Shown: one piece after another, positions 1 to 20,970 of the stretch | How the letters are laid out: each line of letters starts with the position of its first letter | Position numbering within the stretch: position 1 is the first letter of the stretch | IMG/VR virus record: IMGVR_UViG_3300006037_000047 | Coordinates: 1 to 20,970 of that record | Direction: 5' to 3' (one strand) | Length of the DNA: 20,970 nucleotides | Source: a virus | Translations under genes and position numbers: made by a program | Notes under the pieces: model-generated | What the model saw: only the letters and a program-made list of their open reading frames with translations | Database searches by the model: none | What the model was told of the DNA's origin: nothing

Positions 1-90
1 AATGCGGGCCTTTGGATTGGATGAAACGGATCCAAGACTTTTGTTAGGTTCAAGGGGTTATGGCAAGACAGACTATGTCACTATTTTGGG
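1..90. repeat. Terminal direct repeat (circular overlap), left copy
   Basis: These 90 bases are identical to bases 20881-20970. The repeat lies inside the terminase gene, and that frame continues without a stop when the ends are joined. It is therefore best read as the overlap left when a circular, circularly permuted or concatemeric genome is assembled, giving a unit length of 20,880 bp. A true biological terminal repeat in the middle of a terminase codon series is much less likely. Confidence 0.95.
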
Positions 91-1114
91 TGTTGCTTAT
101 GATATTTATTTGCACGGCACCGAAACATCTAACCTGATTATTTCTAAATCAAAGACTCGAAACAGTGCCATGCTGGCTGAAATTGCACTAGCTTTAAAAG
201 CCAATGGCGTCGAATTAGACAAAGAAAATTCAAGCTGCATCAGAGTTAAGGGACTTGTTGGAAAAGACCATAGTGCCGAGGTCTTGACGATTAAAAGCAC
301 GTTTCGAGGTCGTCACCCGAAAAGAATTTTAATGGATGATCCAGTGACAGAAGAGGATATTTCAGAGGCCATGCGGGTGCTGGTTAAAAGAAAATATGAT
401 GAGGCTTTAAAGCTATGCAAAAATGTTTGCATCATTGGCCAGCCAGCTCATGCCTTTGACTTGTATTCAGAATTAAGACCGACTCTTAAAAAATTAGAGG
501 TGCCTCATGGCCAAATCCCCGACCTCGATCACGATTTAAGTGCAATGCGTCTGGCTGGTGTCGATCAAAATTCGATCGAAATGAGTTATCATTTAAGAAT
601 ACCTGAAAATGGATCGAGCATTTTTGCAAACATCAAATATTGTGATCATTTCCCGATTGGTGACTCGGTCGCTTTTCTGGATCCAAGTGACGGTGGTGAT
701 TTCACGGCCCTTGCTGCAATTAAGGGTTTTATGGATGGCGTTGCTGTTCAAGGCCATGCTTGGAAAAAAGCTTGGTATCATTGCCTTGATGAAATTGTTG
801 AGCGTCTGGTCAAATTAAAAGTCAGAAAAATATTCTTTGAAACAAACTCAACAGGGAAACAACCCATTGGCCAGCTGCAAAAGATTTTAGCACAGCATGG
901 CATTGGTGTTGTCGGGGTTTTTTCAGATACAAATAAGCACTCTATCATCATGTCAGCGGGTTCATATTCACACATGATTCACTTGTCAAAAGAGTCTGAC
1001 CGCGCTTTCATAGATCAAGTTGTGAAATATGAATATAAATCTAAGCACGACGATTGTCCCGATTCAATGGCTCGGGGACTTGAACGGTTAGGATTATTAA
1101 GAGGCAAAAAATAA
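2..1114 (+). CDS. terL: Terminase large subunit, C-terminal 370 residues of a TerS-TerL fusion that begins at 20465
   Basis: ATP-driven DNA-packaging motor and nuclease. Joined across the circular end, the protein is 509 residues and this segment is its ATPase-nuclease part. Seen here: Walker A GSRGYGKT at residues 16-23 of this segment, a Walker B-like ILMDD at 109-113 followed by PVTEED, and the three acidic motifs of the RNase H-like nuclease: FLDPSDGGDFT near 226-236, FFETN near 280, and HDDCPDS near 350. All catalytic motifs of both domains are present, so the protein should be active. The apparent ATG at base 2 is an internal methionine, not the start. A coiled-coil gene and the portal follow, the standard packaging-to-head order. 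Confidence 0.95.
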   Translation: MRAFGLDETDPRLLLGSRGYGKTDYVTILGVAYDIYLHGTETSNLIISKSKTRNSAMLAEIALALKANGVELDKENSSCIRVKGLVGKDHSAEVLTIKSTFRGRHPKRILMDDPVTEEDISEAMRVLVKRKYDEALKLCKNVCIIGQPAHAFDLYSELRPTLKKLEVPHGQIPDLDHDLSAMRLAGVDQNSIEMSYHLRIPENGSSIFANIKYCDHFPIGDSVAFLDPSDGGDFTALAAIKGFMDGVAVQGHAWKKAWYHCLDEIVERLVKLKVRKIFFETNSTGKQPIGQLQKILAQHGIGVVGVFSDTNKHSIIMSAGSYSHMIHLSKESDRAFIDQVVKYEYKSKHDDCPDSMARGLERLGLLRGKK

Positions 1115-1125
1115 AAGGGGATCAA

Positions 1126-1344
1126 ATGGACAAAGAACTAGCTCTAATTTATGAATATAAAACAGCACCAGAGGCTTTAAAAAAAGCCGCTGATGAACAC
1201 CGCAAAAATTCAAACAAACTTAAAAAGCTAACCGATCAAATGAAAGCGTCAACAGAGGCATTAGATGCAGCAAAACGAGATTTTGAGGTATCTGCAAAAA
1301 CTCTTAGATTAGAGCTCAAGGCTTGGGAACCTAAGGGGGAATAG
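1126..1344 (+). CDS. Small coiled-coil protein between terminase and portal
   Basis: A 72-residue, Lys/Ala/Glu-rich protein that is almost entirely predicted helix, with heptad-like spacing through residues 10-65. There is no signal peptide or membrane segment. Its ATG has a strong site GGGGATC at 1117-1123, and its TAG directly abuts the portal ATG at 1345, so the two are probably translationally coupled. Position suggests a packaging or head-assembly accessory protein, but I do not recognise the family. Confidence 0.8.
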   Translation: MDKELALIYEYKTAPEALKKAADEHRKNSNKLKKLTDQMKASTEALDAAKRDFEVSAKTLRLELKAWEPKGE

Positions 1345-2391
1345 ATGAGTCTTTTATCGTTGATCGGTTTTGGGGGATCACAAAATCAAACCCCCGCATC
1401 TGAATTGCCACAGATTTTTGAATTTCCTTATTTTGAAAGGGACTTTGTCGAATCAGATGTCAAAAATATCTATTCGAGGATTTTGACTGATGTCTTAGAA
1501 CGTACTCAAGGGGTGCCAACAGACTCTCAAAATCTTTTGTGGGATAACTGCGTGGCTAGTGAATCATCTGATGGCCTAGTGACAATGCTGGCCAAAGCAA
1601 TGGTCGCAAAAGCTGACTTGTTTTTAGTTTATGAAAAGGCTTTAAAAGTTATCCGAAAAGCAACATCGACAGAAGAGGCAACAATCAAAGCCGACTATCA
1701 AAAGCAAGGTCAGTCAAAGATTGGTGTTTTTATCACGTTTAAAAACTACTCTCGAACTGACATGATGAAACTGTATTCATCGCTCGAATATTATACTGTC
1801 GCATCGCTTTATAAGCAGATGAATCTATCAAAAGCACTTCAATTAAAAATCACTGAATTAAGATCATCGATCGGGGATGCCGACGTTGCCGCGGTATATG
1901 CTCAAGCTGTTGCGATTGCAAATGCTCTGAAAAACGGAAAAGACGTGATGATAGATGCCAAAGACATCATCGAAATGGCCAAACCTGATTTGACTGCAAC
2001 ACAATCATCAATGGATTTCATTTCACAAAAAAGATCATTCTATTTGGGTTTGCCATCGTCTTGGATCACTGGACTTTCGAAAGCTGGTTTGGGTGACACT
2101 GGTGATGCAACGGCAAAAGATGTCGAGCGCGGTTTAAAAAATTATTATTTCGCTATCATCAAGCCAGTGATCGAAACAATTTTCGGTGTCAAAACAACAT
2201 TTAAAACCGAGGATTTCTTTGGCCTATCGACTGCGCTTGAGACCTTAAAAACCTTTGAGCTCACAACTGATGAGATTATTTCAGCTGACAACAAACGGCT
2301 AATCATCAATAAGATTTTTGCGTTGCCAGAGGATGCAATGGGTGACAAACCCGAAAAAATTAAAACAGTAACCCCGACAATTGGAGTTTAA
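1345..2391 (+). CDS. Portal protein
   Basis: The 348-residue protein sits where the portal is expected, after terminase and before scaffold and capsid. The portal is the dodecameric ring at the head vertex through which DNA enters and to which the tail attaches. The central part is helix-rich. The C-terminal third has an LGLPSSWITG segment near residue 235, then GDTGDATAKDVERGLKNYY and a hydrophobic segment around IKPVIETIFG. That arrangement (a Gly/Ala-rich turn, then a long helix with an aromatic pair and 'ikPvie') is typical of phage portals. It is short for a portal, in line with the miniature virion. The family call rests on position and pattern. SD AAGGGGG lies just upstream. Confidence 0.75.
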   Translation: MSLLSLIGFGGSQNQTPASELPQIFEFPYFERDFVESDVKNIYSRILTDVLERTQGVPTDSQNLLWDNCVASESSDGLVTMLAKAMVAKADLFLVYEKALKVIRKATSTEEATIKADYQKQGQSKIGVFITFKNYSRTDMMKLYSSLEYYTVASLYKQMNLSKALQLKITELRSSIGDADVAAVYAQAVAIANALKNGKDVMIDAKDIIEMAKPDLTATQSSMDFISQKRSFYLGLPSSWITGLSKAGLGDTGDATAKDVERGLKNYYFAIIKPVIETIFGVKTTFKTEDFFGLSTALETLKTFELTTDEIISADNKRLIINKIFALPEDAMGDKPEKIKTVTPTIGV

Positions 2392-2395
2392 AAAT

Positions 2396-2569
2396 ATGTA
2401 TGAAAATCACGGCACAATGAAAACATATCGAAAAGGATGCACGTGCAATCTTTGTCGTGCTGCAAATGCTTTATATCAAAAGCAATACCAGCAAAAACGA
2501 AAAGAAAAAATCAAGGGGGCCGAGCTTGAAAAAAGTTCTGACAAGACAACAGCGACGCAAAATCCATAG
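2396..2569 (+). CDS. Small Cys-containing phage protein (HGT...CxCxxC type)
   Basis: A 57-residue basic protein. It begins YENHGTMKTYRKGCTCNLCR and continues as a charged helix, AANALYQKQYQQKRKEK. The HGT-x-Y-x-x-G-C-x-C-x-x-C pattern recurs in small phage proteins of unknown function and suggests a metal-binding knuckle, although only three cysteines are visible. I chose ATG 2396 because GGAG at 2383-2386 is well placed for it. The longer frame from TTG 2381 would start inside the portal gene and has no good site. The gene lies 4 nt after the portal stop and its 3' end overlaps the next gene. Confidence 0.7.
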   Translation: MYENHGTMKTYRKGCTCNLCRAANALYQKQYQQKRKEKIKGAELEKSSDKTTATQNP

Positions 2570-2681
2570 GGACTTTTTAAAGGCCGAAAAAAAGAGACAA
2601 AAACAAATCCAAATGGGTGATGTTAAGAAATCTTTTTTTCAAAAGTTAAAGCATTTTTTTAACTTTGGGATTTGGCCTTGA
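2526..2681 (+). CDS. Small basic protein, TTG start
   Basis: A 51-residue, strongly basic protein (KKVLTRQQRRKIHRDFLKAEKK...) ending in an aromatic tail, FFNFGIWP. The start is inferred as TTG 2526 because AAGGGGG at 2512-2518 sits 7 nt upstream. A longer frame from GTG 2457 exists but has no site and would lie wholly inside the previous gene. It overlaps that gene by 44 nt and the next by a TTGA overlap, typical of a coupled head operon. Function unknown; the charge would suit binding to nucleic acid or to an acidic scaffold. Confidence 0.6.
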   Translation: MKKVLTRQQRRKIHRDFLKAEKKRQKQIQMGDVKKSFFQKLKHFFNFGIWP

Positions 2682-3163
2682 GCATTATTTATGATCCAAA
2701 AGAGACGCTGCAAAAAATAGCACCTCAAAAGAAAATTAAAAAGCTTTTGAAGTCTAATGTCTCTTTGAAAAAATCTGCATTGGCCTTTGTTGACTCGTTT
2801 AATTTTATCGATAAAAAAGCGGTGTCTCGAATTGCACTGAAAACGATAAAAAGCTATGAGGCTAGAATCGATGCCGATTCAGTTTCAAAAGATGAGATTT
2901 TAAAAGATCCAAAACTTTTGATCAACAGAGTTCAAAATGAGGTTGTCTATCAGATTTCGAATGAGATAAAAACAAAATATGCTGGCGAGTATTTCGAATG
3001 GTTACCGTCTGATGCAGATGAGCCAGATCCAGAGCACCAGTTAAACTATGGCAAAATATTTGTGATAGGCGAAATGGATTATGAGGGCCGAGAGTTTGGC
3101 ACCGATGGGTGTAAATGCGGCATGAGAATTTTAGTCAATGAAACCGAGTTAAAACTCGAATAA
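2678..3163 (+). CDS. Putative minor head protein, MuF-tail-like
   Basis: A 161-residue protein starting at TTG 2678, with GGGA at 2667-2670 seven nt upstream; the alternative TTG at 2672 is too close to the site. The N-terminal two thirds are helical. The C-terminal part has EYFEWLPSDADEPDPEHQLNYGK, then GREFGTDGCKCGMRIL. This Asp/Pro/His-Gln-x-x-x-Gly series followed by a Gly-Cys-x-Cys-Gly knuckle resembles the C-terminal end of Mu gpF-type head morphogenesis proteins. In those, the region is attached to a larger minor capsid protein that binds the portal. Here the larger part is missing, so this would be a minimal form. Family call is moderate. Confidence 0.55.
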   Translation: MSIIYDPKETLQKIAPQKKIKKLLKSNVSLKKSALAFVDSFNFIDKKAVSRIALKTIKSYEARIDADSVSKDEILKDPKLLINRVQNEVVYQISNEIKTKYAGEYFEWLPSDADEPDPEHQLNYGKIFVIGEMDYEGREFGTDGCKCGMRILVNETELKLE

Positions 3164-3177
3164 CAAAAGGAAACAAT

Positions 3178-3903
3178 ATGCACGGACAATCATTATTTTT
3201 TGGTAACAGGTTATATAAAATTTTAAGAGCACCAGAGGGTGATCCAGCGGGCGGGGGCGGGGGGAAACCAGCACCCAAGCCTGATGATTCAGCAAAAGAA
3301 CTTTCGGACCTTAAAGCGTCAAACGCATCGCTGTTAGCACGTCTTGATGCCTTGGAAAAAAAAGGAAATCCAACACCAACACCAACACCAGAGGACAAAA
3401 GTCTAGCTGATAAAGTTGAGGCCGATAGAAAAGCTAAAGAGACCGAGGCCGCAAAAACTTCAAAATTAGAAAAGGCCTTGAAATTCACGATTCAATCTAG
3501 CGATTGGGTTAAAACCAACGCATCGCTTCTACCTAAAAACATCGAGGGTATTTTTGCTCAAGCTGACAAAGAAAACTATTCATCAGCAATGGAAAAGGCC
3601 GATGCAATCAAGGTCGGTATCGTTTCAGAGTTTTTTTCTATTCAGGCTAATCTCGATCTATTAACTGAATCGCAAAAAAATTCACTTGATGATTTTAAAA
3701 AGTTGACGAAAACTGATAAGCAAGAGCGAGTTCAGTCGGTATATGATACGGTTTTCGAGCCAACATTTGAAATGCTAAAGCGTATTAAAAAAGCAGAGCA
3801 AATTTCAAAAGGTCTCGGGGATCCATCAGACTCTGAAAATGCTTATAAAGAAAAAATGAAAGCAATTTCTAGAAAACACTATCTAGGGGAGAAAAAATCA
3901 TGA
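3178..3903 (+). CDS. Capsid scaffolding protein
   Basis: A 241-residue, charged, mostly helical protein immediately before decoration and capsid genes, as scaffolds usually are. Features in order: residues 20-45 are Gly/Pro-rich and disordered (a run of five glycines, then PAPKPDD); 45-62 and 72-105 look like coiled coil separated by a PTPTPTP linker; the rest is helical, with a basic C-terminal tail (KAISRKHYLGEKKS) of the kind scaffolds use to touch the coat. No serine-protease motif is visible, so maturation cleavage is not supported. The stop overlaps the next start as ATGA. Confidence 0.75.
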   Translation: MHGQSLFFGNRLYKILRAPEGDPAGGGGGKPAPKPDDSAKELSDLKASNASLLARLDALEKKGNPTPTPTPEDKSLADKVEADRKAKETEAAKTSKLEKALKFTIQSSDWVKTNASLLPKNIEGIFAQADKENYSSAMEKADAIKVGIVSEFFSIQANLDLLTESQKNSLDDFKKLTKTDKQERVQSVYDTVFEPTFEMLKRIKKAEQISKGLGDPSDSENAYKEKMKAISRKHYLGEKKS

Positions 3904-4319
3904 GTCATAATGCCGCAAAAGTTTTATTAGGTGCTATCCGTTCAAGCTTTAAAGTTGTTGATAACAAAGTCGGCACTGTTGCCGCTGGTTTAATTGCACG
4001 TCTAAAATCTGATGGCACGGTGACAACCGCTGCAGCTGATGGGTTACCTCTTGGTATTTCATTAGGAAAAGATTTAAGCGATGCGGGCCGCATGAATATT
4101 TGCCGCTCTGGTTTAGGCGTTCCTTTGATTTTAACTGCAGCTTTCACACCAACAGTCGGTGCACAAGTTCATATTTCAGACACAACAGGAAAAGGTATTG
4201 CATCAGGCGCGGGCGCGACTGGTATGAACGCTGTATATGCATCTGGTGTTTTGACTGGTGTTAAAGAGGATGGCACGACTGACAACGTGGCTTTGATTGA
4301 CTTTCAAGGCGGCTTATAA
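3900..4319 (+). CDS. Head decoration (capsid-stabilising) protein
   Basis: A 139-residue Gly/Ala/Val/Thr-rich beta protein: VAAGLIARLKSDGTVTTAAADG, then LPLGISLGKDLSDAGRMNICRSG, then VGAQVHISDTTGKG. This pattern is typical of gpD/DUF2190-like decoration proteins that trimerise on the mature head. It starts with ATGA overlapping the scaffold stop, preceded by AGGGGAG. The frame is clean and has no signal peptide. Confidence 0.75.
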   Translation: MSHNAAKVLLGAIRSSFKVVDNKVGTVAAGLIARLKSDGTVTTAAADGLPLGISLGKDLSDAGRMNICRSGLGVPLILTAAFTPTVGAQVHISDTTGKGIASGAGATGMNAVYASGVLTGVKEDGTTDNVALIDFQGGL

Positions 4320-4321
4320 AA

Positions 4322-4483
4322 ATGGCTCGAGCTAGTCGCAAACCTGAAACAGAAAAGGAAACTGCACCAGTCGAAAAGCCTGTTGCAGTCGAGCCTAAAA
4401 CTGAATCGGTTAAAACTGAAACACAAAAGGCCGAGCATACTGGTATGTCAGGCCATAACAAATTTTCTAAATTTAAAAAATAA
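4322..4483 (+). CDS. 53-residue Lys/Glu/Pro-rich linker protein before the capsid gene
   Basis: Reading from ATG 4322 gives a 53-residue, low-complexity, probably disordered protein rich in Lys, Glu, Thr and Pro. It ends SGHNKFSKFKK; short basic tails with a K-F-x-K-F pattern are often seen on small proteins next to phage capsid genes. It fills the gap between decoration and major capsid exactly: 2 nt after one stop and 9 nt before the next ATG. That placement and the codon style support a real gene. Function unknown; a capsid-associated role is inferred from position only. Confidence 0.6.
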   Translation: MARASRKPETEKETAPVEKPVAVEPKTESVKTETQKAEHTGMSGHNKFSKFKK

Positions 4484-4492
4484 GGGGATCAC

Positions 4493-5359
4493 ATGACAAA
4501 TAAAATCGCGTTAAGAAGTGTTGAAGAGTTTATGCAAGGTTACACACCAGCATACAACCCAATTTTGCCACTGTTTTTGAGCATTGCTCAACAGTACAGC
4601 GTTGAGGCTGGCAAGATCGATTTTAAACGTGCTGACACTGTCGGGGATATCCGTGCAAAAATGGTCGGCCCTAAAGACACTGAAATGCATCAAATTCACT
4701 CAAAAGAGGGCACAAAGACTTTTAAAAAATATTTCTTTGGTGCTCAATATATCCAAAGTCAATTACAAGACCAAAAGGGATATGAGGATGTTGTTGGTCA
4801 AGTTTTAGATGAACACAACAAACAAGCTGATGAATTATTTTTATTAGGCGAGGGAACATCTGCATCAACAATGATCAATAACGGTCTTTATTGGTCAGAC
4901 GATGCAAACTACGTTTTAAAAACGTCTTATGAAGTCGCTAAAGATGCGAACGGAAAGCATTTAGCTGACCTGTACACAAAAATCGTTTCAATCGTTCAAG
5001 ATGCAGACGAAGTTGACGGTCAAAAATTAGTTATTGTTTATGGCTCGGACATGATCACAAAATACAACGGTCTTTTGACTGACACATCAACAGCCTTGAG
5101 CAAGGTTTTATCTGATGCGTTGCCAAATGTTTCGTTTGCGAAAATGCCAGCATCAATCACACCGTCAAATGCAAACGGCTTTATCGTGATCAACTTAAAT
5201 CAAACTAAATTGCACTACACGTTGCTACCAGCTATCAAAGGTCAAGGCATCAATGAAGAGAAAATGTATGCTTGGACTAATTTCTTGATGGGTTCATCAA
5301 TGTTAGAAGTCTTAGCTTTGGGCGGTGTTATCAGACAACCGTTAACATTTGCAGCTTAA
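4493..5359 (+). CDS. Major capsid protein
   Basis: A 288-residue protein with the features of an HK97-fold coat protein: an N-terminal helical region, a beta segment KKYFFGAQYIQSQLQD near 77-92, an ADELFLLGEG motif followed by a 'nNGLYWSDD' turn near 113-136, and a C-terminal beta region LEVLALGGVIRQPLTFA. It is short for the fold and has no obvious prodomain or cleavage site. The ribosome site GGGGATC is strong, and the gene is closed by a terminator at 5421-5451, consistent with high expression of one abundant protein. Confidence 0.85.
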   Translation: MTNKIALRSVEEFMQGYTPAYNPILPLFLSIAQQYSVEAGKIDFKRADTVGDIRAKMVGPKDTEMHQIHSKEGTKTFKKYFFGAQYIQSQLQDQKGYEDVVGQVLDEHNKQADELFLLGEGTSASTMINNGLYWSDDANYVLKTSYEVAKDANGKHLADLYTKIVSIVQDADEVDGQKLVIVYGSDMITKYNGLLTDTSTALSKVLSDALPNVSFAKMPASITPSNANGFIVINLNQTKLHYTLLPAIKGQGINEEKMYAWTNFLMGSSMLEVLALGGVIRQPLTFAA

Positions 5360-5420
5360 TTTTAAAAAGAAATAGGCAATGGGGCCGCAAGGTTGATCCA
5401 AGCCGATAAAATACGGGTTT

Positions 5421-5451
5421 AACCCCGCTCTAAAAAGGGGCGGGGTTTTTT
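5421..5451 (+). terminator. Rho-independent terminator after the major capsid gene
   Basis: An 8-bp perfect stem, AACCCCGC (5421-5428) with GCGGGGTT (5440-5447), has an 11-nt loop and runs into six T's (5446-5451). It lies 60 nt after the capsid stop and 14 nt before the next gene, so it separates head from tail genes. No good promoter is visible between it and 5465; the tail genes may depend on read-through or antitermination. Confidence 0.85.
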
Positions 5452-5464
5452 ATTTGGGGATCAA

Positions 5465-5722
5465 ATGAGGGATTTTTTAAACGGCATTTTGACTTTTATT
5501 GTTGCAACATCTTTGACAGATGATGAGTTTGACACTGTTCAATCTACTATAACAATCTATGATCAAAGCACCTATGATGATTTGGCTCGTATTCTGCAGT
5601 CACGTGAATCAGTTTCAGTATATCAAGACAGACTCTTAAATTTTTATTTGGCAAAAGGGGTTGATGTTGCACCGAAATCAACAGCGAAATCTAATATTTT
5701 GATCGGCTCGGTTTTGTCTTGA
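5465..5722 (+). CDS. Putative head-tail connector protein
   Basis: An 85-residue protein with helical segments and a Ser/Leu C-terminus, directly after the capsid and before the neck proteins. In this position small helical proteins usually form the first ring under the portal. The start has GGGGATC two nt upstream. The stop overlaps the next start as TTGA. No specific family is recognised, so function rests on gene order. Confidence 0.6.
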   Translation: MRDFLNGILTFIVATSLTDDEFDTVQSTITIYDQSTYDDLARILQSRESVSVYQDRLLNFYLAKGVDVAPKSTAKSNILIGSVLS

Positions 5723-6201
5723 AAGTAGAGCTTTCGAAATACTTTGTTAAAAAGCTATCTGGTCAGATTGAAAAATATCAATTTGATGTCGGGGTTTTAA
5801 ATGATGGCCCTCACTATGAGGCCAAAAATGAGCTCACAACTTATGCGGGCGGCCCTGTTTTAAAAAAGTCTCGGGTTAAATCTGGACTCTCAACAGGTGA
5901 GGTTTTAGTCGAAAATCAACAGCGTCTAAACATCAATCTTTTATCAAGACCATTTCAGGAAAAAAACTCTGATATTTTGAGATTCACAAAAGCATTTTTA
6001 GAGCTTGTTGCATCAGGAAAGGGCAGCATCAAGAGAGTTGAAAATCTGTTGCAAGCCATTGTTAGAAATCCAATACTAAATGAGGAGTACGGATCAAACA
6101 AAGCGTCAACAGCTGATGCCAAAGGTTTTGACCGTCACTTATTTGCGACTGGCCAGATGTTTAAAGCTATTTTAGCGAGGGCAACACGTGTTCGAAAATG
6201 A
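5719..6201 (+). CDS. Putative neck / tail-completion protein
   Basis: A 160-residue protein starting at TTG 5719, overlapping the previous stop. The pattern VGVLNDGPHY near residues 25-34, RPFQEKNSD near 77-85 and the C-terminal RNPILNEEYGSN...KGFDRHLFATGQMFKAI is found in phage virion-morphogenesis proteins between capsid and sheath (neck or tail-completion class, loosely HK97 gp10-like). It would join the filled head to the tail. The basic C-terminus (RATRVRK) overlaps the next gene's GTG start. Confidence 0.6.
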   Translation: MKVELSKYFVKKLSGQIEKYQFDVGVLNDGPHYEAKNELTTYAGGPVLKKSRVKSGLSTGEVLVENQQRLNINLLSRPFQEKNSDILRFTKAFLELVASGKGSIKRVENLLQAIVRNPILNEEYGSNKASTADAKGFDRHLFATGQMFKAILARATRVRK

Positions 6202-6595
6202 TCTTAAATCTAAACTTTTAAAAATATTCAACTGCAAAAAAGTCAGTTTTGATCAACCTAGCAATATGCGTGAACAAGAGTGCCTATTTGTCGAAATCGA
6301 GGTCGCTAATAACACTGTCAAAGACGGTCGTGTGTTTTCAAAGGTTAGTGGCAAGGCCATCATGTTTGGCAACAATGAAAAACTACCATTTGGTTACTTT
6401 TCAAAACGCATTGCGAAATCAAACCCCGAGGACACAAAGCCATTTTTTTTCTTTGATATAGAGTCAAACACAAAGCGGTATCAAGATATCGTCGAGCGTG
6501 GTTTTTCATTCATTTATTTTTTTAATAGTCAATTCGATCCCGAAACAGGTACGATTGACAGTGTAAACTTTACAACAACAACCGAGGAGATTTAA
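6188..6595 (+). CDS. Putative tail terminator protein
   Basis: A 135-residue protein starting at GTG 6188, inside the end of the previous gene. It is alternating beta: LFVEIEVANNTVKDGRVFSKVSG near 33-55, LPFGYFSKRI near 65-75, then PFFFFDIESNTKRYQDI and FIYFFNSQFDPETG. Its size and its position immediately before the sheath match the tail-terminator (gpU-like) class that caps the tube and meets the neck. The DxETG end resembles proteins seen at this place in small myophages. No enzymatic motifs are seen. Confidence 0.6.
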   Translation: MFENDLKSKLLKIFNCKKVSFDQPSNMREQECLFVEIEVANNTVKDGRVFSKVSGKAIMFGNNEKLPFGYFSKRIAKSNPEDTKPFFFFDIESNTKRYQDIVERGFSFIYFFNSQFDPETGTIDSVNFTTTTEEI

Positions 6596-6599
6596 AACA

Positions 6600-7529
6600 A
6601 TGAATATTCTACTTGATTATTTTTTTCCAATCACAGCGATTTCACCAACCCCTCAAGCGTCAACAGCCTATTTAAAACAGGTCTGCATCATTGTCAGTCC
6701 AAAGGGCGCGGTCCCGACAGGAGTCGCAACCCTATGTACTTCTATGATTCAGGTCGCAGCTTTGACAGACAATACAGAGGCTCAACAGTTGTTTGATGCT
6801 GGAATGTCTCGAGTTTATGTCATGCCATCAGATGATCTTGATTTAGCAGATGCTTTAGCTGATTATGGCTCTGACTTCTTTACAGTTTTAATTTCAAGTG
6901 ATTTTGTTGACGCTGATGTGACTGCGATGACTTTAGGCGCTTTCAAAGGCGTTGTTGGGGTGTCATCTGACTCTGATGTGTTTTTAGCGGTCCAGTCAGT
7001 CATTGAAAATCGAGCTGCATTTCATACTACAACTGGCAACAAAGCCAAAAATATGTTCTATGCTTTCGGGAAATTGCTTTCAAATTCACTTAACTGGACC
7101 AATCAGCAATACATCACAATGCCTTTTGCTGATGATGTTGCAACGCTTGGGGATGCCAACACATTATTTGACGATAAAATTTCATTTGTTTTAAATGACA
7201 GTGAATTTGGAAAGCGTCTAGGATTGTTTGCGGCTGGATCAAAGGCAATTGTCCAGCCTTATATCACTCGAAATTTAGAAATCGATATCCAATCAAAAGC
7301 CTTGTCGTATATCTCGGGAAATCAACCGAACTACACAAAAAAACAGGCGGCTTTACTTGAGGATGAACTGCAAAAAGTGATTGAAAGTTATATCCAAAAA
7401 GAATGGATTGAGGCGGGCGTTGTTGAGGTTAAACTCGAGCAAGAAAACTTTGTTGCGTCGGGATATATCAACATCAGTGAGCCAAAAGCTTTATGGCGTA
7501 TCTTTGGTGAAATTAGACAAACTTTATAA
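6600..7529 (+). CDS. Contractile tail sheath protein (short form)
   Basis: A 309-residue protein directly before the tube gene, the normal order in contractile tails. The middle is an alpha/beta region with strand-like segments (VYVMPSD, FFTVLISSDF, FKGVVGVSSD). The C-terminal domain (RNLEIDIQSKALSYI...LEDELQKVIESYIQKEWIEAG...VEVKLEQENFVASGYINIS) matches the conserved inner sheath domain: a long helix after a beta hairpin and a final edge strand that links neighbouring subunits. Sheaths of larger myophages are commonly 350-660 residues, so this is minimal, lacking outer decoration domains. GGAG is upstream of the ATG. Confidence 0.8.
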   Translation: MNILLDYFFPITAISPTPQASTAYLKQVCIIVSPKGAVPTGVATLCTSMIQVAALTDNTEAQQLFDAGMSRVYVMPSDDLDLADALADYGSDFFTVLISSDFVDADVTAMTLGAFKGVVGVSSDSDVFLAVQSVIENRAAFHTTTGNKAKNMFYAFGKLLSNSLNWTNQQYITMPFADDVATLGDANTLFDDKISFVLNDSEFGKRLGLFAAGSKAIVQPYITRNLEIDIQSKALSYISGNQPNYTKKQAALLEDELQKVIESYIQKEWIEAGVVEVKLEQENFVASGYINISEPKALWRIFGEIRQTL

Positions 7530-7542
7530 AGGGGATTAGACA

Positions 7543-7962
7543 ATGACTTTTAAAATTTACAACTGCGATTTTGGTATCAAAAGAAATGGTGTCAACTATG
7601 ATTTCGAACACGTTGCAGAGGTTCAAATTGAAGATCCAGAGCGAAACCGTTTAACACGTGGATCAAATGCCAGCAATAAAACTGGCTTGGTCTATAAAGA
7701 CGGCCTTAAAGATCCAAAGCGTTGGACAATCCCAATCTTAAATATGTCTGCAGCTTTAAAATCTGTTTTAGATGAGGTTTATAAAAGCCAAGAGCGCATA
7801 GAGGTGTATTGTATTGACCGAGTTGATGGCTCGAGCAAGATGGCCAAAAATGCCATTTTATCAAATAAGCCGCAACAGCTGACAATCGATGAATCAGCTG
7901 AATCAATGAACGTGAGTTTGGAGTTTGAAACTTTCGATTCAAGTGAGGTTCATAAATCGTGA
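7543..7962 (+). CDS. Tail tube protein
   Basis: A 139-residue, beta-rich protein after the sheath. The N-terminus reads FKIYNCDFGIKRNGVNYDF and the centre DPERNRLTRGSNASNKTG, then LKDPKRWTIPILNMSAALKS, the central helix of the tube fold. The C-terminus has NKPQQLTIDESAESMNVSLEFETF, a final strand pair. Such proteins polymerise as hexameric rings inside the sheath. Upstream is AAAGGGGATTAGACA. The stop overlaps the next start as GTGA. Confidence 0.8.
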   Translation: MTFKIYNCDFGIKRNGVNYDFEHVAEVQIEDPERNRLTRGSNASNKTGLVYKDGLKDPKRWTIPILNMSAALKSVLDEVYKSQERIEVYCIDRVDGSSKMAKNAILSNKPQQLTIDESAESMNVSLEFETFDSSEVHKS

Positions 7963-8333
7963 TTCAAGTTTTAGAGCTCAAAGGTTTTAAATCACTTAGA
8001 GCAATGAACGCATTTCACTCGCTGATGCTCGGCCTCAAGATGTTGCCATCATACATGGGTGAGTCTTACGAGGATTTTTTTGCACGTATTCAGCAAATGC
8101 CGCCTGATGATCAAAAAAAAATGATCAAAGAGGCGGCTTTATTTGTCGAATTGCAAAAGGAAGAGGTCGAGGCCTTGGTTTGCTTTTGTGCAGATAAAAA
8201 CAATGTGCCATATACATCTGAAAATCTGAAAAGTTTAAAGCCTGACGAAATCTTAGAAATCATTGTTGCTGTATGCTGCGAAATTTCTAAGATCAAAATT
8301 GATTTTGTTTCAGAGTCCGAAAAAAAAAACTAA
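7959..8333 (+). CDS. Tail assembly chaperone, G form (unshifted)
   Basis: A 124-residue helical, acidic protein between the tube and tape-measure genes, the place of lambda gpG and of P2/Mu equivalents. It starts at GTG 7959, overlapping the tube stop. These chaperones coat the tape measure before tube polymerisation and are not in the virion. The C-terminus (ISKIKIDFVSESEKKN) ends at a run of ten A's, with the in-frame heptamer A-AAA-AAC at 8324-8330 directly before TAA. That is the standard site for making the longer GT form by -1 frameshift. Confidence 0.8.
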   Translation: MIQVLELKGFKSLRAMNAFHSLMLGLKMLPSYMGESYEDFFARIQQMPPDDQKKMIKEAALFVELQKEEVEALVCFCADKNNVPYTSENLKSLKPDEILEIIVAVCCEISKIKIDFVSESEKKN

Positions 8334-8440
8334 AAAACTTTAGCGTCGATATCAGAAGAGTGTTTGCTCGAAAGCCTGACATCACCCTAGAGGAATGTCT
8401 AAATTTAGCATTTTACGAGGCGGCTCATCATGTTTTCTGA
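7959..8440 (+). CDS. Tail assembly chaperone, GT form made by -1 frameshift at 8324-8330
   Basis: After a -1 slip on A-AAA-AAC, reading continues from base 8330 as LKNFSVDIRRVFARKPDITL..., 36 further residues, to TGA at 8438-8440. The product is 160 residues. The extension has the look of real protein (EECLNLAFYEAAHHVF) and fills the only gap between chaperone and tape measure. It has no start codon of its own and overlaps the tape-measure ATG at 8430. In lambda and many myophages the T part recruits tail-tube subunits. The site and frame are seen; use of the site is inferred. Confidence 0.8.
8324..8330 (+). promoter_or_regulatory. Programmed -1 ribosomal frameshift site A-AAA-AAC
   Basis: The zero-frame codons are AAA AAA AAC TAA, so the heptamer matches the X-XXY-YYZ rule exactly and lies one codon before the stop. 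It is part of a run of ten A's (8320-8329). The following stretch is AT-rich, and I see no strong hairpin close downstream. Confidence 0.85.
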
Positions 8441-9407
8441 AGTCTTAAAAATTATCCCTAAACTCGACGCTCAAGCTCTTAACAAAATGGAAAAGAGTCT
8501 TGCATCGAGATTTGCCAATGTTGCCAAAAAATTTGGATCTGGTGTTGCAAACGTCTTTAAGGGCGGGGGCATTGCTGGTGCTGCATTGGCTTTGATCGAC
8601 AAGCTTTTAAACCCATTAAAAGAGGTTCAAGATTCGATCGATCGGACTTTGAAATCAAGTGATGATGTTGTAACAAATGCCAAACAATTCGAAACATCAG
8701 CTGGTAAGCTGCAAAAACTTATTGCTATGGCACAAGGCGCGGGCCTTGGTCAGGATGATTTATTTCAACTGTTAACTAAATTTCAAACAGCTGTTGCAGA
8801 GGCCAAAGCAAATCCTAGTGCGCCATCAGCTGTTAAAAACTACGCAAACGATAAAGATACGGCACAAAGCTTTTTTGATTTCATTCAGTCACTTCAAAAA
8901 ATGGAAAAGGGCCAACAAATTTTGGTTCAACAATCTGTATTTGGAGAAAAACAAATACTTAAAATGTCTGACTTTTTAAATTCAGATTTTAAATCAATGT
9001 TTAAGCAAATCGGACTTGATAAGGTTTCATCGCAAAAGCTGACTGGCGCTCTTGAAAAAACAGGCGGCCTAAGTGATTTGTCTGATATTTTAAAAGCCAA
9101 AAGAGACACGACTGACATCATCGCAAAAGCTGGTGTTATCAACGAAAGCATGATCCGTGCACGTGACAAAGCCGAGCGCGTGGCCTTAGAGCGTGAAAAT
9201 CAAAGAATTAGATCATACGAGGATTTACAAGCCATCAGCACCACGGTTGATAAAATCATGGGATTGGTCGAGGAGGGGCTCGGACAAATTGGAAAATTTA
9301 TTTCATTTGTTACACCAGCATTGACTCGAATTGTTGAATCTATCGAAAAATTTTCAAAGGGACCAATGGCTCGGGGACTTATGAAATTATTTGGAAAGGG
9401 TGACTGA
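8430..9407 (+). CDS. Tail tape measure protein (short)
   Basis: A 325-residue, almost wholly helical protein after the chaperones. There is a Gly/Ala hydrophobic segment at about 44-58 (KGGGIAGAALALIDKLL) and a second hydrophobic patch near the C-terminus (KFISFVTPALTRIV), as in many tape measures. No peptidase or lysozyme insert is present. Tail length follows tape-measure length at about 0.15 nm per residue, so the tail should be roughly 50 nm, very short for a myovirus. Its ATG lies within the end of the chaperone T frame; its stop overlaps the next ATG as TGATG-type coupling. Confidence 0.75.
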   Translation: MFSEVLKIIPKLDAQALNKMEKSLASRFANVAKKFGSGVANVFKGGGIAGAALALIDKLLNPLKEVQDSIDRTLKSSDDVVTNAKQFETSAGKLQKLIAMAQGAGLGQDDLFQLLTKFQTAVAEAKANPSAPSAVKNYANDKDTAQSFFDFIQSLQKMEKGQQILVQQSVFGEKQILKMSDFLNSDFKSMFKQIGLDKVSSQKLTGALEKTGGLSDLSDILKAKRDTTDIIAKAGVINESMIRARDKAERVALERENQRIRSYEDLQAISTTVDKIMGLVEEGLGQIGKFISFVTPALTRIVESIEKFSKGPMARGLMKLFGKGD

Positions 9408-9955
9408 TGTTAAACGGCATTGATCCAATAATCATTTTTCAATTTAGCAAACTGGCCAGTGATGCAAATTCACTACTGACAAAAATCCCTGTTATCTCAA
9501 AAATCCCGACAGTGATCGAGCAACCCCCGATCCCTATTTATTTAAGCGAGGAGTTGACTGGTCTTTATATCGACACAGAAGACAAAAACGTCGATATTCA
9601 AACCGACACCGAAACGCTTTCATCTGGTGATGCACCAGAAACAACGCAAAAGGGTGTTGGCTCGACTGTTACTATCAACCTTGTGGCCAAAAAAGACTCT
9701 GTTGGCATGAGCCTTTTAAGTGCTATGATTGATTTGGTATTCGATAAAGTTACATCACGTGAATACGCAATCACTTATATGCATGGTGCAACAACAATTT
9801 TTAGAGCTGTTTTGCATAGCTTTGCAGTCAGTCAAAATTCGAGCAATGATTTATTGAGCGTGAAAATTGAATTGTCTCGGGGCGCGAAAACACCAGAAAA
9901 AAAAGCTGGTCCGCCCGAAACACCTAAATTAAACAATTTGCAACAGTTAGGATAA
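9407..9955 (+). CDS. Baseplate or tail-distal structural protein
   Basis: A 182-residue protein after the tape measure, where baseplate hub genes begin. The N-terminal 50 residues are hydrophobic (IDPIIIFQFSKLASDANSLL). The middle is beta-rich (GLYIDTEDKNVDIQTDTET, GSTVTINLVAKK), and the end (SNDLLSVKIELSRGAK) resembles the last strand of a tube-like fold, so a tube-initiator or hub-adaptor role is plausible. The Pro/Lys-rich tail (KTPEKKAGPPETPK) is disordered. No recognised family. Confidence 0.6.
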   Translation: MLNGIDPIIIFQFSKLASDANSLLTKIPVISKIPTVIEQPPIPIYLSEELTGLYIDTEDKNVDIQTDTETLSSGDAPETTQKGVGSTVTINLVAKKDSVGMSLLSAMIDLVFDKVTSREYAITYMHGATTIFRAVLHSFAVSQNSSNDLLSVKIELSRGAKTPEKKAGPPETPKLNNLQQLG

Positions 9956-9959
9956 AGCA

Positions 9960-10214
9960 ATGGACTATTTTTGGTATCTTGTTTGCAATCGAGCTGAATT
10001 TGAAGCTTTAAATTTATATTCAAAGACCTATGTTTTAGACCTTGAGGATATTGGCCAAAAGCCGATCTTAGTCACGAAAGGCAACATTTTGGGTATCACT
10101 TATAATGGGATTTATTTGCCTGTTAAATTAAACAGCAAAAATCCTTTCGAATTTGAGGGCCATGCCGTATATGAGGCCGAGTCTGGCAACATCTATTTAG
10201 GGATCCAGCAATGA
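9960..10214 (+). CDS. Small baseplate-region protein of unknown function
   Basis: An 84-residue protein with alternating strands (KTYVLDLEDIGQKPILVTKGNILGITYNGIYLPVKL). No cysteine pairs, signal or membrane segment. Placed between two hub-region genes and overlapping the next start as ATGA at 10211-10214, it is probably a structural or assembly part of the baseplate. I do not recognise it. Confidence 0.6.
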   Translation: MDYFWYLVCNRAEFEALNLYSKTYVLDLEDIGQKPILVTKGNILGITYNGIYLPVKLNSKNPFEFEGHAVYEAESGNIYLGIQQ

Positions 10215-10651
10215 AATTAAAGTGCTCTCATGGCTTTTATTTGTTCGAGGAAACCAGAGTCGGTCAGGTCTCGGACTTTATGAGCCAGACAGGCTTTGAA
10301 ATTGGGCCATTAGACAATCTTTTCACATTTAAGACCTTGATAGATGCACCAAAATATTCGATCAAAGGCGGGCCTTTATTGAGCTCACAATCGATTGTCA
10401 CTTGTGAGGGCAATCAGTGGGATGTCTTTAAGGAAAATGCAGTTGTTTATGATTTCACAAAGGATTTAGTTGTGCCAATTTCGAGCATAACCCAAACCAT
10501 GAGCTTAAAACTCGCTGGCAATTTTTTCATTTCTAATGGTCTAATTTTAGCGGGGTCGATCGATCAAAATGGCAACAAGATTGAGGGTTATTCAGCTTTC
10601 TATTCAAGGGATCGGGGCTCATGGTTATATTCAGAGGTGAGTTATGTCTAA
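10211..10651 (+). CDS. Baseplate-region protein of unknown function
   Basis: A 146-residue, beta-rich protein. It starts MKLKCSHGFYLFEETRVGQV and includes GPLDNLFTFKTLIDAPKYSIKGG and SYSxFYSRDRGSW-like segments near the end. The AGGGATC site 7 nt before the ATG is good, and it overlaps the preceding stop. By order (after tape measure, before gp25/J-like genes) a central hub role is likely, but no LysM, gpD or gp27 signature is visible. Confidence 0.6.
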   Translation: MKLKCSHGFYLFEETRVGQVSDFMSQTGFEIGPLDNLFTFKTLIDAPKYSIKGGPLLSSQSIVTCEGNQWDVFKENAVVYDFTKDLVVPISSITQTMSLKLAGNFFISNGLILAGSIDQNGNKIEGYSAFYSRDRGSWLYSEVSYV

Positions 10652-11030
10652 GATATTAAATGCCACGTGTGACTCGTCGGGAAAAGTAACAGCTGATGGG
10701 ATCATTGTGCCAGAGGCCGAGGTTTTAACCGAGGGAAAGCAAGATAGCGCGGGCCTTTTATTTATTGAAAATAAATCGGTTAAGTATTTGACGGTCAACA
10801 CCAGCGATTTAAAAACATTGATTGAAAAAACCAGCTCTGCATTAGATGATGTTTCTGCAGCACTAACCAAAATCGGTTTGACACTGACTTCGATTGGGGC
10901 GGGCATGACAGGGCCAACAACAGCACCGCCACCGACTTTGGCAACTGATGTTGCAACAATAAATTCAAAGGTGACGGAAATAAATGCCGTTAAAGCCGAG
11001 CTCGACACGCTGAAAGGGGCTTTGAAATGA
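10644..11030 (+). CDS. Baseplate-region protein with conserved Gly-Pro-Thr-Ala-Pro C-terminal helix
   Basis: A 128-residue protein. The N-terminal half is beta-like (VTADGIIVPEAEVLTEGKQ); the C-terminal half is helical and interrupted by GAGMTGPTTAPPPTLATDV. It then ends in a heptad helix (INSKVTEINAVKAELDTLKGALK) that would trimerise. Trimeric helical ends are usual in spikes, but no PAAR or His-x-His tip motif is seen, so I leave it as baseplate-associated. It overlaps both neighbours by 4-8 nt. Confidence 0.6.
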   Translation: MSKILNATCDSSGKVTADGIIVPEAEVLTEGKQDSAGLLFIENKSVKYLTVNTSDLKTLIEKTSSALDDVSAALTKIGLTLTSIGAGMTGPTTAPPPTLATDVATINSKVTEINAVKAELDTLKGALK

Positions 11031-11341
11031 TCGACATTGTGAGCACAACATACGGTCAAGACATTGGCACTTTCAACACCCAAACAACTAGGGCCGCAAA
11101 TCTTTTATCTGTTCAACTCGGGGCTCTTGAATATGCTCAAGATTTAGGGATCGATTTAAAATATTTTTTATCAGAAAATTTCAGATTTCAAAACGAGAGT
11201 TTTAAAGCATACTTGATCGAAAATCTTGCGTCAAAAGGTATCAACGTGACCGACGTGATCGAACAGGTTGAAACTCTTTTCAGCACTTATAAATTTAATT
11301 TAGCACCAGAAGAGACATCATCTGGTTTTGTGGCGAGGTAA
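11027..11341 (+). CDS. Baseplate wedge protein, gp25/W-like
   Basis: A 104-residue protein directly before the J-like gene, as gp25/W-type proteins are in T4, P2 and Mu. It has a pattern YGQDIGTFNTQTTRAANLLSV then LEYAQDLGIDLKYFLS and a C-terminal helix-turn-strand ending NVTDVIEQVETLF. The typical gp25 ending with an invariant Glu-Pro-Arg is not clear here, so the identity rests on size, order and the folded pattern. It overlaps the previous stop as ATGA. Confidence 0.6.
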   Translation: MIDIVSTTYGQDIGTFNTQTTRAANLLSVQLGALEYAQDLGIDLKYFLSENFRFQNESFKAYLIENLASKGINVTDVIEQVETLFSTYKFNLAPEETSSGFVAR

Positions 11342-11343
11342 CA

Positions 11344-12153
11344 ATGGGCTTTTCTTTAGAAAATGGCTACGTGCCAACAACGGTCGAATCAATACTTTCG
11401 AATCTAATCCCCGACATCAACACAAATTTCGGGACAAGCTACACCGAGGTCACTTTTGTTGGCTCAAATTTATATAAATTCTTTTATGCCCTTGCTCAAA
11501 AGATGCAGCAAAACGAGGTTAAAACATCAGAAATCTTTTCGAAATTGCAGCAATATATTGCAATCACTAACGAAAGGATTTCACGACCTGTTAACACAAA
11601 TCGGGGGATCATCGACAAATTAGGCACCGAGGGCTACGTGGCCAGCGTTAAGCCGATGATCGATGCTGATGCTGGCAAGATCAACATTTGCATTGATACG
11701 GATGAAACTGCAGACGATTACGAGGAAACAAAAATTGCTTTATGTACTTTGATTTCGCAAATCACTGTTGCTGGTGCAGTCACTCAAGGAACCGAGGCCG
11801 AAACAATTGTTTTGTCAAATGGTCAGGCCTTTGATTTTAAATTTCATTTGCCAAATCGTATCCCAATTAAATTAAAACTGACTTTGACTTTATCTGAAAA
11901 TAATCAGGTTGTTGTTGGAAATCCCGACGATGTTAAAGTTTTATTGTTGAGCAACATTGCAGCAAGGTATCGTTTGGGCCGCAATTTTGAGCCTCAAAGA
12001 TATTTCTCGGTTTTAGATGCGCCTTGGACATCACAAGTTAAACTTGAATGGTCTGATGATGGCGGTTCCACGTGGAACAGCACAATTTATGATGCCAATT
12101 ATGATGCGCTTTTCACTTATGGACTCGCTGACGTGACGATAGTCGAGGTTTAA
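11344..12153 (+). CDS. Baseplate J-like protein
   Basis: A 269-residue protein with the layout of baseplate wedge protein J. The N-terminal helical region reads TTVESILSNLIPDINTNFG, then GSNLYKFFYALAQKMQQNEV. A central strand region has GTEGYVASVKPMIDADAGKI and an insertion LSNGQAFDFKFHLP. The C-terminal domain reads VKVLLLSNIAARYRLGRNFEPQRYFSVLDAPWTSQVKLEWS. P2 J and Mu gp47 are longer (about 300-360 aa). It forms the ring that triggers sheath contraction. It starts 2 nt after the previous stop. Confidence 0.75.
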   Translation: MGFSLENGYVPTTVESILSNLIPDINTNFGTSYTEVTFVGSNLYKFFYALAQKMQQNEVKTSEIFSKLQQYIAITNERISRPVNTNRGIIDKLGTEGYVASVKPMIDADAGKINICIDTDETADDYEETKIALCTLISQITVAGAVTQGTEAETIVLSNGQAFDFKFHLPNRIPIKLKLTLTLSENNQVVVGNPDDVKVLLLSNIAARYRLGRNFEPQRYFSVLDAPWTSQVKLEWSDDGGSTWNSTIYDANYDALFTYGLADVTIVEV

Positions 12154-12154
12154 G

Positions 12155-12697
12155 ATGCCGCAATTTTTTAAGGGCGATTCGGAAGAGTTAAAATTTTACA
12201 ACTCGGGTGAGCCAACCCTATCGGCTTTGTCGATGCAAAAGGACAATTTCTGGACTGATGCTTATAATTGTTATGTTTTGGGTCAGATGATTTGGGACTC
12301 GGGCTTGTCACCTTTGGCCAATGCAATCCCCCGAGATATTTTCAGACAATCATTTGCAACAATCTTTGACTCTTTTTTATTAGCTGGATCTTTTGAAAGT
12401 TATCTAACTGTTTTTAGAAAAGTTTTTGGACCGTCGGTTGATGTAACTTTCACGGTGCCAGCCGCGGGGAAATTAAATATTGCCATTGTTGCTGACACAA
12501 TCGAAATAACTGATTTTATTGCTCGATATATCGATGGCAATATTTATGTATTTGATGAAATCATCGATGATGAGGGTGACAATATCGCTTTTCAATCTGT
12601 TCAAGGTCTTGAATCAGAATATGAATTGGAACAAATGTTGTTTGAATTGGTCCCTGTTGGGATCTACACTGACATCACTTTAACTTTCGGGGGATAA
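12155..12697 (+). CDS. Baseplate I-like protein (tail fibre attachment)
   Basis: A 180-residue protein after J and before the fibre, the gpI/Mu gp48 position. The N-terminal half is helical with many aromatic residues (DNFWTDAYNCYVLGQMIWDSGLS). The C-terminal half has strands (VTFTVPAAGKLNIAIVADTIEI) and an acidic turn VFDEIIDDEGDNIAF. It should link the baseplate wedge to the receptor-binding fibre. Sequence similarity to gpI is not obvious by eye; order is the main argument. Overlap and spacing are tight (1 nt each side). Confidence 0.6.
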   Translation: MPQFFKGDSEELKFYNSGEPTLSALSMQKDNFWTDAYNCYVLGQMIWDSGLSPLANAIPRDIFRQSFATIFDSFLLAGSFESYLTVFRKVFGPSVDVTFTVPAAGKLNIAIVADTIEITDFIARYIDGNIYVFDEIIDDEGDNIAFQSVQGLESEYELEQMLFELVPVGIYTDITLTFGG

Positions 12698-12698
12698 C

Positions 12699-13634
12699 AT
12701 GGCACAAAAAAAAATAACCGATCTACAGCTAATTTCGTCGGTCACTGATGTTTTAAATTTAGTCGGGGACAATGGTACCCAAACATATAGATTGACCGCT
12801 TTACAGTTAAAAAATTATGTCTTGAGCGCGGGTGCTGTTATGGCAGCCGCTCTTGCATCTGATTCAGTTACAACAGCAAAAATTTTAGATGCAAACGTGA
12901 CTCGTGCCAAATTAGCGGCTGGTGCGATCGGGAATATGTTTATTGTTTCAAAGAGTGCTGACTATACAGCGGTCGCATCAACTGACGATATTATTTTAGT
13001 CGATGCATCTGCGGGAAATAAAACAATAACCTTGCCCGCAGTATCAGGCTTAACTGGCAAAAAATTCACAATTAAAAAAACTGATTCATCTGCCAATAAG
13101 GTTATCATTGACGGAAATGGCACTGAAACGGTCGAGGGTGCTTTAACATTTTCGCTATTCAATCAAAATGATGTTGTCGAAATCGTCTGCACTGGTACGG
13201 CTTGGGTGATTTCTAATCTTAATTTCACAAAAGAAAGTGTTGTCTGTTCAACTGGCACCGCAACATATTCACAAACTGCAAATACTTTTATAACTGCACC
13301 TCTGACAATCACATCAGACTCAACAAGATATCCGATTAGCTCGAACACAATAACAGTTAGAAAAACAGCAAAATATCGAATCATTTGCCGCAATAGTTTC
13401 ACTGGTGTCAATGGTGAGGCTGGTTATGTAACATATTCAGTTAACGGTGCCAGCGAATCATCAAACTGGATAAACTCTTATTTAATGGACTCGAACGCAT
13501 CTGGATCGACAAGCCAAATCACTGAATCAAAAGAGTTAACTTTCACAGCTGGTGATGTTTTGAGACTTAGAACCCAAATGGCCACAAATACTAGAACTGG
13601 TGTCAATGGTCGTTTAGAGCTAATGGAGATATAA
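12699..13634 (+). CDS. Tail fibre / receptor-binding protein
   Basis: A 311-residue protein. The N-terminus (AQKKITDLQLISSVTDVLNLVGD) is the short anchor type common in phage fibres. A shaft-like repeat segment follows (ASDSVTTAKILDANVTRAKLAAGAIGN), then a beta domain near 85-170 (DDIILVDASAGNKTITLPAVSGL...). Finally a jelly-roll-like head with C1q/TNF-type strand order (TAKYRIICRNSF...GDVLRLRTQMAT...GRLELMEI) would carry the receptor site. No separate chaperone gene follows. It is the only clear host-range determinant in the genome. GGGGGAT lies just before the ATG. Confidence 0.75.
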   Translation: MAQKKITDLQLISSVTDVLNLVGDNGTQTYRLTALQLKNYVLSAGAVMAAALASDSVTTAKILDANVTRAKLAAGAIGNMFIVSKSADYTAVASTDDIILVDASAGNKTITLPAVSGLTGKKFTIKKTDSSANKVIIDGNGTETVEGALTFSLFNQNDVVEIVCTGTAWVISNLNFTKESVVCSTGTATYSQTANTFITAPLTITSDSTRYPISSNTITVRKTAKYRIICRNSFTGVNGEAGYVTYSVNGASESSNWINSYLMDSNASGSTSQITESKELTFTAGDVLRLRTQMATNTRTGVNGRLELMEI

Positions 13635-13883
13635 ATGGAAAGCTATCTGACAACAGAAATATTAAAAGCACTGACAGGCGGGGATCTGTCGAAATTTTTA
13701 GGTTATGGCCTTGTATTCTTTTTTATTTGGCTCGAGGTCCGAGGGATGAAAAACCAGCTCAAAGACTTAAATAAAACTGTTGCTGAAAGCTTCAAAGAGG
13801 GCGAAAAACGCTTTGAAGCCATCGAGGACCATCAGCTTAAAATCGAAATGAGACTTTCAAAGCTTGAATCATTGACAGATTAG
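13635..13883 (+). CDS. Small membrane protein with coiled coil, holin candidate
   Basis: An 82-residue protein beginning directly after the fibre stop. One membrane segment is visible at about 21-34 (FLGYGLVFFFIWLE), followed by a basic residue and a coiled coil to the C-terminus (LKDLNKTVAESFKEGEKRFEAIEDHQLKIEMRLSKLESL). One membrane helix plus cytoplasmic coil is a form seen in small phage holins and XhlA-like proteins. Position before the lysis enzymes supports this. Function is inferred. Confidence 0.65.
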   Translation: MESYLTTEILKALTGGDLSKFLGYGLVFFFIWLEVRGMKNQLKDLNKTVAESFKEGEKRFEAIEDHQLKIEMRLSKLESLTD

Positions 13884-13900
13884 AAATTTGCTAAAATAAT
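13872..13900 (+). promoter_or_regulatory. Strong sigma70-type promoter before the lysis genes
   Basis: A perfect -35 TTGACA (13872-13877), a 17-nt spacer and -10 AATAAT (13895-13900, 5 of 6 matches). The -35 lies within the last codons of the preceding gene. Transcription would start near 13907 and give a short leader before ATG 13924. It is the best match to a host promoter in the window. Confidence 0.75.
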
Positions 13901-13906
13901 TTAGCA
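13889..13906. repeat. Perfect palindrome over the -10 of the lysis promoter
   Basis: TGCTAAA (13889-13895) and TTTAGCA (13900-13906) are perfect inverted arms with a 4-nt centre ATAA. The palindrome covers the -10 and the expected start point, and no T-run follows, so an operator is more likely than a terminator. Confidence 0.6.
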
Positions 13907-13923
13907 CTAACAAAGGGGATCTT

Positions 13924-14130
13924 ATGGAAATCACAAAAGGTGTTACAGTTGACTATAAAGCTGGCAAAATCGTAGTAGAGGCCGAAGTCGCAAATTTAAT
14001 TTTGCCAAAATTGGAAGAGTTAAAGGCTAAAATTGAATCAGGCGAAATCGATCCAATCAAAGGCACGTCTTTGGATGCTGTTGCGATGATCGGTGCAATC
14101 GATTTTATCAAAGCTGAAATCACAAAATAA
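13924..14130 (+). CDS. Small protein of unknown function in the lysis region
   Basis: A 68-residue acidic protein with an N-terminal beta hairpin pattern (ITKGVTVDYKAGKIVVEAEV) and a helical middle (LILPKLEELKAKIESG). The ribosome site GGGGATC lies 2 nt before the ATG spacing used by other operon-head genes, and it is first behind the promoter at 13872. Its TAA shares an A with the next ATG. No family is recognised. Confidence 0.7.
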   Translation: MEITKGVTVDYKAGKIVVEAEVANLILPKLEELKAKIESGEIDPIKGTSLDAVAMIGAIDFIKAEITK

Positions 14131-14477
14131 TGACACGTGACGAGTATATCGCAGCAATTAAATCAGCTGCGATCACCGTTATTAAGGCCGATATTGTCTC
14201 TTGGGCGGTGTCGGTTTTTCCTTTTTTTGGTGCTGGTCCTTTGGGATTGGTGCTAAAAATATTTTCTGGATCCATTGCAAAATTCATTGTTGAAAAGGGC
14301 GAGGCCGAGGCTTTTTTTAAATACATTGATTTCAGGACAACAGCTCAAGGCCGTGAATTTGAAAAGGCCGCACTTCGAAATATTGAGGCCCAAAAAAGCG
14401 GGGACAAAGATGCAAAAATCAAAGCTGAAACATATCTCATTGATTCACTTCGCGCTGTTGTTAGGATTGCTAACTAG
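14130..14477 (+). CDS. Hydrophobic lysis-region protein, second holin candidate
   Basis: A 115-residue protein with a long hydrophobic region at about 12-54 (AAITVIKADIVSWAVSVFPFFGAGPLGLVLKIF...). A Pro/Gly break in the middle could divide it into two membrane segments. A charged helical C-terminus follows (EGEAEAFFKYIDF...ALRNIEAQKSGDKDAKIKA). It precedes a lipoprotein and two hydrolases, so a holin or inner-membrane spanin partner is plausible. The last 68 nt overlap the lipoprotein gene in another frame. Confidence 0.6.
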   Translation: MTRDEYIAAIKSAAITVIKADIVSWAVSVFPFFGAGPLGLVLKIFSGSIAKFIVEKGEAEAFFKYIDFRTTAQGREFEKAALRNIEAQKSGDKDAKIKAETYLIDSLRAVVRIAN

Positions 14478-14775
14478 CTGTCAAACAAAAGTGCCAAAGG
14501 TGCCAATTTGTGCCGAAATCAGGCCTGATAAAGCATATTGCATCAACACTATCACATCACAAGAGTTTGTTTGGGATGATCAAAACCTTTTCGAAGATAA
14601 AACTTATTGGGATGCAAGGCCGACTCTTTTGTTATTGCCAGCATCATCATGGGTTGAGATAAAAAAATTCATCATTGAAGTCTGCAAAAAAACCAAAAAA
14701 TGCGATTCACAAGTCGCGTCTTGGGAAAGAACTGTTGACGTGATCGACGAACAAATAGATTTAAAAACTAAATAA
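14410..14775 (+). CDS. Outer-membrane lipoprotein, possible o-spanin-type lysis protein
   Basis: A 121-residue protein. ATG 14410 is chosen because it gives a proper lipoprotein signal: basic N-terminus (MQKSKLKH), hydrophobic core (SLIHFALLLGLL) and lipobox LTSC with the modified Cys at 24. GCGGGG stands just upstream. A longer frame from 14275 has no such logic. The mature part has four further Cys and a segment LLLLPASSWVEIKKFIIEVCKKTKKC. It starts inside the preceding gene in another frame, like the Rz/Rz1 arrangement, but it lacks the Pro-rich body of Rz1; a different envelope role, such as exclusion, is possible. Confidence 0.65.
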   Translation: MQKSKLKHISLIHFALLLGLLTSCQTKVPKVPICAEIRPDKAYCINTITSQEFVWDDQNLFEDKTYWDARPTLLLLPASSWVEIKKFIIEVCKKTKKCDSQVASWERTVDVIDEQIDLKTK

Positions 14776-14788
14776 ATTGGAGTTATAA

Positions 14789-15361
14789 ATGGAAAAAAAA
14801 TATAGTCCTTTGGAGTTGATGGCTTTAAGTGCACCGTGGGTTTTTGCAAACCTTGATCTTTTGGGCCTTGATGAAAATGATCCGATTTTAAATGCCAGAT
14901 ATGTCCCCGAATGGAAATTAGAGGGATTGCCAGAATATAAAACTTTGGCTGGCAATAAACACGCTTGGTGCTCACTCAAGGTCAATGCTGATTTAAGAAA
15001 AGTTCAAATCAAAGGTACCAACAGTGCTGCAGCGTCGAGTTGGTCAAAATACGGTCGAAAATCACCATTTTGGTTTGGCTCTATTTTGGATATTGCTCAC
15101 GAGTCAGGCGGTCGTCACGTTTGCATTTTTCTATATTGGATCGATGAGGAAAATGGCATTTGTGCAACAGCTGATGGCAACAAAGGAAATAAATTTTGCA
15201 TTGCTAAAACAAATATTTCTGGCAAAAAAGGTGCTGATAGACTGGTATCTGGTCCCCGATGGCCAATGCATGAAAAAGACGGTTATTTATTTTCAATGGA
15301 TGAGGTTTTAAAAGCCTATCCAGTTTTAAAAGTTGGATCGACCGCACAAGGGACAAGATGA
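14789..15361 (+). CDS. CHAP/NlpC-like peptidoglycan hydrolase (TIGR02594-type)
   Basis: A 190-residue cysteine peptidase-like enzyme, probably cutting cell-wall cross-links at lysis. Catalytic Cys is likely at 61 in HAWCSLKVN, followed by GTNSAAASSWSKYG as in the TIGR02594 family. The His is likely at 110 in GGRHVCIFL, and the third polar residue is Asn131 or Asn134 in DGNKGNKFCI. No signal peptide or wall-binding repeat is seen, so it would need the holin. GGAG is upstream. The stop overlaps the next gene by ATGA. Confidence 0.8.
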   Translation: MEKKYSPLELMALSAPWVFANLDLLGLDENDPILNARYVPEWKLEGLPEYKTLAGNKHAWCSLKVNADLRKVQIKGTNSAAASSWSKYGRKSPFWFGSILDIAHESGGRHVCIFLYWIDEENGICATADGNKGNKFCIAKTNISGKKGADRLVSGPRWPMHEKDGYLFSMDEVLKAYPVLKVGSTAQGTR

Positions 15362-16002
15362 AAAAATATTCAGAAATCACAACTGGTCAGGATGCAGATG
15401 AGGGCTCAATCTCATGGTACCGGAAAATGTTTTTAGCTTGTGAGCCATTGCCAGAAAAACAAAAGCAATTAGATCAAACGATTGAACTCATCACCAGCGG
15501 CCTTGCAAAATATTTATTAGTGGCCAAAAGATTGAAAGCAAAAAACCCTTTGGATTTCGCTTGGATTTTGGGTGTTGTTCACTTCAAAGAGGGCTCATGC
15601 AATTTCAAAGGTGTCTTGCATAATGGCGAAAAGATTGTTGGCACCGATAAAAAAACCACGATTGTCCCGATCGGTCGGGGGCCATTTCAATTTTGGGATG
15701 ATGCTGCAGTTGACGCTATCAAAATGAACCCGAAAAGATGGCAAAAATTGATTGATGGCTCAAATGATATTTCGGAAATACTTTATGCCTTAGAGCGATA
15801 TAACGGTACTGGTTACATCGTCGGGGCGGGGAAAGCTGAAACAAGTCCTTATTTGTGGTCGTGTTCGAACGTTAATGATGGGTTTGGCAAATATGTTGCT
15901 GATGGCAAATTCGATCCAATGGCCAAAACAGGCTCAACGTGCGGGGCGGCCTTGATCTTAAAAAAGCTTTGGATCGATAAAAAGCTAACCCTCACAGTCT
16001 AA
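15358..16002 (+). CDS. Muramidase-like endolysin
   Basis: A 214-residue enzyme of lysozyme/transglycosylase-like pattern. It has FAWILGVVHFKEGSCNF, with Glu78 as the likely catalytic acid, then GVLHNGEKI at 85-93 and GRGPFQFWDDAAVDAI near 107-121. YALERYNGTGY and YLWSCSN...FGKYVADGKFDP close the fold. This series is known from phage endolysins that cut the glycan strand. It is translationally coupled to the CHAP-like gene, so the phage makes two wall enzymes of different specificity. No terminator is evident after the stop. Confidence 0.75.
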   Translation: MKKYSEITTGQDADEGSISWYRKMFLACEPLPEKQKQLDQTIELITSGLAKYLLVAKRLKAKNPLDFAWILGVVHFKEGSCNFKGVLHNGEKIVGTDKKTTIVPIGRGPFQFWDDAAVDAIKMNPKRWQKLIDGSNDISEILYALERYNGTGYIVGAGKAETSPYLWSCSNVNDGFGKYVADGKFDPMAKTGSTCGAALILKKLWIDKKLTLTV

Positions 16003-16095
16003 AAGACGATAGAAATGCAGATATTGACTAAATGTGATTAGACCTAGTTTAAAAGCGCATTTTAAATTCATTATTTGCAATTGTTTTTCGCTCAT
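15985..16095 (-). CDS. Tiny minus-strand protein, SHOCT-like helical hairpin
   Basis: A 36-residue frame, MSEKQLQIMNLKCAFKLGL followed by ITFSQYLHFYRLLDCEG. On the minus strand GAGGTG stands 5-6 nt before its ATG. The pattern 'L-x-x-G-L-I-T-x-x-x-Y-x-x-x-x-x-L-L' resembles SHOCT-type short helical domains. It overlaps the 3' end of the endolysin by 18 nt on the opposite strand and is divergent from the gene at 16242. The site and pattern are in favour; length and lack of a family are against. Confidence 0.4.
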   Translation of the reverse strand: MSEKQLQIMNLKCAFKLGLITFSQYLHFYRLLDCEG

Positions 16096-16215
16096 TTGAC
16101 ACCTCATAAGCAGAATATCCTAATCTAAAACCGATTAAAATATTTTTTTAATTTTGTCTCAATTTGATCCAAAACCATGTAAAGTTTTCAATAAATTAGA
16201 TTTATAAATAAAATG

Positions 16216-16224
16216 TGATATATT
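16216..16224 (+). promoter_or_regulatory. Extended -10 promoter for the 69-residue gene
   Basis: TG-A-TATATT: extended TG at 16216-16217 and -10 hexamer TATATT (5 of 6) at 16219-16224. No good -35 is seen at 17 bp; an extended -10 can act without one. The start point would be near 16231. The 145 bp between the divergent genes also contains TAATC (16121-16125) and GATTA (16133-16137) as an inverted pair. Confidence 0.5.
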
Positions 16225-16241
16225 GTTAAGCAGAGGTGCTT

Positions 16242-16451
16242 ATGGATTTTATTGCTATCATGCTTATGGCTTGTGCAAACCCATCAATGAACGGTTTTAA
16301 AACTAAAAAACAATGCGAAAACTATCATTTGGATTGCGTTAAATGGATGCAAATACAACCCGAGGTCCAAGACAAAGGTCTAGGTCGTGATGAATTGCTT
16401 TTATTTTTAACAACCCAAAAGAAAAAAGACCTTAAAAAAATTTGTGGTTAA
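16242..16451 (+). CDS. Small Cys-containing protein of unknown function
   Basis: A 69-residue protein with a short hydrophobic N-terminus, MDFIAIMLMAC, then CENYHLDCVKWMQ and a charged helical tail (LLFLTTQKKKDLKKICG). LMAC would fit a lipobox, but there are no basic residues before it, so export is doubtful. I take ATG 16242, with GAGG at 16233-16236, rather than GTG 16236. The ribosome site lies in the loop of a small hairpin (16228-16241). Its TAA overlaps the stop of the convergent RusA-like gene. Confidence 0.6.
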   Translation: MDFIAIMLMACANPSMNGFKTKKQCENYHLDCVKWMQIQPEVQDKGLGRDELLLFLTTQKKKDLKKICG

Positions 16452-16810
16452 ATCTCTTCAATGGTGACTGTTAACAAAGGCCCTTGAGATTTGGGCCTAA
16501 ACTCTTGAGTGACGTTCCAAACCCCGAGCACGTTCCAAGAGTCTGACTCTAAAACCCCCGCACTCACCAGACCGTCAACAACAGGCTTTAAAGATCCAAC
16601 GAGGCCATCATAGTCAAGCGTACGATAAAAGTGCCTGACGATAGTTATACGCGCTTTTTTGAGGGGTTTTTCTGGCATCTGATTTCGACAAGTGCCGAAT
16701 ACAATCATATCCCAATTTTTATTTGTTTGATTATTTTTAAAGCGGTTTGTTCTAAGTGCCTTATTTAAAGACTTTGGCAATGAATGAAATTTGAGCTCAA
16801 TTTTGTGCAT
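16448..16810 (-). CDS. rusA: RusA-like Holliday junction resolvase
   Basis: A 120-residue protein on the minus strand. The pattern LPKSLNKALRTNRFKNNQTNK at the N-terminus, then RTLDYDGLVGSLKPVVDGLV and GVLESDSW, is the RusA family: the metal-binding acidic residues are Asp66, Asp68, Asp79 and probably Asp90. The dimer cuts four-way junctions and would resolve branched concatemers before packaging. With the ERF protein opposite, it forms a recombination pair. There is no clear ribosome site, and a promoter candidate (TTGAAA at 16846-16841, AATATT at 16822-16817) would start at or next to the ATG. Confidence 0.8.
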   Translation of the reverse strand: MHKIELKFHSLPKSLNKALRTNRFKNNQTNKNWDMIVFGTCRNQMPEKPLKKARITIVRHFYRTLDYDGLVGSLKPVVDGLVSAGVLESDSWNVLGVWNVTQEFRPKSQGPLLTVTIEEI

Positions 16811-16812
16811 AC

Positions 16813-16845
16813 TGAAAATATTGATTGATTAGGGAAATATTTTCA
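16813..16845. repeat. 10-bp perfect inverted repeat, operator candidate
   Basis: TGAAAATATT (16813-16822) and AATATTTTCA (16836-16845) are perfect inverted arms with a 13-bp centre, so their midpoints are 23 bp apart, about two DNA turns. It lies 2 bp before the RusA start on the minus strand and covers the candidate -35 and -10 elements of that gene. Confidence 0.6.
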
Positions 16846-16870
16846 AGGTTATATGTTAGCCGATCGGTTG

Positions 16871-16881
16871 AGGGGTTTGCG
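16871..16881 (+). repeat. Direct repeat AGGGGTTTGCG, copy 1 (decoy of the ERF ribosome site)
   Basis: Eleven bases identical to 17338-17348. Here they are not followed by a start codon. They take part in the closing stem with 16999-17005 and the long-range pairing with 17213-17222. Confidence 0.8.
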
Positions 16882-17272
16882 TTAAGCCCACTGGTAGAGC
16901 TAAAAAGCCGATCATGCAAAACCAGCCAAATTAACGTGGGTGACTCATGTCGAGAGATTCAAGACATACATATACAAGTCACGTTCAAACCGAGGCCTAA
17001 ACCCCAATGATGGGTGAACAGCATACACTGGCGAGCCTTGCGCGAAAGCGATCCATAAATAGCTTGGATCCAATAGGAAAAATCAGTTTTAAAGACTGAC
17101 CTAATTGGGTGATCTATGTCTCAAAATTCAAAACAATGTGATCAATATTTAAACATTGAAAAAATTATAAAAATTAGGTTGCATAAGATTTAAAAAATGT
17201 TAAATGTAACTCAACGCAAACCGCAAGCCTGTCCAAGTGTATGTTTGGGCGGGTGAGCACCCTCTCTTTAAA

Positions 17273-17323
17273 TCTAATCTAATCAGATTGACTTAACTTT
17301 TCTAATCTCTTAAAAATCTAATC
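17273..17323. repeat. Four copies of TCTAATC around the ERF promoter
   Basis: Exact copies at 17273-17279, 17278-17284, 17301-17307 and 17317-17323. Two flank the upstream edge of the -35, one is in the spacer and one follows the -10. The second and fourth extend to CTAATCAG, which also occurs at 19848-19855. They look like binding sites for a regulator. Confidence 0.55.
17288..17316 (+). promoter_or_regulatory. Promoter candidate for the ERF operon
   Basis: TTGACT (17288-17293, 5 of 6), a 17-nt spacer, TAAAAA (17311-17316, 4 of 6). Transcripts from here would start near 17323 and lack the structured upstream region, giving a second, unswitched message. Confidence 0.5.
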
Positions 17324-17337
17324 AGACAATACAACAA

Positions 17338-17348
17338 AGGGGTTTGCG
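17338..17348 (+). promoter_or_regulatory. ERF ribosome-binding site, copy 2 of AGGGGTTTGCG
   Basis: AAAGGGG followed by TTTGCG and ATG 17349 makes a well-spaced ribosome site. The same bases can pair with AAACCCC (16999-17005, 7 bp with 17339-17345) or CGCAAACC (17215-17222, 8 bp with 17341-17348), either of which would hide it. Confidence 0.7.
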
Positions 17349-18335
17349 ATGTCTGAAAAAAATATCTATCAACGCATGATAGAGGTCCAAAAGATAGTTC
17401 AATCAGTCGAAAAAAATTCAGTAGTCAAAATGTTCGAAAACGACAAGGGATATAAAGCGGTAACCCATGATGATGTTGCTAGGGCACTTCATTTGCCATT
17501 AGCAGAGTGCGGGGTTGTTATGGTCCCCGACGTTGTCAGTTATGCTTTCACAAGCTTTGAAAAGCCAAACTATCAAGGAAAATTGGTCACGTGGCACCGT
17601 GCAGACATTGAAATTTCTGTTAAATGGATCAATGCCGATAAGCCAGAGGATTTTTTTGCATCGAAAAGTGCTGCATTTGCTATAGATACATCAGACAAAT
17701 CATTTGCAAAAGCATATTCACTGGCTTTAAAGATTGCTCTTTTAAAAGTCCATTTGCTTGAATCACGTGATGATGAGGAGTCAAGACCATTCGAAAACGA
17801 AAACGGCATCGATTCAAAAGGAAATTCGACAACTAAAAACCAGAATAAACCAACACAAAAAAAGCAAACTCAACCCGAGCCACAACAAAAAACTGTCTTG
17901 GATCCAAAAGATTTCATCATGCCATTTGGAAAAACAACTAAGGGAAAAAAATTAGGATCACTTTCACTTGAGACTCTAAACGATGTTTTGCAATACACCG
18001 ATGGGGAGCTCAAAAAAGAAAATTCAACTGCACAACTTAACAATTATTTAGTTTTAAAAGCTAATTTGTTAAAAGTTATTTCAACTTTCAATCTAGAAAA
18101 AAAAGATGAACAAAAGCCAGATGTCGGGGACTCAATAATTGAAATCGAATTTGATACCGTCGAAAATGAATTGGTCAAAGGTAAGACTTTAAAAATGATC
18201 CCCGAAAAAACTCTTTTGGCCATGATCCAAGAGCTCGATAAAAAGATGCAGTCAGTCCCCCCGCCTAAAAACTTAACAGCTTTATTTTCGATAAATTCGA
18301 AAATCAAAGAATTTCTGAAATCTTGCGGGGTGTGA
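17349..18335 (+). CDS. erf: ERF-family single-strand annealing protein with ExoX-C-like tail
   Basis: A 328-residue protein. Residues 1-150 match the ERF family: IYQRMIEVQKIVQSVEK, YKAVTHDDVARALHLPLAECGVVMVPDV (35-62), VKWINADKPEDFF (91-103), and SAAFAIDTSDKSFAKAYSLALKIALLKVHLLES (107-139) ending in an acidic DDEESRPFE. Such proteins anneal complementary strands during phage recombination and end-joining. Residues 151-185 are a Gln/Lys/Pro linker. Residues 189-220 (FIMPFGKTTKGKKLGSLSLETLNDVLQYTDG) match the small domain found at the end of exodeoxyribonuclease X, thought to bind DNA. A helical tail follows. It heads the early operon. Confidence 0.85.
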   Translation: MSEKNIYQRMIEVQKIVQSVEKNSVVKMFENDKGYKAVTHDDVARALHLPLAECGVVMVPDVVSYAFTSFEKPNYQGKLVTWHRADIEISVKWINADKPEDFFASKSAAFAIDTSDKSFAKAYSLALKIALLKVHLLESRDDEESRPFENENGIDSKGNSTTKNQNKPTQKKQTQPEPQQKTVLDPKDFIMPFGKTTKGKKLGSLSLETLNDVLQYTDGELKKENSTAQLNNYLVLKANLLKVISTFNLEKKDEQKPDVGDSIIEIEFDTVENELVKGKTLKMIPEKTLLAMIQELDKKMQSVPPPKNLTALFSINSKIKEFLKSCGV

Positions 18336-18336
18336 A

Positions 18337-18588
18337 ATGAATCATAAAATAATTCACTTTCCAATTTTCCCCGCGACTTTTCAGGTGTACGCATTGGGGG
18401 CCAAACGGCTCTCTTTTCGCATTTCTGCACCAGACCAGCGGCATTTCGAAAATGAAATTAAATCTCTCTTAGGCCTTGCTGCAGACTCTAAGGCATTAAG
18501 TTTCACGTATGATTTAGATAACTTCAAAGGTCAGTTTTGGATCGGAGGATTTAGACATGTCGGGGATTTTGAAAGGATCGAAAAATGA
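18337..18588 (+). CDS. Small early protein of unknown function
   Basis: An 83-residue protein starting 1 nt after the ERF stop, with GGGGTG upstream. It has an aromatic beta N-terminus (HFPIFPATFQVYALGAKRLSFRIS), a middle helix and a final WIGGFRHVGDFERI. No motifs are recognised. It overlaps the following start by 4 nt, so it belongs to the same operon. Confidence 0.65.
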   Translation: MNHKIIHFPIFPATFQVYALGAKRLSFRISAPDQRHFENEIKSLLGLAADSKALSFTYDLDNFKGQFWIGGFRHVGDFERIEK

Positions 18589-18866
18589 TGAAAACAGCAC
18601 TAACAAAAGAAATAATAATCAGTCGTATTCAAAGTTTAGCTGTTGATCTTTTTAATTTCGCTATTCAATTTATTGAAAATTACAATAATGAAAATAATGA
18701 ACTAAAAGCACAGAATAAGGTTTTGATTGAAGCTTTGGAGAAAATTAAAGAATTTAAAACTTTAGATAATGGCGAGAAGTATAACTCATATGTTGACGGA
18801 TGGATCGGTGTTGCCGAGTTTGCTAAAAAAACAATCGAGCAAGTTAAAAAGATGAGGGGTGAGTGA
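18585..18866 (+). CDS. Helical coiled-coil early protein
   Basis: A 93-residue protein: an N-terminal helix ([28 protein letters not shown]), an Asn/Glu heptad segment ([21 protein letters not shown]) and a tail with a conserved-looking [17 protein letters not shown]. Such helical proteins are frequent in phage early regions and are of unknown role. Start ATG 18585 or the adjacent ATG 18588; both overlap the previous stop. Confidence 0.65.
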
Positions 18867-19465
18867 TGAACGACGATTTAAAAATAAGACTTGAACAACA
18901 TAAAATGTGGCTTTTAGATAACAATACTGGCCAAAGATTTATTGCCAAATCAGGCGAAAACCTACGCTCTGCGAACCTACGCTCTGCGAACCTAAGCTAT
19001 GCGGACCTAAGCTATGCGAACCTAAGCTCTGCGGACCTACGCTCTGCGAACCTAAGCTCTGCGGACCTACGCTATGCGGACCTAAGCTATGCGGACCTAC
19101 GCTATGCGGACCTAAGCTATGCGAACCTAAGCTATGCGAACCTACGCTCTGCGAACCTAAGCTATGCGAACCTACGCTCTGCGAACCTACGCTATGCGGA
19201 CCTAAGCTATGCGGACCTACGCTATGCGGACCTAAGCTCTGTCTATGGGTTTAAATTCAAACCTTTGCAAGTTGTGAACACAAAATATTTTATAACTATT
19301 TTGGATGATCAAGTTTTGTGGGGCTGCAAAAAAATGACATTTGATGAGGTTAAGTCTTTTAAATTTTCTGATTGTACTGACCTAACATGGGATGAAAACG
19401 AATTTAAACTAAATAAAAAAATCATAACTGAAATGATTAGATATTATAGAGTAAAAAATGGATGA
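18863..19465 (+). CDS. Pentapeptide-repeat protein
   Basis: A 200-residue protein. Residues 1-32 are a helical cap; 33-127 are about 19 pentapeptides of the form [N/D]-L-[R/S]-[S/Y]-A, which fold as a right-handed quadrilateral beta-helix; 128-200 are a globular tail ([19 protein letters not shown], then [16 protein letters not shown]) with a Gly-Cys turn found on other pentapeptide proteins. Some relatives (Qnr, MfpA) mimic DNA and protect gyrase; this repeat lacks strong negative charge, so that role is only a possibility. The DNA repeats are nearly perfect. It overlaps both neighbours. Confidence 0.9.
18961..19230 (+). repeat. 18 tandem 15-bp units, CCTA(C/A)GCT(C/A)TGCG(A/G)A
   Basis: Eighteen complete units in register, followed by a diverged nineteenth. 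Twelve of 15 bases never change; three bases are each one of two states, and all changes alter an amino acid (R/S, S/Y, N/D). Only five of eight combinations occur: ccA five times, aaG three, aaA four, acG two, caG four. Units 8-10 and 16-18 are identical triplets, a sign of block duplication. Confidence 0.95.
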
Positions 19466-19661
19466 AAATGGCAGATTGGTTTTGACAATAAAATATGGTG
19501 AGCCACTAAAAATTGGTGATGCTGAAATCATTGTCAAAGAACATAGTGGTCAACAAATTAAGGTTATTGTTACAGCACCGAAATCAGTTAAAATTTTTAG
19601 ATCAAAAATTGTTGAACGCATATTGAAACAAAATAAGGTTTTGGCTTATGAAAAAAAATAA
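19458..19661 (+). CDS. csrA: CsrA/RsmA-like RNA-binding translational regulator
   Basis: A 67-residue protein. From residue 6, [20 protein letters not shown], then [26 protein letters not shown], follow E. coli CsrA in order: L-x-L-T, G-E-x-L-x-I-G-D, G-x-Q-V-[RK], A-P-K-x-V and the R-x-x-I end. The RNA-contacting Leu4 and Arg44 equivalents are present; Arg6 is replaced by Ile, and one residue is missing in the second strand. CsrA dimers bind GGA motifs at ribosome sites and repress or protect messages. Five extra residues precede the usual start, and a Lys-rich tail follows. It is read by coupling from the overlapping gene upstream. Confidence 0.8.
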
Positions 19662-19851
19662 ATTATTTGTGTCGATCACAACAATCAGAGTCTATTCATA
19701 CGATACGGATGCCGCGACTGCAGACGTCGCATTTGATGAATATTTGAATGATTCAACCAATAAATCAAAATTTGTCGAACGATTTTCGACCCCGATGGAA
19801 ATTTATGATTTTAAGCCCAATATCAAAAAAACAGATGTTGACCTAACCTAA
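19648..19851 (+). CDS. Small protein of unknown function after the CsrA-like gene
   Basis: A 67-residue protein: beta N-terminus [17 protein letters not shown], helical centre with acid residues (ATADVAFDEYLND) and Lys/Asp-rich end. It overlaps the CsrA-like gene by 14 nt. Because regulators and their antagonists are often paired (as FliW with CsrA), a link is conceivable, but there is no sequence likeness to FliW. Confidence 0.6.
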   Translation: MKKNKLFVSITTIRVYSYDTDAATADVAFDEYLNDSTNKSKFVERFSTPMEIYDFKPNIKKTDVDLT

Positions 19852-19883
19852 TCAGGCATAAACAATATTCAAAAGGGGGTTTT

Positions 19884-20084
19884 ATGAATATAAAACAATT
19901 AGCGTCTGCAGTCGCGGCTCGAGAGGGCCATAAGTCACAAGCCAGAATTTGCGACATTAGGGAAATTTTATCAATTTTGGGGGATCTAAGTTATGAAACA
20001 CCAGACTCGATTCGAGCTATTGTCAATCTCGGGATCACTCGAGCAAATAAAAGAAAAAAAATCAAAAAATCAAATCCTAGTTAG
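19884..20084 (+). CDS. Small basic helical protein
   Basis: A 66-residue protein. Residues 1-36 (NIKQLASAVAAREGHKSQARICDIREILSIL, given in parts: NIKQLASAVAAREGH, then ARICDIREILSIL) have the helix-turn-helix look of the HU/IHF N-terminus, but the beta arms of HU are missing. The tail is very basic (RANKRKKIKKSNPS). DNA binding is plausible. AAAAGGGGG lies before the ATG, and CTAATCAG stands 30 nt upstream. The stop is inside the terminator stem. Confidence 0.6.
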   Translation: MNIKQLASAVAAREGHKSQARICDIREILSILGDLSYETPDSIRAIVNLGITRANKRKKIKKSNPS

Positions 20085-20114
20085 CATCTTAAAAAAGGTG
20101 CTAATTTTCTTTTC
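20081..20114 (+). terminator. Rho-independent terminator of the early operon
   Basis: TTAGCATCTT (20081-20090) pairs with AAGGTGCTAA (20095-20104), a 10-bp stem with one G-U pair and an A4 loop, followed by TTTTCTTTTC. It starts within the stop codon of the preceding gene. A second TGCTAATTTT at 20117-20126 repeats the 3' arm. Confidence 0.8.
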
Positions 20115-20159
20115 AATGCTAATTTTGTTTAGTTTTTTATCAAGCTTTAGGGGTTAAAT

Positions 20160-20441
20160 TTGGAACATCAATTAAAAATTTGGCCTCAATACTATAGCCG
20201 AGTCAAAGACGGATCCAAGACGTTCGAAATACGCGAAAATGATCGAGGATTTCAACAAGGTGACTCGGTTGTTTTGCGTGAATATGATCCAGATCCGATC
20301 AATGCGACATCATCATCGCCAAAAGGCTTTACTGGATCACCTGACTTGAAATTTAAAATTGGTTATGTTCACGTTTTAGACTCAAGCCGCGTTGTTTTCA
20401 GTCTTTTATCAATTGGAAAATCTAAATCTAACAAGTCTTGA
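20160..20441 (+). CDS. DUF3850/ASCH-like (PUA-fold) protein
   Basis: A 93-residue protein starting at TTG 20160, with AGGGG 7-8 nt upstream. The pattern H-x-L-K-I-W-P-x-Y-Y-x-x-V-x-D-G-x-K-T-F-E-I-R, then ENDRGFQQGDSVVLREYDP and a final KIGYVHVLDSSRVVFSLLSI, is that of DUF3850, an ASCH-related small domain common in phages and thought to bind RNA or modified nucleotides. It stands alone between the early terminator and terminase, so it may be expressed with either group. Confidence 0.75.
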   Translation: MEHQLKIWPQYYSRVKDGSKTFEIRENDRGFQQGDSVVLREYDPDPINATSSSPKGFTGSPDLKFKIGYVHVLDSSRVVFSLLSIGKSKSNKS

Positions 20442-20464
20442 TCTATGGTGATAGGCTTTAAATA

Positions 20465-20970
20465 ATGGGATCACGTGGACCACAGCCATCAGATAAAATA
20501 AATTGGGATGAGTTTGACAAACTCGTTTCATATCAATGCACCCAAAAGGAAATTGCAGCTTTTTTCAATGTCAGCGTTGACACGCTTGAACGCGCTTGTT
20601 TAAGAGATCGAAACGAAAAACTTGCGGATATTTGGGACAAAAGAACTTTCCTTGGAAAAGTTAGACTCCGAAAAGCCCAATTCGAAATCGCTGAATCAAA
20701 AGGCTCTGGTGCTGCAACAATGGCCATATTTTTAGGCAAGGTTATTTTAAAACAAAATGATAAGCCTGAATTAGATCCACCGCACCCGCCAAACGGTACG
20801 AGTATCGAACCAAAAAAAGTCTCATTCGAAAAGTTTTGTGAAAAGGCGGGTTATCCAGAGCCATTCGAAAAGCAATGCGAAATGCGGGCCTTTGGATTGG
20901 ATGAAACGGATCCAAGACTTTTGTTAGGTTCAAGGGGTTATGGCAAGACAGACTATGTCACTATTTTGGG
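20465..20970 (+). CDS. terL: TerS-like domain fused to terminase large subunit (N-terminal part; continues at base 1)
   Basis: ATG 20465 follows an in-frame TAA and opens a frame that crosses the circular join and ends at 1114 (509 residues in all). Residues 1-100 resemble stand-alone small-terminase proteins: MGSRGPQPSDKINWDEFDKL, then a helix-turn-helix CTQKEIAAFFNVSVDTLERAC, then FLGKVRLRKAQFEIAESKG and GAATMAIFLGKVIL. Residues 118-139 (VSFEKFCEKAGYPEPFEKQC) lead into the ATPase. Normally the small subunit recognises the packaging site and is a separate ring-forming protein. The ribosome site (GGTGATAGG) is weak. Confidence 0.85.
   Translation, partial: MGSRGPQPSDKINWDEFDKLVSYQCTQKEIAAFFNVSVDTLERACLRDRNEKLADIWDKRTFLGKVRLRKAQFEIAESKGSGAATMAIFLGKVILKQNDKPELDPPHPPNGTSIEPKKVSFEKFCEKAGYPEPFEKQCEMRAFGLDETDPRLLLGSRGYGKTDYVTIL
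20881..20970. repeat. Terminal direct repeat (circular overlap), right copy
   Basis: Identical to bases 1-90. Bases 20882 onward are in the same terminase frame as bases 2 onward, so removal of one copy restores an uninterrupted gene. Confidence 0.95.

Follow-up and report, generated by a model that had tools for sequence, protein, structure and literature searches.

Structured RNAs in phages and related systems

To our knowledge, large conserved structured RNAs are rare in phages and mostly unexplained. Two of them, GOLLD and ROOL, are considerably longer than the RNA described here. Both are large and ornate, are often phage-borne, and their structures are available (PMC12286853). They resemble the present RNA in being structured noncoding RNAs of phage genomes with unsettled function, but neither family gives an Rfam match here, the core is different, and the present RNA lies in a recombinase neighbourhood. 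ToxI is a repeat RNA that is processed by ToxN. ToxI-type RNA mimics are carried by phage PhiTE (PMC3475682), and the likeness, a phage-borne noncoding RNA that would act in trans, is a functional analogy only; in contrast to ToxI, the present RNA has no tandem repeats and has a large conserved fold. Pseudoknotted riboswitches likewise have helices that cross around unpaired, invariant segments. Unlike them, the present RNA has no consistent downstream gene, changes its orientation, extends over about 265–340 nt and has no Rfam match.

The locus described here carries a new phage RNA family rather than a decoy start-site switch, which an earlier note had proposed. We consider it likely that the gap upstream of erf contains a gene for a standalone noncoding RNA, structured and about 265 nt long, which belongs to an uncatalogued phage family, forms an early unit and has a trans role in recombination or replication.

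The window and its relatives

The window, i.e., the whole stretch of DNA that was analysed (positions 1–20,970 of IMG/VR record IMGVR_UViG_3300006037_000047; W in the comparisons), is, judged from its sequence, part of the genome of a dwarf myophage whose relatives include the Bdellovibrio phages phi1402 and MAC3UK. The terminase of the window shares about 63% identity with the terminases of these two phages, and the ERF match starts at base 1 of both records. Terminase kin were taken from IMG/VR; terminase alignments with phi1402 and MAC3UK worked, and single-protein searches for close relatives recovered none. The sequences reported in the earlier note lie in a noncoding gap of 538 bases, which is flanked by a rusA-like gene on the minus strand and by erf on the plus strand (Table 1).

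This gap resembles the equivalent gaps of relatives G004 and G011; once the proper strand is read, the gaps of phi1402, MAC3UK, G009, G012 and G018 match it as well. The blocks GAGGGGU, CCCA, CCA and TGACCT are common to all of them. A covariance model of the first eight sequences (R1) was run on loci from DNA motif scans and matched larger phages outside its training set, namely G040 (88 bits), G037 (85 bits), G030 (78 bits), G042 (61 bits), G041 (61 bits) and G038 (57 bits). With the dwarf-phage terminase profile, no related terminase was detected in these six larger phages. The 5' domain is thus borne by 14 phages, i.e., eight dwarf-phage kin, of which phi1402 and MAC3UK are cultured, and the six larger phages. 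A second model (R2), for which 11 members were used and the window, G004 and G011 withheld, recovered all three when 618 kb were searched: the window on the plus strand at 16857–16957 (27.8 bits, E 1.4e-4), G004 with E 3.8e-7 and G011 with E 8.9e-6.

No reading frame is conserved through the RNA across all members. In phi1402, the predicted RNA occupies 23377–23090 on the minus strand (about 290 nt). ORF40 of this phage (23212–23382, minus strand), annotated as a hypothetical protein, shares part of that stretch and is probably a spurious call; annotators now call such probably spurious proteins across the RNA. An RNA family with a 5' structure and no conserved coding exists and is spread over unrelated phages.

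The earlier note knew of no described RNA with this design in phages of this kind, and no described RNA matches the element here either. At the gathering threshold, Rfam gave no match to the element in the window and its relatives, with none of GOLLD, ROOL, HEARO, introns, riboswitches and other families above threshold, and permissive Rfam scans yielded chance-level matches only. A tRNA/tmRNA search was negative, and literature searches returned no description of this RNA. No copy in a host chromosome was found: candidates from a pattern scan of genome contigs scored at chance level with the model (18 bits at best), and none turned up in 146 genomes from a single bacterial phylum. Two viral matches, L093 and L094 (20–21 bits), were dismissed on inspection as chance.

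Table 1. Features of the window around the gap between the rusA-like gene and erf.
Feature	Position	Strand	Basis
rusA-like Holliday junction resolvase	16448–16810	-	PHROG 34, E 3e-11
Predicted structured noncoding RNA, about 265–270 nt, approximate ends	16857–17121	+	R2 match, alignment to relatives, no long conserved frame
P1, 5' strand GATCGGT	16862–16868	+	Pairs with 16907–16913; covaries at 6/7 pairs
Invariant core GAGGGGT, first part of the "decoy"	16870–16876	+	GAGGGGT in 13/14 phages, GAGGGGC in 1/14
P2, 5' strand GCGTTAA, second part of the "decoy"	16879–16885	+	Pairs with 16931–16937
Near-invariant CCCA, P2–P3 junction	16887–16890	+	Alignment
P3, 5' strand CTGGT	16891–16895	+	Pairs with 16921–16925
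P1, 3' strand GCCGATC	16907–16913	+	Pairs with 16862–16868
P3, 3' strand ACCAG, then conserved CCAA (16926–16929)	16921–16925	+	Alignment, covariation
P2, 3' strand TTAACGT	16931–16937	+	Pairs with 16879–16885
P4 (16991–16996 with 17035–17040) around P5 and the AGCATACACT loop (about 17022–17031)	16991–17040	+	
AAACCCC, first anti-site of the earlier note; overlaps P5	16999–17005	+	Lost in relatives
P7 (17050–17054 with 17066–17070); P8 (17073–17077 with 17100–17105)	17050–17105	+	
P9 (17084–17087 with 17095–17098); conserved TGACCT (17097–17102)	Within 17050–17105	+	
AACGCAAACC, second anti-site of the earlier note	17213–17222	+	10-bp complement to 16874–16883; unconserved
GC-rich hairpin, then GAGCACCC; candidate part of the RNA only	17220–17262	+	Sequence and fold
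erf ribosome-binding region, ordinary AGGGG type	17338–17348	+	Same site type at many window genes
ERF single-strand annealing recombinase	17349–18335	+	Pfam PF04404; PHROG 155

Structure and covariation of the RNA

The 5' part of the RNA folds into a pseudoknot, in which P1 crosses P2 and P2 encloses P3, and the domain is built around the invariant GUGAGGGGU, CCCA and CCAA segments. Its boundaries are those of the R2 match; the 3' domain was aligned with the relatives as far as TGACCT plus about 25 nt. The earlier note was right that the gap holds a structured RNA, and its helix covariation is overwhelming. Across the 14 sequences, 91.7% of the P1–P3 cells are paired, in comparison to 57% in shuffled sequences and 30–38% when the partners are slid. 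Double-changed, i.e., compensated, cells number 109 versus 32.9 ± 4.6 in shuffles, and the covariation score is 0.92 versus 0.24 in shuffles and is lost on sliding the partners.

The model used for aligning the sequences did not include P1, which therefore had no part in shaping the alignment. Taken alone, P1 is paired in 95.9% of the cells of the 14 sequences with a score of 0.73 versus 0.19, which none of 500 shuffles reaches; in the first eight sequences all of its cells are paired and six of its seven pairs change on both sides. In the 14 phages, P2 shows two-sided changes at each of its seven pairs, with 93.6% of its cells paired, and every pair of P3 covaries (86.4% paired). The fold energy of the window RNA alone is unexceptional (z -0.9), with the pseudoknot unscored.

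P1 also admits G-U pairs, as an RNA would, and its column 7 is UG in 10 of the 14 sequences. Such pairs are frequent in the covariation and are a mark of selection on RNA. They argue against a DNA-level element, i.e., an origin of replication or a site of recombination that folds as single-stranded DNA, which would suit the adjoining recombination genes and a position that, in the dwarf phages, is where the direction of transcription turns. We regard such an element as very unlikely; GC skew, used in the search for an origin, was uninformative.

Two further domains would follow the pseudoknot, first a middle one that varies and then a 3' domain of hairpins in which UGACCU is conserved. The window, G004, G011 and G037 show covariation in P4 and P5 and all contain AGCATACACT, and P7–P9 show hand-counted compensatory differences among the window, G004 and G011; these middle and 3' helices rest on few sequences (three to four phages) and on hand counts. 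G037 also bears the ACGGGATGCTTTG tail and in this way joins the window-type variant to the other type. Downstream of the RNA, a GC-rich hairpin followed by GAGCACCC, AAGCACCC or AGCAACCCC was seen by eye in the window, G004 and G011, and this hairpin may be a 3' domain or a terminator.

Neighbouring genes and possible roles

Twelve of the 14 phages have a recombination gene in the neighbourhood of the RNA, which occurs in either orientation. In the dwarf phages this gene is ERF, except for G011, which has an AAA_24 ATPase (RecA-like), a family that includes Sak4-type recombinases. Among the larger phages, ERF is found near the RNA in G037 and G040, RecT (PF03837) in G041, and a DUF3799 nuclease and ERF within about 2 kb in G030, while the neighbourhoods covered in G038 and G042 contain no recombinase. 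The orientation of the RNA relative to rusA and erf flips among the phages, and the genes downstream of it differ, including short orphan ORFs, rusA and a BRO-N protein. As both orientation and downstream gene vary, an independent RNA is favoured.

In eight of the 14 phages, nevertheless, a co-directional frame has its start no more than about 35 nt from the RNA end, and for this reason a cis-acting leader is to be weighed, either riboswitch-like or protein-binding, that would stand at the 5' end of variable early mRNAs and control the next gene. The next frame begins 3–33 nt past the RNA in seven phages (G004, G011, MAC3UK, G012, G018, G040 and G041) and overlaps the RNA in G009, and a compact pseudoknot with invariant unpaired segments resembles a binding pocket. 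However, no downstream gene is consistent, and the next gene is far away in the window (227 nt), G037 (96 nt) and G030 (461 nt), with no credible one in phi1402. Moreover, any RNA gene in a compact phage genome is expected to have a neighbour close by. A leader of this kind therefore appears rather unlikely.

For the preferred reading, a standalone RNA, we propose that it would be transcribed early as its own unit and would act in trans within the recombination/replication module, as its position suggests. Its likeliest action would be protein binding, or that of a replication-linked RNA. A more specific version, offered tentatively as one possibility, is that the RNA represents a new functional class among phage RNAs, works with the single-strand annealing machinery, e.g., in replication priming or by binding the recombinase or a host nuclease, and, in the unrelated phages over which it is spread, is kept beside ERF, RecT or AAA_24, whichever is used. 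The strong covariation, the isolates phi1402 and MAC3UK as a laboratory system and the recurrent link to recombination genes make the role directly testable.

The proposed erf switch

The earlier note suggested that a decoy ribosome site and two anti-sites could hide or free the ERF start. Its sequence observations are correct: AGGGGTTTGCG occurs exactly at 16871–16881 and 17338–17348, with no further mismatch-free copy in the window, AAACCCC and AACGCAAACC lie between these copies (Table 1), and the complementarities of 10, 8 and 7 bp to the AGGGGTTTGCG copies are real. The 11-base repeat is non-chance, since it never recurred in 1000 shuffles of the remaining gap with the ERF site kept in place. 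Of the shuffled gaps, 2.4% contain two 7-mers antisense to the site and 2.0% contain one 8-mer. A perfect 10-bp complement anywhere in the gap is found in 15% of shuffles, and the 10-bp pairing alone is therefore unremarkable. In addition, CGCAAACC is paired to the ERF site in the predicted fold of 17190–17349 (z -2.9).

Conservation speaks against the switch. The supposed decoy at 16871 is the core of the RNA, composed of the invariant GAGGGGY and the 5' strand of P2, a helix that pairs locally and covaries in 14 phages and that the AACGCAAACC pairing would break. While the relatives keep this core, they lose the proposed pairings, an outcome that the earlier note itself had named as refuting; as a mechanism kept by evolution, the switch is thereby refuted. 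At the position of AAACCCC, G004, G011 and G037 have TTAAGTC, TTAAGGC or TTAAGGG. The AACGCAAACC anti-site has no 10-bp counterpart in G004 and G011, and no relative conserves a AACGCAAACC-like partner. The RNA is co-directional with the supposedly regulated gene in the window, G004 and G011, but points away from erf in G009, G012, G018, phi1402 and MAC3UK, where it runs toward rusA if rusA is present. Thus, a cis effect on the erf start cannot be what the core evolved for.

AGGGG-type ribosome sites precede many genes of the window phage, and half of the shared 11-mer is therefore ordinary. The 11-mer would be shared because the RNA core and the ribosome sites of the phage are both G-rich AGGGG sequences, and the erf start site would be no target of the RNA. 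We consider the switch very unlikely, and the modelled sequestration of the ERF site by 17215–17222 may be a private quirk of the window phage.

Additional observations

A locus in L067 (8823–8952, minus strand), which corresponds to positions 20822–20951 of record G016, reaches model scores of 15–20 bits with a matching-looking fold and is kept outside the member count. It is next to rusA, precedes an HNH gene and erf, contains GGTGGAGGG, ACCC and CCAA in the right order, and is possibly a distant family member. In the window, a pentapeptide-repeat-like protein was recognized by eye at 18863–19465. Before erf, AATCTAATCAGA is present at 17276–17287 and again at 17315–17326, where the copies bracket a promoter-like TTGACT-18-AAAAAT (17288–17317), and a related inverted arm is located at 16192–16204, ahead of the 16236 gene; together, the copies and the inverted partner look like an operator or promoter pair. 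Finally, phi1402 (L002, 22628–23028) and MAC3UK (L003, 22379–22779) share on the plus strand a second stretch of about 400 bases that is 85% identical and has no annotated gene in phi1402, and which is possibly another structured RNA.

What the first reader, a model, noticed from the sequence alone, without database searches (positions are those of the whole stretch)
18961..19230. Pentapeptide gene with binary, surface-only variation
In 18 units of 15 bp, twelve bases are invariant and three toggle between two states, always changing the residue. There are no silent differences. In the pentapeptide fold the invariant Leu (i) and Ala (i-2) face the core, and the three variable positions (i-1, i+1, i+2) face outward. 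The DNA looks like a unit-shuffling or slippage system that changes length and surface while keeping the core. An annealing recombinase encoded upstream could drive it.
Basis: partly seen in the sequence, partly recalled or inferred. Interest (0 to 1): 0.7.

Follow-up and report, generated by a model that had tools for sequence, protein, structure and literature searches.

The report
Phage gene with shuffling surface repeats
A small virus of bacteria carries a protein built from near-identical five-residue blocks whose exposed residues flip between two states, and in related viruses the number and order of these blocks differ even when the rest of the gene is identical, which suggests a rapidly remodelled binding surface.

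Summary
In detail: 18 in-register 15-bp units GCG-RAC-CTA-MGC-TMT at 18971-19240, with three two-state sites, all residue-changing, and no silent difference. The gene is a pentapeptide-repeat (PF00805) beta-helix protein. The pattern is a recurrent class in phages. In 114 viral arrays, heterozygosity between units is 0.34-0.40 at the toggles but 0.004-0.039 at silent sites, while silent codons differ between arrays. Arrays from bacterial genomes do not show this (0 of 23 against 43 of 74 viral). Relatives with near-identical flanks have different arrays: nine Acinetobacter phages carry six arrays of 21-35 units, eight P22-like phages carry 3-26 units, and one Salmonella array looks like a mosaic of two others. 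Unit gain and loss are thus shown in relatives, not in this phage's own population. That selection keeps both states for surface diversity is inferred, because neutral turnover cannot give the contrast. The upstream ERF recombinase is real, but 29 of 43 array-bearing records had neither ERF nor RecT. Partner and function are unknown; an early, host-facing binding role is my best guess.

The parts
18866..19465 (+). Pentapeptide-repeat gene, 199 aa from ATG 18866 (GTG at 18863 possible); overlaps the stop of the ORF before it
   Evidence: PF00805 E 7.9e-28; ORF list
18866..18955 (+). N-terminal segment (LEQHKMWL...GQRF...G), conserved in orthologs
   Evidence: alignment A1; a similar EEHKxW stretch in P22-like orf232
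18956..18970 (+). Divergent first unit ENLRS (Glu instead of Ala)
18971..19240 (+). Array of 18 15-bp units GCG-RAC-CTA-MGC-TMT = A[N/D]L[R/S][S/Y]
19241..19465 (+). C-terminal non-repeat domain (beta strands plus helix at residues 177-198 of the model); conserved in orthologs
   Evidence: 8 viral loci encode a relative
17349..18335 (+). ERF-family single-strand annealing protein, the possible but not required recombinase
   Evidence: PF04404 E 4.8e-9; phrog_155 E 3.1e-14
19458..19661 (+). CsrA-like protein, start overlaps the end of the pentapeptide gene; neighbour, not shown to belong to the mechanism
   Evidence: PF02599 E 2.5e-11; below NCBIfam cut-off

Best explanation
The gene encodes a rigid four-sided beta-helix whose exposed side chains are set by a small alphabet of near-identical 15-bp units. 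The tandem array turns over by unit duplication, deletion and probably exchange between arrays (slippage or homologous recombination), faster than point mutation. Turnover keeps core and silent positions uniform within a phage, so that each lineage has its own fixed silent codons. Selection on the protein keeps both states of the exposed residues (D/N, R/S, Y/S), so every rearrangement yields a folded protein with a new length and a new pattern of charge and aromatic residues. Shown in relatives: unit gain and loss, near-absence of silent variants, uniform silent codons. Inferred: that the same process runs in this phage; that arrays are exchanged between alleles; that selection keeps the toggles; and that the product is an early phage protein binding a variable host factor, for example a defence or regulatory protein, with the variable surface following that partner.
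For: Nine Acinetobacter phages: 36 of 36 pairs identical over 2,500 bp downstream and 147-200 bp upstream, yet six arrays (21 x4, 23, 23, 26, 28, 35 units) from six unit types, no silent variant among 219 units; 15 pairs of the six arrays give 315 matched units, 122 gap units in 43 blocks, 14 replaced units. Eight P22-like phages: 247-250 bp downstream 100%, 400 bp upstream 98.25-100%, arrays of 3, 8, 14, 14, 15, 21, 21, 26 units. CP149355 shares 12 consecutive units with CP148786 and 7 with ST104, which share 1 with each other; largest shuffled values 7 and 4. IMG/VR: 36, 12, 18 and 18 units with 99.7-100% identity in the available flank up to 300 bp per side; 12 v 5 units with 99.9-100% flanks, an exact seven-unit difference. 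In print as single observations: phages L and ST64T and a 375-bp deletion in a pentapeptide gene between Caulobacter phages. Silent v toggle heterozygosity 0.017 v 0.374 on average over 114 arrays; a neutral turnover simulation gives a toggle:silent ratio of 0.58-0.97 against about 22 seen. Bacterial arrays have the same D/N mixture (0.417 v 0.439) but not the silent uniformity. The P22-like gene lies between ral (antirestriction) and gene 17 (superinfection exclusion).
Against: No population data for this phage. The window array alone has no significant duplication footprint (longest repeat 54 bp, p 0.078). Acinetobacter assemblies are Illumina 2x250 and described as fragmented by repeats, and IMG/VR contigs are metagenome assemblies, so single arrays there may be wrong. 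No binding partner or activity is known; all nine matching PHROGs are of unknown function and PADLOC gives nothing. The toggles could serve folding or solubility rather than binding. Of 16 records with a related terminase only 1 had the gene, so it is an accessory gene in this lineage.
Confidence: 0.6

Rival explanations
1. Neutral concerted evolution: the array is an unstable minisatellite, and toggles are just recent neutral mutations spread by unit turnover.
For: Unit gain and loss are real; silent sites are uniform as expected from turnover.
Against: Silent and toggle sites should then have equal heterozygosity; 342 simulated arrays at each of three rates gave ratios 0.58-0.97 for sets of 114 against about 22 observed. 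Three of the five silent positions can only change by transitions, so mutation bias works the wrong way for the two A/C toggles.
Confidence: 0.08
2. Toggles are kept for folding, solubility or charge balance of a long solenoid, not for binding diversity; turnover is a by-product of repeat DNA.
For: Bacterial arrays show the same D/N mixture without silent uniformity; net charge per unit is near zero on average, -0.10; D and R fractions correlate across arrays, rho 0.44, but base composition may cause this.
Against: If like residues were avoided on one face, lag-4 similarity should fall; it is raised (combined Z 3.58), although this may come from four-unit duplications. Array change with otherwise identical flanks is not needed for solubility.
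Confidence: 0.25
3. Targeted mutagenesis of adenines, as in a diversity-generating retroelement, makes the toggles.
For: All three toggles contain A on the coding strand.
Against: Reverse transcriptase (PF00078) in 0 of 44 records including the window; the second A of RAY never changes in the window and only two bases are used per site; the six Acinetobacter arrays share one set of six unit types.
Confidence: 0.02
4. Array differences between relatives are assembly artefacts.
For: Acinetobacter genomes are short-read with repeat-related fragmentation; metagenome contigs can collapse repeats.
Against: Phage L (Illumina plus PacBio) differs from ST64T by one unit; Caulobacter RW/GB2A were assembled with HGAP4 (I recall HGAP4 as a long-read assembler); four Acinetobacter isolates give one and the same array; Salmonella plasmid records differ as well.
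Confidence: 0.05
5. The protein is a DNA mimic of the MfpA/Qnr sort that acts on host gyrase, and the array is only its spacer.
For: Same fold; weak sequence matches to Qnr and MfpA; a C-terminal helix as in dimers of that class.
Against: Charge of the array is near zero (-0.06 per unit in the window); all Qnr/MfpA models score far below their cut-offs; variable length of 3-26 units in one gene is hard to fit to one fixed DNA-like target.
Confidence: 0.12

Closest known systems
orf232 of P22-like Salmonella phages (L, ST64T, ST104)
   Same: Same architecture (EEHKxW N-terminus, pentapeptide array, C-terminal domain with a GC motif), silent codons nearly uniform, unit number variable; a one-unit difference between L and ST64T is in print
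   Different: Unit alphabet R/C/Y at i+1 and G/D at i+2; different phage group; the paper treats it as one indel among others
Pentapeptide-repeat proteins (PF00805): NP275-NP276, HetL, MfpA, Qnr
   Same: Fold and A(D/N)LXX motif
   Different: The 23 arrays from bacterial genomes examined here lack the silent uniformity; the MfpA/Qnr models are not passed
Intragenic variable tandem repeats, e.g. tolA of Escherichia coli (PMC3477136, listing and start of abstract seen)
   Same: In-frame unit-number variation inside a gene
   Different: Here unit identity also varies at a few exposed residues, in a rigid solenoid, in phages
Diversity-generating retroelements of phages (recalled)
   Same: Would produce a varied binding surface on a constant scaffold
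   Different: No reverse transcriptase; variation by unit turnover, not adenine mutagenesis

Membership tests
Pentapeptide-repeat proteins (PF00805) | Tandem A(D/N)LXX repeats above the family cut-off | tested here: met
   96.1 bits against cut-off 20.2
Pentapeptide-repeat proteins (PF00805) | Right-handed quadrilateral beta-helix | tested here: met
   Model with block-mean pLDDT 85-95 over residues 31-100 and one bridge residue every five; matches solved PRPs, 4yei_A at 0.3 A over 96 columns. A prediction, not a solved structure; handedness not computed.
MfpA/Qnr gyrase-protecting proteins | Score above the NCBIfam equivalog cut-off | tested here: not met
   MfpA 35.7 of 360 bits, Qnr 28.3 of 240 bits
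MfpA/Qnr gyrase-protecting proteins | Strongly acidic DNA-like surface | tested here: not met
   Array net charge -0.06 per unit; residue counts only, no electrostatics
Diversity-generating retroelement | Reverse transcriptase near the variable gene | tested here: not met
   PF00078 in 0 of 44 records
Variable-number tandem repeat gene | Unit number differs between near-identical genomes | tested here: inconclusive
   Met in relatives; for this phage itself no near-identical record was available
Phage anti-defence protein | Inhibits a host defence system | not testable with these tools
   Only a location next to ral and gene 17 in P22-like phages

The most novel reading that the evidence does not exclude
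Many phages carry an enzyme-free diversity generator: a solenoid binder whose surface is a string of a few pre-made unit types, reshuffled by ordinary slippage and by recombination between co-infecting phages, so that a population holds a repertoire of arrays from which hosts with different target proteins select.
Probability: 0.3. Interest if true: 0.85.

Novelty: new variant of a known kind. Interest (0 to 1): 0.68.

Why it matters
If true, phages have a widespread, reverse-transcriptase-free way to vary a binding surface while keeping the fold. It gives direct tests: the array should change during passage, and array type should track host. It would also suggest a purpose for an abundant phage gene family whose matching PHROGs are all listed as of unknown function.

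Tried and rejected
Codon bias as cause of silent uniformity: rejected. Adenine-targeted mutagenesis: rejected. ERF as necessary driver: not supported; other annealing families were not tested and records may be fragments. Face-specific patterning: pooled lag 4 and lag 2 raised (Z 3.58 and 2.60), lag 1 -1.16, lags 6-10 gave no value because of empty slices; duplications of two or four units would look the same, so no claim is made. A second, uncorrected lag table shows negative lag-1 values, in part a small-sample bias. Charge balance: D and R correlate across arrays, possibly through base composition. Inverted repeats in the array: none. Promoter and terminator scan: 14 and 5 sites against 11.4 and 3.6 in shuffles, not informative. 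Pfam on ten further window ORFs: no match. Escherichia coli genomes as a long-read test: matches did not cover the array.

Rows dropped: eight loci with shared flanks or cut arrays (L178, L040, L180, L087, L112, L133, L177, L116) and arrays with fewer than eight strict units were left out, 114 of 134 used; only strict units were counted there, so other substitutions were not. L087 v L115 was noted as a length difference (notes), but L087 (like L112 and L133) is cut by a contig end, so these are not used; L087 and L115 differ by 3 mismatches in 9.7 kb. Patterns for included array peptides, so that sample leans to this motif. Bacterial control: 30 best loci of 100 genomes, 23 with at least ten units.

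Full report
WHAT IS THERE. The window is a viral record whose first and last 90 bases are identical, so it is probably a circular genome of about 20.9 kb. The finding lies in a gene at 18866-19465 with a PF00805 match of 96.1 bits. Eighteen consecutive units at 18971-19240 fit GCGRACCTAMGCTMT exactly. Three sites vary (A9/G9, A10/C8, A11/C7), each changing a residue (N/D, S/R, Y/S), and nothing else does. All eight combinations occur. The silent choices are poor codons for this phage (GCG 13% of Ala, CTA 8% of Leu) and the array is 55.6% GC in a 39.0% window, so common descent of the units, not codon preference, made them uniform.

FOLD. The AlphaFold2 model on five orthologs has mean pLDDT 72.2, but block means of 85-95 over residues 31-100, with a bridge residue every five residues and a C-terminal helix at 177-198. 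Its nearest solved structures are pentapeptide proteins, 2j8k and the synthetic beta1 series; 4yei_A fits at 0.3 A over 96 columns. In this fold residues 1 and 3 of each unit point in and 2, 4 and 5 point out (passage of PMC10886550). In A[N/D]L[R/S][S/Y] the toggles are exactly 2, 4 and 5. I did not compute exposure on the model.

A RECURRENT CLASS. In 114 of 134 arrays (drops told under Tried and rejected), within-array heterozygosity is 0.388, 0.396 and 0.339 at the three toggles and 0.004-0.039 at the five silent positions; between arrays the silent positions differ (0.33-0.68). 85 of 114 have no silent variation, 85 of 114 vary at all three toggles, 62 do both. As a control, of 30 loci from 100 bacterial genomes 23 had at least ten units: mean heterozygosity of Ala and Leu codons 0.51 and 0.56, none of 23 uniform in both; the protein-search viral sample (74 of 79 loci with at least ten units) has 0.061 and 0.063, with 43 of 74 uniform in both. 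The D/N mixture is the same in both (0.417, 0.439). So silent uniformity marks the phage arrays, whereas the surface mixture belongs to the fold family at large.

ORTHOLOGS OF THE WINDOW GENE. Eight viral loci encode the C-terminal domain. Complete or partial orthologs have similar ends but other arrays: L250 17 units with the same codons; L251 15 units, Y/F; L252 14 units, R/G/W; L253 at least 20 units, F/S; L254 22 units, F/S; L255 at least 9; L256 5. Some are cut by contig ends. Only 1 of 16 records with a related terminase has any pentapeptide match, so the gene comes and goes.

ARRAYS CHANGE WHILE FLANKS DO NOT. (1) Nine Acinetobacter phages: all 36 pairs are identical over 2,500 bp downstream and over 147-200 bp upstream, but there are six arrays of 21, 23, 23, 26, 28 and 35 units, using six unit types, with no silent variant in 219 units. 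Unit alignment of the six gives 315 matches, 122 gap units in 43 blocks and 14 replaced units over 15 pairs. Eight of the nine are Illumina 2x250 assemblies described as fragmented by repeats (passages of PMC9866556); Acba_23 is not in that list. (2) Eight P22-like Salmonella phages: orf232, between ral and gene 17, has 3, 8, 14, 14, 15, 21, 21 and 26 units with 98.25-100% identity over 400 bp upstream and 100% over 247-250 bp downstream. P22 itself covers only 39% of the query. (3) Five Salmonella records from the plasmid collection have the same termini and 21, 26, 27, 26 and 26 units. CP149355 shares 12 consecutive units with CP148786 and 7 with ST104, while those two share 1; the largest values after shuffling were 7 and 4. 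This is what exchange between arrays would leave; an ancestor holding both parts is the alternative. (4) IMG/VR: 36, 12, 18 and 18 units with 99.7-100% identity in the available flank up to 300 bp per side, and 12 v 5 units with 99.9-100% flanks.

IN PRINT. Phage L and ST64T, over 99.9% identical, differ at two sites, one being a 15-bp unit of orf232; L was sequenced with Illumina and PacBio (passages of PMC8022706). Caulobacter phages RW and GB2A differ by two bases, two added Cs and a 375-bp deletion in a pentapeptide gene, assembled with HGAP4 (passages of PMC11053796); 375 is 25 x 15, my arithmetic. Both were reported as single differences. Searches for a general account showed none in their listings; the library lacks most subscription journals.

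HOW IT LIKELY WORKS. Turnover of units explains the uniform silent codons. It does not explain the toggles: in a neutral simulation of duplication and deletion with breakpoints at any phase, toggle and silent sites end with ratios of 0.58-0.97, against about 22 observed (0.374/0.017, averages). Selection for a mixed exposed surface is therefore inferred. Whether it serves binding or folding is open; array change against constant flanks and the place next to ral and gene 17 in P22-like phages lean towards a host-facing binder. A phage recombinase is not essential on this evidence: ERF in 4 of 43, RecT above cut-off in 10 of 43, none with both. Plain slippage and general recombination suffice in principle.

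LIMITS. No near-identical relative of the window phage could be seen; the tools note that such records may be left out. The window array alone has no significant duplication footprint. Function rests on location and analogy only.

Noticed in passing
window 19458-19661: A CsrA-like protein (PF02599, E 2.5e-11, below NCBIfam cut-off) is encoded directly after the pentapeptide gene in a 21-kb phage.
   Followed up: no
window 1-90 and 20881-20970: Identical 90-base ends; the record is probably a circular or terminally redundant genome of about 20,880 bases.
   Followed up: partly
window 20160-20441: DUF3850 (PF12961) protein with a weak ASCH-domain match.
   Followed up: no
L315 and L316 (CP148786, CP149355): Circular Salmonella records of about 4.9 kb, listed as plasmids, carry the P22-like pentapeptide gene beside an HNH endonuclease gene; many similar records appear.
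   Followed up: partly
L087 and L115: Two contigs identical but for 3 mismatches over 9.7 kb; two units differ in the array, each by the residue at the D/N position (Y or H in place of N).
   Followed up: partly
L252: An ortholog whose toggle at i+2 has three states R, G and W with i+1 fixed as Ser.
   Followed up: no
L014:4941-5711: The same kind of array is joined to a different C-terminal domain, DUF5758 (PF19062, E 1.1e-34), so the array behaves like a cassette between unrelated ends.
   Followed up: partly

Follow-up and report, generated by a model that had tools for sequence, protein, structure and literature searches.

A 20,970-nucleotide stretch of viral DNA (positions 1 to 20,970 of IMG/VR virus record IMGVR_UViG_3300006037_000047, hereafter ‘the window’) begins and ends with the same 90 bases, which raises the questions of whether the record holds one whole genome and what kind of phage that genome would encode. 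Our analysis indicates that the window is very probably an uncultured tailed phage, captured as its full 20,880-bp unit, of the Bdellovibrio dwarf myovirus lineage that contains phi1402 and MAC3UK, two phages that infect this predatory bacterium.

Bases 1–90 of the window are identical to bases 20881–20970, and 90 is the sole length at which its ends overlap exactly. Over the whole window and both strands, the 90-mer occurs twice on the plus strand and not at all on the minus strand. Within the 20,880-base unit, no other site repeats any of its 15-mers or 20-mers (two of its 12-mers do recur), and the next-longest exact direct repeat in the window, at 54 bases, is found at positions 19065 and 19185 in a pentapeptide-repeat gene. 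A chance match of 90 bases at the exact ends is therefore excluded. Joining the ends at the overlap yields a stop-free terminase frame of 509 codons (20465–20880, then 1–1114), the product of which aligns on both sides of the join to the terminases of phi1402, MAC3UK and six uncultured relatives, with identities to the window of 32–47% over the 40 columns before the join and 62–74% over the 40 columns after it. The gene that spans the join is unbroken in these relatives, and the order of genes through it (the ASCH gene, then the terminase) is that of phi1402. For these two reasons the conclusion that the record represents one full, closed genome unit of 20,880 bp is well supported, in agreement with the sequence-only reading, which had taken the exact overlap and the intact reading through it as closure. 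A false closure, in which a repeat had joined two ends of a genome with genes missing, is conceivable among contigs of this kind, given that the end overlap of one of them (G009) sits in a tandem repeat. We consider it highly unlikely for the window, where the 90-mer has no 15-mer in common with the rest of the unit, the gene order through the join agrees with that of relatives and the virion core is complete.

From the overlap it follows that the assembly closed on itself, but not that the packaged DNA bears a 90-bp terminal repeat. Linear virion DNA bearing a direct terminal repeat, as in T7-like phages, would give an exact end repeat as well, although a repeat at this position would fall within the terminase gene, which the packaged molecule would then carry in two pieces. 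We compared contig ends in a set of 34, made up of the window, 20 first-round relatives, nine further contigs and four annotated phage records, and found exact overlaps in 12, of 121 bases in four contigs, 127 in six, 123 in one and 90 in the window. Three further contigs (G002, G009 and G010) had near-exact overlaps; G009, whose ends fall in the tandem repeat mentioned above, was left out of the closed set. Measured upstream from the capsid gene, the joins of the resulting 14 closed genomes fall anywhere from 0.9 to 62.1% of the genome away. Overlaps of a few set lengths (121, 127) at scattered joins, with no single conserved site, point to assembler word lengths on circular graphs and not to conserved physical ends, and they leave the T7-like arrangement with very little probability. 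The 90 bases are thus most likely an assembly overlap. The length of 90, which matches no other overlap in the 34-contig set, would be the word length of the window's own assembler, which may have walked a circular path and repeated one word at the two ends. The packaged DNA itself would probably be linear and circularly permuted.

We then asked where the window belongs. Megablast of the window against 50,697 phage records returned no match; tblastn against the same number of records gave phi1402 and MAC3UK as the best matches for the terminase, sheath, capsid, tube, J and gp25 proteins (identities in the table below). Over 517 alignment columns, the phi1402 TerL and the window terminase are 61.5% identical. 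In an eight-gene tree of 23 genomes the window is sister to phi1402 plus MAC3UK with support of 99/98, on a long branch to that pair, and a 26-row tree gives the same position with support of 98/96. The eight-gene tree leaves out Vibrio phage 1.166.O, G017 and G025, which have long branches or incomplete rows; both trees used the joined 509-residue terminase, and the comparison of gene families used its 370-residue part. Phi1402 (JF344709, 23,931 bp) shares 26 of the 40 window genes in the same circular order, at 54.7% amino-acid identity. It differs from the window in being 3 kb larger, in carrying an extra domain in its sheath and in having no RusA homologue found by gene-family comparison. 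MAC3UK (OR167113, 23,804 bp) shares 26 of 40 genes at 54.6% identity, differs from the window as phi1402 does, its sheath likewise with the extra domain, and has its annotated sheath, tape measure, neck and baseplate wedge at places that match window genes. The earlier reading had named phi1402 as the nearest known kind and suggested a proteome comparison with dwarf myoviruses. That comparison (26 of 40 genes in common with phi1402, 55% identity, collinear) turned the suggestion into direct kinship, with MAC3UK equally close; two uncultured relatives, G002 and G004, slightly exceed phi1402 in mean amino-acid identity to the window (58% versus 55%).

Two annotated records are more distant, and both have a one-domain sheath like that of the window: Dulem virus 29 (PP511380, 23,551 bp; 21 of 21 core families, terminase 39% identical to that of the window) and Vibrio phage 1.166.O (MG592533, 21,800 bp, partial; 14 of 21 core families, sheath 31% identical). 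The relationship of Dulem virus 29 to phi1402 was noted in a 2024 paper on lemur viromes (PMC11281440). NCBI lists phi1402 among unclassified Caudoviricetes. An ICTV-style genus is delimited at a whole-genome nucleotide similarity of about 70%; the corresponding value for the window and phi1402 is about 21% by a rough estimate, so that by this measure the two would not share a genus. The informal lineage of phi1402-like dwarf myoviruses accommodates the window on both counts, monophyly on core genes (99/98 and 98/96) and a 21-family virion core in a single order (21 of 21, collinear with phi1402). The window is a new member of a known, unclassified kind of phage.

Features of the window, with the evidence for each assignment. 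Positions refer to the 20,970-nucleotide window; identities are tblastn values to phi1402 and MAC3UK.
Feature	Position	Strand	Basis	Identity
Terminase, 5′ part (small-subunit-like N-terminus fused to large subunit)	20465..20970, continues at base 1	+	509-codon frame through join
Terminase, 3′ part (large subunit)	2..1114	+	PHROG 38 terminase large subunit, E 2.6e-34	63–64%
Portal protein	1345..2391	+	weak Pfam Phage_portal_3, E 0.0042
Conserved head-region protein	2672..3163	+	core family
Probable scaffold	3178..3903	+	place only; core family between portal and capsid
Probable capsid decoration protein	3900..4319	+	place only; core family
Major capsid protein, HK97 fold	4493..5359	+	model pLDDT 72.3	66%
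Connector/neck genes, three	5465..6595 (5465-5722, 5719-6201, 6188-6595)	+	all core; 5719-6201 matches PHROG 222 neck protein, E 1.2e-5
Tail sheath, 309 aa, without extra domain	6600..7529	+	fold match; orthologues in sheath families; alignment	59–60%
Tail tube	7543..7962	+	place after sheath and conservation; no family match	74–75%
Probable tape-measure chaperone	7959..8333	+	place; core family
Tape-measure protein, 325 aa	8430..9407	+	family and place of MAC3UK putative tape measure
Baseplate block, seven genes	9407..12697	+	all core
gp25-like	11027-11341	+	matches MAC3UK putative baseplate wedge and Dulem baseplate protein	53–57%
J-like	11344-12153	+	name by order and length	60–61%
I-like	12155-12697	+	name by order and length
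Tail fibre	12699..13634	+	PHROG 892 tail fiber, E 0.0027
Probable lysis block	13635..16002	+	includes 15358-16002
Holin-like	13635-13883	+
Spanin-like	14275-14775	+	PHROG 456 Rz-like spanin, E 0.0049
TIGR02594 protein	14789-15361	+	E 2.6e-8, below family cut-off
RusA-like Holliday junction resolvase	16448..16810	-	PHROG 34, E 2.9e-11
Erf-like single-strand annealing protein	17349..18335	+	Pfam ERF, E 4.8e-9, above cut-off; phi1402 gp01 homologue
ASCH / DUF3850 protein	20160..20441	+	DUF3850, E 3.7e-19; phi1402 3880-4224, 60%
Second copy of bases 1–90, closing genome at 20,880 bp	20881..20970	.	exact, unique

Few of the structural proteins found a match in PHROGs (searched with 30 window proteins) or Pfam (searched with 20). 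In the terminase (509 residues), the large subunit is preceded by additional N-terminal sequence that resembles a fused small subunit, and the terminases of phi1402 and MAC3UK have the same layout, the extra part included. The portal belongs to a family that includes the proteins annotated as portals in Dulem virus 29 and Vibrio phage 1.166.O. The profile of the decoration family may be widened by a domain that is also present in other proteins. The capsid model matches 237 PDB chains at E≤0.001, the best 50 of which are HK97-fold capsids and encapsulins. A published model of T=4 heads gives a mean genome of 17.98 kbp and a range of 13.2–24.5 kbp (PMC7762592), so that a head of T=4 size would fit the window genome; the head of phi1402 is described as elongated (PMC3391216).

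The sheath candidate of the window itself matches no sheath family by sequence. Its orthologues in G010 and G017 find a tail sheath family among the PHROGs (E 0.0041 and 0.00013, respectively), and that in G019 matches Phage_sheath_domII (E 7e-4, below the Pfam cut-off); all of these matches fall inside an extra domain that the window lacks, so the evidence for its sheath comes from orthology and fold. Profiles of the sheath, J and tube proteins found no relatives in the PDB by sequence (a single match at E 0.097 was taken as chance), and we therefore turned to fold comparison. A Foldseek search with the sheath model (pLDDT 60.8, a modest confidence) matched 27 PDB chains at E≤0.001, every one of which belongs, judging by its title, to a contractile phage tail or injection system; with TM-scores of 0.3–0.4, the match reflects local agreement.

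One cut-off frame aside, the stop-to-stop sheath frames of relatives form a short class (312–320) and a long class (401–450), and the difference corresponds to one domain of about 100–120 residues, which alignment shows to be absent from the window and, in a 13-row alignment, reduced to 5 residues in G001. The domain is present in the sheaths of 16 of 23 genomes and requires at least six changes on the 23-genome tree, which indicates that it comes and goes often. In a survey of 112 sheath proteins, the source describes a shortest modelled protein of 321 residues and a proposal that extra sheath domains cement the tail (PMC9230969); at 309 residues, the window sheath is shorter than that reported minimum.

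This extra domain, of ∼110 residues, recurs more widely in relatives: besides the sheath, it occurs in J and in a second decoration protein, and in one case in I, with up to three copies per genome (for example L028:11801-12973 in the sheath, L028:6788-7975 in J and L028:15384-16196 in the decoration protein). Among records long enough to judge, it is absent from the window, G001, G023, G026, G027, Vibrio phage 1.166.O and Dulem virus 29. The pattern resembles that of a module of the virion surface that passes from one structural gene to another. Copies of the domain are on average 43% identical when they sit in one genome (27 pairs), 39% when the same protein is compared between genomes (296 pairs) and 36% when different proteins are compared between genomes (538 pairs), values that do not support gene conversion between copies within one genome.

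Iterated profiles recovered all 21 families of the virion core, from terminase to fibre, in the window. The complete set was found in 15 of 18 records; no match to the fibre turned up in G023 or G027, and the Vibrio phage missed seven families. The five smallest closed genomes, including the window, have all 21 on one strand and in one order. The names J and I for two baseplate genes are ones that we presume, from order and length, to correspond to those of P2. The earlier prediction of a contractile-tailed phage with a complete head, sheath, tube, tape-measure and baseplate set agrees with the sheath fold, with the orthologues in sheath families and with the 21 core families, the tube being assigned by place. 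A contractile-tailed phage is thus mostly supported as a prediction from genes, by homology and fold comparison and not by microscopy. The 14-kb block from terminase to fibre would specify a small head of the HK97 fold and a short contractile tail whose sheath has a single domain. At 0.15 nm per residue, the 325-residue tape measure would correspond to a tail of about 49 nm.

The remaining 6.8 kb would serve lysis and recombination and hold small genes. As in phi1402, the ASCH / DUF3850 gene is directly upstream of the terminase. A pentapeptide-repeat protein (18863–19465; Pfam E 7.9e-28) contains exact 54-base repeats, the assembled number of which is uncertain; its only homologue among the compared genomes is in G009, where the repeat is at the contig ends. 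The minus-strand RusA gene is separated from the plus-strand Erf gene by ∼540 bases (16811–17348) that contain no convincing gene, and GC skew drops to zero near them; this stretch is possibly a control or replication-start region. Promoter- and terminator-like patterns at 15900–17400 were no commoner than in shuffled sequence, and the window contains no Rfam match and no tRNA.

Scans of window proteins (some small frames excepted) against PHROGs, Pfam and TIGR revealed neither an integrase nor a DNA polymerase, from which we infer that the phage probably relies on host replication machinery. The same missing polymerase might suggest a helper-dependent satellite or a defective phage; the window, however, encodes a terminase, a portal, a capsid and a full tail of its own, and phi1402, whose core is the same, has been described as independent (PMC3391216), which makes a dependent element very improbable. 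For this apparently independent phage, the sister position to phi1402 and MAC3UK points to Bdellovibrio or a close relative as the probable host, and the accessory genes common to the three (Erf, the TIGR02594 protein, the holin-like gene, ASCH and one small gene) agree with such an assignment.

The genome had also been placed among the smallest of myoviruses. Phi1402, with 24 kb and a contractile tail, was called in 2012 the smallest independent myovirus then known (PMC3391216), and the window is below that size; it is not, however, the extreme of its own lineage, since four closed relatives are smaller (G028, 17,952 bp; G001, 18,196 bp; G008, 18,951 bp; G026, 19,037 bp), and all four keep 21 of 21 core families. 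G028 (SKOF01000426.1; L048/L125) is filed in a Thioalkalivibrio MAG, and L049/L126 in a Pseudomonadota bin; SKOF01000426.1 closes on itself at 17,952 bp, so the MAG bin need not be its host. A literature search, which was selective and had most subscription journals outside its scope, found no smaller myovirus. With four members at 17,952–19,037 bp and a window sheath below the surveyed 321 residues, we see an even chance that no known genomes encoding a complete contractile-tailed virion are smaller than those of this lineage.

What had been an oddity of two isolates, phi1402 and MAC3UK, becomes a small visible part of a wide lineage, the closed genomes of which span 18 to 34 kb. Because a whole sheath domain is present in some members and absent from others under one gene order, its role can be put to the test, and the series of genome sizes is a natural one for asking what a contractile-tailed phage can dispense with.
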